A stretch of 64,000 nucleotides of DNA, taken from Seonamhaeicola aphaedonensis (GTDB lineage Bacteria > Bacteroidota > Bacteroidia > Flavobacteriales > Flavobacteriaceae). Under the pieces are notes generated by a model that did not search any database, was not told the DNA's origin, and saw only the letters and a program-made list of their open reading frames with translations. The DNA is taken from assembly GCF_003386195.1 (NCBI RefSeq), contig NZ_QRDX01000010.1, positions 1 through 64,000 of the forward strand. Direction: 5' to 3'. The position numbers were made by a program, and so were the translations under genes. Of the stretch, positions 1 to 64,000 are shown one piece after another; positions within the stretch are counted from its first letter, which is position 1, and each line of letters opens with the position of its first letter.

Positions 1-66
1 CCTCATCATCCTTCTCCTGACCTTGAAAACCGTAACGGTAGCTATCACTGGAACCGTGACGATTAG
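1..66 (+). CDS. 3' end of an unidentified gene (partial)
   Basis: Frame 1 is open from the first base to a TAG at 64-66 and encodes about 21 residues ending in NGSYHWNRDD. A gene entering from the left on the plus strand is the simplest reading, because an AT-rich non-coding stretch begins straight after it. Too little remains to assign a family. It may be the last gene of a transfer or backbone operon of the mobile element. Confidence 0.4.
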   Translation, partial: PHHPSPDLENRNGSYHWNRDD

Positions 67-264
67 GCTGCAGCATTCCGAAAGGATAGTAATCAAAATG
101 TCCGAAACATTAGTATTTATAAGAACGTATCATAAATTTTAAAACAATAAAATATACCTTTTTGGGGTATATATCCTTTTTTTTAACTTATTAAAAAGAC
201 TGTTTTATGATATAAATATAACAATTTTTTATGGGATTTTACCTATAAATAATTTGAGCGGTTT

Positions 265-290
265 ATATAGCTTGTATGCTATATTTTTTT
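265..290 (+). terminator. predicted intrinsic terminator
   Basis: Seven-base-pair stem (ATATAGC / GCTATAT) with a six-base loop, followed directly by a run of T. It lies in the 340-bp gap (67-406) between the partial gene at the left edge and the YwqK-like gene. I see no gene in that gap. Confidence 0.5.
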
Positions 291-406
291 GATACTGATA
301 ATAATGAATCTCCACTACAAGTTAGGTGCAAATCCCTTATTGATGTTTTAAGTTTTGGGTTAACTTTATCCTTATTGAACAAAAATATCTATTCATTACA
401 TTACAG

Positions 407-1198
407 ATGAGAACTTCCTTTATTTTGATTGCCATAGTCATATGTCTTGCATTCAATACAGATGTACAAAAACGGATAGTGCGCCAAAACGGATTCGATA
501 CGGAATGTTATATTTCATCCAAGAAATTAAATCGTTTTGATGCCAATAAAACCTATTTTTGGTTTAAATCGGGTGGCATACACCAATCCCTTGGAAATGT
601 GGGCGGTAGCGTTTTACACGAATCTTACCAAAAATATTATCGATCCAACCAGCTTGCAGAAAAAGGGACTTTTATTTTTGGGCTAAAGACAGGAGTCTGG
701 AAAATATGGAACGAAAATGGGCAATTACTGTTGGAAGAACACTGGAATGAAGGCTTAAGGAATGGCAAATCCATTACTTATGATAACAAAGGCAAATTGG
801 CTGCTATTGGGAATTACAGAAATAATACAAAGGTTGGCAGATGGATAAACTATAAAACAAAGGATACAACATACCATAAAAAGGATAGCATCTATACCGA
901 AAAACCCAGGAGTATTATCCATGAACTTTTAAGAAAAAAAGATTCCTTAGAAAAAGCTGGTATAAAGCATGAAAAATTACTTAAAAAGCGGAATGATTCC
1001 ATTAAAAAAGCTAAGATTAAGTCCAAAAAACGCTATTTAAAACGACAGGATTCCATCCAAAAATCCCAAAAGATATTGGACAGACGCCTTGAGAAAATAC
1101 AGGATTCCATTAACAGGGCTAACAAAAAGCAAAATAGAGCTACCGAAGAAAACAGCGACAAAGGCTTCTTTAAAAAGTTGTTCAAAAAAGAGCAATAG
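407..1198 (+). CDS. YwqK/MORN-repeat-like exported protein with a basic 18-residue repeat tail
   Basis: 263 residues. A hydrophobic N-terminus (about residues 4-17) looks like an export signal or membrane anchor. The middle (about 85-150) has the G-x-W-x-x-[WY]-x-x-x-G-x-L pattern of MORN/YwqK repeats, a family often labelled as an antitoxin in Bacteroidota. The C-terminal third is almost all Lys/Arg with a repeat unit beginning D-S-[IL] spaced every 18 residues (DSLEKAG, DSIKKA, DSIQKS, DSINRA). An 18-residue period equals five helical turns, so a long charged helix with DS[IL] on one face is likely. The gene points away from the mob operon and its stop lies 31 bp from the stop of the coupling-protein gene. 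The function is not known. A cell-envelope role in conjugation is only a guess from position. Confidence 0.65.
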   Translation: MRTSFILIAIVICLAFNTDVQKRIVRQNGFDTECYISSKKLNRFDANKTYFWFKSGGIHQSLGNVGGSVLHESYQKYYRSNQLAEKGTFIFGLKTGVWKIWNENGQLLLEEHWNEGLRNGKSITYDNKGKLAAIGNYRNNTKVGRWINYKTKDTTYHKKDSIYTEKPRSIIHELLRKKDSLEKAGIKHEKLLKKRNDSIKKAKIKSKKRYLKRQDSIQKSQKILDRRLEKIQDSINRANKKQNRATEENSDKGFFKKLFKKEQ

Positions 1199-1229
1199 GA
1201 AGCCTATTCTTTTCAAAACATATTTAAAG

Positions 1230-2813
1230 CTACTTAAATATTGATTTTATCTCATCATGTATTTTGGCAAAATTCTTTTCCAGGTCTTGGGGAGTTAAAG
1301 CAGTTGGAGCGGGCAACCCTCTTTGTATTTTAGGCCGTTTAAATTGTACCTTTCTGTCCTTACCATCTGCAAACACCACAAATTCGCCCTGTTTCAGCCT
1401 AAAAAAGATTTCTGCCCTACGCTTGGGCACTTCCCGCTCCCCCTTGGTTACCCGGGCTTCCCATGATAGCCCCGTTCCCTTGCTCACGCTCCTTGTTGGG
1501 TTTTTTATGATCTCAAAAAAGCGTTCGTAATATTTTGCAGTGTCGGGATCGTTTACTTTGCCGAAAAACTGGTAGGACAGGTTGCTCAATATGGCTTTGC
1601 TCGCCTTTTCACCATACAGCATATCATTCTGTATCTTGTCCTGCATCACATAAACGGTAGCAATATCATAGCTCCGTAGTGTTGCCGGTATACGATGCAT
1701 GTTTGGCAGCCTTATTGTCGGTGCTTCTTCCAACAGTACAAATGAGGGCAATTGGTTCCGTTCGCTCATTTGTTTGGTAATGGTGTGTATGATGGTGGCT
1801 ATGACCGGAGATAATGAGGCATCCTTCTTCGGATTATTGACAATGGCTATCACCGACGGGTTTTTCGAATTGTTGATATTAAGCGGTATATCATCTGCAG
1901 AAAGTACCATGAATATCTTTTGCGTACTGATCTTTTTAAAGGCATTGGCCAGGGTACTTTTCACCCCTGCTGTTTGGCGTTCTGATCCTACACCACTGAT
2001 AAAGGCATCGGCCATGGACTTGGAAGTTAGGTTACCCTTTAGAAATTTTATTAACCCTTTGGTGTTTACCTCTTGGTACAAGGCTATCAAATGGGGGATG
2101 GTGCAATAATCGGGGTAATCTGTTTTTAAACGCCATATAAGTCCACTTATAAGTCCTTCCACTGCATCCTTAAAAAACCGTGAGGTACTGTTGTCATCAG
2201 ATTCCTTGGTCTCCAATAGGTTTTCTAGAAGCACCCTGGATACTTCATAGACACTTTCTTCATCTGGTAGGTATTTTGGTGCTATGGGATTTACCCTACT
2301 ATAGATGGGATCGAACGACACAATGTGGAACTGGTTCCCCCCGTTTTGGAACATGGGATAGGCCATTTCGGTAATCTCAAAATTTTTGTAGTCATGTATT
2401 ACCCCACTGAACTTGTGTTTCTTAAAATGTGCCATCAAATTGTAGATGACGCTTTCGGTCTTGCCACTTCCTGCGGAGGCTATTACCGATATGCCTCTTC
2501 TAATGTTTTCTAAGATTAATTTATTACCCTTGGTCCTCATGGTTACTTTATGTTCTTTTCTGGTGGCTTGACCATTGGCATTTCCACAATAGGCGTAAAT
2601 GACCACATTTATAAATTGTAATGGTAAGACCATGAGCATCATGGCTTTTAATATGGATTGAAATCCTACGCTATGGTTCACGATAATCGTAGCTATAATC
2701 AAGCTTAACAGTATCATTAAAAACCCCTGTCGGATATATTTATTGGCAATATAGGAGATAAGTCCTCCCAAGCTCCAGGATGCTATCAGTGTATATATTG
2801 GTATATCTGTCAT
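1230..2813 (-). CDS. mobC: VirD4/TraG-family conjugative coupling protein (MobC-like)
   Basis: 527 residues. The N-terminal ~80 residues are hydrophobic with several candidate membrane spans. A Walker A motif (ASAGSGKTE) follows near residue 115, and a Walker B-like strand (SFVLLEEAPT) near residue 360. This is the type IV coupling protein family, an inner-membrane ATPase that passes the relaxase-DNA complex to the secretion channel. It is the last gene of the minus-strand run mobA-mobB-mobC (11 bp after mobB), matching the MobABC order of Bacteroides conjugative transposons. It lacks a long C-terminal extension, which suits the short MobC type. Family assignment is firm; the symbol follows CTnDOT usage. 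Confidence 0.88.
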   Translation of the reverse strand: MTDIPIYTLIASWSLGGLISYIANKYIRQGFLMILLSLIIATIIVNHSVGFQSILKAMMLMVLPLQFINVVIYAYCGNANGQATRKEHKVTMRTKGNKLILENIRRGISVIASAGSGKTESVIYNLMAHFKKHKFSGVIHDYKNFEITEMAYPMFQNGGNQFHIVSFDPIYSRVNPIAPKYLPDEESVYEVSRVLLENLLETKESDDNSTSRFFKDAVEGLISGLIWRLKTDYPDYCTIPHLIALYQEVNTKGLIKFLKGNLTSKSMADAFISGVGSERQTAGVKSTLANAFKKISTQKIFMVLSADDIPLNINNSKNPSVIAIVNNPKKDASLSPVIATIIHTITKQMSERNQLPSFVLLEEAPTIRLPNMHRIPATLRSYDIATVYVMQDKIQNDMLYGEKASKAILSNLSYQFFGKVNDPDTAKYYERFFEIIKNPTRSVSKGTGLSWEARVTKGEREVPKRRAEIFFRLKQGEFVVFADGKDRKVQFKRPKIQRGLPAPTALTPQDLEKNFAKIHDEIKSIFK

Positions 2814-2824
2814 AATGCTATGGT

Positions 2825-3844
2825 TTAAATGCCTATAGAACCTGAACTGATGGCGGTTTCCACACCTCTTTTGAGCTTCATTAGGGCTTTATAGGCCAGT
2901 TGTACTTTATTTGTTGGTATGGTCGCTACTTTTACACCTGCTTTGTACAGCGATTTGAGTGCAGCCTGTTTCTCCGTTGTTGGCAACCCTGCCAGCATGG
3001 CTAAAAACCGCTTGGGGTCTTTGTCCAAAACGTTCCTCGCTTTATAGCTTTCCATAAAATTCCGTTTATAGTTAAAGGTCCTATCAAAGGTCTTTTCTGC
3101 GGCTTCATAAAATTTGTCCCTGTTAAAGCCTTGTTTTATAGTTTTTCCATTCAAAATGGTCTCGGCTTCTTTATGTTGTGATAAAGGGGATAGTTTAAAG
3201 GTATTGGTAACGTCCTTATGGCTTACGATGATATGGACATGGTTTTGCATACCTTCTTTGTTCATATCTCTTACAATGCGTTTACCATTTATTTTATGTG
3301 GAGCGTCGCGTTCCAAACGCTCTATTTCTTTTTTAATGGTCTTAATTTGTCCTTTTGATTTACCTTGTTCTATATGTCGCATTTCTTTTTTGAGCTCCAG
3401 TATTTTTGTGGCATAGGGTTGGTTTTCTCTAATTTCCCTGTCCGTTCCCTTATAGGTGCGCTCTTTTTCTATTTTGGCATAGTATTTTATATCGTTTACC
3501 GTGACGGTTTTATTCCTGTAAAACGAAGCGGCATAATCCTTCATTATCTCTCGGACGTACTGGCGCAGTTTTTCGGGATCGTTGTTAATGGCCTTTAGCT
3601 CGCTTTGGGAAGGGCTGACCACCATGGAATAGAATTTGGGATCTTTTTTGTTGAGTTTGGTAGTATTGCTGTCTATTTCCGTGATAACTTCTTCGGCGTT
3701 GATCCGGTCGTTGTTTTGGTCAAAGAAATATTCTTGTTGCTCCAGGTTTTGTTCCTGATTCTCTTTTTCAAGGTAGTTGACAAAATCACGGACGCTCCCA
3801 CTGAAGTTTTCTCCCTGGTGCTGTTTGCTGATGGCTATATACAT
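2825..3844 (-). CDS. mobB: MobB-type relaxase (DUF5712 family)
   Basis: 339 residues. The start (MYIAISKQHQGEN) and the FYSMVVSPSQ stretch near residue 72 match the DUF5712/MobB relaxases of Bacteroidota elements. The H-x-H-x-x-V motif in MQNHVHIIVSHKD (near residue 207) is the expected metal-binding histidine pair of a rolling-circle-type relaxase. The protein would nick DNA at oriT and lead the strand into the recipient. Its start lies four bases after the stop of the upstream mobilization gene, so the two are probably translated from one mRNA. The catalytic tyrosine cannot be fixed by eye. Confidence 0.85.
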   Translation of the reverse strand: MYIAISKQHQGENFSGSVRDFVNYLEKENQEQNLEQQEYFFDQNNDRINAEEVITEIDSNTTKLNKKDPKFYSMVVSPSQSELKAINNDPEKLRQYVREIMKDYAASFYRNKTVTVNDIKYYAKIEKERTYKGTDREIRENQPYATKILELKKEMRHIEQGKSKGQIKTIKKEIERLERDAPHKINGKRIVRDMNKEGMQNHVHIIVSHKDVTNTFKLSPLSQHKEAETILNGKTIKQGFNRDKFYEAAEKTFDRTFNYKRNFMESYKARNVLDKDPKRFLAMLAGLPTTEKQAALKSLYKAGVKVATIPTNKVQLAYKALMKLKRGVETAISSGSIGI

Positions 3845-3848
3845 AAGT

Positions 3849-4433
3849 TTACGAGTTTTTTATGGTGCGTTTATATTTTTCAAGTTCTTCGGGCGTTATT
3901 TCCAGTTTCAGATAGCCTTTCCCAAAAGGGCTATTGACCGTTTTTACTTTGCCCAGCACATAGCCAAAGTCCGCCCTTAGCCTTGCCATGTTTTCTTCCA
4001 GACGTTCATACCTAATTTTGGGGACTGTGTACTCTTCCATCAGTTTCTCCTCTCCTGCTTCAACGTGCTCAAATTTCTTTTCTATGAATTCCAAATGCTC
4101 GCCCAAATAATCATCGTCGTCTTCATGCTCCAATTGCTGCTCGAACAGGGCTTGTAGCATAGCTGCCGTTGGCAGGGTCTGACTTTGTTCTATGCTCTTT
4201 ATTATGGCTATGGCATTATTTATCCGTTTTTTGATGCGTATTTCTATGGCTCTTAAGTTACCATCGATGGAATCCGTCGGGGACAGTTCATGGATCTCAA
4301 AAAAATCCAACATAGCCAATAATCCCATGGACTGGGATTTTGAAATTACCTTGCAATATGCCCTGAACTTTTTGGCTACTGAAGATTTGATTTTCAAGCC
4401 TTCAAACTGTTCTTTTTCGTATCCTTTATCCAT
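3849..4433 (-). CDS. BfmA/BtgA-family mobilization protein (MobA-like accessory)
   Basis: About 194 residues from the ATG at 4433 (MDKGYEKEQFEGLKIKSS). An in-frame ATG at 4451 would add six residues. The first 60 residues resemble the small DNA-binding mobilization proteins BfmA/BtgA of Bacteroides elements, which bind oriT and assist the relaxase. The C-terminal part is helical and charged. It heads the mob operon, with the hairpin-rich region 4452-4750 directly upstream. That is where an oriT would be expected. Confidence 0.78.
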   Translation of the reverse strand: MDKGYEKEQFEGLKIKSSVAKKFRAYCKVISKSQSMGLLAMLDFFEIHELSPTDSIDGNLRAIEIRIKKRINNAIAIIKSIEQSQTLPTAAMLQALFEQQLEHEDDDDYLGEHLEFIEKKFEHVEAGEEKLMEEYTVPKIRYERLEENMARLRADFGYVLGKVKTVNSPFGKGYLKLEITPEELEKYKRTIKNS

Positions 4434-4451
4434 TTTTTCATAAAAAATCAA

Positions 4452-4750
4452 CGGTTTTACTGGGCTGAGCGGATTTTTTCATAAAAAACCTCTTTTATCC
4501 CTTTTTGCAAAAACTCTACAAACCCTTATAAACAGGGGTTTTACGAAGTAAATGAGATTTGTAGCGGTGTGACAACACGCTACCCTCTTGCTTATCATTT
4601 TTCGTCCCGCAGGGACAAAAATTTTCAAACAACCTGATTAAAAATCAGATTGCATTTTTTTAAGCTTCCTGCTTCTTTTAAAGGTATTGTTTTGATCGTT
4701 AACCATGAAACGTGGTTTGTTGCCAAATGAACCGTTTTGGGTTCATTCTG
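4452..4750. other. candidate origin of transfer and mob-operon promoter region
   Basis: No open gene. At least three inverted repeats are visible: 4561-4583 (arms GTAGCG-TGT with one unpaired base), about 4597-4621 (GTCCC GCA GGGAC flanked by T and A runs) and 4727-4747 (AATGAACC / GGTTCATT, five-base loop). Also CTGATT AAA AATCAG near 4641-4655. Clustered inverted repeats beside the relaxase and accessory genes are typical of oriT. I cannot point to the nick site. Confidence 0.45.
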
Positions 4751-4810
4751 TATGATTTGCAAGTGAAAAGGACAATAGAACGTCAGATTTGGGCTTATGA
4801 AAAGAAAAAA

Positions 4811-4834
4811 CCTTTGACTTTTTTATCAAAGGTC
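4811..4834 (-). terminator. predicted intrinsic terminator after the small gene at 4856-5053
   Basis: Stem ACCTTTGA / TCAAAGGT with an eight-base loop. Read on the minus strand it is followed by a T run (4806-4810 is all A on the plus strand). It separates the ssb/JAB side from the mob operon. Confidence 0.6.
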
Positions 4835-4855
4835 TTTTATGCTTGGTCTTAAATT

Positions 4856-5053
4856 TTAGATTTTGAAAACATATTTGTAATTGTACAAATTCCGTATGGC
4901 TTCTTCTTCCAATAAGGTATGGTAATTTGTATAGTGTTTCTTGGCATAGTTCTTAAGCTGTTCCCCAAATCGCTTTTCTACATCTTTTTTGGACATGCTA
5001 AGTAATCGTTCTTGGGTGGCTTCATCGAGGTTGTTATAATTTAATTGTATCAT
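4856..5053 (-). CDS. small hypothetical protein of the mobile element
   Basis: 65 residues, starting MIQLNYNNLDEATQERL and rich in Leu, Lys, Glu and Tyr, probably all-helical. No family recognised. It sits 17 bp after the JAB-domain gene on the same strand and is followed by a terminator hairpin, so it should be the last gene of that unit. The phrase LLSMSKKDVEKRFGEQL suggests a small soluble regulatory or accessory protein, but nothing more specific can be said. Confidence 0.6.
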   Translation of the reverse strand: MIQLNYNNLDEATQERLLSMSKKDVEKRFGEQLKNYAKKHYTNYHTLLEEEAIRNLYNYKYVFKI

Positions 5054-5070
5054 TGTTCTATTGTTTTAAA

Positions 5071-5520
5071 TTATAGATCCCCGTTATCTGCAAAGCTGTA
5101 GTACTCTCCATTGGGTGCCAGTATCAAATGGTCCAAAACCTTTATATCGAAAAACTCGGCTGCTTTTTTGATTTTTTCCGTTATCTGTATATCGGCATGG
5201 CTCGGTTTTAGTTTATGTGATGGGTGATTGTGTGAAAGAACCAGTCCTACACTTAATGATTTTAAAACTACCGCAAACAGGATTCTTAAATCTACCAACG
5301 TACCTGTTATGCTTCCTGTGGACAGTTCATAGATGCCCTTTACCTTATTACTATTGTTTAACAATAGTATTTTAAAGGTTTCCTGCAATTCTATGGTGTC
5401 CTTATTCCAGTGCTTAAACAGTAATTCGGCAGTATCCTTTGAGCATGTTATTTTGGGTGAGTTTAATGTACTTACCTTTTCTTTGTAACTGATTTTTATT
5501 TCGCTAACTTTGTTCTTCAT
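5071..5520 (-). CDS. JAB/MPN-domain protein of the RadC-like family
   Basis: 149 residues from the ATG at 5520. An in-frame ATG at 5580 would place the start inside a terminator hairpin, so the shorter form is preferred. The JAMM signature H-x-H-P-S-x-x-x-x-P-S-x-x-D is intact (SHNHPSHKLKPSHAD, near residue 95-110), with the upstream Glu expected in LQETFKILLL. RadC-like JAB proteins are common beside ssb and parB in Bacteroidota mobile elements, as anti-restriction or repair-like accessory genes; their reaction is not established. The N-terminal helix-hairpin-helix part found in chromosomal RadC is absent. Confidence 0.85.
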   Translation of the reverse strand: MKNKVSEIKISYKEKVSTLNSPKITCSKDTAELLFKHWNKDTIELQETFKILLLNNSNKVKGIYELSTGSITGTLVDLRILFAVVLKSLSVGLVLSHNHPSHKLKPSHADIQITEKIKKAAEFFDIKVLDHLILAPNGEYYSFADNGDL

Positions 5521-5548
5521 TGTTTTCTTATTTAGAGTGAATGATGAA

Positions 5549-5591
5549 AAAGAGGGCAGTAATATTTTAGAGATATGCATACGCCCTCTTT
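5549..5591 (-). terminator. predicted terminator downstream of ssb
   Basis: Arms AAAGAGGGC and GCCCTCTTT separated by 25 bases. On the minus strand the stem ends in a T run. It lies between ssb and the JAB gene and supports the shorter JAB start. Confidence 0.45.
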
Positions 5592-5601
5592 ATTTTTTAT
5601 T

Positions 5602-5940
5602 CTAATTGTTATTTCCTAACAATAGGATTTCCGATACGATGACCTCGGTCACATAGCGTTTGTTGCCGTCCTTATCGTCATAGGCTCTCGTGCTCAGTTT
5701 GCCCTCTACGGCAATTTCCTTGCCCTTGGTAACATACTTTTCTATAATATCGGCTGTTTTTCCCCAGGCGATAATGGTATGCCAATTGGTGTCGGTTTGT
5801 TTTTCGCCCTGTCCGTTCTTATAATGTTCATTGGTCGCCAATGACAATCGGGCTACTTTCTTTCCGTTTTCAAGGTTGGTAATGGTAGGCTCTAGTCCTA
5901 CGTTTCCGATCAGCTGTACTTTGTTCTTTAATGTACTCAT
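5602..5940 (-). CDS. ssb: single-stranded DNA-binding protein of the element
   Basis: 112 residues with a single OB fold: MSTLKNKVQLIGNVG at the start, the W-H-x-I-x-x-W-G-K motif (NWHTIIAWGKTADI) in the middle, and the KGK-x-x-x-x-EGKL strand. This is a bacterial SSB that coats single-stranded DNA during transfer and re-synthesis. It stops right after the OB fold (EILLLGNNN) and has no acidic DDDLPF-like tail, so it probably cannot recruit the host SSB interactome. A short form like this is common in plasmid and ICE SSBs of this phylum. It is followed by its own terminator. Confidence 0.92.
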   Translation of the reverse strand: MSTLKNKVQLIGNVGLEPTITNLENGKKVARLSLATNEHYKNGQGEKQTDTNWHTIIAWGKTADIIEKYVTKGKEIAVEGKLSTRAYDDKDGNKRYVTEVIVSEILLLGNNN

Positions 5941-6140
5941 GATAAAAGATTTTTAAATGTCCACCCTTTGGCAGACGGGTTAATAATTTCCCTTTCTCGA
6001 TTTAGGTTGCTCTAAATTTTAAGGGGTGCGTTGTATGATTTCTTTCGTGCGTAGCACAATAAACGAAGTGGGTTTTGTCAAGACTTTTAGGGAAAAATCA
6101 GGAGTGTCTGCAACGTCGTTTTTACCGAAGGGCTAAAAAC

Positions 6141-6166
6141 AAGGTAGTAGATACCTTATTTTTTTC
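6141..6166 (+). terminator. terminator-like hairpin in the non-coding region
   Basis: Stem AAGGTA / TACCTT with a five-base loop, followed by ATTTTTTTT. It points rightwards although no plus-strand gene precedes it. This suggests a short plus-strand transcript starting after about 6000. Confidence 0.4.
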
Positions 6167-6272
6167 TAAAACCTGTCTTGGTCTTGACAAGTTCCATAGG
6201 GCATTAGCAGGTTCTTTTAAGCCCGTCCGCAAGGGAGCATACGGGAAGTTAAGCGAACGCAGTGGATGGGGC

Positions 6273-6300
6273 TTAACCTGCCTGCCGGCAGGCAGGTTAA
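6273..6300. repeat. 28-bp perfect palindrome with CTGCCGGCAG core
   Basis: TTAACCTGCCTGCC is followed by its exact reverse complement. A related 24-bp palindrome with the same CTGCCGGCAG core lies at 43,111-43,134 on the chromosome. This suggests a dispersed REP-like repeat of the genome rather than an element-specific site. Confidence 0.7.
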
Positions 6301-6378
6301 GAAATGCTTATGCACTGCCTGTTTTTCGATGCCCCGAAAAACAACGAAAGGCTTCTTTTATTATAAAACCCCTTAAAA

Positions 6379-6390
6379 TTGTCTAGACAA
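6379..6390. promoter_or_regulatory. palindrome TTGTCTAGACAA (possible ParB or regulator site)
   Basis: A 12-bp perfect palindrome. Its half TTGTC recurs in TTGTCAAGAC (6075) and, inverted, in GTCTTGACAA (6181). Three related half-sites within 320 bp beside a parB gene could be a partition or regulatory site, but no binding evidence exists. Confidence 0.3.
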
Positions 6391-6497
6391 AATCCGGATG
6401 TCCCAGCATTACCCGGCAAAACCCCAAGATGGTTTTGCCGATAGTGCGGTCAAGGATATTCGGGTTTTGGCTTTCCGATTTCCTTTAAATCTTGTAA

Positions 6498-7058
6498 TCA
6501 GTGGAATAGACATTTTTGTTCTGTCTCTGGAGTTTCTAGTTTCTTTGGTTTATCGTTTTTCATGGATGCTTTTAATGCTTTGCGCCGTTTTTCATAGATC
6601 CAAAGTCTCAGTCGTTTTAATAAGACTTGTTCATAGTCCGATAGTGTTTTTGGTGCTATGCCTTCCATAGCTTCTATCATAGCTTTTTTCTTATTTTCAC
6701 TATTGAATTGCGTAGCATATTGCAGTCCGCACCAGGTATAGATATTGCACCATTCTGAGGACATAGGGGCTTCGAAGGTTCTTGGCATCATATAGGCCAC
6801 TGTTTCCGTAATGGATGCCATTTTCTCTCCTTTCATAAGGCATAGCATTCGGCTTATGGTGATTCTTTCCAATAAATCTTTTGGTATGGCATCTTGCCAT
6901 GCTGTATTGTATATGATAATTGGACTGGTTAGGGCATCCATGAATTCAAATACAAAATCAGATTTTGCTTTTTTGGTATTGGTTTTAATGTTTTTTTGAT
7001 TTTGAACAGGATCTATATCAAAACCAAAATCCAGTTGTAATAGTTTAGGGTTTTCCAT
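6498..7058 (-). CDS. conserved hypothetical protein of Bacteroidota mobile elements
   Basis: 186 residues, no family named. An N-terminal ~40 residues rich in Gln/Asn/Lys is followed by a compact helical region with Trp and Cys (SSEWCNIYTWCGLQY near residue 100) and a basic C-terminal tail. No signal peptide or membrane span. It lies 87 bp after parB on the same strand, with a terminator hairpin between them, so it probably has its own promoter. Its place between ssb and parB suggests a role in maintenance or replication of the element. That is inference only. Confidence 0.65.
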   Translation of the reverse strand: MENPKLLQLDFGFDIDPVQNQKNIKTNTKKAKSDFVFEFMDALTSPIIIYNTAWQDAIPKDLLERITISRMLCLMKGEKMASITETVAYMMPRTFEAPMSSEWCNIYTWCGLQYATQFNSENKKKAMIEAMEGIAPKTLSDYEQVLLKRLRLWIYEKRRKALKASMKNDKPKKLETPETEQKCLFH

Positions 7059-7102
7059 GATGGTATTTTTTAATTTTATTTAGAAATGTTTTTTAAATGA
7101 AA

Positions 7103-7131
7103 AAGAGGAATCCGTAAACTGGACTCCTCTT
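7103..7131 (-). terminator. predicted intrinsic terminator of parB
   Basis: Stem AAGAGGAATCC / GGACTCCTCTT (one mismatch) with a seven-base loop, followed on the minus strand by TTTTT. It begins 14 bp after the parB stop. Confidence 0.65.
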
Positions 7132-7145
7132 CGGTTAAACAGAGA

Positions 7146-8951
7146 TTACGCTTTGAGTGCTTTCACCTGTTTTTGAAGTTCGGCAATACGCGCTTCGAGG
7201 CGTTTCTCCCGTTTGCTTCGTGTTTCGGCATAAGCTTTCTCAATTTTTGCGATCTCTGTCCCATGGAAACCCTGCATGGCAGTGTAAAAAGAAATGTTCG
7301 TAAAGTTGTTTGTATGGTTGGCTTCTCCAAAGTGGACTTGCTTGGTCAGTACAAATCGAATGAGTTTATTGAACGTTTCCTTTTTGAAGTTCTTCTTGAA
7401 TCGTTTTACCAGGTTTTCCCGGCTCGTTATTAAAGACTTTCCATAGAAATCCTTAAAGTGCTGCTGCCTTTCGTAGTAGCCTATAGTATTCTCGTAAAGT
7501 GTAATGGTGAACGCTACCATTTCATCTATGGTAAGTGCCTTTTTTGAATGTATATAATCTGTTTCACGGATCATTGTGGCCACTTCTTCAAATTGCTTGT
7601 TGTTCTCGATCTCTTTTTTGCGAACTTCTTTGGAATTCAGCTTTGTAATCTGTTCTTCCGGTGTGCAATCTTCCATTTTTCTTTTTTCAAGGGGTACTGA
7701 ACACTCAGGGGATTCATTGTCTTCCTCTTTTTCAATTTTAACGAAGACCTTTTCAGTTTTGTAGGAGTCCGTATCAAAATAAAATCCTTTTATATACCCA
7801 TTTTCTTCGGCTGTATTAAATGCTTCCAATTCTGTATTGTATACTTTGATAGCTCCATCCAATTGCTTTTTAAGCTCTTCTTTGGTAAACTCTTTCCAGT
7901 AGTAATCTTCCTTAATACTTTTAGTGGTTGGCTTGGAAGGTCTTTTCAATAGGTCAATGTCATCTAAAAGATAGACCGTCAGTCCTTCTTTTTCCATTTG
8001 GGAAATTATGAGCTGATTACCTTCTTGGCCTGCAAAATGCCTTCTGATATCGGGAATCAAAATCCGGTTTTCTTTCTTGGCCCTTTTTATAAGGTTTAAA
8101 AGCACTTTCAGTTTTTTGGTTTCGTAACAGGCTGATTTTGTACAGATCATTTTGCCATCCCCGAACAGGTTGCCCTGGTTAATGGCATTGAACGGACATT
8201 GGATGCATGAACCGGCATTGGCAATCAGATCTTTATCCTCAACTTTAAAGGGAGCTTTGGACAGATCGTAGGTCTTATTGTCAACCATTCTTTTTAATTG
8301 GTTGCCATTAAATTCTTTTCCCATAATCTCAAGCATCATCTTTTGGTCTTCTGGTTCGAAAAGTGCCACTGCTACGCCCAATGAAATGGTCATTTCACCG
8401 TTTCTGACAAAGTGTTTGAATCCTTCTATCAGCCCTGATAATTTGATTCTTTGTCGCACAAAATTTTCGCCTCTCCCTAATCGTTGGGCAATCTCGGATG
8501 GCGTGTACTTTTCACTTAAAAATGCGATGGCTTCTGCTTCCTCGGTTGGCTCAACGTCCTGGCGCTGTAGGTTTTCAATGATTTGCAGTTCCAATACGTC
8601 ATTGTTTTCATATTTCCGAACTATTGCTGGAATGGTTCGTTTTCCTGCAATTTTGCTTGATCGGTATCTTCTTTCTCCCATAACGATTGTGTAGCCTTTA
8701 TCGGATTTCCTGACGGTGATGGGCTGTAGTACTCCAAACTCCTTTATACTATCAGCCAAACCCAGTAGTTTCAATTCATCATAAGATTTCCTTGGTTGAT
8801 TTGGATCGGGCTGGATTAGACCTAAATCCAAATTTTCAATCTTTAATTCAGTGCTTACCATTGTATTGGTAGCTTTTGGCTCTTCCTCGGGAACTGTTTG
8901 ACTTCTTCTTGCAGGCCTGTTCGTTACTGCATTACTTTTTGTTGTTTCCAT
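7146..8951 (-). CDS. parB: ParB-family partition/transcription protein
   Basis: About 601 residues from the ATG at 8951 (METTKSN). A TTG eight codons upstream is possible but less likely. The ParB N-terminal nuclease-like domain covers roughly residues 35-130, with GERRYRSSK and the ENLQRQDVEPTEEA box, followed by the helix-turn-helix (PSEIAQRLGRGENFVRQRI). The protein is twice the size of chromosomal ParB. After the DNA-binding part it has a Cys cluster (C-x2-C then C-x4-C, within AGSCIQCPFN and MICTKSACYE) that may bind a metal or Fe-S cluster, and it ends in a Lys/Glu coiled coil. No parA is adjacent. Large solitary ParB proteins are usual in Bacteroidota elements and may act in stability or as nucleases. 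Confidence 0.87.
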   Translation of the reverse strand: METTKSNAVTNRPARRSQTVPEEEPKATNTMVSTELKIENLDLGLIQPDPNQPRKSYDELKLLGLADSIKEFGVLQPITVRKSDKGYTIVMGERRYRSSKIAGKRTIPAIVRKYENNDVLELQIIENLQRQDVEPTEEAEAIAFLSEKYTPSEIAQRLGRGENFVRQRIKLSGLIEGFKHFVRNGEMTISLGVAVALFEPEDQKMMLEIMGKEFNGNQLKRMVDNKTYDLSKAPFKVEDKDLIANAGSCIQCPFNAINQGNLFGDGKMICTKSACYETKKLKVLLNLIKRAKKENRILIPDIRRHFAGQEGNQLIISQMEKEGLTVYLLDDIDLLKRPSKPTTKSIKEDYYWKEFTKEELKKQLDGAIKVYNTELEAFNTAEENGYIKGFYFDTDSYKTEKVFVKIEKEEDNESPECSVPLEKRKMEDCTPEEQITKLNSKEVRKKEIENNKQFEEVATMIRETDYIHSKKALTIDEMVAFTITLYENTIGYYERQQHFKDFYGKSLITSRENLVKRFKKNFKKETFNKLIRFVLTKQVHFGEANHTNNFTNISFYTAMQGFHGTEIAKIEKAYAETRSKREKRLEARIAELQKQVKALKA

Positions 8952-9215
8952 GATTAAATTTTTTGTGTTAAACAATATTTAAGCATGACATCAAACGGAA
9001 GTCAAAATTTTGGAGGGGAAAGGAAACGGAATAAATGAGCATGGGAGGTAGTGATGGCTTTATGCCGTCCCTTTTCCGAGAAATATTTTGCGAGTTTAAC
9101 TTTCGGGAATATTGGATGGAATATATTACATCTATCTAAGAAATTAAAGATAAATATATTTTAGTGGTTTCTATAAACACTTGAAAGTTCGCACTAATCA
9201 CATCGACAAAAAAGC
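8952..9215. other. intergenic region between divergent parB and the HTH gene
   Basis: 264 bp without a gene. It must hold the parB promoter (minus) and the promoter of the small HTH gene (plus). A TATATTTT stretch near 9155 could be part of the latter. It marks the border between element backbone and cargo. Confidence 0.4.
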
Positions 9216-9380
9216 ATGAATAAAAAAGAATACTGCACAAATAAAGAAACTGAGAAAGCCCTAAAAATTTCTTCTTGTGATTTAATGCATTTAAGAGTTA
9301 AAGGAGCTTTATCATTCACCAAAAAAGGAAACGCATTTTTATATAAAAAAGATGATATCGAAAAGTTAAAACAATCATAG
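9216..9380 (+). CDS. small MerR/excisionase-like helix-turn-helix protein
   Basis: 54 residues from ATG 9216 to TAG 9380. The pattern TNKETEKALKIS, then CDLMHLRVKGAL, then a hairpin (SFTKKGNAFLY) and KKDDIEKLK fits the winged-helix HTH_17/excisionase type: recognition helix, G-x-L/F wing, and a final D-[IL] helix. Such proteins act as excisionases or small transcription factors. It lies 50 bp upstream of the large GHKL ATPase gene on the same strand. A palindromic operator-like site sits between them, so a controller-protein role for the defence cassette is attractive. It is far from the integrase, which argues mildly against an excisionase role. Confidence 0.6.
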   Translation: MNKKEYCTNKETEKALKISSCDLMHLRVKGALSFTKKGNAFLYKKDDIEKLKQS

Positions 9381-9419
9381 TTGATGTAGGTTTTTTTTGA
9401 TAGATTTGTTAGTCCTAAC
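9381..9419 (+). promoter_or_regulatory. predicted promoter with overlapping palindromic operator for the 9431 gene
   Basis: A Bacteroidota-type -7 element TAGATTTG (TAnnTTTG) at 9401-9408 has a TTG at 9381, 20 bp upstream, as its -33 element. The inverted repeat GTTAG-TC-CTAAC (9408-9419) overlaps the end of the -7 box and the expected start of transcription. A repressor would be expected to bind there. The small HTH protein encoded just upstream is the obvious candidate. Confidence 0.5.
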
Positions 9420-9430
9420 TTTTTTGTGAG

Positions 9431-11905
9431 ATGAACAAATTGAAACCTAACGAAGTCTTCTTTAAATTATTTAACTCAAAAGACGAAACAGAACTTCAAT
9501 CATTTATTGATAAAAATCCAGAACTGTTTAAGCGTGATAATTGGAAACCATTAGGAGGTAATTTTAGTAATTATGGCGTTGTAAAAAACCAACAGTCAAA
9601 CCCTATTGCGGCACTAATTGAGAAGACTACCAACTCAATAGATGCGATTCTTACTAAAAAGTGTTTAGAAATGGGCACTAACCCAACAGATTCAGATGCT
9701 CCTCAATCAATGGATGAAGCCATTAATTTATTCTACCCAAATAATAATTGGGATTTACAGAAAAACAGACGTTCTCAAGCAGAAGAAATTCAGATCATCG
9801 CAGATGGTAATGGCCCTAGAAGCCAAAGGAAACAATACCCAACCTCAGTTATAATTTACGACAATGGTGAAGGGCAACACCCTGAAAAGTTTGAAGAAAC
9901 TTTCCTTTCTCTTTTAAGGGGAAATAAAAACAATGTCCATTTTGTTCAAGGTAAATATAATATGGGAGGGAGTGGGGCTATTGTCTTTTGTGGAAAAAAG
10001 AGATACCAACTTATAGCCTCCAAAAGGTTTGATAATACAGGTGATTTTGGTTTTACGTTAATAAGAGAACATCCAAAAACAGAAAATGATCAAGCTAAAG
10101 AGACTTGGTATGAATACTTACTTATAAGCAATAAAATACCTTCGTTTAAAATCGATAGTCTTGATTTAGGGTTGGAAAATAGAGTATTCAAAACGGGGAC
10201 TATAATAAAAATGTATTCGTACCAGTTTCCTAAAGGGTATTCTGGATTTGCTCAGGACTTAAATCAAAGTATTAATGAATTTCTTTTTAACCCTGCTCTT
10301 CCGATGTTAACTAAAGATACCATTGAAAGATATCCAAATAACAAGGTTTTATCGAATGATCTTTTTGGACTCAAGAGAAGGCTTCAAAAAGAAGAAGGAG
10401 ATTATATATCAGATCAGTTTTCTGAAACTTATGAAGATGAATTATTTGGAAAGATGAAAGTGTCATGCTTTGTTTTTAACGTTAAAGTCAAAGATTTTGA
10501 CTTAAAGAAAACTAAAGATGAAATAGGCAGAAGGTATTTTAAAAATGGTATGAATGTGATGTTCTCAATGAATGGTCAAGTTCATGGCTATTATACCTCT
10601 GAATTTATTACTAGATCTTTGAAATTAAATTTATTAAAGAATCATCTTTTAATTCACGTAGACTGTACAGAAATGAAGTATGAGTTTAGGAAAGAACTTT
10701 TTATGGCTTCAAGAGATAGGTTAAAGGATGGAGAAGAAACGCAGCAACTAAGACACTATTTAGCCTCGAAATTAAGCTCAAAAGATGGTAGATTAAATGA
10801 AATTCAGAAATTCAGAAAACAGGCTGTTAATGTTGATACATCAACAAACACCAATCAACTACTTAAAAACTTTACCAAAAACCTGCCTCTGAATTCAGAT
10901 TTAATGAAGTTACTCGGAGACACCTTTAAATTGGATTTAAAAAAAGAAACAAAGAACAATAAAAAGAAAAAGAAATCTGATTCCAAAAGGATTGAAACTC
11001 CATTTTTACCTCAAAGATTCCCATCTCAATTTAAAATAAATTCTAAAGCTAAAGGAGATACTGAAGTTGCAAAAATCCCCCTTAATGGAGAGAAAACTAT
11101 TCGTTTCAGCACTGACTGTGTAAACGATTATTTTGACCGAACTGATGAACCAGGAGAACTCAAAATAGCTGTTTTAAAAATAAAAGAAAACGAAACCAAA
11201 GGAGGTAATCAAGTTGGAGAACCAAAAGAAGTTAGCGAACTATTCAATGTCAACAAAAGCAGTCCGAATAAAGGAACTATAAGAGTTAACCTTAACCCTA
11301 AAGAAGAACTAAAGGTTAATGATGCTATTCAATTAAAAGTTTCTTTAACATCACCAAATGAAGATTTTGATGAAATTTTTTGGGTCAAAATATCTGATCC
11401 TGAAAAGAAAAAGGAAAAAACACCCAAAGATGAAGGTGATAATGAACCTTTAGGGTTACCAAAAATGGTTTTTGCCTATGAAAACAAAGAAGAAAAAGGT
11501 GAAAATGCAGTATCTTGGGAAGATGTTGAAGAAGCCACAGGTTTAGATATAGATTACAAAACTGTTATGGTTCCAGAGGCTGAGGGGGACAATCTAAATA
11601 GTATTTTCATTAATATGGATAGTACTGTTTTAAAGAATTTTAAATCAAAACACAATAATCCAAACGAAGAGCAAATAGAACTATCTAACAGAAAGTATTA
11701 CACTGCTGTATATTTCCACACACTATTCCTATATACCATTACAAAAAACAGAGGTTATCAAATCAATCAAAAGAACGAAAACACCAATCAATATGAGGAA
11801 GTAGATTTAGGGCAATATCTCAAAGATCTATTTGACCATTATTATTCTACTTTTATTTTGAATTTTGGTGGTATGGAAGAAATGATGCAAGGGTTGGCGG
11901 ATTAA
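9431..11905 (+). CDS. large GHKL-type ATPase, putative defence effector (SspFGH-like component)
   Basis: 824 residues. The N-terminal third is a GHKL (Hsp90/MORC/MutL-like) ATPase: N-box with E64, N68, D71 (IEKTTNSIDA), G1 box D144-N-G146-E-G148, and G2 box G174-KYNMGG-SG182. A middle transducer-like part follows. After a Lys-rich linker near residue 515, the C-terminal third is acidic and beta-rich without a recognised nuclease motif. ATP-driven dimer closure on DNA, as in MORC or MutL, is the family expectation. The gene is convergent with the five-gene sspB-like operon (52 bp between stops) and has its own promoter, so it may be expressed separately from the modification genes. It is placed in the same system by position only. 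Confidence 0.7.
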   Translation: MNKLKPNEVFFKLFNSKDETELQSFIDKNPELFKRDNWKPLGGNFSNYGVVKNQQSNPIAALIEKTTNSIDAILTKKCLEMGTNPTDSDAPQSMDEAINLFYPNNNWDLQKNRRSQAEEIQIIADGNGPRSQRKQYPTSVIIYDNGEGQHPEKFEETFLSLLRGNKNNVHFVQGKYNMGGSGAIVFCGKKRYQLIASKRFDNTGDFGFTLIREHPKTENDQAKETWYEYLLISNKIPSFKIDSLDLGLENRVFKTGTIIKMYSYQFPKGYSGFAQDLNQSINEFLFNPALPMLTKDTIERYPNNKVLSNDLFGLKRRLQKEEGDYISDQFSETYEDELFGKMKVSCFVFNVKVKDFDLKKTKDEIGRRYFKNGMNVMFSMNGQVHGYYTSEFITRSLKLNLLKNHLLIHVDCTEMKYEFRKELFMASRDRLKDGEETQQLRHYLASKLSSKDGRLNEIQKFRKQAVNVDTSTNTNQLLKNFTKNLPLNSDLMKLLGDTFKLDLKKETKNNKKKKKSDSKRIETPFLPQRFPSQFKINSKAKGDTEVAKIPLNGEKTIRFSTDCVNDYFDRTDEPGELKIAVLKIKENETKGGNQVGEPKEVSELFNVNKSSPNKGTIRVNLNPKEELKVNDAIQLKVSLTSPNEDFDEIFWVKISDPEKKKEKTPKDEGDNEPLGLPKMVFAYENKEEKGENAVSWEDVEEATGLDIDYKTVMVPEAEGDNLNSIFINMDSTVLKNFKSKHNNPNEEQIELSNRKYYTAVYFHTLFLYTITKNRGYQINQKNENTNQYEEVDLGQYLKDLFDHYYSTFILNFGGMEEMMQGLAD

Positions 11906-11957
11906 AAAAGCATATGACAAAATTACCTTTTTAGAGACTAATCAACTATATTTTAAA

Positions 11958-13121
11958 TCAATCTTTTTCTTCAGGAAGAAGCATTTTTACATAATGATGG
12001 GCTTCTCTAAACTCGGTTTCCGAAATTCCACCTCTTAAAACATAGGATGCATATTTTCTAACAACATCATTTGTGAGCTCATCACTTAGTGTTAATTCAA
12101 GTTCGTATAATTCTTTAAAGCTGTCTTCACTCATGGTAAAATTGGTCTTAAAATCAACTAATCCACCTGAAAACTGAGGTGTAGGTGGTAAAAACCTGTA
12201 TCTCTCACCAACTATTTGATGGTCAGTAATATTTTTTCTAAGTTTTTCTTCTCCTTTCCTACCTGTTAGATCCTTAAGGTTCTGTTCACTGATATCCTGA
12301 ACTTTACATAACAACAATTCATCATAATTTTTATGCCCAATATTGCATCTAGGGGTAAGTATTACGCAGCGATTATTTCCTTCTTTTGCTTTAAAAATAT
12401 CACCTGTCCAAAAATCAAAATCACTAGTTCTTCTGTAATAGTGTTCAATTGAATTCAATTGAACCTCTTTAATATTTCCATCTTCTAACTTAGAAGCACT
12501 CACTAAATTCTCAAAAACGGTTCTTAAGGCTATCCTTTCAAATACTTCGTGTGTTCTCCCTATTAAATTTTCAGGTTCGCACGATCTTTCAATAGAGTCT
12601 ATTATCCCTTCTATCTCTTTATCTTTAAATTGACTGACGAATGCACTATGAATTTCTTTCATTATCCGACTTTCTAATTCACCACCAAGGCAGAAAATAT
12701 TTAGAAAACCAGAGTCCTGCATTTTTTTTAAACTAGTCAAAATTCCTTCAATTGATTTTGCAGATTTAGGCGTTCTAAATACTGTACCCTTGTCTTTTAG
12801 GTCATTATAATGTTCCAGATTCCCGCTATGAATAAAAATCGGTATTCTGTTATGGTCAAACTCTGCTTGTATATATTCAGAAGCCCTATAAACTCTAGAG
12901 TCTTCTTCTATTGATGTATTAGACAAATCAATAATGAGGCCTCGAAGATTGTTTTCTTCCTTTGCCTTTTTTAAAGAAACCTCATATTCATTTGGTGTTT
13001 CACATTGCACCAAATGCAAATCAATTTCGTGATCTTCAAAGGCTATTGCAAAAGCATCTCTGATTGCTTTTTCATTCTCTAGTAAAATAATTACACCTTG
13101 ATTTTTTTTGCTTGTAGTCAT
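11958..13121 (-). CDS. receiver-like protein with a novel C-terminal domain, partner of the adjacent GHKL kinase-like protein
   Basis: 387 residues. The first ~125 residues look like a response-regulator receiver: E15/E17 in place of the acidic pair (ILLENEK), candidate phospho-Asp D65 after a hydrophobic strand (GLIID), a Ser at the Thr/Ser position (FIHSGN) and K119 (FRTPK). The remaining ~260 residues are not a known DNA-binding output domain. They contain a Cys/His-bearing stretch (VILTPRCNIGHK), and their function is unknown. The start lies two bases after the stop of the kinase-like gene, so the pair is coupled. It may act as the output of a phosphorelay or as a pseudo-receiver that docks on the partner. 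Confidence 0.6.
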   Translation of the reverse strand: MTTSKKNQGVIILLENEKAIRDAFAIAFEDHEIDLHLVQCETPNEYEVSLKKAKEENNLRGLIIDLSNTSIEEDSRVYRASEYIQAEFDHNRIPIFIHSGNLEHYNDLKDKGTVFRTPKSAKSIEGILTSLKKMQDSGFLNIFCLGGELESRIMKEIHSAFVSQFKDKEIEGIIDSIERSCEPENLIGRTHEVFERIALRTVFENLVSASKLEDGNIKEVQLNSIEHYYRRTSDFDFWTGDIFKAKEGNNRCVILTPRCNIGHKNYDELLLCKVQDISEQNLKDLTGRKGEEKLRKNITDHQIVGERYRFLPPTPQFSGGLVDFKTNFTMSEDSFKELYELELTLSDELTNDVVRKYASYVLRGGISETEFREAHHYVKMLLPEEKD

Positions 13122-13123
13122 AT

Positions 13124-15466
13124 TTAATTTGAAGATGATTGTTCTTTTTTAATATGGAATGCAGGTCCATAGCTTCTATTTTCTGCCCAAATCTTCCATT
13201 TATCGGATGATAACATATTCCTTGTGAATGCAAGACCAAGACCGGTCGCATTCTTTTCTTTCTTTGAGGTAATTCCGTATTCAAAAATTACTTCCAAATC
13301 ATCTTCCGGAATTTTAGGTCCCGTATTGCTAACTATGATTTCTTCATCATTTATTTCGAATACGATATATCTTTTCTCAACATTTTGAAGCCAATAGACT
13401 GCGTTATTGAGTATATTGAGAAATGAAATCCAAAATAAATACTCTAAGCCCTTGATTTCATAATCGAGGTTTTTGTTTTTAATTTCAAGTATAATATTTG
13501 AGTCTTCAAAAATCCGTTCAAATAAATGACAAACCTTTTTAAAGGTTTCAACTGGCTTAAAATTTTTCTTGGTTGATCTCCCAATCGCAGGTTGTAAAGA
13601 ATTTTTGAGTTCCTCAAGTAACGTAATAGCTCCCTGCATATTATCAATTCTTTTAGAGAAAAGCTGCTTTATCTTTTCATCTGGTAGCTTCACGGTGTTT
13701 TTGTGAAGTGATGATTTAACCGTTCCCAAAACAGACAGGGGTTGGGATAGTTCGTGGTACACAAGTTCTAAGCCTGTACCTAATGAGGCAAGACGTTGGG
13801 AAAATGATAAAGAATCCTCCATATTGTCCAAGGCATCATTAGTTTCAAGAACAAACTCTTTTGCCTTGGAAATAAGTTTTTCGTCTTGAGAATTACCTAA
13901 CACATATTGGATGAATTTTTCGGTATCAGGACGGTCTAATTTGTTTTTAGTCTTTCTTCCTAAATTATGTTTTAATCTATACTTTGCTCTTTCTCTTCCC
14001 GTTGTTTCTAAAACTCCAGCAATAATCTTTTTAAAGTTCATAAACTCTCTACTTTCGTAGAAACCTTCTCGGTTCGTTTTTTCCTTTAATCCATCATTCT
14101 GAGGTGAATAAAGAAAGATATTACCAATTATTTGATTTGGGCCAATCGTTACTATATGCTTTTGAACTCTTTTAGCTCCTAAGCCCATCCAGTCGTGTTC
14201 TTCCTCCCCATAAGGCTTAACACCAAAGCCATTTTTGGATATTCTCAGACCCAAATACTTGGTAAAAGTCGCTGATGCTTCTCTTCTTCCACTGGCATTT
14301 AATAGCTTAACCATTTTATCTTTGGCATCGAAATCTAAATCATATACCCTGATATCAAAGTAAAATTCGCCAACCCCAACTTTCTTTTGGTCTTTATTTT
14401 CATCCTCAATTTCGTCCAGCTTTCGAACATCTTTTTCTTCTTGGGATAAATTGAATGTTGAGGGTATTTCTAATGTTTTTTCGTAGCTATCTTCTGCAAA
14501 TCTATTGCACAGGTATTGAGCTTTAACACTTCCATCCTTAAATGCCTTTCCGAAAACTCTATAATCGAAGTGGTCTAAAATTTTGGAAGGTTCAATTTCT
14601 ATAAAACTTGTCTCTCCCTTTTTCTGGTCTTTTATAAAATTGATACCATAAAATAGTTCAAAAGTTCCTTCGCCATTATCAATTTTTAGCTTTTCATCAA
14701 TGATATCAATTTCTAAAAGCTCTTCTTGGATTTTGTTGTTTAGTTTTAGAGGTGTAATTAAATCCCTCAAAGACTTAAACATTGATGTTTGCTCCAAATC
14801 CAATACTTTAAATTCCTCCTCAATTAGGTTTCTCAAGGAACTGTCCACATCCTGAATTACTACTAATGTGCCCTCGTTAAATGAATTGAAGGGTTGATTT
14901 TTGAGTAAGTTGATAAGGTTTCCATTGATCTTTAGTTTTGATTCTTCTAAAATTTCTGTATCTCGAAATAATTCTTGATAATTTTCTATTTGCCCACCAG
15001 GAAAATCGACCAACTTTAGTAAAGATTCATTTCTAAAATTCTCCCTATCTATTCTTATCCAATTATATGCATTTTCATTATTCTGTTTTGAAATAACCGT
15101 TAGATGTCTTCCAAGAGCCATTGCAGCAAGCCGGCCTATCCCTTTAGAACCTAAAAACCTTCTATTATATATTGTGCTTCTACGTAAGCTTTGGTCTTCA
15201 TTTCTTTTACTACTCTTAGAGGGCTTTAACCAATCCCCAAAGAGAGTCCCCGAATCCATTCCCAATCCATTGTCCATCAAGAGAATAAAGTTCTTTTGAG
15301 GGTTCTTGTCATATTGTGTATAGACCCAACATTTACCAGCATCAGCATCATAACTGTTTTTAACTAATTCATTTACTGCCGTTGAAGGATGCCCTATAAG
15401 TTCTTCACCCATTTGGATGATGGACATTGCACCTGGTTCAAATTTATATTTGTTGAATTTATCCAT
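13124..15466 (-). CDS. double-GHKL ATPase with histidine-kinase-like C-terminus (putative defence sensor/effector)
   Basis: 780 residues with two separate ATPase folds. The N-terminal one is Hsp90/MORC-like: E33, N37, D40 (NELVKNSYDAD), D65-NG-LG69, and GSKGIGRLAA at 106-115. A central ~350-residue transducer region follows. The C-terminal 230 residues look like a sensor histidine kinase: H-box LVYHELSQPL with H571, N-box NILNNA (N687/N688), G1 box SNTGPKIPEDD with Asn714 where kinases usually have Asp, and G2 box TGLGLAFTRN. No membrane span, so it is cytosolic. It follows the SspD-like gene with no gap and precedes the receiver-like gene by two bases. The fusion suggests that an ATP-driven DNA clamp reports to a phosphorelay. 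Kinase activity is unproven. Confidence 0.68.
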   Translation of the reverse strand: MDKFNKYKFEPGAMSIIQMGEELIGHPSTAVNELVKNSYDADAGKCWVYTQYDKNPQKNFILLMDNGLGMDSGTLFGDWLKPSKSSKRNEDQSLRRSTIYNRRFLGSKGIGRLAAMALGRHLTVISKQNNENAYNWIRIDRENFRNESLLKLVDFPGGQIENYQELFRDTEILEESKLKINGNLINLLKNQPFNSFNEGTLVVIQDVDSSLRNLIEEEFKVLDLEQTSMFKSLRDLITPLKLNNKIQEELLEIDIIDEKLKIDNGEGTFELFYGINFIKDQKKGETSFIEIEPSKILDHFDYRVFGKAFKDGSVKAQYLCNRFAEDSYEKTLEIPSTFNLSQEEKDVRKLDEIEDENKDQKKVGVGEFYFDIRVYDLDFDAKDKMVKLLNASGRREASATFTKYLGLRISKNGFGVKPYGEEEHDWMGLGAKRVQKHIVTIGPNQIIGNIFLYSPQNDGLKEKTNREGFYESREFMNFKKIIAGVLETTGRERAKYRLKHNLGRKTKNKLDRPDTEKFIQYVLGNSQDEKLISKAKEFVLETNDALDNMEDSLSFSQRLASLGTGLELVYHELSQPLSVLGTVKSSLHKNTVKLPDEKIKQLFSKRIDNMQGAITLLEELKNSLQPAIGRSTKKNFKPVETFKKVCHLFERIFEDSNIILEIKNKNLDYEIKGLEYLFWISFLNILNNAVYWLQNVEKRYIVFEINDEEIIVSNTGPKIPEDDLEVIFEYGITSKKEKNATGLGLAFTRNMLSSDKWKIWAENRSYGPAFHIKKEQSSSN

Positions 15467-16606
15467 TTACAAAAAACAAGCGGTACAAGCATCACTTTCT
15501 GTATCATCTAAAATATCCAATAAAAATTTAGAGTTTTTAGATTTATGCTTATTTGTACGTTTTAAATGGTCTAATTTAATTTCTCTAATTCTTTTTGGAT
15601 CCATTAGCTCTTTTAAAGATTCATTAGGAATCCAAGTAAAATATTCATCCTCATTTTCATACTTCATAGCCTCTTTAAATCTTTCAGGGTGTTGTTCATA
15701 TAACCAAACCCACTCTATTTTTTGTTGAAAGAAACAAAAATAACAACCTGATCTACTTCTTGCATATTCACCTACTTGTCCATCAACTTCATATTTCACT
15801 TTATTGTAATAAGCTGGAACACCTACACCACTTTCTTCAAGTATTTTAAAAATATCAGCTCTTACCAAGTTGTCTTCATTTTCTAGCAAAGGATAATCGT
15901 CTTCCATTGATAAAGGATAATCAGTAGTTTTTAGATACTGAAAAATACTTTTGTTGTATTCCACAACTCCAAACTCAAGTAAAGCGTCAAGTTTCTCTTT
16001 TATAATTCGTTCTTTCTCTAATCTATAATTTCTATTAAATGGAATTGGTTTAGAAAAGACAGCTTCTATTTTATCTAATTTGCCCCCTTTTATATACTGA
16101 CTATAATAAGTCAATAATTGTTCATGATTTTCAGGGTTGAAGATTTTTTCTAATACATCTTGACTCCAGATATTTCTTCTAAATGGAAATATGGATTGAA
16201 TATTTTTTTCTCTTGATATATAACCCTCTCTTTGTTCATCACCTCTAATTCCAACATAAGAAACCGTTGGTTTTCCATTCACAAACTTCTCAAAAGGTTT
16301 TAGTTTCATTAATGCAGTACACCATCTTGCTTGTGGCGAAGGTAAATAACCTCTAAAAGATTTAAAATGAAAATCAAAAGGGTCTTCATTAGTACTTGAA
16401 ATTTTTTTGTCTTCAAGTCTATCAATATTTATTCCATATTGTCCCTCCAAAGCATCAATCAATTGATAGGTTTCATCTAGTTCTTTTCCCGTATCAGTAA
16501 AATAGTACTTTATATCGAGCATGGGGTATTTATCCTTTAGGTATATTGCCAATGCAGCACTATCTTTACCTCCTGATATCCCCAATACGTGTTGTAGTTT
16601 ACTCAT
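15467..16606 (-). CDS. sspD: PP-loop ATP pyrophosphatase/sulfur transferase, SspD/DndC-like
   Basis: 379 residues. The PP-loop S11-GGKDS16 sits near the N-terminus, as in PAPS reductases and DndC. C96 (RWCTALMK) and the pair C288-x-x-C291 (SGCYFCFF) fit the Fe-S cluster Cys set of DndC-type proteins. A further C374-x-x-C377 pair lies at the extreme C-terminus. Known relatives activate the DNA backbone with ATP and help replace a non-bridging oxygen by sulfur (phosphorothioation). It overlaps the upstream ATPase gene by eight bases. In isolation it could be a generic PAPS-reductase-like protein. The DUF4007 and ATPase neighbours make SspD the better reading. Confidence 0.72.
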   Translation of the reverse strand: MSKLQHVLGISGGKDSAALAIYLKDKYPMLDIKYYFTDTGKELDETYQLIDALEGQYGINIDRLEDKKISSTNEDPFDFHFKSFRGYLPSPQARWCTALMKLKPFEKFVNGKPTVSYVGIRGDEQREGYISREKNIQSIFPFRRNIWSQDVLEKIFNPENHEQLLTYYSQYIKGGKLDKIEAVFSKPIPFNRNYRLEKERIIKEKLDALLEFGVVEYNKSIFQYLKTTDYPLSMEDDYPLLENEDNLVRADIFKILEESGVGVPAYYNKVKYEVDGQVGEYARSRSGCYFCFFQQKIEWVWLYEQHPERFKEAMKYENEDEYFTWIPNESLKELMDPKRIREIKLDHLKRTNKHKSKNSKFLLDILDDTESDACTACFL

Positions 16607-19600
16607 TTAATTCCTTTTTCAATAATTCTGTTAAAACTGCAATTCTTAATTGTTTATCCCCTCCTAAGGTATTTTCTATTTTAGAAATTGATTTTTTAAC
16701 TTCTTCCTTTTGCCTCTTTGAGATACGTACTAAATGATTCTTCAACCCTTGATTTTGAGAAGTAAAATCTATTTTATAAATCTCTTCTTCACTTTCATCA
16801 AAGTTAACATTTTTTATATCACATAAGTTATCTAACTCTTTAATGATAAAACTTAGCTTCTCTTTTAAAACATCTTCATCTTTATCTGATACTCTATCTA
16901 GAGGTTTTGATAATAAAGAAAAACAAATAGAGTTCAACCAACTATCTCTGTCATCGAGTTCTGAATTGACTCTTAACATAAAGGTCTTTTGAGAAGGTAA
17001 AATTTGATGCTCTTTTAATGAATCATATCGTTTTTGCAACTGTACTTTATATTGGGGAAAATCACTCCTTATTCCTAAAACCTCAGTTGTCAAAAAGTTT
17101 TCAAAACGATTTAATAATTCCTTATAAGAGTCCCTTAATTCTATAATTGTTTTTTGAAACTTGATGATATACTCATCAAACAACTGCTCATTTTGAATTA
17201 GTTCTTTGACATTATACCCTAATGCTATGGGAAACTGTTCAAAAAATATCTTTTCTGGGTCTTCAGCATGGGAAATGGCACTTCTTAATTTCAATGCTTC
17301 TGGAGTTAACCTTTTTGTTTTCTTCGAATAATCAGTAAGGCTTTTATATAAAATCAAAAACGGTCTAACACTTTCAATAAAAGACTCATTTGACATTGAC
17401 GCTTGTTTATCCTGATTTAAATAAACTCTGTACTTATTAAATAAGTTTAATCTTAAATTATCAAGCTCGAATGATTTGACTGAGTATTCGTTTGGGTTTC
17501 TTGTAATTAGATATAGAATTGTTTCATTGATATAAGGCATATAACCGCCATCAACATTATAAAGTGCAAAATCACCTCGTCTTACGAATAAAAAAGTCGG
17601 TATTAAGAAATCAACTACGCCTTGTTTTAATTTATAAGGTTTTTGTTTTAAGATGGACATTAAATCGGTAATTGGCCTTTGCTCTTTTTTAGCCTCCTGT
17701 AAGAATGATTCACATTCTTGCCATACTCTAATAAAATTTTCGTCTTCTGAATTAGGGAAAGTAAGTATATAACTTCCATCCTCTTCTATATGAATTCCAT
17801 TATTTTTAATTAGACTCCAGTAAATCGTTTTATCTGACGGAAATTTATCATCAGGATAGCCTAAGTCCTTTTCCCCCCAATTATTTACTAATCTATTAAA
17901 ATACGATTTTCTTGCTGAGTTTATAGCGCCAGATACTTTATGCTTATTTATCAACTCCATATTGATTTTAGGAGTATGAGGATAAATAGATAAACAAATC
18001 TCAGAAAGTATTTTATTTAATTCTTGTTTACTTTTTATAACTCGTCTCTCTCCATTAAAGAACCATTCAATATTCTTAGAATACAAAGAGTGTAAAACGT
18101 AATGATTTAGTAACGCTTTTTGACTCTTAATAATAGTTTTTAATTCTATTTTGGCAAACCTATCATCTATATCAACCTCACTTAAAACTTTTTCTGTTTT
18201 CACAATATCCAATAGAGTCTTCCTTATCGTTGATGAGTTTTTATATAACCCATAGAGAATTGGTATATCTCTTTTCGAAGTCTTTTCAATGATATCTTTA
18301 CCAGTTAGCTTTTCATTAAAAATTAGGTTAATAAAGCCATCTATTTCATTAACAGGAGTTTCAAAAGAAGGGTTTTCACTAATATTAAATTTAAAAAGCC
18401 TTGGCGTTCCAGTAATATATAGTGTTTCCTTTGCTGTTAATATTGGAAAATCAAAAGCTTCGTTTAATCTGTAGACTATGTCAAGACCTTCATCAATACT
18501 ATCACTAGCTTTAAGTATAGCACTTTCAATATCCATATCAGTACCACCAAAAAGCTTATATGAATTATTAAAGCTATTGAATCTTATAATTTTTAGCTTC
18601 GTTAAACTCTTCAACGCTTTTTCAATAGCACTTGAATTGTATTTGAATGATAAGTAGTTTGTTAAAAACCAATCATCAATACTAGCACCCTTACTTGCAA
18701 ATAAATTAACTAGTCCGATGACTTTTAAAATATCCAATGACAAATTTTGATTTTCATCAACCTTTGTTTCAGCCCTTTCAATTGAACTTTTGATTAAAGC
18801 CCACTGTGTATAATCGGGATTATGCTTACTGACTAAAATTGAGTACAAGTTGACAAGTAAATAATCATAAAGTTTTGGTATATCAAATAACTCTCCGTCT
18901 TTCAAACTCTCTATTCCTAAATGATCAGAAGTATTTAAGAATGTAAATAAAGATCTTTCATTTTGACCATATCTTTGTAAAGAATAAGTCAATGTAATTG
19001 CTGAAAATATATCTAATGGAAATAGATTGTTTCCAATGTTATCTATAAACTCTTTTGAAATTGAAAAACAATTATTACTCTGATTTAATTTATTCAGGAC
19101 TTCATTATAGCTAATGTAATTTTTAGAAGCCTTGTATTTAGAGCCAAAATATTTTGATGCTAAAAAAAGTAGCTGTTCAATCGGTTCATTAAAAGTAATT
19201 TCGGAAAGTCTCCCTTTTACTTTTTTCCATTCGTTCTTTTGCGATTCCGATAAATCATTCGAATATGAGTCTATTGCTTGATGAACAGATGTTAATAAGA
19301 TTATATTTCTGCTAGAATCGTTAACAAACTCTGCAAGCTGTTGAATAAAGTACATCTCCCTTTCAGGATTATGCTGTGATGCATATTCCAAAAACTTACC
19401 AAATTCATCTATACAAATAACCAATAACCCATTTTGCTTCTTTACTTTCTCATATTGCTGGTAGATACAATCAAAAATCTCTTGATTTCCTTTAAGCTTA
19501 TTTTCAATAGAAAAATAGGTTTTAAAATAGGTTATCAGTGAATTGTGTTCTCCAACGACATTAATAAACTCACAATTTCTTAAAGCATTAGAATTGAAAT

Positions 19601-19829
19601 CAAAAAAATTATCTGTATTCGAATTAGAAATACTTCTGTTAAAAGCCCATAAAAATGAAGACTTACCTGTACCATATGACCCTATAAGATTAAAACTATG
19701 AACCCCTTTATCAAATTCATTCAATATAAAATTAGCAATACGTTTAGAATTACCGGTAGGAATATATTCGATAGACTTATCTTGGTCTCTAACTATATTT
19801 ATTGATGATAGCTGCTTTATGTTAGTCAT
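16599..19829 (-). CDS. sspC: large P-loop ATPase, SspC-like
   Basis: 1076 residues. Walker A G50-SYGTG-K56-S is followed by a Walker B strand ending in D141-E142 (LLVICIDEFGK) and a sensor-like TSVHQ, so the first ~200 residues are an AAA/STAND-like NTPase. The remaining ~850 residues are mostly helical with no recognised catalytic motif. SspC is described as the ATPase of the single-strand phosphorothioation complex. This protein sits in the SspC position between the DUF4007 and PP-loop genes and overlaps each by eight bases. By eye it is one of the most AT-rich genes in the window. Other ATPases of defence islands share this outline, so the name rests on context. Confidence 0.65.
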   Translation of the reverse strand: MTNIKQLSSINIVRDQDKSIEYIPTGNSKRIANFILNEFDKGVHSFNLIGSYGTGKSSFLWAFNRSISNSNTDNFFDFNSNALRNCEFINVVGEHNSLITYFKTYFSIENKLKGNQEIFDCIYQQYEKVKKQNGLLVICIDEFGKFLEYASQHNPEREMYFIQQLAEFVNDSSRNIILLTSVHQAIDSYSNDLSESQKNEWKKVKGRLSEITFNEPIEQLLFLASKYFGSKYKASKNYISYNEVLNKLNQSNNCFSISKEFIDNIGNNLFPLDIFSAITLTYSLQRYGQNERSLFTFLNTSDHLGIESLKDGELFDIPKLYDYLLVNLYSILVSKHNPDYTQWALIKSSIERAETKVDENQNLSLDILKVIGLVNLFASKGASIDDWFLTNYLSFKYNSSAIEKALKSLTKLKIIRFNSFNNSYKLFGGTDMDIESAILKASDSIDEGLDIVYRLNEAFDFPILTAKETLYITGTPRLFKFNISENPSFETPVNEIDGFINLIFNEKLTGKDIIEKTSKRDIPILYGLYKNSSTIRKTLLDIVKTEKVLSEVDIDDRFAKIELKTIIKSQKALLNHYVLHSLYSKNIEWFFNGERRVIKSKQELNKILSEICLSIYPHTPKINMELINKHKVSGAINSARKSYFNRLVNNWGEKDLGYPDDKFPSDKTIYWSLIKNNGIHIEEDGSYILTFPNSEDENFIRVWQECESFLQEAKKEQRPITDLMSILKQKPYKLKQGVVDFLIPTFLFVRRGDFALYNVDGGYMPYINETILYLITRNPNEYSVKSFELDNLRLNLFNKYRVYLNQDKQASMSNESFIESVRPFLILYKSLTDYSKKTKRLTPEALKLRSAISHAEDPEKIFFEQFPIALGYNVKELIQNEQLFDEYIIKFQKTIIELRDSYKELLNRFENFLTTEVLGIRSDFPQYKVQLQKRYDSLKEHQILPSQKTFMLRVNSELDDRDSWLNSICFSLLSKPLDRVSDKDEDVLKEKLSFIIKELDNLCDIKNVNFDESEEEIYKIDFTSQNQGLKNHLVRISKRQKEEVKKSISKIENTLGGDKQLRIAVLTELLKKELNE

Positions 19830-20670
19830 AATATTGGCTTAAAATGTCAAAAGAATTTGGTTTTACATTTTTAAATTGCAACTCTTTAATCCCTGAATCA
19901 TTAGAATATACAATATCATTGTATTTCTCTGAAATAAGTATAAGTTTTTTTTCAAGTTGTTCTTTTGAAAAGGCAAAAATATTACCTACACTATTATAAT
20001 CACTGTAAAGGTTTTTAAAGCTTATAGATTTACCATATCCATCATTTTCTAATATTATAAATAATATAAGTTCTATTGGGATGTCCTCTTGTCTATTGTT
20101 CTGAATAGTATATTTTGTAGAATTATTTCTCTTTATTTCTTGAACCAACTCAAGATCAGATAAAATTCCAGAAAAACTATCTTCTATATCTTTTTCGTTC
20201 TTTGAATGATATGTTCTTAAAAAGACTGAAAAATCTTTAGACAATGTGTTATGATTGAGACCAGAATCAATCCCATCTATATAAGTAATAAAGTTTTCTT
20301 TACTAAACTCAGGTTTTAGTTTTCTAAACTCATTGAATATTATTGAATAAATAGAAGAGTAATCATTTATAATTAATAGATAATGTAATAGCCAAAGTGA
20401 GGTTTCGTTCTCTAGATATTTATCTTTCCCGTGAATTTCATCAAATAAAAAGTTTGCTATTTTAGTTACTTTTTCATTTTCAGTATTAATAATGTTAAAC
20501 GCTTTTAACCAAAATCGTATTGAACTAACCATATTTCTTCCAACACCTAAATCGATACATGCTTGGTCTGTAAATTTCCCGTCAACTTTTACAAAATCGT
20601 ATCCTTTTTTCAACCACAACCCTTTACAATGGAAGGTTTCATGACCTGAAAACATTAATCTTTCACTCAT
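19822..20670 (-). CDS. sspB: DUF4007 protein, SspB-like DNA nickase of a phosphorothioation module
   Basis: 282 residues. The N-terminal motif F-S-G-H-E-T-F (residues 7-13) and the segment LGVGRNMVSSIRFW (41-54) are hallmarks of DUF4007. That domain defines SspB, the sequence-specific nicking subunit of SspABCD. The C-terminal half is variable. It is the first gene of the five-gene operon, starting at ATG 20670 after a 360-bp intergenic gap, and its last eight bases overlap the ATPase gene. Nothing upstream resembles the cysteine desulfurase SspA, which normally supplies sulfur and is often divergent from sspB. Confidence 0.72.
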   Translation of the reverse strand: MSERLMFSGHETFHCKGLWLKKGYDFVKVDGKFTDQACIDLGVGRNMVSSIRFWLKAFNIINTENEKVTKIANFLFDEIHGKDKYLENETSLWLLHYLLIINDYSSIYSIIFNEFRKLKPEFSKENFITYIDGIDSGLNHNTLSKDFSVFLRTYHSKNEKDIEDSFSGILSDLELVQEIKRNNSTKYTIQNNRQEDIPIELILFIILENDGYGKSISFKNLYSDYNSVGNIFAFSKEQLEKKLILISEKYNDIVYSNDSGIKELQFKNVKPNSFDILSQYYD

Positions 20671-21032
20671 ACTTTAAAATAAATAAAAACATTGGTAAAT
20701 GTACAACTTTAGAAAATTTGTTTTAGCACATATTTGAGCAACACTGAAAAAACAAATTAACAAACCCTTTATAGCTGTAGGTTAACAAAAACTTAAAGTA
20801 GCTCAGACTAATTTAATAATTTATTCATTACCACTTAACCTAAAACCATTTTTCTTAAAATATACCGACTCTCACTTAATTCGGCAATTTTTATTATAGC
20901 GAATAGATACTAGCCCCATCCTGAATAAAGGTCACTTACTTTTCAAATAGAAATGAAAATTAAAATAGTCAAGTATATTTAAAACATTAAAGGATTATCT
21001 CCTCTTAAAAATTAGAGGCTTTTAGACTGAAA
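20671..21032. other. intergenic region upstream of the sspB-like operon
   Basis: 362 bp of AT-rich sequence without a gene. It must contain the promoter of the minus-strand operon. A weak -7-like TACATTTA can be read on the minus strand at about 20,696-20,703. A small hairpin CCTCT/AGAGG lies at about 20,999-21,016 near the integrase stop. Nothing else stands out. Confidence 0.4.
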
Positions 21033-22316
21033 CTACCTAACTATCTGCATAATGTTTATTTTCAAATTTGAGCCTCTTGGTTTATGTTGGTTTTGGACTT
21101 TCAAAGTCGTTTTAAGATTATTCATATCATTACTAATTTTATTCTCAACCACCTGAGCATAGATTTGGGTAGTAGCTATTTTAGTATGACCTAAAAGCTT
21201 TGACACCGTTTCAACAGGAACATTATTTGTTAATGTAATGGTAGTTGCAAAAGTGTGTCGTGCCATGTGGAAAGTGAGAGATTTAGAAATTTCGCACAAA
21301 TCGGCGATCTCTTTTAAATAACTATTCAATTTTTGATTCGACATGTGAGGGAACAATCTATTAGTATTTTCAGTTCTTGGATGCTCTTTATAGTTAATAA
21401 TTAATTTTTCAGCTTGTTCAAGAAGTGGAATCTTCACAGGAACTCCAGTTTTCTGTCTTTTAGTCTTAATCCATTTGTTTCCATCATCTCCCTTTACTAT
21501 GTTACCTTGTGATAGATTGATAACGTCGATATACGAAAGTCCGGTATAACAACTGAAAACAAACAAATCTCTTACAGTTGTTAACCTCTCAATTGAGGTA
21601 ATTAGTTCCTCAACTTTTTTAAGTTCTTGTTTAGTTAGAAATTCACGCTCCTTTTTCTCATACTTAAGTTTGAATTTGGTAAATGGGTCTCGTTGAATCC
21701 AATCCATTTCGTATGCAAGCCTAATCATTTTTTTTAGTCTTTGGATATGTTTCATTGCAACATTATTTCCGATTGTTCCTTGTGATGGTCTTGACCTATA
21801 TTTTCTTAGAAAACTTTCAAAACCTAAAACAAATTCATAATCCAGATTTTGCAGAAACATATTGTCTCGTTTATATTTTTCTTGAACATAAACTAAAAGA
21901 TACTTTTGTGTAGTAAGGAATTTACCGATTGTACAATCAGCTAAATTGTGAGTCATATTCTCATTATGATATTCAAAAATATCTAGTAGAGTATGGTTTT
22001 TTTTGTCCTCTCCTAAATACCTAGCTTTAACCAACTCGGCTGTTAGGACTCGATTTTCTGATTTTAAATCCCGATAACACTGAACAATGTCAGATTTGAT
22101 CTCATCTAGGTATTGATTCAGCTTATTTGCTTTAAGGCAGTTACCTTTCATTTTTTGACCTTTAGCATCCCATTTGTCAACATCAACCTTTTGTTTTAAA
22201 CTGATGTTGACCTTTTTACCATTAACTGAAATTCTAGCATAGATTCCAGTCTGATTGTTTTTTGCACGTTTTGCATAAATCCAGAAAAGGATTGAAAATG
22301 TTGTTGAAGTACGCAT
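21033..22316 (-). CDS. int: tyrosine recombinase (integrase) of the CTnDOT type
   Basis: About 427 residues from ATG 22316 (MRTSTTFSILFW, the usual N-terminus of the family). An in-frame ATG at 22343 would add nine residues. Arm-binding domain at about 1-90, SAM-like core-binding domain at about 100-205, catalytic domain after that. Visible catalytic residues are Lys in TKRQKTGVPV, HMARHTF (H-x-x-R), LLGHTKIATT and the nucleophile Tyr in TQIYAQV. In the first catalytic box the usual Arg is Ser (CYTGLSYID), the same departure reported for IntDOT. The gene reads away from tRNA-Asp, with its 5' end 236 bp from the tRNA 3' end, as expected for an integrase at an element end. Confidence 0.92.
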   Translation of the reverse strand: MRTSTTFSILFWIYAKRAKNNQTGIYARISVNGKKVNISLKQKVDVDKWDAKGQKMKGNCLKANKLNQYLDEIKSDIVQCYRDLKSENRVLTAELVKARYLGEDKKNHTLLDIFEYHNENMTHNLADCTIGKFLTTQKYLLVYVQEKYKRDNMFLQNLDYEFVLGFESFLRKYRSRPSQGTIGNNVAMKHIQRLKKMIRLAYEMDWIQRDPFTKFKLKYEKKEREFLTKQELKKVEELITSIERLTTVRDLFVFSCYTGLSYIDVINLSQGNIVKGDDGNKWIKTKRQKTGVPVKIPLLEQAEKLIINYKEHPRTENTNRLFPHMSNQKLNSYLKEIADLCEISKSLTFHMARHTFATTITLTNNVPVETVSKLLGHTKIATTQIYAQVVENKISNDMNNLKTTLKVQNQHKPRGSNLKINIMQIVR

Positions 22317-22551
22317 AGCTGTCGATTTTAGATTGTTAAACATTCTTTTAATCGAAAGTCAAATCAACTATATAAGGTAAATCGTCATAATCTTAGCTTT
22401 TTTTAACTATGTTGACAGTTTAAAAAAACTGTTGACGATTTGTGAACTATTAAAATAAAAAAAATTAATAAAACACAAAAGCCTAAAAACGACAAAACCC
22501 TGTTAATCATATAATTAATAGGGTTTTGATTTAAATTGATGTTCTTAAAAG
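22317..22551. other. element attachment region between integrase and tRNA-Asp
   Basis: AT-rich and non-coding. The att core should lie at or next to the tRNA 3' end (near 22,552-22,575), and arm-type integrase sites should lie between it and the int start. An imperfect repeat of the kind TTAAAAAAACT/TTGACNNTTT is visible around 22,395-22,440 (GTTGACAGTTT, GTTGACGATTT), which could be arm sites. The matching left att site is outside the window. Confidence 0.45.
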
Positions 22552-22625
22552 CGGTCTGGACGGGACTCGAACCCGCGACCCCCTGCGTGACAGGCAGATA
22601 TTCTAACCAACTGAACTACCAGACC
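22552..22625 (-). tRNA. tRNA-Asp (anticodon GTC)
   Basis: The minus strand gives a complete cloverleaf: acceptor GGTCTGG/CCAGACC, D-arm with AGTTGGTTAGA, anticodon stem CTGCC/GGCAG-like with loop CTGTCAC (anticodon GTC), and T-arm GCGGGTTCGAGTCCCGT. The discriminator is G and CCA is not encoded. The length of 74 fits tRNA-Asp. It serves as the insertion site of the mobile element. Confidence 0.97.
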
Positions 22626-22698
22626 GTTGCATGATTGCGGATGCAAATATACACGCCTTTTTTAATATGTCAAATCTTTTTTTGCCTTTTTTAAACTT

Positions 22699-23628
22699 TT
22701 AAGCAAACTTTTGTCGCTCCACCATATAGGTGGTTAAAATATGATTAAAACTGTCATTTATATTGGCTTCTACATACTTAATTTTGTACTGCGCACATTT
22801 TAATTTTAATGCCGAAAAGTAACTAGATACTTTTATATTATAATTTTCTTTGATAGTATCGGCATATAAATTTATATACTCTCCTGTTTCAACATCAATA
22901 AAACGTTTGGGGCTATTATCAAAATCAAAAGTATATTCTCTTTGTTTATCAAAAACATGAAATAAAATTACTTCATGCTTATTATATTTTAAATGGCGAA
23001 GTGCCTCAAATAGTTTTATCTCATCTGTTTTAGTCTGAAACATATCGGTAAACAAAAAAATCATGGAACGCCTATGAATTTTTTCTGCTACTTCATGTAA
23101 ATAGGTATATGTTTCTGTTTGCTTGTTTAATGGCTTTGTAACAACTATATCACTAAGTTGATTCAATAACATTTGATGGTGGCGCTCACTCCCTTTTTCC
23201 TGAGCATAAAAATCATATGTATCACTATAAACACTTAAACCCACGGCATCTCGTTGTCGTTTTAGCATTTGCATTAAAGCAGCAGCAGCCAGAGAACTAA
23301 AAGCAATTTTATTCAAATTATCAATCGAAAAATTAGTCATTTCTGGATAATGCATGGAGCTACTATTATCTATAATGATATGGCAACGTAAATTAGTTTC
23401 ATCATCATAGCGCTTGGTATACAACTTGTCTGTTTTGGCATAGAGCTTCCAATCTATATGCCGAGTGCTCTCGCCTCTATTATAAATTTTGTGTTCTGCA
23501 AATTCTGAAGAAAACCCATGAAACGGACTCTTATGCATACCAGCAATAAACCCTTCAACAACCTGTTTAGCAAGTAGTCCAAGGTTTTTAAATCCTTCTG
23601 CTTTATTGAGTTCTTTACGTAAGTCCAT
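22699..23628 (-). CDS. DUF58 / von Willebrand A-like protein
   Basis: 309 residues. The DUF58 motif region (YNRGESTRHIDWKLYAKTDKLYTKRY) lies at about residues 50-78. It is followed by a vWA-type MIDAS-like D-N-S-S-S-M sequence near residue 90. Proteins of this family usually accompany MoxR AAA ATPases and may take part in assembly of membrane or periplasmic complexes; no MoxR gene is in view. The start is 17 bp after the clpP stop on the same strand, so cotranscription with clpP is likely. No signal peptide or membrane span. Confidence 0.85.
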   Translation of the reverse strand: MDLRKELNKAEGFKNLGLLAKQVVEGFIAGMHKSPFHGFSSEFAEHKIYNRGESTRHIDWKLYAKTDKLYTKRYDDETNLRCHIIIDNSSSMHYPEMTNFSIDNLNKIAFSSLAAAALMQMLKRQRDAVGLSVYSDTYDFYAQEKGSERHHQMLLNQLSDIVVTKPLNKQTETYTYLHEVAEKIHRRSMIFLFTDMFQTKTDEIKLFEALRHLKYNKHEVILFHVFDKQREYTFDFDNSPKRFIDVETGEYINLYADTIKENYNIKVSSYFSALKLKCAQYKIKYVEANINDSFNHILTTYMVERQKFA

Positions 23629-23645
23629 TCAATTTTAAATAGATC

Positions 23646-24191
23646 CTACTTCAAAACCCCATCTACAATACCATAAGCAACAGATTCATCTGCACCCATC
23701 CAATGATCCCTATTAAAATCTTTCATAACTTTTTCAAAAGTTTGACCGCAATTATCGGCTAAAATCTGAGCGCTTAATTCTTTAGTAAGGATAATTTCTT
23801 TGGCTGTAATTTCAATATCACTGGCCTGTCCGCGAGCACCTCCACTGGGTTGGTGAATCATTACTCTGGCATGGGGTTGAATGAAACGCTTTCCTTTAGT
23901 ACCTGCAGATAAAATAATAGATCCCATAGAAGCCGCAAAACCTGTACATATAGTAGATACATCACTTTTTAGCGACTTTATACAATCATAAATAGCAAAT
24001 CCAGAGGTTACATAACCCCCGGGACTATTAATATATAAATGAATATCGGCCGTTTCTAAAGCATCTAAGTACATCAATCTATCAACAACATGTTTAGCAG
24101 AGTCATCATCTACCTGCCCCCAAAGAAACACTTTACGGTCTTCTATTAATTTGGCGTCTATGGCATCTTGAACTTTTCCTTTTTTGCTCAT
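23646..24191 (-). CDS. clpP: ATP-dependent Clp protease proteolytic subunit (ClpP family)
   Basis: 181 residues from the ATG at 24191 (MSKKGKVQDAID); an ATG six codons upstream is possible. The serine protease fold of ClpP is clear: INSPGG oxyanion segment, nucleophile Ser in GFAASMGS, catalytic His in MIHQPSGG, and Asp in the DFNRDHWM region. It would form the tetradecameric chamber that degrades proteins unfolded by ClpX or ClpA/C. Neither ClpX nor trigger factor is adjacent, so this may be a second, non-canonical ClpP copy. It has a terminator-bounded upstream gene (trxA) and probably its own promoter. Confidence 0.9.
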   Translation of the reverse strand: MSKKGKVQDAIDAKLIEDRKVFLWGQVDDDSAKHVVDRLMYLDALETADIHLYINSPGGYVTSGFAIYDCIKSLKSDVSTICTGFAASMGSIILSAGTKGKRFIQPHARVMIHQPSGGARGQASDIEITAKEIILTKELSAQILADNCGQTFEKVMKDFNRDHWMGADESVAYGIVDGVLK

Positions 24192-24234
24192 ATATAAATT
24201 TTTATGCATTTTTTAAATTTCATCTAAAATAAAA

Positions 24235-24259
24235 AAGGTTTGCTATTACAGCAAACCTT
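24235..24259 (-). terminator. intrinsic terminator of trxA
   Basis: Perfect 10-bp stem (AAGGTTTGCT / AGCAAACCTT) with a five-base loop. On the minus strand it ends in a T run. It starts 25 bp after the trxA stop. Confidence 0.85.
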
Positions 24260-24283
24260 CTTCATTTTCTTTATCCTAATATT

Positions 24284-24601
24284 TTATAGTAGTGACTCTA
24301 TGGCTTCAGTGTAAGAGTTTTTAGGAGCAACACCTACTTTTCTGTCTACAACTTCACCATTCTTAAATACCAATACTGTAGGAATATTACGTACTCCATA
24401 CTTAGCAGCAAACTCTTGGTTGTTATCTACATCTACCTTTCCAACAACCGCTTTTCCTTCATATTCACCACTTATTTCTTCAATGATAGGTCCAACCATT
24501 CTACATGGTCCACACCAAGCAGCCCAAAAGTCAACCAATACTGGTTTATCGCTCTTTAATACAGTTTCTTCAAACGTTGCATCTGTTATCTCTAATGCCA
24601 T
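24284..24601 (-). CDS. trxA: thioredoxin
   Basis: 105 residues, the standard thioredoxin length. Active site W-C-G-P-C in WAAWCGPCRM (about residues 27-36) and the cis-Pro in RNIPTVLVF. It is a cytosolic disulfide reductant for ribonucleotide reductase and other targets. The gene stands alone between dnaE and clpP with a strong terminator. A candidate -7 element (TAATTTTG on the minus strand at 24,641-24,648) lies 40 bp upstream. Confidence 0.97.
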   Translation of the reverse strand: MALEITDATFEETVLKSDKPVLVDFWAAWCGPCRMVGPIIEEISGEYEGKAVVGKVDVDNNQEFAAKYGVRNIPTVLVFKNGEVVDRKVGVAPKNSYTEAIESLL

Positions 24602-24930
24602 AATATATCTTGTTTATTTTCTTAAATTTATTTTACAATACAAAATTAGTCAAAAAAAAACCGAATACTTACAAACTAACAATTTGTTTTACTTATAACA
24701 TCATTATCTAGTCTTATTAGTTAAATCTAATCTAAAAATAAATTATGCTTTAACAACTTTCTTATTAAACTATTCATACTGCAAACTGAATATTTTTTTT
24801 GGGCGTACCCTCTTTGTAGTCGGGCTATCGCAAGTCGTTTTTTTTTTATTATTTGTTGCTGATTCAAAACAATATACAAGAGTTCCAACAAATGCTCTAT
24901 CCTTTTGCGCATAAATTTAAAACCAAAATC
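24602..24930. other. non-coding gap between trxA and dnaE with a repeat-like segment
   Basis: 329 bp. A 61-codon minus-strand open frame (24,727-24,912) has no protein-like character and I do not call it. The segment around 24,800-24,835 (GGGCGTACCC, then GTCGGGCTATCGC) stands out for its GC content in an AT-rich gap. From memory, such segments recur in flavobacterial genomes. Confidence 0.35.
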
Positions 24931-27900
24931 TTAATTTAGTTTATAATGTACATGTTGTGCCTCTAATTCATTTAGTAATTCTTGGCACACTTTTACCTTT
25001 TGTTTTCTACTAGGCATATTAAGTTTAAGTTTTTCTTGAGTGTCATAAACAACAAAATTCAATGACTGATTTCCGGGATGCATTTTAAACAAATCTTGAA
25101 GCTGAAGAATCTTATCTTCTTTTATATCGTTAATATCTATTTGTACAGATAGCTTTTTGGCATATTGCTCCATGACATCATGTAGCAACTGAAAGTTATT
25201 AAACTGTAATCTTGGTTCACCTTTTTTGCCCGTATCTTTATTAACCCAACCTTCTCGAACAAATGTTTTAACAAACACAAAATTATTAATCATTAAAAAG
25301 TGCCTAAACTTCAAATACTCTTCTCCAAAAATTCTGAATTCATAACTATCGGTATAATCTTCTACAGTAAACAAAGCCCATCCTTTACCTTGCTTACTTA
25401 CCCTATGCTGCACATCGGTTACTACACCGCCAAAAACCAATTCTCTATTAACATAAGGCTCTAAGTTAGAGAACATGCCTAAGTTAGCGTTACAAAAGGT
25501 ATTCATTTCAGTTTTAAAATCGTCTAAAGGGTGTCCGGAAATATAAATACCTACAACTTCTTTTTCTTTTGCAAGTTTTTCCATAGTACCCCATTCCTCA
25601 CAGGGCGGAATAGTGGGTTCAGCAATTTGAACATCGCTAGATTCTCCAAACAAACTTACTTGAGCAGAATTTTCATTTTCTTTATGCTTTTGGGCATACT
25701 TAATCACCATTTCTAAAAAAGTCAGCCCATTGTCCTGATGAAAATATTGAGCTCTATGAGTGCCTTTAAAACAATCAAAACCTCCTGCCAAAGCCAAATT
25801 TTCAAAAGCCTTTTTATTGGCGGCTCTCAAATCGATGCGTTTAGCCAAATCAAAAATAGATTTATAATAACCATCCTTTTTTCGGTTATCTACAATGGTC
25901 ATTACAGCACCGTGCCCAACACCTTTTATGGCGCCCATTCCAAAACGCACAGCACCATCTTTATTTACGGAAAATTTATAGTAACTCTCATTAACATCTG
26001 GACCTAATACATCCAACTTCATACGCTTACACTCTTCCATAAAAAAAGTAACTAACTTAATATCATTCATATTATTTGAAAGCACTGCAGCCATATATTC
26101 TGCCGGATAATGCGCTTTTAAATAAGCAGTTTGGTAGGCTATCCACGCATAACATGTAGAATGCGATTTATTAAATGCATAACTAGCAAAAGCTTCCCAA
26201 TCTTTCCAAACTTTTTCTAAAACTTTGGCATCATGACCATTAGCACTGGCTTGTTCTATAAATTTCGGCTTCATTTTAGCCAAAACAGCAATTTGTTTTT
26301 TACCCATTGCCTTTCTAAGTACATCGGCTTCACCTTTAGTGAAATCTGCCAACTTTTGAGACAGTAACATAACCTGCTCTTGATACACCGTAATACCATA
26401 AGTTTCTTTAAGATACTCTTCCATAGCCGGTAAATCGTACTCTATCTCCTCCTCACCATGTTTACGCCTCACAAAACTAGGGATGTATTCCATTGGTCCA
26501 GGTCTATACAAGGCATTCATAGCAATTAAATCTTCAAAAACCGTTGGCTTTAAATCCCTAAGATGCTTTTGCATACCTGGAGATTCGTATTGGAATACAC
26601 CTACCGTTTCACCTCTTTGAAACAAAGCATAAGTTTCTTCATCATCTAAGGGAAAGCTTTCGGGGTCTAGTTGAATACCATGTTTAGCTTTTACAATTTT
26701 TACTGTGTCCTTTATAAGGGTTAGTGTTTTTAGCCCTAGGAAATCCATTTTTAGAAGTCCGGCAGATTCTACAACCGAGTTATCAAACTGCGTAACATAT
26801 AACTCGGAATCTTTGGCCACGGAAACAGGAACAAATTTGGTAATATCATCGGGCGTGATAATAACACCACAAGCATGAATACCTGTATTTCTAACAGAAC
26901 CTTCGAGTGTTCTGGCGGTATTAACCGTTTCTGCTTCTAGATCATCACCTTCTGAAATATTTAAAAGCTGATTCACCTTTTCTAGTTCTTCAGCCCTAAA
27001 CTTACTAGCCAATGCTTTTTCGTCTAAACCAAAAATCTTATTGAGTTTAGACATATTCGGAATTAATTTCGCTATCCTGTCGGCATCAAAAAGCGGTAAA
27101 TCAAGTACTCTAGCTGTATCTCGTATGGAGGACTTTGCCGCCATAGTTCCGTAGGTAATAATTTGTGCTACTTGATTAGCACCATATTTTTCTATGACGT
27201 AATCCATAACCCTACTTCTACCCTCGTCATCAAAATCAATATCAATATCAGGCATACTAATACGATCTGGATTTAAGAAACGCTCAAAAAGAAGGTCGTA
27301 CTTCATGGGGTCTATGTTGGTTATCCACAAACAGTAAGCCACTACAGATCCCGCAGCAGAACCACGACCCGGACCTACTGATACATCCATATTTCGTGCT
27401 TCACGAATAAAATCTTCTACAATTAAGAAATACCCTGGATATCCCGTGTTTTCAATAACACTAAGTTCAAAATCTAAGCGCTCTGTTATTTCTTGAGATA
27501 ATGGTTCACCATAACGCTTTTTGGCTCCTTCATAGGTTAAATGACGTAAATAAGCATTTTCACCTCGCTTACCACCATCAACTAAATCCTCCTCATGTTT
27601 AAATTCATCAGGAATATCAAAAGCAGGTAATAACACATCACGCGCTAACTGGAAGGCTTCAATTTTTTCAACTATTTCATTTGTGCTTAATATAGCTTCT
27701 GGTAAATCTTTAAAGAGTTTTTTCATCTCTTCTGAAGATTTGAAATAGTACTCTTGATTAGGTAAACCATACCGATAACCACGTCCTCTTCCAATGGGAG
27801 TTGCTTGTTTTTCACCATCTTTTACACAAAGTAAAATATCATGAGCATTGGCATCATCCTGATTTTGATAATAGGTATTGTTTGTAGCAACTAACTTAAC

Positions 27901-29313
27901 ATCATGTTTCCTAGCTAACTTTATCAAAGTTTCATTAACCCTATTTTCATCCTCTTGGTTATGACGCATAAGCTCTACATACAAATCATTACCAAACTCA
28001 TGCTTCCACCATAAAAGCGCTTCTTCAGCCTGATTTTCGCCTATATTTAGTACTTTACTAGGAACTTCTCCGTAGAGATTTCCTGTTAGAACAATTAGGT
28101 CTTCTTTGTATTGCTGAATGAGTTTTTTATCGATTCTTGGAACATAATAAAACCCATCTACAAAGGCATGCGATGATAATTTAGCTAAATTATGATAGCC
28201 ATTTTTATTTTTTGCCAACAGCACAATTTGATAGCCATTATCTTTTCTGGTTTTATCTTGATGATTTTCGCAAACGAAAAACTCACAACCTATAATAGGT
28301 TTTAAGAGTTGTTTTTGGGGGTTTTCTCCTTTTTCTTCAGCTTCGGCTATAGCCGCTTTTATGCTTTTATTTTGATTATTGACTGCATTGATAAAATGAA
28401 AAGCCCCCATCATATTACCATGATCTGTAAGTGCTACTGCCGGCATATTGTGAGAGGCGGCGGCGGCTACTAAATCTGCAATACTCATGGTGGATTGTAA
28501 TACCGAAAACTGAGAATGATTATGCAGATGCACAAAATCAACTTGACTTAAATCGATATCTTTGGCAACATCATCAGGTATTGTTTCAGACGGCTCTAAT
28601 TCTTGAAGACGTTTACGAATCTTTTTACTCTCCTGTTTTAGATTGATGTGCTTTAAGCCAATTAATTGAATGGGAGCAGGATTGGCTTTAGAAAAATTTT
28701 CAAAATAATCGGGTTCAACATCCAGTTCCTCCTTGGTGTACTCCCCTAGTCGAACCAACTCTAAGAAACACCGGGTTGTTGCCTCCACATCAGCAGTGGC
28801 GTTATGAGCTTCTGCAAAGGGCTCGCTAAATAAGTGTTCATGTAACTCGGTTAGGGTTGGCAATTTAAAACGCCCTCCACGACCACCAGGAATCTGGCAT
28901 AAATTAGCCGTATGTTCTGTACAAGTGTCTAAGACAGGGAGTTCTTGTAGTGGGTTTGCTATGTCTGCACGCACAAACTCAGCTCCCATAATATTTAAAT
29001 CGAACTTGACGTTCTGACCTACTATAAACTTAGTTTTTTCTAAAACCGCATTAAACTTTTCTAAAACTTCAGCCAAAGATACGCCCTGTTCCTGTGCCAA
29101 TTCGGTAGAAATACCATGTATTTTTTCGGCATCATACGGAATATTAAACCCTTCTGGCTGTACCAAAAAATCCTGATATTCTAAACAATTACCTGTAGCA
29201 TCGTGAAGCTGCCAAGCAATTTGAACACATCGTGGCCAATTATCAACATCTGTTATAGGAGCGTCCCAGCGTTTTGGCAATCCGGTAGTTTCAGTATCAA
29301 AAATTAAGTACAT
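24931..29313 (-). CDS. dnaE: DNA polymerase III alpha subunit with fused 3'-5' exonuclease
   Basis: 1460 residues. Residues 1-190 are a DEDDh exonuclease (DTETTG at 6-11, HNATADVEAT near 165) fused in front of a full DnaE, an arrangement typical of Bacteroidota. The PHP domain follows (VHLHNHSQFSVLQS near 255), then the polymerase palm with the catalytic PDIDIDFDD and GPGRGSAAGS motifs, helix-hairpin-helix, and an OB fold near the C-terminus. It is the replicative polymerase, with proofreading built in. The gene reads leftwards, alone, divergent from the cytochrome cluster. Confidence 0.97.
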   Translation of the reverse strand: MYLIFDTETTGLPKRWDAPITDVDNWPRCVQIAWQLHDATGNCLEYQDFLVQPEGFNIPYDAEKIHGISTELAQEQGVSLAEVLEKFNAVLEKTKFIVGQNVKFDLNIMGAEFVRADIANPLQELPVLDTCTEHTANLCQIPGGRGGRFKLPTLTELHEHLFSEPFAEAHNATADVEATTRCFLELVRLGEYTKEELDVEPDYFENFSKANPAPIQLIGLKHINLKQESKKIRKRLQELEPSETIPDDVAKDIDLSQVDFVHLHNHSQFSVLQSTMSIADLVAAAASHNMPAVALTDHGNMMGAFHFINAVNNQNKSIKAAIAEAEEKGENPQKQLLKPIIGCEFFVCENHQDKTRKDNGYQIVLLAKNKNGYHNLAKLSSHAFVDGFYYVPRIDKKLIQQYKEDLIVLTGNLYGEVPSKVLNIGENQAEEALLWWKHEFGNDLYVELMRHNQEDENRVNETLIKLARKHDVKLVATNNTYYQNQDDANAHDILLCVKDGEKQATPIGRGRGYRYGLPNQEYYFKSSEEMKKLFKDLPEAILSTNEIVEKIEAFQLARDVLLPAFDIPDEFKHEEDLVDGGKRGENAYLRHLTYEGAKKRYGEPLSQEITERLDFELSVIENTGYPGYFLIVEDFIREARNMDVSVGPGRGSAAGSVVAYCLWITNIDPMKYDLLFERFLNPDRISMPDIDIDFDDEGRSRVMDYVIEKYGANQVAQIITYGTMAAKSSIRDTARVLDLPLFDADRIAKLIPNMSKLNKIFGLDEKALASKFRAEELEKVNQLLNISEGDDLEAETVNTARTLEGSVRNTGIHACGVIITPDDITKFVPVSVAKDSELYVTQFDNSVVESAGLLKMDFLGLKTLTLIKDTVKIVKAKHGIQLDPESFPLDDEETYALFQRGETVGVFQYESPGMQKHLRDLKPTVFEDLIAMNALYRPGPMEYIPSFVRRKHGEEEIEYDLPAMEEYLKETYGITVYQEQVMLLSQKLADFTKGEADVLRKAMGKKQIAVLAKMKPKFIEQASANGHDAKVLEKVWKDWEAFASYAFNKSHSTCYAWIAYQTAYLKAHYPAEYMAAVLSNNMNDIKLVTFFMEECKRMKLDVLGPDVNESYYKFSVNKDGAVRFGMGAIKGVGHGAVMTIVDNRKKDGYYKSIFDLAKRIDLRAANKKAFENLALAGGFDCFKGTHRAQYFHQDNGLTFLEMVIKYAQKHKENENSAQVSLFGESSDVQIAEPTIPPCEEWGTMEKLAKEKEVVGIYISGHPLDDFKTEMNTFCNANLGMFSNLEPYVNRELVFGGVVTDVQHRVSKQGKGWALFTVEDYTDSYEFRIFGEEYLKFRHFLMINNFVFVKTFVREGWVNKDTGKKGEPRLQFNNFQLLHDVMEQYAKKLSVQIDINDIKEDKILQLQDLFKMHPGNQSLNFVVYDTQEKLKLNMPSRKQKVKVCQELLNELEAQHVHYKLN

Positions 29314-29493
29314 AAAAATTTAATAAAAAGAATGATAAATTTAAGCATAAAACTCCTTTACCATTTTTAAAATTATTAGGAGTTATAAACAAAAGCCACC
29401 TACTTATATAATTATTGCTATATAATAAAATTCAATTCTCATGAACCAACTAATTACTTCACTTCAATACAAAACAGCAAACTACAGGTTTTC

Positions 29494-29507
29494 ATGACAT
29501 AAGTCAT
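29494..29507. promoter_or_regulatory. CRP/FNR-like palindrome upstream of the cytochrome cluster
   Basis: The inverted repeat ATGAC-ATAA-GTCAT lies 68 bp before the ATG of the hexaheme gene. Its form (TGAC-N4-GTCA) matches the general CRP/FNR site type. A -7-like TACATTTA follows near 29,530. A role in oxygen or redox control of the cluster would be plausible but is inferred. Confidence 0.4.
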
Positions 29508-29575
29508 AAAATAGCATAACATATCTGGTTACATTTATGCAATCTCTTTCTAATTATAATGTAAAATAAGTAATC

Positions 29576-30706
29576 ATGAAAAAATTAAAGCTTTTGCAAT
29601 ACTTGATTTTGATAGTCTCAAGTTTATTGCTAACCAACTGTACAAACGACTATATAGCTATCCCTGGAGAAGATGGAATTAATGGAGAAGATGGAATTGA
29701 CGGGGTTGATGGAGTTGACGGAGCCGATACTTCAGCTGAAGCTTGTATAAACTGTCATTCTTCATCACATAGAAGCCCTATTTGGACTGCCTATGACATG
29801 TCTGCTCATGGTGTTGGAAGTTCTTGGGCAAGAGGAACAAGTTCATCATGTGCACAATGTCATAATAACGAGGGTTATATTGATTACTTATCTGGTAAAT
29901 TCTATGAAATTGACGAAGACACTGGTGATTTTGCATCACACCCTGTAACAGGAGAACCTATTCCATCAGCTAACCCTAATGGTTATGCTGTTTCAAACCC
30001 TATATCTTGCACAGGTTGTCATAGCGATCATAGATCCTTTGATTTTGAAAATGATGGTAATGACTACGCTTTGAGAAATATTGACCCAGTTAAATTGGTA
30101 TTAGACCCAAGTACAGCTTTAGATTTAAAAAACGATGCAGATCCACTTGGATTAAGCAATGCTTGTATTACATGTCACCAACCACGTCCAAGTTATCCTA
30201 TTCCAGCTGGCACTGATAATTATGAAATAACTAGCTCTCGATTTGGACCTCATCATGGACCACAGTCCACAATGCTTCAAGGTATTATGGGGGCTCCGAT
30301 TGCAGGATCAACTGGCTATCCTGGTGTTGCCTCTGCAACCCATAGAACGGGTGCTTCATGTACAACATGCCACATGGGACCATCTGATGACAATCTTGTT
30401 GGTGGTCACACATGGAAACCAACCTTAAACACCTGTACTGAATGCCACACTAATATGACCGCCATACCTGATGAAATTGCAGGATTTAGTGAAGACATGG
30501 AAACACTTAAAAATTTATTATTAGCCCTTAATCCAAGTCCTTTGTTGGAGAATGATAGAACTGTTCCAGGAACTTATTCAGCCGATGTAGCAAAAGCTAC
30601 TTGGAATTACAGAACTGCCTTGGAAGATCAGAGTAAAGGTATACACAACCCGGCTTATACCAGAGCTTTGTTAAAAAATTCCATTGAAGCGTTGCAAAAC
30701 CTATAA
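29576..30706 (+). CDS. hexaheme c-type cytochrome lipoprotein
   Basis: 376 residues. Lipoprotein signal peptide with lipobox LTNC near residue 23, then a short collagen-like Gly-x-Asp-Gly repeat (about 33-50). Six CxxCH heme motifs follow (CINCH, CAQCH, CTGCH, CITCH, CTTCH, CTECH) with many extra His for axial ligands. It should be a periplasmic or outer-membrane-facing multiheme electron carrier. The motif spacing does not match NrfA, which carries a CxxCK active-site heme not seen here. A terminator 18 bp downstream separates it partly from the following operon, so it may be expressed to a different level. Confidence 0.85.
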   Translation: MKKLKLLQYLILIVSSLLLTNCTNDYIAIPGEDGINGEDGIDGVDGVDGADTSAEACINCHSSSHRSPIWTAYDMSAHGVGSSWARGTSSSCAQCHNNEGYIDYLSGKFYEIDEDTGDFASHPVTGEPIPSANPNGYAVSNPISCTGCHSDHRSFDFENDGNDYALRNIDPVKLVLDPSTALDLKNDADPLGLSNACITCHQPRPSYPIPAGTDNYEITSSRFGPHHGPQSTMLQGIMGAPIAGSTGYPGVASATHRTGASCTTCHMGPSDDNLVGGHTWKPTLNTCTECHTNMTAIPDEIAGFSEDMETLKNLLLALNPSPLLENDRTVPGTYSADVAKATWNYRTALEDQSKGIHNPAYTRALLKNSIEALQNL

Positions 30707-30724
30707 TGACTGAAAACACACAAC

Positions 30725-30750
30725 GCCCGAGGTCACACTCGGGCTTTATT
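30725..30750 (+). terminator. intrinsic terminator after the hexaheme gene
   Basis: Perfect 7-bp GC-rich stem (GCCCGAG / CTCGGGC) with a six-base loop, followed by TTTATT. It may be partial read-through (attenuation) rather than a full stop, as the next genes belong functionally with the first. Confidence 0.75.
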
Positions 30751-30814
30751 AAAACGAAGCTAACTTAAATTTCCATTTGAAATTAGGTGACAGTTTAATT
30801 AAAATTATTAAGAA

Positions 30815-31180
30815 ATGAAAAAACTATTTAAAATAGTTCTGGCTTGCGGTTTAACCTTAATATGTTTTTCATGTTATTACAATGAATTTCCAGAGTTAGA
30901 AGATGTTGTTATTGATCCTAACGAAGAAGTCTCTTTTGTGAATGATATTGTTCCAATATTTTCATCAAACAATTGTTCGCAATGCCACAACGCCAATTTA
31001 GATCCTGATTTAAGAGCGGGCAATGAATATAGTTCTCTAATACCAGATTACGTCACAGCTCAAAGTCCAAACACCAGTAAGCTTTACACAAAACTAGCTG
31101 TAGAAAATCATAGAGAGCTTGACGCTACTTCAATAGCATTAATTAAAAAGTGGATTGATGATGGTGCTGAAAACAATTAA
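30815..31180 (+). CDS. monoheme cytochrome c lipoprotein
   Basis: 121 residues. Lipobox FSC near residue 20, then one heme motif CSQCH (about residue 54). The segment SFVNDIVPIFSSNNCSQCH is typical of the c-type cytochrome domains attached to Bacteroidota and planctomycete exported proteins. The ending RELDATSIALIKKWIDDGAENN is the conserved last helix. It likely passes electrons in the periplasm between its cluster neighbours. It is eleven bases from the beta-barrel gene downstream, hence the same transcript. Confidence 0.8.
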   Translation: MKKLFKIVLACGLTLICFSCYYNEFPELEDVVIDPNEEVSFVNDIVPIFSSNNCSQCHNANLDPDLRAGNEYSSLIPDYVTAQSPNTSKLYTKLAVENHRELDATSIALIKKWIDDGAENN

Positions 31181-31191
31181 TATTTTAAGAC

Positions 31192-32061
31192 ATGAAAAAT
31201 TATAAAATTATACTTTGTACTTTTCTATTGTTACCATTAATGGTATTATCTCAAGAAAAGAAAAAAGACTCCATTGTAGATAAACCATCACGTCCTGCTT
31301 TTGAAAGCGCCACGCTTATTGATAATGCAACTGATGTATTATTTAATAAGAACACTTTGGAAGTTATGATGCAACACCGGTTTGGAGAAATTAATGGCGG
31401 CACTAATGATCTTGCTGGGTTTTGGGGAGCTTCTAACATAAGAATAGCACTTTCCTATGCTTTGCATGACCGTTTAACTGTTGGTTTTGGAACTACCAAA
31501 GAAGGACGGCTGCAAGATTTTAACTGGAAAGTGGGACTACTAAGACAAACACGTTCTGATAAAACACCCTTAAATATATCTTACTACGGTAACTTTACCA
31601 TTGATGCCAGACCTGGTAATAGATTTTATACCAAACAAGACCGATATTCATATTTCCATCAAATCATTTTTTCACGTCGTTTTAGCCCCAATGTTTCATT
31701 TCAAATTGCACCAAGTATTTCACATTATAATACAGTAGAGTCTTTTATGGAGAATGATCGTTTTGCAATAGCCTTTGGTGGGCGTGCAAAAATAAGTCCA
31801 CAAACATCCATCTTGCTTGACTACAGTCAGCCGATAACCCAATTTAAAAATGTTACAGAGGCAGATGGTTCAATCACCAATTATAATCATCCAGGAATTA
31901 GTTTAGGTGTTGAATTTGGAACCTCGAACCACGCCTTTCAATTATTTATTACCAATTTTAGAGGCATTGTACCTCAGCAAAATTACATGAAAACGACTAA
32001 CGACTTTTTTAATGGCGATTTTTTAATTGGTTTTAACATAACAAGAAACTATAATTTTTAA
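31192..32061 (+). CDS. DUF5777-family outer-membrane beta-barrel protein
   Basis: 289 residues. A signal peptide (about 1-20, ending VLSQ) is followed by alternating aromatic/polar strands and a C-terminal strand ending in Phe (FNITRNYNF), as in outer-membrane barrels. The family often lies next to c-type cytochromes. With the hexaheme and monoheme lipoproteins it could make a porin-cytochrome conduit across the outer membrane, or simply stabilise them. Seven bases separate it from the next gene. Confidence 0.75.
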   Translation: MKNYKIILCTFLLLPLMVLSQEKKKDSIVDKPSRPAFESATLIDNATDVLFNKNTLEVMMQHRFGEINGGTNDLAGFWGASNIRIALSYALHDRLTVGFGTTKEGRLQDFNWKVGLLRQTRSDKTPLNISYYGNFTIDARPGNRFYTKQDRYSYFHQIIFSRRFSPNVSFQIAPSISHYNTVESFMENDRFAIAFGGRAKISPQTSILLDYSQPITQFKNVTEADGSITNYNHPGISLGVEFGTSNHAFQLFITNFRGIVPQQNYMKTTNDFFNGDFLIGFNITRNYNF

Positions 32062-32068
32062 CTAAATC

Positions 32069-32335
32069 ATGAAAAACACATCCAGAGAAGGGAAAAAAAT
32101 TTCCAGAAGAAGTGTCTTGCCAATACTTGGAGGCAGTCTACTCTTGCCTTTTCTAGGGTTTGGCAACAATGACAATTTCAAAGAAACTAATTCCAATAAT
32201 GAGGCGTACCAAACCTTATTAAAATCAGATGGAACTGTAGTAAAAGTTAAAGTAAGCACCATAAAAAAATCGAAGGTTATTAAGAAACGTATTTCTAACA
32301 AGTCATTGCTTAGTTGGATTACAAAGAAAATCTAA
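32069..32335 (+). CDS. small Tat-signal protein resembling the N-terminus of the adjacent ferredoxin
   Basis: 88 residues. A twin-arginine motif (SRRSVLPILGG, about 12-22) is followed by a linker and the segment LLKSDGTVVKVKVSTIKKSKVI. The next gene has the same layout: SRRKF Tat motif, hydrophobic stretch, Ser/Asn-rich linker, then LMTTDGTLIHVDSSEV. The two probably share a small DGT-x-x-x-V domain by duplication. No cofactor-binding residues are seen. It may be an assembly or Tat proofreading partner, or a structural subunit. The strongly basic C-terminus is unusual. Confidence 0.65.
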   Translation: MKNTSREGKKISRRSVLPILGGSLLLPFLGFGNNDNFKETNSNNEAYQTLLKSDGTVVKVKVSTIKKSKVIKKRISNKSLLSWITKKI

Positions 32336-32358
32336 TCTTAATTAAATGATTACTAATC

Positions 32359-33336
32359 ATGGAAGAGGACAACAAAAATTCAAGACGAAAATTTCTTGAT
32401 AAGGGATTAAAAATAGGTGTTATAGGAGCCATAGGCGGTTTGGGTTTATCTAAAATATCTTCTAAATTAAATGCTTCAAATAGTAGCGGTTCAGATGAAA
32501 AAATGGAATTGATGACTACAGACGGCACTTTAATTCATGTAGACTCTTCTGAAGTTATGGAAATTGAGCACTGCAATAGTCATGATACTAAATATAATGT
32601 TAGAGAAGGCATCCCAAACAGAAAGTTTGTAATGGTGGTAGATTTGGCAAAATGCAAAAACGCTCTAAAATGTCAAAGTGCTTGTAATAAACACCACTAT
32701 GTAACAGGTGAAAATGCATGGCTTAAAGTTTATAAAATGCAAGAAGCTGAGGACACCGCTCCTTATTGGATGCCAACCATGTGCATGCATTGCGACAAAC
32801 CCGCTTGTGTTACTGTTTGTCCTGTTGATGCTACTTTTAAAAGAAAAGATGGACTTGTTTTAATTGATAACGAACGCTGTATTGGTTGTAGATTTTGTAT
32901 GGCGGCTTGCCCATATTCTACGAGGGTATTTAATTGGGGGGAACCTGGTCAAGAAGTCACTTTAAATATGGATTTAACCAATCACACTTCATCTCCTGAA
33001 CATGCTGGAATGCCTAGCATAAAAGGTACTGTCGACAAATGTGATTTTTGTCCGCATGCCATAGAAAAGAATGAATTACCACATTGCGTTACAGCATGCC
33101 CAAATGGCGTATTTTATTTTGGCGACAAATACGAAGACACCGTGACAAACGGAGAGGAAAGCCTTCGGTTAAGTAAATTATTGGAAGACAAAGCTGGTTA
33201 TCGCTTGATGGAAGAACTTGGAACATCTCCTAGTGTTTACTATTTACCTCCAGTAGATAGACTGGTTGACTTTAAAGATGGCTTAGAAGATTTTAAGGAA
33301 TTCGAATCTGTTGAACCTGTTGAAAAAACAGAATAA
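32359..33336 (+). CDS. Tat-exported four-cluster ferredoxin subunit (DmsB/NrfC/PhsB-like)
   Basis: 325 residues. Tat signal SRRKF near residue 8. Four Cys groups: CKNALKCQSAC, CMHCDKPACVTVCP, CIGCRFCMAACP and CDFCPH...CVTACP. This is the pattern of four [4Fe-4S] clusters in the electron-transfer subunits of CISM-type enzymes. Exported by Tat, it would sit on the periplasmic face against the NrfD-like subunit encoded two bases downstream. No molybdopterin catalytic subunit is encoded nearby, so electrons most likely go to or from the cytochromes of the cluster. Confidence 0.88.
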   Translation: MEEDNKNSRRKFLDKGLKIGVIGAIGGLGLSKISSKLNASNSSGSDEKMELMTTDGTLIHVDSSEVMEIEHCNSHDTKYNVREGIPNRKFVMVVDLAKCKNALKCQSACNKHHYVTGENAWLKVYKMQEAEDTAPYWMPTMCMHCDKPACVTVCPVDATFKRKDGLVLIDNERCIGCRFCMAACPYSTRVFNWGEPGQEVTLNMDLTNHTSSPEHAGMPSIKGTVDKCDFCPHAIEKNELPHCVTACPNGVFYFGDKYEDTVTNGEESLRLSKLLEDKAGYRLMEELGTSPSVYYLPPVDRLVDFKDGLEDFKEFESVEPVEKTE

Positions 33337-33338
33337 CC

Positions 33339-34658
33339 ATGGAGACCAACAATAAAATTATAAACGATTTAGTTCCTAAAAAATTCACTAAAAGAGGGAT
33401 TATTTGGACTACTTTTCTTATTGCGTTAATAGTGATAGGACTTATTGCCTACATAGATCAACTAATTAAAGGTCAAGAAGTTACTAACATGAGAGATTAT
33501 GCCCTATGGGGTATTTATATTTCAAATTTTGTTTTTTTTGTAGCCACAAGTTTTGTTGGCACTGTAACCGTAGCAATTTTAAGATTAACCAATAATTCAT
33601 GGCGAACGCCTTTGGTAAGAATTGCTGAAATTATTGCCCTGGCTGCAATCATCATGGCAGGTATTACCATAATTATTGATATGGCTAGACCTGACAGGTT
33701 ATTAAATTTATTTATTCATGCCAGACTTCAATCACCCATTACATGGGATGTTGTAATTATTCCAACTTACATTGTCATTTCTTTATTACTCCTTTATTTT
33801 CCTTTAATTCCTGATTTTGCTATTCTTAAAAACCATTTTAAACAGAGTAATTCCAGATGGAGTAAAATTTATGGTAAGCTAGCTTTAAATTGGACAGGAA
33901 GTATACCTCAGAAAATATTGCAGGAAAAGTCAATAAAAATTATAGCAATTATGATTATTCCTGTTGGATTATTGCTACAAACTATTGATGCTTGGTTGTT
34001 TTCTACAACTTACAGAATAGGATGGGATAGCACAAACTTCGCTCCTTATTTCATCTCAGGGGCTTTTGTTGCCGGCGTTGGGGCTTTGGCCACATTAATA
34101 TATGTAGTTAGAAAGGTTAAAAAATTAGAAGAATATATCACTGATTATCATTTTGATAAAATGGGTAAATTATTAGCTCTAGCCTGTTTGATTTACCTTT
34201 ACTTTAACATAAATGAGTATTTAATACCTCTTTTTACAGCAAAGAAAGGTGAATTAACACATTTAGAAACTTTGTTCACAGGAAGCTACTCAGGTTTATT
34301 CTGGCTTGTCACCATAGGAGGCTTGATTCTTCCAATAATTATTCTTTTATTTAAAAAAGGAAGGCAACCTCGCACTATGTTTTATATAGGTTTACTGGTT
34401 GTTATTGGTTCTTGGTGGAAACGTTTTGTAATTGTAACACCCACACTTTTGCATCCTTTTTTACCTATACAAGGTGTTCCAGAATCTTGGCATCATTACT
34501 TTCCAAGCTTACATGAATGGTTAATCACCATAGCAACACTAGCCATGGCCTTACTAATCATTACTATTTGTGTTCGTTTCTTACCTGTAATACCCATTCA
34601 AAGAACCATTGATGAATTACAAGCAACTAATGCTAATGGCAAAAACTTGGAATCATGA
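33339..34658 (+). CDS. NrfD/PsrC-like quinone-interacting membrane subunit
   Basis: 439 residues with eight to ten hydrophobic spans across the whole length, including TFLIALIVIGLIAYID near the N-terminus and WLITIATLAMALLIITICV near the C-terminus. The family exchanges electrons between the quinone pool and a periplasmic ferredoxin subunit. It lies directly after that ferredoxin gene and overlaps the next gene by four bases (ATGA). The polar residues needed for quinol binding cannot be fixed by eye. Confidence 0.85.
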   Translation: METNNKIINDLVPKKFTKRGIIWTTFLIALIVIGLIAYIDQLIKGQEVTNMRDYALWGIYISNFVFFVATSFVGTVTVAILRLTNNSWRTPLVRIAEIIALAAIIMAGITIIIDMARPDRLLNLFIHARLQSPITWDVVIIPTYIVISLLLLYFPLIPDFAILKNHFKQSNSRWSKIYGKLALNWTGSIPQKILQEKSIKIIAIMIIPVGLLLQTIDAWLFSTTYRIGWDSTNFAPYFISGAFVAGVGALATLIYVVRKVKKLEEYITDYHFDKMGKLLALACLIYLYFNINEYLIPLFTAKKGELTHLETLFTGSYSGLFWLVTIGGLILPIIILLFKKGRQPRTMFYIGLLVVIGSWWKRFVIVTPTLLHPFLPIQGVPESWHHYFPSLHEWLITIATLAMALLIITICVRFLPVIPIQRTIDELQATNANGKNLES

Positions 34659-35518
34659 AAAGTCTACACATAAAACATATAACGCCTTTTTTGTTAATTG
34701 TGTTTATTCTACTTGGTTGGTCCAATCAGACTCAAGCTCAAGAAAAAGAAAAAATTAGAATCAAGGCCGATTACACAAAGATTATTGATAAGCACAGCTA
34801 CATAGACTTAGCAGCAACAGCTAGAATTAACAAAAAAAACACTGCTATTTCTAAAATCAATCTAATGATCTTTTCTGAAACTGATGATGACCAATTAGAA
34901 TTAGGACAAGTCACAACAAATGCAGACGGAAAAGCTAGATATATCATTAAAGACTTTAGTAAATTATTGAGAGACAGCCTTGGATTTTACAATTTAAGAA
35001 TAAGATTCAAAGGTGACGATAATTTTAAAAAAGCTTCAAAATATCTTACTTTTAGAGATGCACATATTGAAGCCAAGTCTTTTACAGAAGATAGCATTAA
35101 CTATGTGAGCGCCACAATTAAAGACGTTTTCTTAGATAGTCTATTACCTGAAATATCACTAAATGTAAATGTTGAAAGATTATTTAAATCATTACCTCTA
35201 GGAAAAGAATTTAATTATACAGACCAAAATGGCATGATTGTGGTACCAATTGAAAAAGGGATACCTGGAATTGATGGAAATATCAACATAGAGGTTACTT
35301 TGAACGATAGTGATGATTATGGCACTGTAAAAGCCCTTATGAACACTTCTTTTGGAACCCCTGTAGTCATTGACAATACTTTTGAAAAAAGAACTTTGTG
35401 GTCCCCGAGAATTAAAACACCATTTTTTATTCTAATTTTCACTAACTTGTTAATATTTAGTATGTGGAGTGTTATTATATACTTAATTACAAATTTATTT
35501 AAAATCAAAAAAAGTTAA
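34655..35518 (+). CDS. periplasmic protein anchored by a C-terminal membrane span (cytochrome cluster)
   Basis: 287 residues, family not recognised. Signal peptide at about 1-28 (ending TQAQ), two beta-rich repeats that look immunoglobulin-like (KINLMIFSETDD... and ISLNVNVERLF...), and a C-terminal transmembrane helix (TPFFILIFTNLLIFSMW) with a short basic tail. The four-base overlap with the NrfD gene suggests a stoichiometric subunit of the same complex. It carries no heme motif. It may bridge the membrane complex to the cytochromes. Confidence 0.65.
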   Translation: MKSLHIKHITPFLLIVFILLGWSNQTQAQEKEKIRIKADYTKIIDKHSYIDLAATARINKKNTAISKINLMIFSETDDDQLELGQVTTNADGKARYIIKDFSKLLRDSLGFYNLRIRFKGDDNFKKASKYLTFRDAHIEAKSFTEDSINYVSATIKDVFLDSLLPEISLNVNVERLFKSLPLGKEFNYTDQNGMIVVPIEKGIPGIDGNINIEVTLNDSDDYGTVKALMNTSFGTPVVIDNTFEKRTLWSPRIKTPFFILIFTNLLIFSMWSVIIYLITNLFKIKKS

Positions 35519-35523
35519 TATTT

Positions 35524-35922
35524 ATGAAAACATTTAAAATCTTAATTATCATTAGCATTATCTCTTTTGCTTTAGTTTCGTTTACTTCAGTTGTTCAGGA
35601 CGAATGGGTAGTTCCTGAAAAGTACGAAAAAATGAAAAATCCAACAGACCCAAAAGTTGATTTAGCCATTGGGAAATCTCTTTACAGTAAACATTGTAAG
35701 TCTTGTCATGGTAAAGAAGGTTACGGCGACGGTCCTAAAGCTGAAGAACAAGAGGGTGATTTAGGAGATTTCTCAACAGCAGAATTTCAAAGTCAATCTG
35801 ATGGTGCTCTTTTTTACAAAAGCTACATTGGAAGAAACGACATGCCTAATTTTGAAAAGAAAATTACTGATGAAGAAGATGTATGGTTAATAGTTAATTA
35901 CATTAGAACACTAGAAGAATAG
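35524..35922 (+). CDS. monoheme class I cytochrome c
   Basis: 132 residues. Signal peptide (about 1-20), one CKSCH heme motif (about residue 59) and a likely Met axial ligand in GRNDMPNF near residue 110, with the usual C-terminal helix (VWLIVNYIRTLEE). It closes the respiratory operon and would take electrons from it to a terminal oxidase or another acceptor. A strong bidirectional terminator follows at 36,074-36,114. Confidence 0.88.
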   Translation: MKTFKILIIISIISFALVSFTSVVQDEWVVPEKYEKMKNPTDPKVDLAIGKSLYSKHCKSCHGKEGYGDGPKAEEQEGDLGDFSTAEFQSQSDGALFYKSYIGRNDMPNFEKKITDEEDVWLIVNYIRTLEE

Positions 35923-36073
35923 AGGCTCTTAATCATTTATTCTATTTTTATTTTTTGATCTTAAATTATTAAGGTATAAAGTGTTATAACCAAAATCAAT
36001 TATCATTTCTTAGCTAAGTTCTTCTAAGAAATTTTTAAAATTAAACTAGGTACTTGATGTATGTTTTTCAAAG

Positions 36074-36114
36074 TATCAAAGACCCTTCCATAAAAAATGA
36101 AAGGGTCTTTGATA
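36074..36114. terminator. bidirectional terminator between convergent genes
   Basis: Perfect 14-bp stem (TATCAAAGACCCTT and its complement) around a 13-base A-rich loop, lying between the cytochrome operon (plus) and the DUF2383 gene (minus). Confidence 0.8.
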
Positions 36115-36134
36115 TTACTTAGTTGTTATAAATT

Positions 36135-36584
36135 CTAAGAAACTAACTCTTCTTGTTTTTTTACTGAATTAATAGTAGTCTGTATGGCTGTTTTTTGTTT
36201 GAATAAGAGAGCATCAGTACTTGCCGGCAAGTTTCTTTCTCTAAGAATATTAAAGTATGACTCTAAACTCTTTTCTTCACCTCGAATAACTTCTTCTAAA
36301 ATTGCTTCTTCATCATTACTTAAGAACAGACTTTTAAGGGTCATCCAGTTTCTATGAACTACTCCCTTAAAACTTCCAGAATCTTCAGGTTCTTCTCCAT
36401 ATCGCAAGATTTCGGTCTTTAATTCTCTTGCAAATTCAGCGCGCTCACTCGACATTCTTTCAAAGAAATGCTTTAAAGTATGACTACTTACATTTTCTGC
36501 AGCGTGCTTATAACCTTTTTCAGCATCATAATTCTTAATTAATAACTCATTTAAATTGTTTGAAATTTCTTCAGTGTACTTCAT
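36135..36584 (-). CDS. DUF2383 (PA2169-type) four-helix-bundle protein
   Basis: About 149 residues from the ATG at 36584 (MKYTEEISNNLNELL). An open frame runs 19 codons further up but is unlikely to be used. Helical throughout, with Glu/His positions (KGYKHAAENV, SERAEFARELKTEI) typical of the ferritin-like DUF2383 bundle found in stress-induced proteins. Function unknown; metal binding is possible. A divergent copy lies at 38,164-38,619 on the other side of rpsP-rimM. Confidence 0.78.
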   Translation of the reverse strand: MKYTEEISNNLNELLIKNYDAEKGYKHAAENVSSHTLKHFFERMSSERAEFARELKTEILRYGEEPEDSGSFKGVVHRNWMTLKSLFLSNDEEAILEEVIRGEEKSLESYFNILRERNLPASTDALLFKQKTAIQTTINSVKKQEELVS

Positions 36585-36641
36585 TACTTTCATTTTCATT
36601 TTAAATTTCAATAAATTCTTTATAGATGCGTATTGTTTCAC

Positions 36642-36942
36642 ATCTCTACATTCAACATAAGGCTAAAAACCTCTTTTGTCAAGTATTTTAACAATTTTAT
36701 AGTTTTATTAAGATGTATTAACATTTTCTTGAATTCGCTTAACTGGAACACATCAAAAGTCTTATAATAATGTTGCCTTCAACACTAATTTAAAGACCAA
36801 AAAACTCACTCTCATGAATTACATAAAAAACCACTTTAACAGCACTTATTATTTCTATAATTGCTTGAAAATTAAAAATAATGGAGTATATTTGCGGCCT
36901 CATTAATAACCCGAGGTCGGGAACCTCAAATAATTAATTATT
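36642..36942. other. intergenic region upstream of rpsP
   Basis: 301 bp between divergent genes. It holds the rpsP promoter at its right end. A 30-codon frame from 36,814 overlaps that promoter and is not called. Confidence 0.45.
36865..36894 (+). promoter_or_regulatory. predicted rpsP promoter (TTG / TATATTTG)
   Basis: TATATTTG at 36,887-36,894 is an exact match to the Bacteroidota -7 consensus TAnnTTTG, with TTGAAAA at 36,865 as the -33 element. The short leader before the ATG at 36,943 contains an inverted repeat (CCCGAGGTCGGGAACCTC, about 36,911-36,928) that could be an r-protein control site. Confidence 0.65.
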
Positions 36943-37461
36943 ATGCCAGTAAAAATTAGATTACAAAGACATGGTAAAAAAGGGAAACCTTTTTACTGGA
37001 TTGTTGCCGCAGATGCGCGCTCAAAACGAGATGGTAAATACTTAGAAAAATTAGGTGTTTATAATCCTAACACTAACCCAGCAACTGTTGAACTAGATGT
37101 AGACGGTTCTGTAAAGTGGTTACAAAATGGTGCACAACCTACTGATACTGCTAAAGCAATATTATCTTACAAAGGTGCTTTATTAAAGAATCATTTAGCA
37201 GGTGGTGTGAAAAAAGGCGCTTTAACAGAAGAACAAGCTGAGGAAAAATTTAACGCTTGGTTAGAGGAAAAAGCGGCTAAAATTCAAGCTAAAGCCGATG
37301 GATTATCTAAAGCTGATGCTAAAGCTAAAGCTGATGCCTTAGCTGCTGAAAAAGCAGTTAACGAAGCAAGAATAGCTGCTGCAGCTCCGGTTGTTGAAGA
37401 AGCAGAAGAGGCTACTGAAGAAGTTGCCGCAGAAGCTGAGGCTACAAACGAAGAAGAATAA
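36943..37461 (+). CDS. rpsP: 30S ribosomal protein S16
   Basis: 172 residues. The first ~85 are S16 ([21 protein letters not shown] start). The rest is an Ala/Lys/Glu-rich extension ending in acidic repeats ([15 protein letters not shown]), usual in Bacteroidota. rimM follows after a terminator, the conserved rpsP-rimM pairing. Confidence 0.97.
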
Positions 37462-37482
37462 AAAAATTATTTTTATACTTTT

Positions 37483-37513
37483 AAACTCCGATACTAAGTG
37501 TCGGAGTTTTTTT
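37483..37513 (+). terminator. intrinsic terminator after rpsP
   Basis: Stem AAACTCCGA / TCGGAGTTT with a nine-base loop and a T run. It lies between rpsP and rimM, so rimM depends on read-through or its own promoter. Confidence 0.8.
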
Positions 37514-37634
37514 ATGCAAAAAAAGATTTCTTTTTGTGTCTTCCTGGTTTCATTACCTCAGCTTAGTTGTACACTTATGAGGTATTTAAATAAAATCGTT
37601 CACAATCGGGACAGCATGACAAAAATTATTCATT

Positions 37635-38159
37635 ATGAAAAAAGACGATTGTTTTTATTTAGGCAAGATTGTAAAAAAATACAGTTTTAAAGGAGAAGTA
37701 CTTGCAAAACTTGATACCGATCAACCTGAGCTTTATGAAAAACTAGATGCTATTTTTATTGACTTAAAAAATAACCTCGTCCCTTTTTTTATTGAAAAAT
37801 CACAACTTCACAAATCTGATTTATTACGAATTAAATTTGAAGATGTTGATTCTGATGCTGACGCAGATACCTTGATTAAAAAAGAATTATACCTACCCTT
37901 AGAATTATTACCAAAACTAGAAGGCAATAAATTTTACTTCCATGAAGTTATTGGGTTTACTATTAAAGATAAGAATTTTGGTGAAGTTGGTATTATAACT
38001 GGCATTAATGACTCTACAGCACAAGCCTTGTTTGAAATTGACAGAAAAGGCAAAGATATTTTGATTCCCATGAACGATGAATTCATCGTAAAGGTTGATA
38101 GAGAAAATAAAACTATTGTTGTGGAAACCCCAGAAGGTCTTATAGATTTATATCTGTAA
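37635..38159 (+). CDS. rimM: ribosome maturation factor RimM
   Basis: 174 residues. N-terminal beta-barrel starting FYLGKIVKKYSFKGEVLAKL and C-terminal PRC-barrel (FHEVIGFTIKDKNFGEVG...ILIPMNDEFIVKVD). It assists assembly of the 30S head around S19 and follows rpsP. Convergent with the DUF2383 gene, with four bases between stops. Confidence 0.95.
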   Translation: MKKDDCFYLGKIVKKYSFKGEVLAKLDTDQPELYEKLDAIFIDLKNNLVPFFIEKSQLHKSDLLRIKFEDVDSDADADTLIKKELYLPLELLPKLEGNKFYFHEVIGFTIKDKNFGEVGIITGINDSTAQALFEIDRKGKDILIPMNDEFIVKVDRENKTIVVETPEGLIDLYL

Positions 38160-38163
38160 ATTT

Positions 38164-38619
38164 TTAAGAAGCAAAAATTTCCTCGCCCCTTTCAATAGCA
38201 TGAAGTCTTGTTTGAATGATATCGCGTTGTTTAAGCACCAACTTACAAAGTGATAACGGTAAATTCATTTGACTAAGAAATTCGTCATAATTTCTAATAC
38301 TTAACATTTCTATATCATATATTTTTCCAAGAAACCCAGATTCATTTTCAATTTTTAGAGAACTTTTATAATTCGTTCTAATAAGTTGCCCCCTTCTTTT
38401 TATAGCAATTAAATTACTACTTTTTCCTTCCAATTTTTGCAACTCTATTTTTAATAATCTGGCAAATTCACCTCTTTCTGCACTTCTTTCTTTAGAAAAA
38501 GCTTTGTAATAAGAATCTTCAACCAAGTTACTTGCCCTATTATAAGCCTTTTCAACTTCTTCGTTTAAAATCAATAAATCGTTTAACTTTTCAAGGATAA
38601 ATTCAATGTGTTTCATCAA
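38164..38619 (-). CDS. second DUF2383-like four-helix-bundle protein
   Basis: 151 residues, all-helical, with the same layout as the gene at 36,135-36,584 (KAYNRASNLVEDS, SAERGEFARLLKIEL, ILRTR-like final helix) but clearly diverged. Two copies on either side of rpsP-rimM suggest an old local duplication followed by insertion or rearrangement. Function unknown. The ORF can start at either of two adjacent ATGs. Confidence 0.7.
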   Translation of the reverse strand: MMKHIEFILEKLNDLLILNEEVEKAYNRASNLVEDSYYKAFSKERSAERGEFARLLKIELQKLEGKSSNLIAIKRRGQLIRTNYKSSLKIENESGFLGKIYDIEMLSIRNYDEFLSQMNLPLSLCKLVLKQRDIIQTRLHAIERGEEIFAS

Positions 38620-38782
38620 TCTTAATTGTTTTTTAACAACAACAATATACGTAATAATAACCCCTTTATGACTCTTTAAGTATAAAGTTTTAACATAATT
38701 TTCAACATTAATGTTTATTCTTTAATGTTCCTTTTAATCTGAAATAAAAACTAAAAACTCTTTTGCAACAATACTTAATGAT

Positions 38783-40663
38783 TTAATCTTTTAAATTAAT
38801 TTTCTTTAAAAGGGCTACAAATCGAGGGTCGCTTCTAATAGAATCAAAATCTGGATTTGCATTTATTCTATCCATTATAAACTCACCTGATTCAAAACTC
38901 TTTTCCAGAAGTTCTAACTCTTTTTGCTTATTTCCTAAAAGACCATTTATCGCTGCTCCTTCATAATATTGCATCACTTTTTTAGGCACATACATGCTAT
39001 CAATATACTGGTTTAAAACTTCTTGTATTCCTCTTTGTCTATAAATGCTATCAACCATCACTTGGTTTACACTTGTTCTTTCCATTAAAATTTTAAACCG
39101 CTTTAAAGCCTTGTCCTCTTCCCCCAACCTTAAATGACTTCTTATATATAACGTGTTCCATGGTTTATTTCTAATCTCTACAGCTTTATCCATTTCTTCT
39201 ATAGCATTATTAAAATTTCCATCATGGTAATATAATAATGCACTCATTTGAAGTGCAATTGGTGCCACGGGGTTTATTTTGAGGGCTAAATTAATGTGCT
39301 CACGAGCTTCGTCCCTTCTTCTTAATATATCTAACCATGTTGCATATTGCTGATGTGCGTTTGCATGATTTACATCTATTTCTAGTGCCTTCTTCAAAGC
39401 ACTTTCTGCTTGTTTCCAATTTCTTTTATAAGAAGCATAATAAGAACCAATAGCAGTGTATGCTGATGCCATTTGAGGATTAATCTCAAGTGCTTTTTCT
39501 GCATAGTAGTTACCCTTTTCAAAAGTATCTTCTTTGTCTTGTAAGTCGTGCTTGTCTCCCCAATCTCCGTGATGTGGTAGCGCAACATAAGCTTCCGCCA
39601 AACCAGCGTAAGCTAAGGCGTAAGTAGAATCTAATCGTAGCGCTTCTTCAAAGTAATGAATACTCTTTTCTAAGTCTTCCTTGGTCCTTCGGAGCCAAAA
39701 AAAGCGTCCTTTCAAATACAAATTATAGGCTTCCACGTTTTCCGCTAGGGCTTCCTCTAATTTTGCTATACTAGAAACTGTAAGCTCCCTTTCCAGTTGC
39801 CTAGCTACCTCTTTGGCAATATCACTTTGTAATGCAAAAATATCTTGGTAATCCCTGTCATAACTTTCAGCCCACAAATGTTTGTCATTTTGAGCATCAA
39901 TTAACTGTATCACAATCCTCACCCTATTATCATGTTTTTGAACACTGGCCTCAATAACATGTGTCATATTAAGCTTGCTAGCAATCTCTGGAACCGTTTT
40001 AATTGCTTCTGGGTAATTTTCCATGGTAGTTCTTGATATTACTTTAAGACTATCCAATCTTGACAAATGGTTAAGAATTTCTTCCATAACCCCGTCTGCA
40101 AAATATTGATTCTCTGTATCATCACTTAAATTCTTAAATGGAAGTACCCCTATAGTTATCAAATCTGTTTTCTTTGCCGAACTGCTTGAGATTGTAAAGG
40201 AAATTAAGATTACTAGGACTAGAGTTAAAACTCCCCCTATAATAACCCATTTATTCTTAATTTTCTTATCGCTTGAAGACCTTGAACTTTTGTTAGACTC
40301 CTCATTGCTCTCATTATTGTTATTTTGTTTCGCTTTAATCTCTGTAGGTGAATATTTATAGCGTTCTTGAAAACACTTTGAAAAGTAGGATGGACTTCCA
40401 AAACCAACCGCATAGGCAATTTCAGAAACCGTAGACACATCATCTTTTAACAGGGCATGTGCTTTTTCTAACCTGAATGCCTTAATGAATTCACTCGCAC
40501 TTGTATTTTTTATTTGATGGAGTTTTCTGTGGAGTTGCGACCTACTAATCCCCATAGCCAAAGCCAGCTCGGTCACCCCAAAGGTTTCCTTATGGAAGTT
40601 TTCCTCCAATATACCCTTTAGCTTTGCTATAAAAGCTTGATCATTCGAAAAAGGTTGGCTCAT
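38783..40663 (-). CDS. AraC-type regulator with membrane span, FlgO/TolB-like domain and TPR repeats
   Basis: 626 residues. AraC/XylS helix-turn-helix pair at about 12-115 (TFGVTELALAMGISRSQLHR; VSEIAYAVGFGSPSYFSKCF), then a Ser/Asn-rich linker and one transmembrane helix (about 137-158). A FlgO-like domain follows (IGVLPFKNLSDDTENQYFADG, about 172-300), then TPR repeats to the end. The DNA-binding part is cytosolic and the FlgO/TPR part should be periplasmic, making a one-component transmembrane regulator like CadC. It is divergent from two lipoprotein genes, and the gap holds a four-copy direct-repeat array suited to such a regulator. Confidence 0.83.
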   Translation of the reverse strand: MSQPFSNDQAFIAKLKGILEENFHKETFGVTELALAMGISRSQLHRKLHQIKNTSASEFIKAFRLEKAHALLKDDVSTVSEIAYAVGFGSPSYFSKCFQERYKYSPTEIKAKQNNNNESNEESNKSSRSSSDKKIKNKWVIIGGVLTLVLVILISFTISSSSAKKTDLITIGVLPFKNLSDDTENQYFADGVMEEILNHLSRLDSLKVISRTTMENYPEAIKTVPEIASKLNMTHVIEASVQKHDNRVRIVIQLIDAQNDKHLWAESYDRDYQDIFALQSDIAKEVARQLERELTVSSIAKLEEALAENVEAYNLYLKGRFFWLRRTKEDLEKSIHYFEEALRLDSTYALAYAGLAEAYVALPHHGDWGDKHDLQDKEDTFEKGNYYAEKALEINPQMASAYTAIGSYYASYKRNWKQAESALKKALEIDVNHANAHQQYATWLDILRRRDEAREHINLALKINPVAPIALQMSALLYYHDGNFNNAIEEMDKAVEIRNKPWNTLYIRSHLRLGEEDKALKRFKILMERTSVNQVMVDSIYRQRGIQEVLNQYIDSMYVPKKVMQYYEGAAINGLLGNKQKELELLEKSFESGEFIMDRINANPDFDSIRSDPRFVALLKKINLKD

Positions 40664-40759
40664 GACTTAAACAAATATGAGTCATGAATTTACACAATAA
40701 AACAATTCGGACAAAAATTTGGGGTTAAGAATCAAAATTTAAAGATGTTTTGCTCCCTA

Positions 40760-40831
40760 CAACGTAATTAAAAGGATTTGCAACATAATTGTCAGACTCT
40801 GAAACATAATTAAATGACTTGAAACAATGAT
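40760..40831. promoter_or_regulatory. array of four direct repeats with 20-21 bp spacing (probable operator)
   Basis: CAACGTAATT (40,760), CAACATAATT (40,781), AAACATAATT (40,802) and the weaker AAACAATGAT (40,822) are spaced 21, 21 and 20 bp apart, two helical turns. They lie between the AraC-type regulator and the divergent lipoprotein gene. AraC-family proteins typically bind such same-face direct repeats. Confidence 0.6.
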
Positions 40832-40900
40832 GTCACTAATTTTAATATACGCTATTAACCTTTAGCTAAAGAGGATATTGTTCAACTAAAAAACTTTAAA

Positions 40901-41509
40901 ATGAAATCACTAAAATTATTATTACTTGCAACAATTGCAGTTTGTTTTTTTACTGCATGCGATGACACCCAAAACCCCATAATTGAAGACAGCCTAACAG
41001 AAATAAATGCAAAAACATCTAAGCAGAAAGAAGTTCCTTTTAAGGGCAAACTATTTACAGGTCAAGCGGATGATGCTTTTTCTGAAATATGCTCTGCTAC
41101 TTCACCTACGGATTTTTGGGGGTTGGATCACCAAGTAGGTTATGGAAATGCCACGCATGTTGGAAATTTCAACATCGATCTTATGTTTTGTTTTCATGTG
41201 GTATTAAACGAACATGGCTTTCCTGATTTTGAGGGAGGGTTTGGCGAATATTCTGGTGACGAACCCGTTTCCCTTGAAGCCTCTAACGGGGATTTATTAA
41301 CACTTGATAACCCTGATGGTGGCAGACTCATTCCTGTTCAAAGCGAAGTATATAGGTTTGAATTTGAAGATACTTGGCACATTATTGGCGGAACCGGACG
41401 ATTTGAAAATGCCTCGGGGGAATTTGTTTGGCATGGTAAGGTACGTATTGATGATACTGGAACAGATCATTCATGGGAAGGTACTATTATTTTAGATAAA
41501 GAATCATAA
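40901..41509 (+). CDS. hypothetical lipoprotein
   Basis: 202 residues. Signal peptide with lipobox FTAC near residue 20. The mature part is beta-rich with a C-terminal GGTGRFENASGEFVWHG stretch. That pattern is seen in small exported beta-barrel or allene-oxide-cyclase-like domains, but I do not assign a family. Divergent from the AraC-type regulator and 50 bp upstream of the beta-helix lipoprotein gene, so both are probably controlled together. Confidence 0.65.
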   Translation: MKSLKLLLLATIAVCFFTACDDTQNPIIEDSLTEINAKTSKQKEVPFKGKLFTGQADDAFSEICSATSPTDFWGLDHQVGYGNATHVGNFNIDLMFCFHVVLNEHGFPDFEGGFGEYSGDEPVSLEASNGDLLTLDNPDGGRLIPVQSEVYRFEFEDTWHIIGGTGRFENASGEFVWHGKVRIDDTGTDHSWEGTIILDKES

Positions 41510-41559
41510 GCCCTTAATCCTATCAATTTAAATATTGGACTAAAAATAAAATTTAAACG

Positions 41560-42933
41560 ATGAAAAAAATAATTTACATAACAACAATAGCCCTTTTGAT
41601 TTTGACCTCTTGCAGCAATGAAGAGGTAATACTCGAAAACGAACAAGGAGTTAGTAATACTGCTAAATCTATTAATTCTAAATCTTTAGCCGACGCCATT
41701 GTAGTCGCTCCTAGTAATGACATGACCGGGGTTACCGATGCCGACAATATAGAAGCCGCACTTAATGAAGCCAAAGCAACAGGAGGCACCGTCTATTTAT
41801 CTGATGGTTTGATGAACACAAAGGATAGTTATTATGTCAGCAGAACGATTAGGGTTGAGGGTTTTAACGGGGCCTTTTTAGGAGAGCACAAGGACAAAAC
41901 CATGATTCACGCAGGCAGAAAATCGGATTCAGAAGGCTTTTCACCAGGATTCTCTACAGCTCGAAATAGTCCTGTGGCCCATATATTTCAATTTGATAAA
42001 CCTACAGATCATGTTACCATAAAAAATATGACGGTATTAGTTAAGGATGACCAACCATCTGAAGTCTACAATGGCAATACATTTCTAGGCGTAGCCTTTG
42101 AACTCATTGGAGGTCATTTTAACACTACTATTGAGAAGATCCGAATTGAAGGCAATGAAAGTAGTGCCGATGGCAATTTATTTGGTTATAATCTAAACTG
42201 GGGGCTTCATGTCATGCCATGGGGCGATGGGCCTATGGGAGGTCCTCCACCAAGAACTCAAGGAACCTTAACCATTAAAAATATAGACATAGAAAATCTA
42301 GCAACTCAGGCTATTACCTTTATGGATTATCGGGATGGATCAGAAGTTCTAATTAATAATATTATTGCTAAAAATGTTGGAGTAGGTTTAGTAGGTGAGA
42401 GAATAAACGACTCTAATGTTTTGGTCGAAAATTTCAAAGCAACTCCCCATAACAGGATTACTGCACCTACCATGATATTTTGGGGGATAGAATCTGGCGT
42501 TACAATTACCGATTCTAAAATTGAAAATTCTCAAGGCAGATTTTCAATAATGATTCGCAACTCGCCTAACTCAACAATTGCAAACACAACAATCAAAAAT
42601 TCCAATAATGTGGATGCAACAATCTTGTTAAATAACTCGAGTCATTCCAAAGTTACAAACACAAGCTTCATTAATTGCAATGCTGGTAGGGCCGCCATTC
42701 GTATTTTTAACGCCACAGATTGTTCCATCATCCAAAATGATTATAGAGAAAGTGGTCTACCTGGATGGACAGAAACCTCAAACGGTCCTGGCGCTTTATT
42801 AATACATGGGAATGTTACTAATACCTATGTTTATGAAACCATGTTTCCTCTCGGCCTAACCGTTTGCGATATGGTTAATGACAATGGTAGCAATACCTCT
42901 ATTCATAATTGGGAAGCTTGTATAGAAGATTAG
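41560..42933 (+). CDS. right-handed parallel beta-helix lipoprotein (pectate-lyase-like fold)
   Basis: 457 residues. Lipobox LTSC near residue 19, then the segment DADNIEAALNEAKATGGTVYLSDG, typical of the first coil of pectate-lyase/polygalacturonase-like proteins. Asn/Ile-rich PbH1-type coils follow (ITDSKIENSQ, IANTTIKNSNN, VTNTSFINCN) over about residues 230-400. Probably a surface polysaccharide-binding or lyase-type protein. The substrate is unknown, and no catalytic residues can be fixed. A terminator follows, so it ends the two-gene unit. Confidence 0.75.
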   Translation: MKKIIYITTIALLILTSCSNEEVILENEQGVSNTAKSINSKSLADAIVVAPSNDMTGVTDADNIEAALNEAKATGGTVYLSDGLMNTKDSYYVSRTIRVEGFNGAFLGEHKDKTMIHAGRKSDSEGFSPGFSTARNSPVAHIFQFDKPTDHVTIKNMTVLVKDDQPSEVYNGNTFLGVAFELIGGHFNTTIEKIRIEGNESSADGNLFGYNLNWGLHVMPWGDGPMGGPPPRTQGTLTIKNIDIENLATQAITFMDYRDGSEVLINNIIAKNVGVGLVGERINDSNVLVENFKATPHNRITAPTMIFWGIESGVTITDSKIENSQGRFSIMIRNSPNSTIANTTIKNSNNVDATILLNNSSHSKVTNTSFINCNAGRAAIRIFNATDCSIIQNDYRESGLPGWTETSNGPGALLIHGNVTNTYVYETMFPLGLTVCDMVNDNGSNTSIHNWEACIED

Positions 42934-42973
42934 AACATATTTGTTAGTCAAATATTTGGTTGTTTTGACTAAG

Positions 42974-43005
42974 AAAAGGGTGGGTTTTTAAAGTCTACCC
43001 TTTTT
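42974..43005 (+). terminator. intrinsic terminator after the beta-helix gene
   Basis: Stem AAAAGGGT / ACCCTTTT extended by G-T pairs, followed by T residues. Confidence 0.65.
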
Positions 43006-43059
43006 GTTTTTCAAAAGAAAAGAAACAATTAACTTTCTAAAAAAACCATTGAAAATTTT

Positions 43060-43134
43060 GAGTAAATTTTGTCAATTCGAGTAAATTTTGCGGTTTGAAT
43101 GAGCTCAATTTACCTGTCTGCCGGCAGACAGGTA
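43060..43134. repeat. REP-like intergenic repeat: direct repeat plus 24-bp palindrome
   Basis: GAGTAAATTTTG occurs at 43,060 and again at 43,079. It is followed by a perfect 24-bp palindrome with core CTGCCGGCAG at 43,111-43,134 and then TATCGAGAATAAAAC. This combination resembles dispersed intergenic repeats of flavobacterial genomes. The same core occurs in the mobile element at 6,273-6,300. The rest of the gap 42,934-43,259 shows nothing else. Confidence 0.6.
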
Positions 43135-43259
43135 TCGAGAATAAAACTTTTCGCTTTAAAAAAAGGGTCTAAAACTAAAACGGATTTCTAATAAACTTTA
43201 ATTAGGCAATGAAAATTTAAAATTAATTTTTACTATTGCAGCGTCCCTAAAACAGGCAT

Positions 43260-44000
43260 ATGACTAACAAACCTTTTCATTTTAAGCAATTTAAAATAGA
43301 CCAAGACCGATGTGCTATGAAAGTAGGAACTGATGGTGTTTTATTGGGTGCTTGGGCAACAATTGAAAACAATCCGTTTTCTATTTTAGACATTGGTGCG
43401 GGCACTGGTATTATTACCTTAATGTTAGCTCAAAGAAGCCATGCCGAAATAATAGATGCTATTGAAATTGACGATGATGCTTACGAGCAGTGTGTAAATA
43501 ATTTTGAGCAATCACCTTGGGGAGACAGACTGTTTTGCTATCATGCCGCTTTAGAAGAATTTACAGAAGAACTACTGGAAGAGGGACTGGAAAATGACGA
43601 CAAATACGATTTAATTGTATCAAACCCGCCATTTTATTCAGAAGATTATAAAACGGATAATATAGCTAGAGATCTTGCTAGATTTCAAGAAGCACTTCCT
43701 TTTAAACATCTCCTTGAAAACACTTCAAAATTACTTTCAGAAAACGGCTGCTTTTGTGTAATCATTCCTTTTAATGAAGAAGCCCGTTTTATTGAATTAG
43801 GAAAACAACACAATCTTTTTACAAATAAAATTCTTCATGTAAAAGGCAATGAAACTTCAGAAATTAAACGAAGTTTAATTCAATTATCTTTCCGCAAAAG
43901 TGAAATCCACATAGAAAAGCTAACAATTGAAACTGCAAGGCATCAATACACACAAGACTATATCAATCTCACCAAAGATTTTTATTTAAAGATGAAGTAG
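43260..44000 (+). CDS. trmN6: tRNA1(Val) (adenine(37)-N6)-methyltransferase
   Basis: 246 residues. Class I SAM methyltransferase with ILDIGAGTGIITLML (about 41-55) and the N6-adenine motif NPPF (about residue 125, VSNPPFYSED). The start FKQFKIDQDRCAMKVGTDGVLLGAW is diagnostic of the TrmN6/YfiC family, which methylates A37 of tRNA-Val. Single gene with its own upstream region. Confidence 0.92.
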   Translation: MTNKPFHFKQFKIDQDRCAMKVGTDGVLLGAWATIENNPFSILDIGAGTGIITLMLAQRSHAEIIDAIEIDDDAYEQCVNNFEQSPWGDRLFCYHAALEEFTEELLEEGLENDDKYDLIVSNPPFYSEDYKTDNIARDLARFQEALPFKHLLENTSKLLSENGCFCVIIPFNEEARFIELGKQHNLFTNKILHVKGNETSEIKRSLIQLSFRKSEIHIEKLTIETARHQYTQDYINLTKDFYLKMK

Positions 44001-44011
44001 AAAATTCCAAA

Positions 44012-44042
44012 CTTCGGTCTTCGGTCTTCGGTCTTCGGTCTT
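44012..44042. repeat. tandem heptanucleotide repeat CTTCGGT
   Basis: Four exact copies of CTTCGGT and a partial fifth in the 126-bp gap between trmN6 and the acyl-CoA dehydrogenase gene. A simple sequence repeat of seven is not frame-neutral, but it is outside coding sequence. Confidence 0.85.
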
Positions 44043-44126
44043 AAAAATAAAATATCGCCTAAATATGGATGAATAAAATCAATTATTTTCAATAAATTTA
44101 CGTAATGACTGAATAAAATTAAATTT

Positions 44127-45305
44127 ATGAAGCCTGATGTATTTGAAGCCCCAGATTACTACAATTTAGACGAATTACTTTCTGAAGAACACAAACTTAT
44201 AAGAGATGCCACGCGCAAATGGGTAAAACGATCAATATCCCCCATTATTGAGGACTATGCTCAAAAAGCTGAGTTTCCAAAACAAATTATTGGTGGTTTA
44301 GCAGACATTGGTGCTTTTGGACCTTATATTCCTATGCAATATGGAGGTGCAGGCCTAGATCAAATTAGTTATGGACTTATCATGCAAGAAATTGAAAGAG
44401 GTGATTCTGGTATCCGCTCTACGGCTTCAGTACAATCATCATTGGTCATGTACCCTATTTGGAAATACGGTAATGAAGCGCAGCGTAAAAAGTATTTACC
44501 AAAATTAGCTAGCGGAGAATGGATAGGGTGTTTTGGTCTTACCGAACCAGACCACGGAAGTAACCCTAGTGGTATGGTGACCAACTTTAAAGATATGGGA
44601 GACCATTATTTACTAAACGGAGCCAAACTATGGATTAGCAATGCACCTTTTGCCCAAGTAGCAATTGTATGGGCTAAAAACGAAGCAGGGCGAATTCATG
44701 GTTTGATTGTGGAGCGAGGCATGGAGGGTTTTTCAACACCGGAAACTCACAATAAATGGTCCTTACGCGCTTCAGCAACCGGAGAACTGATTTTTGATAA
44801 CGTTAAAGTACCTAAAGAAAATCTACTTCCTAATAAATCTGGTTTAGGAGCACCCTTAGGTTGTTTAGATTCTGCGCGCTATGGCATTGCTTGGGGTGCT
44901 ATTGGAGCCGCAATGGATTGTTATGACACTGCTTTAAGATACAGCAAAGAGCGTACCCAATTTGGAAAACCTATTGGTCAATTTCAATTGCAACAAAAAA
45001 AACTGGCTGAAATGATTACAGAAATCACCAAAGCACAATTACTAGCTTGGAGATTGGGTGTTTTGCGTAACGAAGACAAAGCAACCTCAGCTCAAATATC
45101 TATGGCAAAACGCAATAATGTAGAAATGGCTATTAATGTTGCAAGAGAAGCACGCCAAATTTTAGGTGGCATGGGTATTACGGGAGAATACTCAATAATG
45201 CGACATATGATGAATCTAGAAAGTGTAATTACTTACGAAGGCACCCACGATATTCATTTGTTGATTACCGGATTGGATGTTACAGGATTGAATGGGTTTA
45301 AGTAA
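44127..45305 (+). CDS. acyl-CoA dehydrogenase, glutaryl-CoA dehydrogenase type
   Basis: 392 residues. FAD acyl-CoA dehydrogenase motifs: CFGLTEPDHGSNP, WISNAPFAQVAIVWAK, ERTQFGKPIGQFQL and the C-terminal ARQILGGMGITGEY. The ending ITYEGTHDIHLLITG carries the catalytic Glu in the position used by glutaryl-CoA dehydrogenases. Expected reaction is oxidation of glutaryl-CoA to crotonyl-CoA in lysine/tryptophan breakdown, but a related short-chain acyl-CoA substrate cannot be excluded. No pathway genes are adjacent. Confidence 0.88.
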   Translation: MKPDVFEAPDYYNLDELLSEEHKLIRDATRKWVKRSISPIIEDYAQKAEFPKQIIGGLADIGAFGPYIPMQYGGAGLDQISYGLIMQEIERGDSGIRSTASVQSSLVMYPIWKYGNEAQRKKYLPKLASGEWIGCFGLTEPDHGSNPSGMVTNFKDMGDHYLLNGAKLWISNAPFAQVAIVWAKNEAGRIHGLIVERGMEGFSTPETHNKWSLRASATGELIFDNVKVPKENLLPNKSGLGAPLGCLDSARYGIAWGAIGAAMDCYDTALRYSKERTQFGKPIGQFQLQQKKLAEMITEITKAQLLAWRLGVLRNEDKATSAQISMAKRNNVEMAINVAREARQILGGMGITGEYSIMRHMMNLESVITYEGTHDIHLLITGLDVTGLNGFK

Positions 45306-45393
45306 TTTTTTTAACTTCTCAGAACTACATCGTTTTAGTGAAAATTATACTCGTAACATGACTTTTGACAGGTTTTTTAATACCTTCACTAAC

Positions 45394-45401
45394 TAAATTT
45401 G
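45394..45401 (+). promoter_or_regulatory. possible promoter -7 element of the PPi-PEPCK gene
   Basis: TAAATTTG matches TAnnTTTG and lies 53 bp before the ATG. A clear -33 TTG at the right distance is not obvious (the nearest is at 45,365). Confidence 0.35.
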
Positions 45402-45453
45402 TTCCAATATTTCGTAACAGGTATACTACGAGCAACAATCAAAATTAGAAAAC

Positions 45454-48400
45454 ATGAAAGCATCAAGAAAAGATCTTGTTCAATTTATCAATTTACAATT
45501 GGCAGCAATTGGACAACCCACCTTTAAAGACAAGAAAGAGAGTTTAGAGAAGTTTTGCGACCCAGAATTTGAAAAAACCACAAAGCCTCTTATTATGAGC
45601 CTTAAAGAAAAATCAAGGCTATTAGCAGAGCACCTATGTCCAGCAGACTCAAGAATTCAGGCTTTTATTGACGATTATTTGAAGGATGTAAAAGTTGATA
45701 AATCATATAAGCTGCCTAATAACACTTTAATCCTATCTAAAAAAGGGCAAGCTAGAGAAGCTAGTTTACCTCCTGATGGTAATTCTTTTGAAAGTAATCT
45801 CGTTAACTCCAAGAGGTTAAAACAGGGTATTTTAAATAACCCTTTACATGATAAAAGAACTACAAAAGGAACGTTTCATATTGTTGAAGGACCGCTTCCA
45901 GTTCCTCTAGATAAGAAAGAAGTTCCAAGAGTAGTTTTAGCTCACTTTTTAAATGAAGCTTTTAAACCTTCGGATGAGTTAAATACACTCCCTTTTACAT
46001 CTAATCAAGAAGCGCAAGCTAAAACCATGGTTTCCATGCTTTTAAGACCTGTTGTTTGCCCTGAAGTGAAAGGTGTGATTTCAGAAAAAAGATTGGAGGT
46101 TCGCTTCTTTGCCCCTGGCTCTTTGGTAAGCAATCTAGACTTTGTTGAAAATATATTTGGTAATGGTGGTAACCCAAATTTAGCTCATAACGATGCGGCA
46201 TTAGATCCAGAACATTGGACAGGGCATACAGGATGTATTATTCTTGCACCTCAACTTTTAAAACTTAAAAAGAAGGATGTGGGACTTCCCCATTTTGATG
46301 ATGCCACAGAGCGTCAGAAAAAAGACGGCATGTGTTGGGTAGACGAACACGAACTGTATAATGATGGTGGCGCTTTTAAAATTACATGCAGAGATGAAAG
46401 GGGAGTTGTTGTTACCTTAATAGCCGATAACTATTACGGATACTCCAAAAAAGAAATTAAAACTCAAATTAGTTATTCTGCTAACTTGTATGGTATTCTA
46501 GAAGAAGAGCATGCTGGTGGAGCCATTGCCTATGCTAGACGTGTTATGGGAGATACTGTAAACTGTGATGATTACAATACATATTACGGATTAGACCATA
46601 CCTTTGAAGATGTTAAACAGCTTTTAGGAGACCGCATTGAGGTAAAACCTGAGAATTATGCCATAGACAAGAAGTATCCCAATATTGTTTACATTCCAGA
46701 ATCGTCGTTTTTTAACACCAATACAAACAGCATAACATGGCATTATAAGGGTAAAGAACAAAAATTAAAAATATCGCCTTACAAAACCTATATGCATCCG
46801 TCTGGAAATAAGCTAAGGTTAGAAAAACATAAATCTGTTGATTTGTGGCGTATGATAGAAACCTACCCAGAAGGTGTATTTTGTCATAAACCTTGTACTG
46901 TTTCTGGTGGCGGAAAATCTGAGATTTCTAAATCTATGCAAAACGCTATCACTTATAGCGTGTTCAATATTCATAATATAGAAGAAGATTTTAAGAAGGC
47001 TGATGAAATTATTGAATTTGATTACTCTACAAGGTGGAAAGACAAAGACCCTAACAGACCTAAATCAAGATCGCTTTTAAGCGAAAAAAGAACATTAGGT
47101 TCTGTTGTAAAACTATTAACACCTTCAGAAGAAAACTCAGATGAGTTTAACGAATGGTTAAATAACATCCCTGTGCATATCCGCTCTCTAGTACTATTTG
47201 TAAAACGCTTGTTTAGACAAGCTCATGGCGCTAATCTTAATTGGAAAGATATGATGACCGTTGATATCATCAATGGTGTAAAGGGTACGAATTTACTATA
47301 TAACCACACACCTGTAGTTGGTAGTTATGTTAGAATTGGCTTTAACCAACAAGGTAACTGGATGTTGAATAAACTACGCTCTGATTTTTCGGCCAGTGAA
47401 AAAATTCAAACTGAAGACGATATCACAGCATCAATCACACTTCCTAAGGAAAAAATCAAAGATTTAAACCCTGAGTATACGAACAAAAGTGTAAAAGTCT
47501 TGGTTAATTGTGAAGCGCATTTGTTTCAAAGACCAGATGAAGCCATTGTAAGGGGTTATGATAAAGGCGCTGAATTAGATATTATTTCTGATGGTAGATT
47601 TTTAACTAATTATGAAATGTTAACTAGGAAGGATGCCATTGAAATTTATGAGGACACCATTAATTTTGATAAGTACACCAAACCTGTTCAGGATTTTATA
47701 TTAGATATTATTAATAATGAAGATGACAAAGTTCAGTTCGTCTTGCCATCACATCCTAGAATAATAGAAGATGGTTTACCAACTAAAAACCCACGTTATC
47801 TAGAACCCAATAGGTTTTATAAAGAAAATGAAGCCATATATATCTCTGATATGGGTGTACGTTTAAAAAGAAAAATTAAGCTAGAAGACCCCGTAATTCA
47901 CGTTGTAAATGCAGTACTACCTGGCAGAAGAAACAATCCTGTAGATAAAGAAGCTGGCATTAGACCGTTAGCGGTTTACAACCCAATTCATTATCAAGAA
48001 ACTCCAGAATTGTTTATGGATTTCATCTGTAGTTTAACTGGTAAATCACCATCAACTACTGGAGCAGGATCTGAGGGAGCTTTAACTAAGGCACCGTTTA
48101 ATATGTTAACACCAACAACAGACTTAAATAATGCCCTGTTATCTCATATTTTAACAGAATCTAATGGATTTAGTACAGCTGCAGGATACGTAGGAGCCGA
48201 AAATAAAATAGACCATGATGTTAGTTTACTAATTCCTGAAATTTGGGCGAGAATGGCTCCCGAAGATAGAGACCCTAATAACCTTATTAATAACGGCTCT
48301 CTAGAAAAACTTGAAGATTTTGAGTTTGAAGGCAAAAAAGTATTAGCCAGTAGGTTAGGTTACAGAATTACTAAAACCTTTGCATTATTATGCTTAAACA

Positions 48401-48906
48401 GATTATTTGATGAACCTACGGCCGTATTTAACGAAAGAATGCTAAAACCTGAACTTCAAGGAATGGAAGATTACGTTGACGGCATAAACAATATTGTAGA
48501 GGCACAACAAAAAGTAGCTTTAAACTATTTTGAAGATGGTAGTATTGAATCGGCAATACCTCCTTTAAAAATATTGTTACACATAATGGCCTATGGAAAT
48601 TATGAAGGCAAGGACATTAATGATTCTGAATTGAGAAAGTATTTTAGTAGAGCTTATGTTTTAAGCAGCGATTGGTATAACGAAAGATTAGAACTTAAAC
48701 AACAAAAAGATATCCAATATTATGGTTCTCAAATTAAATATTTAGAATCCTTTAAAGCAGACCCAAACAATGATGTTTTAGTTGAAGAGTTAAACATCAA
48801 GGAACGCTTACAAGCCTTACAAAAATTATACAACAGAGTAACATCTAAGGATTATGTAACCAGTTTAGTTGGTACTATTGGCGCAGACCCTTTATTTAAA
48901 AAGTAA
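45454..48906 (+). CDS. PPi-type phosphoenolpyruvate carboxykinase
   Basis: 1150 residues, twice the size of ATP- or GTP-type PEPCK and in line with the PPi-dependent enzymes of Propionibacterium and Entamoeba. A P-loop-like segment (CTVSGGGKSEISKS) lies near residue 480, where PEPCK relatives hold the phosphate-binding kinase-1a motif. Conserved stretches such as GRRNNPVDKEAGIRPLAVY and TGKSPSTTGAGSEGAL suit a phosphoryl-transfer site. The enzyme interconverts oxaloacetate with PEP and CO2 using pyrophosphate/phosphate rather than nucleotides. No signal peptide. The assignment is from length and motif recall, and the ORF could be labelled hypothetical by automatic pipelines. Confidence 0.72.
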   Translation: MKASRKDLVQFINLQLAAIGQPTFKDKKESLEKFCDPEFEKTTKPLIMSLKEKSRLLAEHLCPADSRIQAFIDDYLKDVKVDKSYKLPNNTLILSKKGQAREASLPPDGNSFESNLVNSKRLKQGILNNPLHDKRTTKGTFHIVEGPLPVPLDKKEVPRVVLAHFLNEAFKPSDELNTLPFTSNQEAQAKTMVSMLLRPVVCPEVKGVISEKRLEVRFFAPGSLVSNLDFVENIFGNGGNPNLAHNDAALDPEHWTGHTGCIILAPQLLKLKKKDVGLPHFDDATERQKKDGMCWVDEHELYNDGGAFKITCRDERGVVVTLIADNYYGYSKKEIKTQISYSANLYGILEEEHAGGAIAYARRVMGDTVNCDDYNTYYGLDHTFEDVKQLLGDRIEVKPENYAIDKKYPNIVYIPESSFFNTNTNSITWHYKGKEQKLKISPYKTYMHPSGNKLRLEKHKSVDLWRMIETYPEGVFCHKPCTVSGGGKSEISKSMQNAITYSVFNIHNIEEDFKKADEIIEFDYSTRWKDKDPNRPKSRSLLSEKRTLGSVVKLLTPSEENSDEFNEWLNNIPVHIRSLVLFVKRLFRQAHGANLNWKDMMTVDIINGVKGTNLLYNHTPVVGSYVRIGFNQQGNWMLNKLRSDFSASEKIQTEDDITASITLPKEKIKDLNPEYTNKSVKVLVNCEAHLFQRPDEAIVRGYDKGAELDIISDGRFLTNYEMLTRKDAIEIYEDTINFDKYTKPVQDFILDIINNEDDKVQFVLPSHPRIIEDGLPTKNPRYLEPNRFYKENEAIYISDMGVRLKRKIKLEDPVIHVVNAVLPGRRNNPVDKEAGIRPLAVYNPIHYQETPELFMDFICSLTGKSPSTTGAGSEGALTKAPFNMLTPTTDLNNALLSHILTESNGFSTAAGYVGAENKIDHDVSLLIPEIWARMAPEDRDPNNLINNGSLEKLEDFEFEGKKVLASRLGYRITKTFALLCLNRLFDEPTAVFNERMLKPELQGMEDYVDGINNIVEAQQKVALNYFEDGSIESAIPPLKILLHIMAYGNYEGKDINDSELRKYFSRAYVLSSDWYNERLELKQQKDIQYYGSQIKYLESFKADPNNDVLVEELNIKERLQALQKLYNRVTSKDYVTSLVGTIGADPLFKK

Positions 48907-48912
48907 TATTGA

Positions 48913-48954
48913 AACAAAAGGAAGATTAAAGAATTCTTTAAACTTCCTTTTGTT
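48913..48954 (+). terminator. long inverted repeat terminating the PPi-PEPCK gene
   Basis: Arms AACAAAAGGAAG / CTTCCTTTTGTT enclose a second palindrome TTAAAGAATTCTTTAA, together a 42-bp near-perfect hairpin starting six bases after the stop. Confidence 0.7.
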
Positions 48955-48971
48955 GGTCTAAATCCTATAAA

Positions 48972-48979
48972 TATATTTG
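48972..48979 (+). promoter_or_regulatory. predicted promoter -7 element TATATTTG
   Basis: Exact TAnnTTTG match, with TTTTG about 20 bp upstream inside the preceding terminator arm. It lies only 11 bp before the TTG codon taken as the next gene's start, so the transcript would be nearly leaderless. Confidence 0.5.
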
Positions 48980-48990
48980 CAAAAATTTTT

Positions 48991-49365
48991 TTGCACTTGC
49001 ATAAAACAACAGCAACATTTTTAGCTTTTTTATATTTAATTGCTATGTTAAGACCTATTCAACCCTATGTTGAATATGTACTTAATCAAGATTATATAGC
49101 TGAGTTTTTATGTATTAATAAAGACAAACCAAAGCTACAATGTAATGGTAAATGCCATCTTGCTAAAGAAATTAAAAAACAACAAGAGCAAGAACCCTTT
49201 ACCGCGTTATCAATTTCAATGGAGAATTACCCGATTGGATTTGTTAATATTTTGAATATCAAAACAAAACAAAATTACACTTTAAAAGAAACGCAATCAT
49301 TCTTTTACAACAATCTTTACAACTTCAATTTTAAAAAAGTTATTTTCCAACCTCCTATAGTTTAG
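48991..49365 (+). CDS. small membrane-anchored protein upstream of a copper-type TonB receptor
   Basis: About 124 residues with a TTG start; no ATG occurs before codon 19. One N-terminal hydrophobic span (TATFLAFLYLIAML) is followed by a conserved CNGKCHLAKEIKKQ segment with two Cys and one His, plausible metal ligands. Proteins of this shape commonly precede TonB-dependent receptors in Bacteroidota. With the copper-type receptor 104 bp downstream, a role in copper handling is plausible but not shown. The C-terminal part is variable. Confidence 0.6.
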   Translation: MHLHKTTATFLAFLYLIAMLRPIQPYVEYVLNQDYIAEFLCINKDKPKLQCNGKCHLAKEIKKQQEQEPFTALSISMENYPIGFVNILNIKTKQNYTLKETQSFFYNNLYNFNFKKVIFQPPIV

Positions 49366-49469
49366 TTTTTAAAAAAATTACCGCACAAATACTCAGAAAT
49401 TATCTGTGCGAAAGAACTTTAGATGTCATCTAGAGAAAAAATATTTAAAAACATTTTCAAACTATAAAA

Positions 49470-51554
49470 ATGAGAAAATATATGGCTTTATGCCTTAATA
49501 TTTTGTTTGTTGGTTTAACATACTCTCAAACAAAACAAGACAGTACTGGCACAAAAACAACACAATTACCTGATGTAATTGTAACAGGAAACTCAAATAC
49601 AGACCCTATACATAGCACTGTTAAAAATGACTACCAGAAAAGAGGCTCACAACCTAAAAATGTAGCAGATCTATTTTCTGAAATTAATGGATTCTCTGCT
49701 ATAAAACGTGGTAACTATGCAATTGACCCAACATTTAGAGCATCAGCCTATGAACAATTAAATGTGATGTATGATGGTGGAACTAAGGCAGTACATGCAT
49801 GCCCTAATAGAATGGACCCTATCACTACTCATGTTATACCAGAAGAAATTGAAAAAATTGAAGTAGTAAAAGGCCCCTATACTGTAAGATACGGTGCTAC
49901 TTTTGGAGGCATCGTTAATATGGTTACCAAAGACCATAACACTCTTGAAAATGGATTTCATGGAAAAGCTTCTGTTGGCTATGAAACCAATGGAAATGCC
50001 CTTGTTAATATGCTTCATTTGCAACATATTTCCTCTAAATTCAACATCACTGGAAATGTAGGTTATAGAGATTTTGACGATTACGAAGATGGTGACAATA
50101 ATACCATTCCATCGGCTTTCAGGAGCACCGATTATGGATTAAAATTAGGATATAACCTTTCTGAAAAACAATACATACAAGGTCACTGGCGTCAATCCTT
50201 TGGAAGAGACACTAAACATGCTGCATTACCAATGGATACAGAATATGACAATAGCAGCATTGCTTCATTAGATTATAAATATGAAAACATTTCGAATACT
50301 TTACAAGGTATTACAGCCAAAGGCTTTTACAGCTATGTTGATCACTTAATGACCAATGAAAATAGACCTAATTTTAACATGGTTTTTGCATCTTCTCCCG
50401 TAACTTCAACCACAATTGGTGGTAAAATAGAGACACATTGGTTGTTTGATAAAATAAACCTTTTTATTGGTGCTGACGCTAACTTAATTAGTAGAGAAGG
50501 AACACGTATACGTACTATTAAAATAATGAATGGGAATATCCTTCCAGAACCCATAGTAAGGCAAGATAAAATTTGGCAAGATGCTAGTTTAAGTGACATT
50601 GGTTTATTTTCTGAGGCTAAATATCAAATTAATAGAACAACTTTTACAGCCGGCTTACGATTAGATTTTGTATATGCTAATGCCATGGATTTAGAAGATG
50701 ATTTTGCCTTAATTTATGGAACTGATGTACAACAAAGTGAAACTAATTTTAGTGGAACCGTCTCAGTGAAACAAAAAATATCTAACAATACCATTTTGGA
50801 GGTAGCTTATGGACGTGGTGTAAGAACTGCTAACATGATTGAACGTTACATAAATCATTTTACTGTTGGTCAAGACAGCTTTGAATATTTAGGGAACCCT
50901 TTTTTAAAACCAGAAGTTAATAATCAATTTGAAATTGGGTTTAAAGGTCATTCCCAACTTAATGAATTTAATAATTTCAATTATCAACTATCTGCTTTTT
51001 ACAGTGTGTACGAAAATTATATTTCTGCTATTATAGATCCTTCTATTCCAAGAAAGTTCATGCCAATGCAACAACCACAATTCACTAAGGTTTTTATAAA
51101 TATTGATGATGCTTATAAAACAGGAGTAGAGTTTATGGTTAAGTTTAATATTCTGAAAGATTTTTATATTCAAAACCAATCTGCTTATGTAAGAACTAAA
51201 AATAATGATTTCGGGGAGTCTTTACCATTAAATCCGCCATTTACTTCAACATTTATTTGGGGTGTAGATAAAGATTATTATTGGGCAAAAATATCATACA
51301 ATCTTACTTCAAAGCAATCTCATATAGCACCGTCTTTTGGAGAAATAGAGACTCCAAGTTTTGAAACTTTAGATGTGAAATTAGGCGCTACCTTATTTAA
51401 AAAATTCACAATAGGTATTGCTTGTTTAAATCTTTTTGATGCGACCTATGTCAATCATTTAAACTTTTCTTACAGAAATCAGGCAGACTTTAACATGAGT
51501 CCAATTACAGAGCCCGGAAGAAATTTTACAACGTTCCTTCAATATAAGTTCTAA
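49470..51554 (+). CDS. TonB-dependent outer-membrane receptor, copper (OprC/NosA-like) type
   Basis: 694 residues. Signal peptide (about 1-20, ending TYSQ), a TonB-box-like stretch (QLPDVIVTGNS, 31-41), plug domain (about 45-160) and a 22-strand-type barrel ending in aromatic TFLQYKF. The plug contains YDGGTKAVHACPNRMDPITTHV with the CPNRMDP segment seen in TonB-dependent copper receptors, then EEIEKIEVVKGPYTVRYG. It would import copper or a Cu-loaded ligand across the outer membrane. It follows the Cys/His protein and probably shares its transcript. Confidence 0.85.
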   Translation: MRKYMALCLNILFVGLTYSQTKQDSTGTKTTQLPDVIVTGNSNTDPIHSTVKNDYQKRGSQPKNVADLFSEINGFSAIKRGNYAIDPTFRASAYEQLNVMYDGGTKAVHACPNRMDPITTHVIPEEIEKIEVVKGPYTVRYGATFGGIVNMVTKDHNTLENGFHGKASVGYETNGNALVNMLHLQHISSKFNITGNVGYRDFDDYEDGDNNTIPSAFRSTDYGLKLGYNLSEKQYIQGHWRQSFGRDTKHAALPMDTEYDNSSIASLDYKYENISNTLQGITAKGFYSYVDHLMTNENRPNFNMVFASSPVTSTTIGGKIETHWLFDKINLFIGADANLISREGTRIRTIKIMNGNILPEPIVRQDKIWQDASLSDIGLFSEAKYQINRTTFTAGLRLDFVYANAMDLEDDFALIYGTDVQQSETNFSGTVSVKQKISNNTILEVAYGRGVRTANMIERYINHFTVGQDSFEYLGNPFLKPEVNNQFEIGFKGHSQLNEFNNFNYQLSAFYSVYENYISAIIDPSIPRKFMPMQQPQFTKVFINIDDAYKTGVEFMVKFNILKDFYIQNQSAYVRTKNNDFGESLPLNPPFTSTFIWGVDKDYYWAKISYNLTSKQSHIAPSFGEIETPSFETLDVKLGATLFKKFTIGIACLNLFDATYVNHLNFSYRNQADFNMSPITEPGRNFTTFLQYKF

Positions 51555-51604
51555 CTTTATTGATTAATTATAAAGCATTATTTTTGTAACCAAATCAAAG
51601 AAAA

Positions 51605-52357
51605 ATGTGCAAAAAACTTTGTTTATTGTTTATAGTGCTTTTTTGGAACTTTAACTGCAGTAAAGACAACTATAGCATCAATGATCTAGGGTTTGTTGAA
51701 GACCTAGATACTCCCGAAGAAAATCAGAATACCAATAACCAAACAAACTTTAAACTTTTAGCTCTAGGTGATAGTTACACTATTGGTGAAGGGGTTTGTG
51801 ACACCTGTAGTTTTCCAGAACAATTAAAAGATAAATTAAAATCTGAAATGGGTGCAGACAAAACTTTTGATTTAAAGATAATTGCACAAACTGGATGGAC
51901 TACAAGCAGACTAATCAATGCTATTAATGATGAAAATTTAAGTAAAGATTATGATCTTGTTACATTACTTATTGGAGTTAACAATCAATTTCAAGGGCTT
52001 TCCTTTTCTATTTTTGAACGTGAATTTAATCAACTGATAGATAAATCTATTGTAATTGCAAAAGGGGATAAATCTAATATTATTGTTATTTCAATACCAG
52101 ACTATTCTTTTACTCCATATGGGGCAAATTTTGCAAGTACTGTAAATGTAAGCGCTCAAATAGATAATTATAATGCATTCATCCAGTCATTTTGTGATTC
52201 TAATAATTTAGACTTTGTAAATATTACAGATTTGAGTAGAACAGGATTAACAAATACTTCGTTAGTAGCTGATGATGGTTTACACCTCTCAACTCTGGCT
52301 TACAACAGGGTTGTAAACCTTATGTTACCTTTGGTGCTCAAGAAGTTAAACAATTAA
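51605..52357 (+). CDS. SGNH/GDSL hydrolase lipoprotein
   Basis: 250 residues. Lipobox FNC near residue 18, then block I LLALGDSYTIGEG (Ser nucleophile), block III GVNNQFQG (Asn) and block V DDGLHLSTLAYNR (Asp/His). A periplasmic or outer-membrane esterase, acetylhydrolase or lysophospholipase; the substrate is not predictable. It is 51 bp after the receptor gene and 19 bp before the DUF1853 gene, all on the same strand. Confidence 0.87.
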   Translation: MCKKLCLLFIVLFWNFNCSKDNYSINDLGFVEDLDTPEENQNTNNQTNFKLLALGDSYTIGEGVCDTCSFPEQLKDKLKSEMGADKTFDLKIIAQTGWTTSRLINAINDENLSKDYDLVTLLIGVNNQFQGLSFSIFEREFNQLIDKSIVIAKGDKSNIIVISIPDYSFTPYGANFASTVNVSAQIDNYNAFIQSFCDSNNLDFVNITDLSRTGLTNTSLVADDGLHLSTLAYNRVVNLMLPLVLKKLNN

Positions 52358-52375
52358 AGTTTTATCGAAAATTTA

Positions 52376-53194
52376 GTGACAACTAAACTAAGTAAACGAT
52401 ATGAAGGGTTTTTGTACACATCATTTTTATGGAAAAGTGATAGTGTTTTTGGCTTAAAACAATTTGAAATTGAATCCTCTTCTTCAAAAATTCATATAAC
52501 CACTGACCCCACACTACGTCTAGGAAAATATATTGAACGTTTTGTATCATTTGAACTTAAACAACAAACAAAAGTTAAAATTATAGCCGAAAACATTCAA
52601 ATACTAAAGGACAAAATAACTTTAGGTGAATTAGACTTTTTGCTTCTAAAAAAACACACTCCTATTCATCTTGAAGTTATCTACAAATTTTATTTGTATG
52701 ATGATACCGTAGGAGCCTCCGAAATTGAACACTTCATTGGGCCTAATAGAAAAGACTCCCTAATTGAAAAACTTAATAAGCTAAAAGAAAAACAACTACC
52801 ACTGCTTTACTCTAAAGAATGCCAACCCTACTTAGAAAATTTAGGTTTACAAGCCACATCAATGTTACAACAAGTTTACTTTAATGCTCAATTGTTTATG
52901 CCTTATTCAAATCAAAATATGGCATTAAAAACCTTAAACAATGCCTGTGTAGAAGGATTCTATATTAATCATAAGCAATTATTAGCATTTAAAGCATGTA
53001 AATTCTACCTCCCTGATAAAAAAGATTGGTTACTAATTCCCCATACCAATGTAACATGGCTAAACTTTGATTCTTTTAGAAGTATAACTAAAGACTATCT
53101 TAAGAATACCTATTCCCCATTATGCTGGTTAAAATTCAAAAACGGTGACATAAAAAAAATGTTCTTAGTTTGGTGGCAAACTAAGAACATTTAA
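52376..53194 (+). CDS. DUF1853-family protein
   Basis: 272 residues with a GTG start; no in-frame ATG is near. The order RYEGFLYTSFLWKSD, LGKYIERFVSFEL and HLEVIYKFYLYDD matches DUF1853. That domain belongs to the PD-(D/E)xK-like group in my recollection, and its function is not known. The last 36 bases also form a 16-bp perfect hairpin, so the gene's end doubles as its terminator. Confidence 0.78.
   Translation: MTTKLSKRYEGFLYTSFLWKSDSVFGLKQFEIESSSSKIHITTDPTLRLGKYIERFVSFELKQQTKVKIIAENIQILKDKITLGELDFLLLKKHTPIHLEVIYKFYLYDDTVGASEIEHFIGPNRKDSLIEKLNKLKEKQLPLLYSKECQPYLENLGLQATSMLQQVYFNAQLFMPYSNQNMALKTLNNACVEGFYINHKQLLAFKACKFYLPDKKDWLLIPHTNVTWLNFDSFRSITKDYLKNTYSPLCWLKFKNGDIKKMFLVWWQTKNI
53157..53192. 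terminator. terminator hairpin inside the end of the DUF1853 gene
   Basis: Perfect 16-bp stem (AAATGTTCTTAGTTTG and complement) with loop GTGG. It covers the last eleven codons and touches the stop, with an A run on its left and TTTAAT on its right. It may also serve the convergent ferritin gene. Confidence 0.7.
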
Positions 53195-53237
53195 TAGGCT
53201 ACTCTATTCGGATGCGTATCCGGTAAGTAGATATTAT

Positions 53238-53747
53238 TTACTCTTTTGGTAATCTTTCATCAATCATTTTAAGTGGCATACCTTCCATTAAATCAAATAC
53301 ATCAATAATACTCCTAAAGGTGTCTTCTTCTTCTGATTGTTCTGAGATAAACCACTGTAAAAACACTTCGGTAATTAAGTCACCTTCTTTTCTGGCGGTT
53401 TTAAATATTTTGAAAATAGATTCGGTAACTGCTATTTCTTGCTCCAATCCAGTTTCATAAATACCTCTCAAACTTTCAAAATCGTTATTTACATTGGTAA
53501 CATCTGGTGATAAAGCAGAACCACCATTGTCATTTATAAATGTAAAGATTTTCATGGCATGCTCACGCTCCTCTTCTGCTTGTTTGTAGAAAAAGGCTTT
53601 GCTATTTAGCAATTCACGTTGATCACACCAAGATGCCATGGCTAGATAAGAAGCCGAAGCTTTCATTTCCATACCAATCTGATTATTAAGTAAATCCATC
53701 ACATCTGGATGAATTGACATTTGTTTTCTTATCGCTGTTGTATTCAT
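53238..53747 (-). CDS. ftnA: bacterial non-heme ferritin
   Basis: 169 residues from the ATG at 53747 (MNTTAIRKQMSIHPDVMD); an ATG 14 codons upstream falls on the predicted promoter. Four-helix ferritin with di-iron ligands in EMKASASYLAMA, EEEREHAMK and FISEQSEEEDT. It stores iron in 24-mer shells and detoxifies Fe(II)/H2O2. Single gene with its own promoter. Confidence 0.93.
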   Translation of the reverse strand: MNTTAIRKQMSIHPDVMDLLNNQIGMEMKASASYLAMASWCDQRELLNSKAFFYKQAEEEREHAMKIFTFINDNGGSALSPDVTNVNNDFESLRGIYETGLEQEIAVTESIFKIFKTARKEGDLITEVFLQWFISEQSEEEDTFRSIIDVFDLMEGMPLKMIDERLPKE

Positions 53748-53764
53748 AACTATCTTGTTTTTAT

Positions 53765-53772
53765 CAAAGTTA
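53765..53772 (-). promoter_or_regulatory. predicted ferritin promoter -7 element
   Basis: On the minus strand TAACTTTG matches TAnnTTTG, 18 bp before the chosen ATG. A TTG about 22 bp further upstream can be the -33 element. It supports the shorter ferritin start. Confidence 0.45.
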
Positions 53773-53835
53773 CAATAAAAATAGGCCATAAACCAATTTG
53801 GTTGAAATTTTAAAAAGGTCTAAATAAATTTAAAA

Positions 53836-54138
53836 TTATACTATAGCTGGCTTAAAATCTAAAAAGAACAATGCGATTTCCTCCTTTAATTTTAATAATT
53901 GAGGAATATCTAAGAAGATTAAGTGTTGTTTGTCTGCTATAAAAAGCAACACAAAATTTTCATTATTAATGATTTTATTAAGTGCCTTAAAAGTTGTTAA
54001 CTCATTTATTTTACGCCTTAATTCTAACATTTGTGGAAACGTTAATATAATTTCTTTATTAGGTGTCAACAAAACATACCTGCAAAAGGTAGACTGTTTT
54101 ATTTGATAATTGCTTTGTATATAGGTTTTCAACTCCAC
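53836..54138 (-). CDS. hypothetical protein
   Basis: 100 residues, rich in Leu/Ile/Lys, with two similar halves: FPQMLELRRKINEL near residue 35 and IPQLLKLKEEIALF near residue 80. Each is preceded by a short strand (KEIILT, KQHLIFL). This suggests an internal duplication of a beta-alpha unit. No family recognised. It lies between ferritin and ferredoxin genes, on the same strand as both. Confidence 0.6.
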   Translation of the reverse strand: MELKTYIQSNYQIKQSTFCRYVLLTPNKEIILTFPQMLELRRKINELTTFKALNKIINNENFVLLFIADKQHLIFLDIPQLLKLKEEIALFFLDFKPAIV

Positions 54139-54201
54139 TATACAAATATAAAACTTATTTAGAATAAATAAAAATAATAATTCCTTAGAAATTTTGAAAA
54201 T

Positions 54202-54531
54202 TTAACTCTCTGGAGCCAACTCAACTTCAAGACCCTCTAAATCTGGAGTTAACTGTATTTGACATCCCAAACGCGAGTTATTCCTTACATCAAACGCCTC
54301 CGATAACATAGCCTCTTCATCGTCACTCATAGGAGGCAATTCATTATCACTATTTATGTAGCATTGACAAGAAGCGCACATGGCCATTCCACCACAAACA
54401 CCAATGGTTCCTTCTGGCGCTAGCTCATAGGATCTAACAACTTCCATTAAATTCATAGCCATATCTGTTGGGGCTAAAATTTCGTGTTTTATTCCTTCTC
54501 TATCTGTTACTTTTATTTTTACATCAACCAT
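54202..54531 (-). CDS. 2Fe-2S ferredoxin
   Basis: 109 residues from ATG 54531 (MVDVKIKVTDREG). Adrenodoxin-type cluster ligands are C-x5-C-x2-C (CGGMAMCASCQC) and a fourth Cys in SRLGCQIQL. The acidic surface (ELPPMSDDEEAML) is typical. It transfers single electrons to P450, Fe-S assembly or other partners. It sits next to the nuo operon on the same strand, with one small gene between. Whether it feeds complex I is open. Confidence 0.92.
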   Translation of the reverse strand: MVDVKIKVTDREGIKHEILAPTDMAMNLMEVVRSYELAPEGTIGVCGGMAMCASCQCYINSDNELPPMSDDEEAMLSEAFDVRNNSRLGCQIQLTPDLEGLEVELAPES

Positions 54532-54728
54532 AACAAAAACAATAATTTTTATTTTCAAAATAGAATGAGCCGACAAAAATAAAATTATTTTTATTTAGAT
54601 TTTGTTTTTTAAATCAATTATTTCTATCGATTTAATAGGATTAAGTTATGATAAAAGACAACCCGTTTAAAATCTGTTATTTAGAATAAATATAAGGTGC
54701 GAAAAAAATTATGTAAATATGACTTTAT

Positions 54729-55073
54729 TTAACCTTTATTTTCAAAATTACTACCGTTATTCCAATATTGAGGTTTGGAATCTTCAGTTTCTTGGTTCCA
54801 ATAGGCTTGTGTTACCTTTTTACCATCAAAAGTTTCTAGTTTACGCTGAAATACCCAGATAGTAGGGTTAAATACCATATCTGTAACGGCAATAGTATAT
54901 AGTTGTGGGTCTTCATCAGATTTTCTCTTATCTTCCTGAACAAGGACCTCAAATCCGTTATACTCCAAAAGTTTTTTTAGAAAATCTAGCCTATCAGCAC
55001 TTATTCCTTTTTCAACAAAAGTAACTCGTGTATCATCAATACTTCCAAACATATGTTTGCCTCCCAATGCCAT
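54729..55073 (-). CDS. conserved hypothetical protein downstream of nuoN
   Basis: 114 residues, soluble, no family recognised. The start MALGGKHMFGSIDDTRVTFVEKG and the closing NPTIWVFQRKLETFDGKKVT are well-formed protein sequence. The ATG follows the nuoN stop by three bases, so it is the last gene of the complex I operon. It may be a small accessory or regulatory factor, or unrelated cargo of the transcript. Confidence 0.7.
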   Translation of the reverse strand: MALGGKHMFGSIDDTRVTFVEKGISADRLDFLKKLLEYNGFEVLVQEDKRKSDEDPQLYTIAVTDMVFNPTIWVFQRKLETFDGKKVTQAYWNQETEDSKPQYWNNGSNFENKG

Positions 55074-55076
55074 AAT

Positions 55077-56507
55077 TTAATTAAAAAAACTTTTACTTAA
55101 TTCATGAATGTAATTATATAATGGACTATATAAACCAATAAACAATATACCAACTGCTGTAATGAGCAAACCTAATCTCATATAAATTTTACTTTTGAAA
55201 TATGGTATAGCATTTTCATTTTTTCGAAGAAACATAGCTCTTACTACTAACAAATAGTAATATAAGGATATAGTAACATTAACAACAGCTAGGAAAACTA
55301 GTAAATAATAACCTTTGCTTGCAGCAGCAGTGAATAGAAAGAATTTACCAAAAAAACCGGCTAACGGAGGAATTCCAGCTAGTGAGAATAGGGCAAGCAT
55401 CATAACCAAACTCAAATTGGGATTTGTTCTGTATAAGCCCTCATAATCTTTCATATTTTCTTTTCCAGTTTGGAGTGAAATAGCTTGAACCACTCCAAAG
55501 GCTGCTAAATTTGAAAACACATAAATCAATACAAAGTAAACCACTGTAGCTGACCCTAGTTGATTTCCCGTAATCAATCCCAGTAATATAAAGCCTGCTT
55601 GTGCAATAGATGAAAAGGCTAAAAAGCGCTTCATGTTTTGCTGCCTCAACGCAAATAGATTACCAACAAACATGGTTATAATGGCTATAACATAAATAAT
55701 ATTTTCCCAAATAGCCATCAAAGGTTTTAGAACTGTAAATAGTAAAATCATTAAAATAAATACAGCAGCTCCTTTTGAAATTACCGATAAATAAGTCGCT
55801 ATACTTACAGGGGCACCTTCGTACACATCGGCTGTCCAGAAATGAAATGGCACCAATGAGATTTTAAATCCCAAACCAGCAAAGAAGAATACAAAACCTA
55901 AAATGGTAAGATTGTTTGCTGTAATTGCCTCTGAAATTTCAGCAAAATAGATAGACCCTGTTGTTGCATAAAGCAAAGAAATTCCAAATAATGACGCTCC
56001 TGATGCCAAAGCTGCTGATAAAATAAGTTTAATACCAGATTCACTTGATAGCCTCTTTGTAATATCATAAGCAGCTAAAGCTGCTAGAGGTAGAGTAGAC
56101 AATTCTAAACCTAAATAAAACATTACGAAATCGCCCGCAGAAATCATAAAATACACGCCTAATAAGGACGAAAAAATAAGAATAAAAAACTCCGTTCCCC
56201 GTTGTTGCTGTAGTATCTTTTCTTCAATCCAATCACCAGATTGTAGTAACAAAATTAATACACCAATATTTAGGATGTTCTTAAAGAACTGGATGAGTTC
56301 ATTGGTATGAAACATGCCACCGAAAAGATTTCCATAATTCATTTTTAAAAAGCCTATAATGGTATGAATTCCGAATAAGAAAATAGCTAAATGAACTATA
56401 CTGTTCTTTTTATTATTTGCAATGGACACTTCGGCTACCACTAACAATAAGATTATTGCCAAAAGTATTATTTCGTGTCTCATTAATAAAAAACTACTGA
56501 AATCCAC
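55077..56507 (-). CDS. nuoN: NADH-quinone oxidoreductase subunit N
   Basis: 476 residues, about 14 hydrophobic spans, with the proton-antiporter fold. The conserved Lys/Glu positions lie in YLGLELSTLPLAALAAYD and FHFWTADVYEGAPV. It forms a proton channel in the membrane arm of complex I. It follows nuoM after 18 bp. Confidence 0.95.
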   Translation of the reverse strand: MDFSSFLLMRHEIILLAIILLLVVAEVSIANNKKNSIVHLAIFLFGIHTIIGFLKMNYGNLFGGMFHTNELIQFFKNILNIGVLILLLQSGDWIEEKILQQQRGTEFFILIFSSLLGVYFMISAGDFVMFYLGLELSTLPLAALAAYDITKRLSSESGIKLILSAALASGASLFGISLLYATTGSIYFAEISEAITANNLTILGFVFFFAGLGFKISLVPFHFWTADVYEGAPVSIATYLSVISKGAAVFILMILLFTVLKPLMAIWENIIYVIAIITMFVGNLFALRQQNMKRFLAFSSIAQAGFILLGLITGNQLGSATVVYFVLIYVFSNLAAFGVVQAISLQTGKENMKDYEGLYRTNPNLSLVMMLALFSLAGIPPLAGFFGKFFLFTAAASKGYYLLVFLAVVNVTISLYYYLLVVRAMFLRKNENAIPYFKSKIYMRLGLLITAVGILFIGLYSPLYNYIHELSKSFFN

Positions 56508-56525
56508 TATTTAGTTTTTTAACTT

Positions 56526-58013
56526 TTATAATAACCCTTTAATAAAAGGATCTAAACTTTCTAATATCATGTCACTCAACCATAGTGGCGCCACACCAAT
56601 TCCTACAATGGGGATTAATAATAATAAAATTCCAAATCGCTCATACCATGTTACTTTTTTTAACTTTAAAAAAGCCTCATTCTTTACAGGTCCCATTAAC
56701 ATTATTCCAACCACTCTTAAAATATAAACTGCGGTAATAACTATGACTGAAATAGAAAATATAGTTGCCACTCTCATAAAGGTGTCTTTTTGCTGAAACG
56801 CCCCCACAAAAATATTCATCTCCGCTACAAATCCGCTAAAACCAGGTAATCCTAGAGATGCCAAACCTGCTATAACGTAAATTACCGATATAAATGGAAT
56901 CACTTTTAACAAACCACCTAGCTTACTAATATCTCTGGTATGGGTTCTTTCGTAAATCATTCCTATTAATGCAAAGAAAAGTGCCGTCATAAATCCGTGA
57001 GATAACGACTGTAAAATGGCACCATTCCAAGCGGTTTTATTCAACATCAATAAAGCAAACAATACTAAGCCTAAATGACTTACCGATGAATAGGCATTAA
57101 TATACTTTAAATCGGTTTGCCTAATGGCACTAAAAGCACCATAAACCACACCGATTACAGAGAGTATGATAAATACCCACGACCAGTCAATGGCTCCTAA
57201 TGGTAACAAATACATAGCTACTCTAAACACCCCATAGCCTCCTAACTTCATAAGAACCCCTGCATGCAACATAGATACCGCCGTTGGTGCCGATGCGTGA
57301 CCATCTGGCGACCAAGTATGAAATGGGAATAAGGCTCCAATAACAGCAAAACCAATAAAGGTTAACGGGAAGAATAGTTTTTGGGCTTCATAAGGAATAT
57401 TAACCTGAGCTATTTCTAATATATTAAATGTTAATGCACCACCATCGGCATTAGAATTAAAATAAATTCCTAGAATTCCAACTAAAAGTATAGCAGAAGC
57501 TCCCATGAGCATCAGGGTTAATTTCATTGCTGAATATTCTTTAGGGCCAGAGCCCCAAATCCCTATTAATAAATACATAGGAATAACCGCTATTTCAAAG
57601 AATACAAACATGGTGAACAAATCAATGGAAATGAAAAAGCCATAAACACCAACAGATAATACAATAAGTGACATAAAGAATTCTTTAGGTAAATCGTACA
57701 TCTTCCAAGAGATAAAAATACCGGCTAATACCACAATAGCAGTTAGAAGTAATAGAGCTACTGAAATACCATCAACTCCAATATTATAATGAATATTAAA
57801 ATGCTCAAACCAAACAACATCCTTGGTAAAAACCATAATGTTATCGTTCACCACCCGTTCATTAAAATAAGCAAACACAAGGTTTATGGCCATCACCAGT
57901 TGAACCACACTACCTAACATAGAAACCACTCGTGCCTGCTTTAAATTTTTGGTGAAAACCAAAACTAGGATAGTTATAATAGGAACGATAATAAAAAGTG
58001 ATAAAATATCCAT
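56526..58013 (-). CDS. nuoM: NADH-quinone oxidoreductase subunit M
   Basis: 495 residues, about 14 spans. The antiporter-like core shows FVFFEIAVIPMYLLIGIWG and FPFHTWSPDGHASAPT. It is a proton-pumping membrane-arm subunit of complex I. Nine bases separate it from nuoL. Confidence 0.95.
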   Translation of the reverse strand: MDILSLFIIVPIITILVLVFTKNLKQARVVSMLGSVVQLVMAINLVFAYFNERVVNDNIMVFTKDVVWFEHFNIHYNIGVDGISVALLLLTAIVVLAGIFISWKMYDLPKEFFMSLIVLSVGVYGFFISIDLFTMFVFFEIAVIPMYLLIGIWGSGPKEYSAMKLTLMLMGASAILLVGILGIYFNSNADGGALTFNILEIAQVNIPYEAQKLFFPLTFIGFAVIGALFPFHTWSPDGHASAPTAVSMLHAGVLMKLGGYGVFRVAMYLLPLGAIDWSWVFIILSVIGVVYGAFSAIRQTDLKYINAYSSVSHLGLVLFALLMLNKTAWNGAILQSLSHGFMTALFFALIGMIYERTHTRDISKLGGLLKVIPFISVIYVIAGLASLGLPGFSGFVAEMNIFVGAFQQKDTFMRVATIFSISVIVITAVYILRVVGIMLMGPVKNEAFLKLKKVTWYERFGILLLLIPIVGIGVAPLWLSDMILESLDPFIKGLL

Positions 58014-58022
58014 ATTACTAGT

Positions 58023-59942
58023 TTAGTTTGTCCATAAATAAATAAACACCAAAGCTATCACAACAATACCTACTACAAATGCAAAAGCATAATCTTGCAC
58101 CTTACCCGATTGTATACCTTTAATCTTTTGAGATATTAAAACCGTTTTATTTCCGATACCATTCATGGTGCCGTCAACCACTTGTTTATCGAATTTAGCA
58201 ATGGGAGCAGACACTCTTTTAAACAAAATCTTTTTGGTTACAAACATGTAAATCTCATCGAAATAGAATTTATCACATGCCCATTTATATAGTGGCCCAA
58301 AATCCCTGGCGTATTTATCTGATAAATTATTCTCCTTTTTATAAAATATCCAAGCCAGTATAATACCAATAATACCAACAGTAGTTGCTATTACGGCCAG
58401 AGGATAGTTTAAATGCGCTTCAAACCCGGCTTTATCTGCCGTGACAAATTCACTAAAAGGAATAAAACCACTTACCACACTTAAAACAGCTAGCACCAAT
58501 AATGGAAACGTCATTGATAATGGCGATTCTTTAGGCTTTTTTTCATAGCTTGTGTCTTTTCTCCAGAAAATACTGAAGTACAATCTAAACATATAAAATG
58601 CGGTTAATCCAGCTACAAATAAACCAACATAATATATGAGTTTGTTATGTTCATAAGCGGCTACCAAAATTTCATCTTTACTCCAGAATCCTGCCAACGG
58701 CGGTACACCAGCAATTGCCAAAGCTGCAATTAAAAAAGTAATATTGGTAATAGGCATATACCTGCGTAAGCCCCCCATATCTTTCAAATAATTGCTATGT
58801 ACCGCATGAATAACAGACCCTGCGCCTAAAAATAGAAGTGCTTTAAACATAGCATGTGTAAACAAATGGAACATAGAAGCCATATAGCCAACTCCCTCAT
58901 GTCCTTCATAACCAGAGACACCTAAAGCCAACATCATATACCCCAATTGAGACATGGTAGAAAAGGCTAGAACCCTTTTTATATCGGTTTGTGTTATAGC
59001 TATAATAGCAGCAAATAATGCCGAAAACGCACCCACATACGCCACGATTTTTAAGACAAATCCATCTTCAACAAAATAAAACATTGGAAACAATCTTGCT
59101 ACCAAAAACACGCCTGCCACAACCATAGTTGCGGCGTGTATTAAAGCCGAAACAGGTGTAGGCCCTTCCATAGCGTCAGGTAACCAAATATGTAATGGAA
59201 ACATGGCAGATTTTCCCGCACCTCCAATAAAAATAAAGATTAGCGCCCAGGTAATTACTGAAAGCCCCATGAACGAAGTTGCTGCCCAATTCATTATGGC
59301 ACTACCTTCAGGATTATTCAAGGTTTCGAAATCGAATGTTCCTGTATAGTAGCCTATAATCATAATTCCGATAAGGAACCCAAAATCGGCGAACCGGGTT
59401 ACTATAAAGGCCTTTTTTGCTGCAGCTATAGCCGATGTTTTTGTGTAATAATAGCCAATTAGTAAATAAGAAGACACCCCAACCAATTCCCAGAATATAT
59501 AAATTTGAAACAAGTTAGTTGCTAATACCAAACCATACATTGAAAAGGTAAAAAGTCCCAGAAACGCAAAGAATTTGGTATAGCCTTCATCACCTTTCAT
59601 GTAACCTCTGCTATAAATATGTACCATTAGAGACACTACGGAAACCACAACCAACATCATAACTGAAATGGGGTCTATAAGAATACCCATATCTATATGA
59701 AGGGTGTCTGTGAAATTCATCCAAACAGATTTCTTTAAAAATGTTTGATAGACTCCATCTACTTTTCCATGTACGAAGAAATATTGATAGGCGGCATAAA
59801 AGGAAAGTATCGCTGAGGCCAATAAACCAAAAACCCCAACATAACCCGAAACTGCAGGTTTAATTCTTTTGTAAAAAACACCCAGAAATAGGAAAATCAC
59901 AAAAGGAATTATTGGGATTAATATGATATAAGTTATATTCAT
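58023..59942 (-). CDS. nuoL: NADH-quinone oxidoreductase subunit L
   Basis: 639 residues. Antiporter core with YIFWELVGVSSYLLIGYYY and FPLHIWLPDAMEGPTPVSALIHAATMV-type motif (cut here), then the long lateral helix and a final span. It is the distal proton-pumping subunit of complex I. A 182-bp gap separates it from nuoK. Confidence 0.95.
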   Translation of the reverse strand: MNITYIILIPIIPFVIFLFLGVFYKRIKPAVSGYVGVFGLLASAILSFYAAYQYFFVHGKVDGVYQTFLKKSVWMNFTDTLHIDMGILIDPISVMMLVVVSVVSLMVHIYSRGYMKGDEGYTKFFAFLGLFTFSMYGLVLATNLFQIYIFWELVGVSSYLLIGYYYTKTSAIAAAKKAFIVTRFADFGFLIGIMIIGYYTGTFDFETLNNPEGSAIMNWAATSFMGLSVITWALIFIFIGGAGKSAMFPLHIWLPDAMEGPTPVSALIHAATMVVAGVFLVARLFPMFYFVEDGFVLKIVAYVGAFSALFAAIIAITQTDIKRVLAFSTMSQLGYMMLALGVSGYEGHEGVGYMASMFHLFTHAMFKALLFLGAGSVIHAVHSNYLKDMGGLRRYMPITNITFLIAALAIAGVPPLAGFWSKDEILVAAYEHNKLIYYVGLFVAGLTAFYMFRLYFSIFWRKDTSYEKKPKESPLSMTFPLLVLAVLSVVSGFIPFSEFVTADKAGFEAHLNYPLAVIATTVGIIGIILAWIFYKKENNLSDKYARDFGPLYKWACDKFYFDEIYMFVTKKILFKRVSAPIAKFDKQVVDGTMNGIGNKTVLISQKIKGIQSGKVQDYAFAFVVGIVVIALVFIYLWTN

Positions 59943-60124
59943 AATTATATTCAGTTTCAGTATCTAACAGCAAAAAAATCTTTAGTGTTTTTTTGGACAG
60001 AAGACCGGTGACCGAAGAATGGTTTAAAAACCACTGTTGTATTTATTGAACTCATCTTACTTAACATTTCCTAATTAATGAAATCTTCTTATGCTTCTGT
60101 CTTCTGGCTTCCATCTTTTAACTT
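59943..60124. other. unusual gap inside the nuo operon
   Basis: 182 bp between nuoK and nuoL, where other junctions in the operon are under 20 bp. It holds AGAAGACCGGTGACCGAAGAA and TTCTGTCTTCTGGCTTCC stretches, similar in flavour to the CTTCGGT repeat at 44,012. No gene is seen. Confidence 0.45.
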
Positions 60125-60448
60125 TTAATGCTTCATTATTTCGGTATCCTTAACTTCAACAGAACTAATTTGTCTGTAAAGATTTATTATTATTGAAATA
60201 GCTAAAGCTGTTTCAGCCGCTGCTACAGCTATGATAAAAATTGAAAAAAACACCCCTTGTAACATATCTGGATAGAGATACTTATTTATTATTACAAAGT
60301 TTACAACAGAGGCATTTAAAATTAATTCAACCGATATTAACATAGATATTAAATTAGTTCGTGTTAAAAACCCGTAAACCCCAATAAAAAAAATGATGGT
60401 AGTTAGCGTTAATAGTTCATATATAGTAATACCTTCAATCATGATCAA
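60125..60448 (-). CDS. nuoK: NADH-quinone oxidoreductase subunit K
   Basis: 107 residues, three transmembrane helices with the conserved Glu in MLISVELILNASVVNF. Its ATG overlaps the nuoJ stop by four bases. Membrane-arm subunit of complex I. Confidence 0.95.
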   Translation of the reverse strand: MIMIEGITIYELLTLTTIIFFIGVYGFLTRTNLISMLISVELILNASVVNFVIINKYLYPDMLQGVFFSIFIIAVAAAETALAISIIINLYRQISSVEVKDTEIMKH

Positions 60449-60963
60449 TCTTTAGTTTTATTGACTAATTTTTTTCCTTTTGCAATAATTATGGCTCCAA
60501 CCATAGCAGCTAATAAAAGTATACTTATAACTTCAAACGGCAGAATAAAACCACCTGCTTCATAGCTTAACATTTTTGAACCAACATCTGCTGTTGTAGT
60601 AAGCTTATCATTTTCAACAACATTAAAATTGTGAGTATATATAGTGCTTAACACCACACCAATTCCAATTAAACACGTTATAGCAGTAATGACTTGTTTT
60701 AACGGTTTTGCTACCTCCAATTCTAGTTCTATATGATGCACTAAGAGCACCGAGAATATCATTAAAACAATAATACCTCCAGCATATACGGTAAGTTGAA
60801 CAGCTGCTAGAAAATTATAGTCAATTAAAAAAAAGATACCCGCAACACCAACAAGAACAAACAACAAATAAATCACCGACCGAAGCATTTTTCGGTTACT
60901 TACAGCAGCAACCGCAAACACTATCATGATAACGGCTATTATGTAAAATATGACTCTTTCCAT
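60445..60963 (-). CDS. nuoJ: NADH-quinone oxidoreductase subunit J
   Basis: 172 residues, five hydrophobic spans, including FAVAAVSNRKMLRSVIYLLF and the NuoJ-typical FLAAVQLTVYAGGIIVLMIF. Complex I membrane arm. Three bases from nuoI, overlapping nuoK. Confidence 0.95.
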   Translation of the reverse strand: MERVIFYIIAVIMIVFAVAAVSNRKMLRSVIYLLFVLVGVAGIFFLIDYNFLAAVQLTVYAGGIIVLMIFSVLLVHHIELELEVAKPLKQVITAITCLIGIGVVLSTIYTHNFNVVENDKLTTTADVGSKMLSYEAGGFILPFEVISILLLAAMVGAIIIAKGKKLVNKTKD

Positions 60964-60966
60964 AAT

Positions 60967-61443
60967 TTAATCTTCTACCCCAGGTCTTAATTTAGAACCA
61001 GGTTTATTTAAAACTCTAGTTAACGCGGTTCTATCATACACTGAATTTTCAAAATTCTGCCCCCATTTTATGGCATCTGTTGGGCAAACATCAATACACA
61101 AACCACACATAGTACACATACTTAAGTGGTACACAAACTTGTCTATTTTCTTTTTGTTTTTTCCCGTATACTCGTCGATGCCTCGATCCCAAATTATCTC
61201 AATAGTACCATTAGGACAGGCTATTTCACATTTCTGACAGCCAGTACATGCGTGTTCATTATTCTCGTCATGAGGCATTATAACTTCACCTCTAAAACGA
61301 TCAAACATTTTTAAAGTATCTCTATTATCTGGATATTGCTGTGTTATGGCTCCCTTTCTGGAATTTAAAAAATACTTTCCGGTAATACTCATACCGGTAA
61401 GTAACGTTTTAATTCCATTAAATATATTTGAAAAATAGCTCAT
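60967..61443 (-). CDS. nuoI: NADH-quinone oxidoreductase subunit I
   Basis: About 158 residues from ATG 61443 (MSYFSNIFNGIKT); an upstream in-frame ATG lies inside nuoH. Two CxxCxxCxxxCP sets (CTGCQKCEIACP, CTMCGLCIDVCP) bind the two [4Fe-4S] clusters N6a/N6b that pass electrons to NuoB. In this operon it lies without the NADH-oxidising module. Confidence 0.95.
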   Translation of the reverse strand: MSYFSNIFNGIKTLLTGMSITGKYFLNSRKGAITQQYPDNRDTLKMFDRFRGEVIMPHDENNEHACTGCQKCEIACPNGTIEIIWDRGIDEYTGKNKKKIDKFVYHLSMCTMCGLCIDVCPTDAIKWGQNFENSVYDRTALTRVLNKPGSKLRPGVED

Positions 61444-61448
61444 ACTAT

Positions 61449-62507
61449 TTAAATCTGTATTATTAAATTTTGCCAAACAATAAATGCCATAACAACAATA
61501 TTTACCAAATTAATTGGCAGCAAATATTTCCATTCAAGAGTTAGTAATTGATCTACTCTTAACCTAGGGAATGTCCATCTAAACCACATCATTAAAAAGA
61601 CCAGCAACAATGTTTTGGCTAAAAACCAGAAAACCCCTAGCCATGGTATCGATTCGGTTATTCCAAAAGGAGATAACCAAGCTCCAAAAAATACCGTGGT
61701 AGCAATAGCCGCTATTAAAAACATATTGATAAACTCTGCTAGAAAGAAATAAGCAAACTTCATCCCAGAATATTCGGTGTGAAAACCAGCCCCAAGTTCA
61801 GATTCTGCTTCAACCATATCAAAAGGAGCTCTATTGGTTTCAGCGGTTCCAGCAATCATATAAATCATAAATGCAATAATTGCAGGTATATGTCCTTGAA
61901 CAATTAACCAACCACCTTTTTGAACTTCAACAATTTCAGATAGTTGTAAGGAGCCCGTTAACAAAATCATGGTTAAAAGTGATAACCCAACCGAGAGTTC
62001 ATAACTAATGGTTTGCACGCCACTACGCATAGCTCCAATTAAGGCAAACTTGTTGTTACTTGCCCAACCACCTAATAAAATACCAATAACCCCAATTGAT
62101 GAAATAGCTATTAAAAAGAAAATACCAATATTAATATCGAACGCTTGAAATTCTTTAGTAAATGGTATAAGGCCTAAAGCCATTAAAGCAGAAATTATCA
62201 CGAAATAAGGTGCTAAATTATACAGAAATTTATCTGCTCTGTCTGTACCTGTAAGTTCCTTTGAAACTAACTTAAGTGCATCAGCCATGGTTTGAAGTAG
62301 CCCCTGAAAACCTACTCTATTGGGGCCAATCCTGAGTTGAAACCAAGCCGCTATTCTTCTTTCAAGTAACACCAGAAACAAGCCAGCAATTGCAAAAATC
62401 CCTAAATACAATAATGCCACAACAACCATAGCAGCATAATAAGCCGCTGATTCAGACATCATGCTTAAAAGCATTTCTTGTATGCTTTTGGTTATACTCA
62501 ATGGCAT
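61449..62507 (-). CDS. nuoH: NADH-quinone oxidoreductase subunit H
   Basis: 352 residues, eight spans. It shows the quinone-site loop features ERRIAAWFQLRIGPNRVG and EAESELGAGFHTEYSGM. It connects the quinone chamber to the proton channels. It directly follows nuoD after 12 bp, with no nuoEFG between. Confidence 0.96.
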   Translation of the reverse strand: MPLSITKSIQEMLLSMMSESAAYYAAMVVVALLYLGIFAIAGLFLVLLERRIAAWFQLRIGPNRVGFQGLLQTMADALKLVSKELTGTDRADKFLYNLAPYFVIISALMALGLIPFTKEFQAFDINIGIFFLIAISSIGVIGILLGGWASNNKFALIGAMRSGVQTISYELSVGLSLLTMILLTGSLQLSEIVEVQKGGWLIVQGHIPAIIAFMIYMIAGTAETNRAPFDMVEAESELGAGFHTEYSGMKFAYFFLAEFINMFLIAAIATTVFFGAWLSPFGITESIPWLGVFWFLAKTLLLVFLMMWFRWTFPRLRVDQLLTLEWKYLLPINLVNIVVMAFIVWQNLIIQI

Positions 62508-62519
62508 TTGTATTAATTT

Positions 62520-63644
62520 CTATCTATCTATATCTGGAATCACTAAATCTAAGGTTGCCATAGTAGCCACTAGATCACCTATTTTTCCACCAACGGCCAT
62601 ATGGTTCAGGGCCGATAAATTTGAAAAACCCGGCGACCTAAATTTCATTCTATAAGGATTCTTTGTACCAGTACTAATAATATAAACTCCTAACTCACCT
62701 CTGGCTGTTTCTACCTTTTGATAAAACTCCCCTTTTGGTAACTTAATAACAGCATTGGTTTTTACACGATGTTCTCCGTCTGGTATATTATCTATTAATT
62801 GTTCAATAATTGACAAAGACTCCCATAATTCTCTAATTCTCACATTGTACCTGGCAAAGGTATCGCCATCTGCTTCCAAGACTTCATTAAAAGTCACTTT
62901 ATCTAATGCGCTATACGGATGGTATTTTCTAACGTCGCATGAATAACCCGAACCCCGAGCCACAGGTCCTGAAACCCCAAAAGAAATAGCATCTTCTTTT
63001 GATAACACTCCCACTCCTTTAGTTCGTTTCTGAAAGATGATATTGCCCGTTAGCAGTTTGTTGTACTCTGGTATTTTTGTTTTAAAATGAGCTACAAAAT
63101 CCTTGACCCTTTTTATGAAATTTGGGTGAATATCCCACATTAAACCTCCGGGAACATTATAGTTCATCGTTAATCGAGCCCCACAAGTTTCTTCAAAAAT
63201 ATCATTAATCATTTCTCGATCTCTAAACCCATAAAAGTATGTGGTAAGCGCACCAACATCCATACCCATAACGCCCCACCATAAACAATGCGAAGCAATT
63301 CTAGTAAGCTCTCCAATTATGGTTCTTATAACTTTCACCCTATCTGGAATTTCCAATTCTAGAGCGTTTTCAACCGTTAAACAAACCGCTTCATTATTAA
63401 TATGTGATGATAAATAATCCATCCTATCTGTTAAATGCACTATTTGTTGGTAACTATCGCGCTCACACATTTTTTCAATAGAACGATGTATGTAACCTAA
63501 GTCTGGCTCTACCTTTTTAATAATCTCTCCGTCTATTGTAAGTAATAGGCGTAATACCCCATGGGTAGCGGGATGCTGAGGACCCATATTAATGAAATAC
63601 TCCTCAGATTTAAAACTATTATTTAAGGTAGCCGATTCTTGCAT
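62520..63644 (-). CDS. nuoD: NADH-quinone oxidoreductase subunit D
   Basis: 374 residues. The 49-kDa subunit: INMGPQHPATHGVLRLLL at the start, the quinone-site His in that motif, and the C-terminal GEFYQKVETARGELGVYI. It forms the quinone cavity with NuoB and NuoH. Separate from nuoC, not fused as in Bacteroides or E. coli. Confidence 0.96.
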   Translation of the reverse strand: MQESATLNNSFKSEEYFINMGPQHPATHGVLRLLLTIDGEIIKKVEPDLGYIHRSIEKMCERDSYQQIVHLTDRMDYLSSHINNEAVCLTVENALELEIPDRVKVIRTIIGELTRIASHCLWWGVMGMDVGALTTYFYGFRDREMINDIFEETCGARLTMNYNVPGGLMWDIHPNFIKRVKDFVAHFKTKIPEYNKLLTGNIIFQKRTKGVGVLSKEDAISFGVSGPVARGSGYSCDVRKYHPYSALDKVTFNEVLEADGDTFARYNVRIRELWESLSIIEQLIDNIPDGEHRVKTNAVIKLPKGEFYQKVETARGELGVYIISTGTKNPYRMKFRSPGFSNLSALNHMAVGGKIGDLVATMATLDLVIPDIDR

Positions 63645-63648
63645 ACTC

Positions 63649-64000
63649 TTATTTAATGACCATATTTATCTCATCTACATAGTCTTTTCTCAGCGGAAAT
63701 CCATCCCATTCCGGTGTTAAAAAAAGTCGTTTTAAATTGGGATGATTATTAAATGTAATACCAAAAAAATCAAATACTTCACGCTCATGAAACTCAGCCG
63801 TTCTCCAAATATCACAAACGGAATCGAAGGTTGGGTTTTCTCTATCTTCGGTTTTAACTTTTACAACAATATTGTGGCGATGCTGGGTAGATTCCAAATG
63901 ATATACAATTCCTAATTCTGCTCCCCAATCAACACCTGTTAAGCAAAACAAGTAGTCGAAACATGTATCTGAATTAGTTTTCAACTTATTCATGAATTCA
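63649..64000 (-). CDS. nuoC: NADH-quinone oxidoreductase subunit C (5' part beyond the window)
   Basis: The C-terminal ~117 residues of the 30-kDa subunit: FDYLFCLTGVDWG, then the signature EREVFDFFGITFNNHPNLKRL and the end GFPLRKDYVDE. The frame stays open through 64,000, so the ATG at 63,993 is internal and the real start lies to the right. nuoA and nuoB should follow there. Confidence 0.93.
   Translation of the reverse strand, partial: EFMNKLKTNSDTCFDYLFCLTGVDWGAELGIVYHLESTQHRHNIVVKVKTEDRENPTFDSVCDIWRTAEFHEREVFDFFGITFNNHPNLKRLFLTPEWDGFPLRKDYVDEINMVIK

Follow-up and report, generated by a model that had tools for sequence, protein, structure and literature searches.

An exchangeable slot between a conserved GHKL ATPase and sspD holds a histidine kinase and response regulator pair in Seonamhaeicola aphaedonensis

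Phosphorothioation-type genes on contig NZ_QRDX01000010.1 of Seonamhaeicola aphaedonensis are flanked by a GHKL ATPase gene, a kinase gene and a receiver gene, which raises the question of which of these, if any, serves as the restriction arm. The stretch analysed (positions 1–64,000; 64,000 nt; referred to as the window) contains at 9431–20670 six open and intact frames, in agreement with the gene set and spacing that an earlier note had read at 9216–20670:

9431..11905, plus strand: GHKL1, a GHKL ATPase of 824 aa (topoisomerase/Hsp90-like module, followed by an Ig-like and helical C-terminal part)
11958..13121, minus strand: RR, a response regulator of 387 aa (N-terminal receiver; C-terminal output part without assignment)
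13124..15466, minus strand: HK, a soluble histidine kinase of 780 aa (Pfam HATPase_c_3 and HATPase_c, 8.4e-19 and 6.9e-11)
15467..16606, minus strand: sspD, PAPS-reductase-like sulfur transferase of 379 aa (Pfam PF01507, PAPS_reduct, 9.4e-12; PADLOC SspD 2.2e-91)
16599..19829, minus strand: sspC, BrxC/ORC-type AAA+ ATPase of 1076 aa (PADLOC SspC E=0, 1444 bits)
19822..20670, minus strand: sspB, DUF4007 protein of 282 aa (Pfam PF13182 8.2e-69; PADLOC SspB 1.8e-96)

There is an 8-bp overlap at both SspB/SspC and SspC/SspD, while SspD/HK and HK/RR are spaced by 0 and 2 bp, respectively, and RR and GHKL1 converge at a distance of 52 bp. A single operon thus holds the DUF4007 protein, the SspC ATPase and the PAPS-reductase-like protein that characterise an Ssp modification set, and, judged by protein family, the 15467–20670 region is a phosphorothioation (PT) set of SspD, SspC and SspB, with SspB as the predicted DNA-binding/nicking subunit. 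The SspBCD call of the earlier note was therefore right. No cysteine desulfurase of the SspA or IscS type was seen in the island; the genome yielded ten class-V aminotransferase matches, three of them above 100 bits (506, 276 and 123) and none assigned to IscS/SufS.

The HATPase_c_3 match of GHKL1 is weak (19.1 bits vs. a Pfam cut-off of 25), and Foldseek searches with its structure model returned topo IV (1.5e-8) and TRAP1 (4.3e-7), with query TM-scores of only 0.2–0.3. The ATP-site residues that were checked are invariant in 26/26 relatives, except for G180 (25/26). Ssp genes were found near GHKL1 relatives in 71 of 82 loci (i.e., the best-scoring 80 of 238 genome relatives, near-duplicates such as L103/L105 and L106/L107 included, plus two viral ones; L-numbers denote relative loci compared with that of the window), and in 51 of the 53 for which 9 kb was available on both sides. 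This linkage spans Bacteroidota, Poribacteria, Gammaproteobacteria MAGs and Alphaproteobacteria, and besides SspBCD, GHKL1 is the most constant gene across the loci. Eight plasmid records matched GHKL1, none of them from Acinetobacter. In a sample of 395 genomes, SspC was present in all six close GHKL1 carriers vs. none of five distant ones, and in 24 genomes overall, so that this co-carriage lies far above chance (2.7e-8 by the hypergeometric test, and 4.4e-7 when the window genome is left out). Conversely, SspBCD often occurs without GHKL1, a close GHKL1 being found in five of the 13 genomes with a strong SspC (E < 1e-140; one of the five is truncated), and the seven distant GHKL1 relatives looked at were without Ssp linkage. 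GHKL1 is a conserved Ssp partner.

The genes between GHKL1 and SspD behave differently from this core, and define the following feature:

11906..15466, no strand: exchangeable slot, delimited on either side by the GHKL1 and sspD stop codons

DNA homology with L117, L150 and L129 stops at 11905 or 11906 and is back at 15465 or 15467. In the nearest relatives, other genes thus replace HK and RR between both stop codons, precise to within 2 bp, even where the core (GHKL1, SspB, SspC and SspD of L117 and L150) is 81–90% identical to that of the window. Similarly, L135 (with the window-type HK and RR) and L144 (with DUF262 and HEPN genes) share core DNA that is 91–93% identical, and the same position is taken by SspE in L145 vs. 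a Ser/Thr kinase and DUF262 protein in L142. HK and RR also move relative to the core, as the HK of L135 is 73% but its SspC only 39% identical to that of the window. GHKL1 and SspD are both present in 72 rows (71 loci and the window), and converge in 48 of these, 46 of which have an assigned module in between; in the other 24 rows, which are not convergent, the module adjoins the core at another position.

The GHKL1 tree kept 76 rows, 12 of them without slot label, and left out L105, L107 and L109 (near-duplicates) as well as L129 and L168 (GHKL1 in two frames). On this tree, slot type changed 36 times across 64 labelled loci, with two-module rows scored by their first label only. Since 300 label shuffles never gave fewer than 39 changes (mean 44.9, sd 1.9), slot type is partly inherited, and random slot turnover was ruled out. 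HK and RR are a separate swappable cassette, and GHKL1 belongs with the conserved core. The proposal that the GHKL and receiver genes together form the restriction arm consequently stands in part: HK and RR occupy a position common to known and predicted effectors, but the triad is not one unit.

That shared position follows from what the slot holds in other genomes, i.e., SspE, DUF262 with a Ser/Thr kinase, DUF262 with SIR2, DUF262 with HEPN, or DndB with a GIY-YIG-like protein; these names come from testing a single member of each cluster, except for SspE (3/3 tested). PADLOC-identified SspE sits between GHKL1 and SspD in L123 and L145, and next to them in L137. The ~176-aa DndB partner, labelled GIY-YIG-like on a reading of its sequence, had no Pfam match and displayed the GIY-YIG pattern in none of the eight rows viewed (of 16); a 154-aa protein of L103 gave a GIY-YIG match (5.4e-5, Pfam). 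A DGQ(Q/H)R motif was found in 20/23 DUF262-type, 21/21 DndB and 3/3 SspE proteins. This is the motif of the PT-stimulated GTPase of SspE, according to PMC13251355.

It might be asked whether GHKL1 itself, paired with SspBCD, is the restriction engine, with the slot genes being accessory or stand-alone defence genes at a permissive convergent site. Its constancy and the independent movement of the modules fit such an arrangement, as does the fact that one row may hold two modules (e.g., L162 and L165) or extra genes (the STAND gene of L116). Moreover, the DUF262 protein of L150, a HEPN partner, matches NsnA (4.2e-61) and PD-T4-2_A (1.4e-33), both of which are filed apart from Ssp, and all three HEPN-partner DUF262 proteins lack the DGQQR motif, from which it follows that some of the slot variation may reflect defence genes that inserted independently at a hotspot. 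Nevertheless, neither Pfam nor Foldseek searches with the model recognised a nuclease in GHKL1, several slot contents are PT-linked (SspE, DndB and DUF262 with DGQQR) rather than random defence genes, and 63 of the 69 labelled rows carry a single module label. On balance, we regard GHKL1 as the engine as unlikely, though it is the most serious of the alternatives.

In the window, the slot cassette combines a His-box kinase with a receiver Asp, and is on these sequence and model features a predicted two-component system. HK consists of an N-terminal GHKL domain (HATPase_c_3, aa 28–151), a DHp-like H-box and a C-terminal HATPase_c domain (aa 683–764). Its H-box histidine is His571 (codon 13754–13756), and a His followed by E/D is aligned in 30/30 homologues. 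RR had no Pfam match, but the predicted structure of its first ~136 residues follows receiver order, with RcsB as the top Foldseek match in the PDB (4.5e-4) and other receivers at 1e-3 to 1e-2; its putative phospho-acceptor Asp65 (codon 12927–12929) is invariant in 7/7 aligned sequences. The C-terminal half of RR gave no recognised fold (model pLDDT < 50). RR relatives occur in only three of 394 other genomes. Neither RR nor HK had viral relatives, and no nuclease was found in either protein. On the HK tree, the types beside Ssp fall into three supported clades. The tree test is nonetheless compatible with all 14 Ssp HKs forming one clade (p 0.148), and with a clade joining the window type and a second type (p 0.217), and separate recruitment of HK types to Ssp was dropped.

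A two-component pair could also be an ordinary regulator of ssp or GHKL1 expression. In Acinetobacter, histidine kinase genes adjoining SspE in 211 strains are interpreted as regulators of SspE expression in PMC7464106. However, domain searches recognised no DNA-binding output in RR, the position of the pair is that of SspE and of DUF262 with HEPN elsewhere, and a purely regulatory pair would leave the island with no other effector, unless GHKL1 fulfils that role. This makes a regulatory role improbable here.

The surroundings of the six genes include the following features of a carrying element:

1230..2813, minus strand: type IV coupling protein (Pfam PF02534 3.4e-15)
2825..3844, minus strand: DUF5712 protein (Pfam PF18976 3.7e-105), presumably a mobilisation protein
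21033..22343, minus strand: tyrosine recombinase/integrase (Pfam PF00589 3.3e-18)
22551..22625, minus strand: tRNA-Asp (ARAGORN; 3′ end toward the integrase)

With an integrase at a tRNA-Asp gene (the probable integration target), a coupling protein and DUF5712, the island looks mobile, and coupling-protein genes 66–67% identical to that of the window lie near GHKL1 in L115, L116 and L170. No tRNA-Asp attachment repeat was found in the window, and the rest of the genome offered only a site with two mismatches. The window starts at the contig start, and the far end of the element may lie on another contig. The mobile appearance, and the fact that HK and RR pairs adjoin C5-methyltransferases in other genomes, would suit genes that are mere neighbours on a defence island and have no functional link. 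Yet the breadth of the GHKL1–Ssp linkage across taxa, the 0–2 bp spacing of sspD, HK and RR, and the sharp slot boundaries render mere neighbourhood very improbable.

We therefore lean, by a modest measure, towards an Ssp variant in which a phosphorelay takes the effector position. The sequences show its gene content and linkage, the exchange of cassettes at sharp boundaries and the conservation of catalytic residues; PT chemistry, phosphorelay, signal and output are what we infer. SspBCD would place a PT mark on host DNA, as expected from the family, aided by a cysteine desulfurase whose gene would lie outside the island. GHKL1 would be the fixed partner and could relay the marked vs. foreign state of the DNA, probably as a dimerising, clamp-like machine that acts on DNA or on the Ssp complex. 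The slot would be the output arm, filled in other genomes by SspE, or by a DUF262/DndB-type protein with a kinase, SIR2, HEPN or nuclease-like protein, and here by a cytosolic two-component pair. The N-terminal GHKL part of HK may sense the signal, upon which His571 would become phosphorylated and pass its phosphate to Asp65 of RR, whose C-terminal part might then perform or trigger restriction or growth arrest. A wider reading, to which we give slightly less than an even chance, is that PT-marked DNA serves as a general self signal. A single conserved GHKL ATPase would link this signal to interchangeable effectors (nuclease, NADase-like SIR2, HEPN RNase, Ser/Thr kinase or His-Asp phosphorelay) that replace one another between two stop codons, and the window would encode a restriction system with a two-component phosphorelay as its output route.

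According to PMC8092258, 2,211 of 2,678 sspBCD sets are without both sspFGH and sspE, and more restriction partners were proposed; a 2025 review distinguishes three PT restriction branches, dndFGH/sspFGH, sspE and pbeABCD (PMC12707154). The present data suggest a further branch, marked by a conserved GHKL ATPase and an effector slot that can be recognised, and make the question of ‘orphan’ sspBCD directly testable for GHKL1-type loci. They also yield a rule for candidate PT-coupled effectors, i.e., where ghkl1 and sspD converge, the interval between their stop codons should be inspected; candidates so found would include cell-killing or arresting rather than DNA-cutting ones. Searches of open-licence PubMed Central literature turned up no publication that deals with GHKL1 or with the slot.

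Compared with SspABCD-SspE, the window has orthologous SspB, SspC and SspD, and SspE itself occurs at GHKL1–SspD loci (L123, L145 and L137). However, none of nine window proteins scanned with Pfam and PADLOC matched SspE (DUF262-HNH, GmrSD_N and GmrSD_C), and GHKL1, HK and RR fall outside SspABCD-SspE as described in the available sources. SspABCD-SspFGH shares a modification set identical in kind. SspF is described as carrying a Walker A motif and SspH as FtsK-like (PMC8092258), whereas GHKL1, HK and RR are GHKL or receiver proteins without P-loop (Walker A) or FtsK match. By this domain content, compared by description, identity with SspFGH was ruled out, and the alternative in the earlier note, a new relative, was chosen. 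MORC/paraMORC ATPases of restriction-modification systems likewise bring a GHKL module into a restriction context (PMC2292703); in contrast, GHKL1 stays below the HATPase_c_3 cut-off and has an Ig-like C-terminal part, and the seven distant relatives looked at lack Ssp linkage.

Acinetobacter Ssp loci with a histidine kinase beside SspBCD were already reported (PMC7464106 and PMC12421847), and in the A. baumannii plasmid L219 sspD is followed by an HK and a convergent 637-aa protein with a receiver-like start; this HK is nevertheless distant from that of the window (55–57 bits). A parallel in architecture is HEF_HK/Response_reg_2, described in PMC8011034 as two-component-like pairs adjoining type II restriction-modification systems. 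The window proteins did not match PF19191 or PF19192; the PF19191 model was equally silent in 10/10 genomes that carry similar HKs, as well as in 14 controls, so that its silence here is of limited weight. Both pairs nonetheless comprise a soluble HK with an N-terminal HATPase_c_3 domain and an RR with a conserved Asp, and the window RR is over its length 25% and 23% identical to the RRs of L042 and L043, the former carrying a C5-methyltransferase and Vsr; in the window, however, the partner of the pair is SspBCD instead of a methyltransferase.

Within the window, the region from 9431 to 20670 is occupied by six intact genes:

9431–11905, plus strand: GHKL ATPase (referred to as GHKL1)
11958–13121, minus strand: RR, a protein with an N-terminal receiver
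13124–15466, minus strand: histidine kinase (HK)
15467–20670, minus strand: SspB, SspC and SspD, the phosphorothioation (PT) set

The identity of SspB, SspC and SspD was unambiguous via PADLOC, and SspB-SspC-SspD-HK-RR form a single minus-strand run with 8-bp overlaps followed by gaps of 0 and 2 bp, which is convergent with GHKL1 across 52 bp. HK carries HATPase_c_3 at its N-terminus and HATPase_c at its C-terminus, with an H-box (His571) in between, and the phospho-acceptor His followed by Glu/Asp was aligned in 30/30 HKs. The RR receiver has a predicted (beta-alpha)5 order in the structure model, its structural matches were receivers (RcsB best, 4.5e-4), and Asp65 directly follows the third strand and is unchanged in 7/7 aligned RRs. 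The GHKL1 model (mean pLDDT 74.7, pTM 0.55) resembled the topoisomerase/Hsp90-type ATPase module (E 1.5e-8 and 4.3e-7, with whole-query TM-scores of only 0.2–0.3) and includes a predicted Ig-like part; no nuclease was seen in GHKL1.

GHKL1 is a conserved partner of Ssp. A scan of 84,980 species (one genome each) with a five-sequence alignment, in which the other four sequences are 54–57% identical to the window protein, yielded 238 relatives. Among the best 80 of these plus two viral contigs, Ssp genes were present in 71 of the 82 loci; when at least 9 kb was available on both sides, they were present in 51/53, with all three in 45. The two full-flank exceptions were L173, which keeps a class-V aminotransferase cluster gene beside GHKL1, and the viral L181 (GHKL1 35% identical). 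On Ensifer and Devosia plasmids, the linkage persists at 44–45% GHKL1 identity, with a histidine kinase present. The second viral-labelled contig (L180, 50 kb) carries a 47%-identical GHKL1 at 10001–12427 with DndB- and GIY-YIG-like genes, and no Ssp genes within the stretch examined.

Independently of that ranking, 395 genomes of the window's phylum (apparently one sample for both searches) gave an SspC-like match in 24 and a GHKL1 match in 11. With a split between close and distant carriers that was drawn after the data were seen, SspC was present in 6/6 carriers at 55–100% identity (one copy, in genome G358, being truncated; hypergeometric 2.7e-8, or 4.4e-7 without the window genome) and in 0/5 at 22–38%. 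Over all carriers, the co-occurrence was 6/11 (1.0e-5), or 5/10 without the window genome (9.0e-5). No Ssp genes were found in the stretches read near distant GHKL1 relatives (Pontibacillus, Haladaptatus and the five 22–38% genomes). SspBCD itself frequently occurs without GHKL1; in seven loci of the window's phylum (L037, L038, L081, L083, L086, L040 and L084) other partners take its place, i.e., PbeA/PbeC-like, MzaB-like, or proteins sharing defence-library matches with DUF262 proteins.

The interval between the stop codons of GHKL1 and sspD (11906–15466) is an exchangeable slot. The nearest relatives of the window core (GHKL1 plus SspBCD), L117 from Confluentibacter and L150 from Winogradskyella, are respectively 87 and 90% (GHKL1), 88 and 88% (SspD), 84 and 85% (SspC), and 85 and 81% (SspB) identical to it, and both lack HK and RR. 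DNA similarity ends at the GHKL1 stop (11905 or 11906) and restarts at that of sspD (15465 or 15467), with identical edges in the more distant L129 and edges within 3 bp in L101. Specifically, the slot holds members of protein clusters 20 and 16 plus a 211-aa protein in L117, a DUF262-cluster protein plus a HEPN protein in L150, and DndB plus a GIY-YIG-like protein in L129. Likewise, two Aquimarina loci sharing 91–93% of core DNA carry window-type HK-RR (L135) or DUF262+HEPN (L144), and in a Hymenobacter pair SspE (L145) stands where L142 has a Ser/Thr kinase+DUF262. Since HK and RR of L135 are 73% and 69% (65% covered) identical to those of the window while its SspC is only 39% identical, HK-RR moves independently of the core.

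GHKL1 and SspD were both present in 72 rows (71 loci plus the window) and convergent in 48, of which 46 had an assigned module between them; the other 24 have a different gene order (e.g., L103–L110, L115, Poribacteria), with an assigned module within the stretch in 22. Slot turnover is fast, not random: slot type changed at least 36 times on the GHKL1 tree (64 labelled loci), compared with 44.9 ± 1.9 for shuffled labels (minimum 39 in 300 shuffles). An 89-column match (76%) between window 9261–9347, upstream of GHKL1, and L117 12519–12605, just past the GHKL1 stop, could bear on the exchange mechanism.

Modules were counted over 81 rows (80 loci plus the window), rows with two modules being entered under both, and 12/81 had no assigned module.

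Slot modules and the number of rows carrying each
DndB+GIY-YIG-like: 16
DUF262 (GmrSD_N only)+Ser/Thr kinase: 11
588-aa GHKL protein, in most cases accompanied by a GIY-YIG protein: 10
HK+RR: 8, window included
DUF262+SIR2: 7
BrxD-like ATPase set: 7
DndB-containing 715–778-aa protein: 4
DUF262+HEPN: 3
SspE: 3 (3/3 confirmed by PADLOC)
AAA ATPase with HNH protein: L101

SspE senses PT via a DUF262 GTPase with a DGQQR motif, according to PMC13251355. DGQ(Q/H)R was present in 20/23 DUF262-type proteins, 21/21 DndB, 3/3 SspE and 4/4 of the 715–778-aa proteins, the three DUF262-type proteins without it being the HEPN partners. Moreover, the HEPN partner in L150 matches NsnA and PD-T4-2_A, defence proteins classed apart from Ssp, and together these observations argue against one PT-reading logic for every module.

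A 975–976-aa gene of one cluster (L116 12466–15393, L124 12491–15418, L157 12401–15331; an NB-ARC/TPR STAND protein in L116) immediately follows GHKL1 on its strand in three loci whose slot modules differ. Seven loci (L117, L146, L157, L168, L169, L174 and L176) share a recurrent slot set (clusters 16, 20 and 28) of a 363–396-aa protein (weakly BrxD-like in L169, without PADLOC match in L117), a 365–592-aa protein and often a 278-aa protein, for which no convincing family was found.

On the tree, Ssp-linked HKs fell into three supported groups (window type, n=3; second type, n=6; third type, n=5), and a single origin was not rejected. In the second type, RR and then another gene, 231–265 aa long, come after HK. 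This third gene belongs to cluster 26 in five loci (L115, L132, L159, L165 and L175); the 245-aa third gene of L089 was not among the clustered genes. This cluster 26 gene, whose L165 copy had no Pfam match, is a candidate effector. The five HKs of the third type come from Ensifer, from Devosia and, in the phylum of the window, from the three loci L092, L094 and L096; this type also occurs on an Acinetobacter baumannii plasmid (L219) next to a 637-aa protein with, by eye, a receiver-like start. This HK lies beside SspBCD in L219 (14980–19234), L192 (4324–8699), L193 (11533–16035), L092, L094 and L096, near a gene of 632–687 aa whose start appeared receiver-like in the three read by eye; the Acinetobacter partner had no sequence match to those of the other five loci.

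The island looks like the cargo of a mobile element. An integrase adjoins tRNA-Asp in the window, and the element encodes a coupling protein and a DUF5712 protein, genes for which also lie near GHKL1 in L115, L116 and L170. Its left arm (1230–8975) holds both, together with a ParB/Noc-like 609-aa protein; since the window begins at the contig start, the element is possibly cut.

In the working we propose, SspBCD would write PT, and the slot arm would convert a signal into damage to the invader or arrest of the cell. GHKL1, which accompanies all the arm types observed, is best placed as the common, presumably ATP-driven, coupler. The window arm would be a phosphorelay, with the output (C-terminal) half of RR, which has no assigned domain, as its putative final step. 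PT might either protect self, as with SspFGH, or license the arm, as with SspE.

With regard to known systems, the window RR shows, along its length, 25% identity to the L042 RR and 23% to that of L043, and the L042 RR adjoins a C5-methyltransferase and Vsr, the context described for HEF_HK/Response_reg_2 pairs in PMC8011034. The window proteins did not match the HEF_HK/Response_reg_2 Pfam models, for which the PF19191 positive control was silent too. In the portions available of the open-licence literature searched by topic, no report was found of GHKL1 as an Ssp partner or of the slot. A histidine kinase near Ssp is on record from Acinetobacter: PMC7464106 suggests that it may regulate SspE, and PMC12421847 takes it, as part of a two-component system, to hint at a new Ssp variant.
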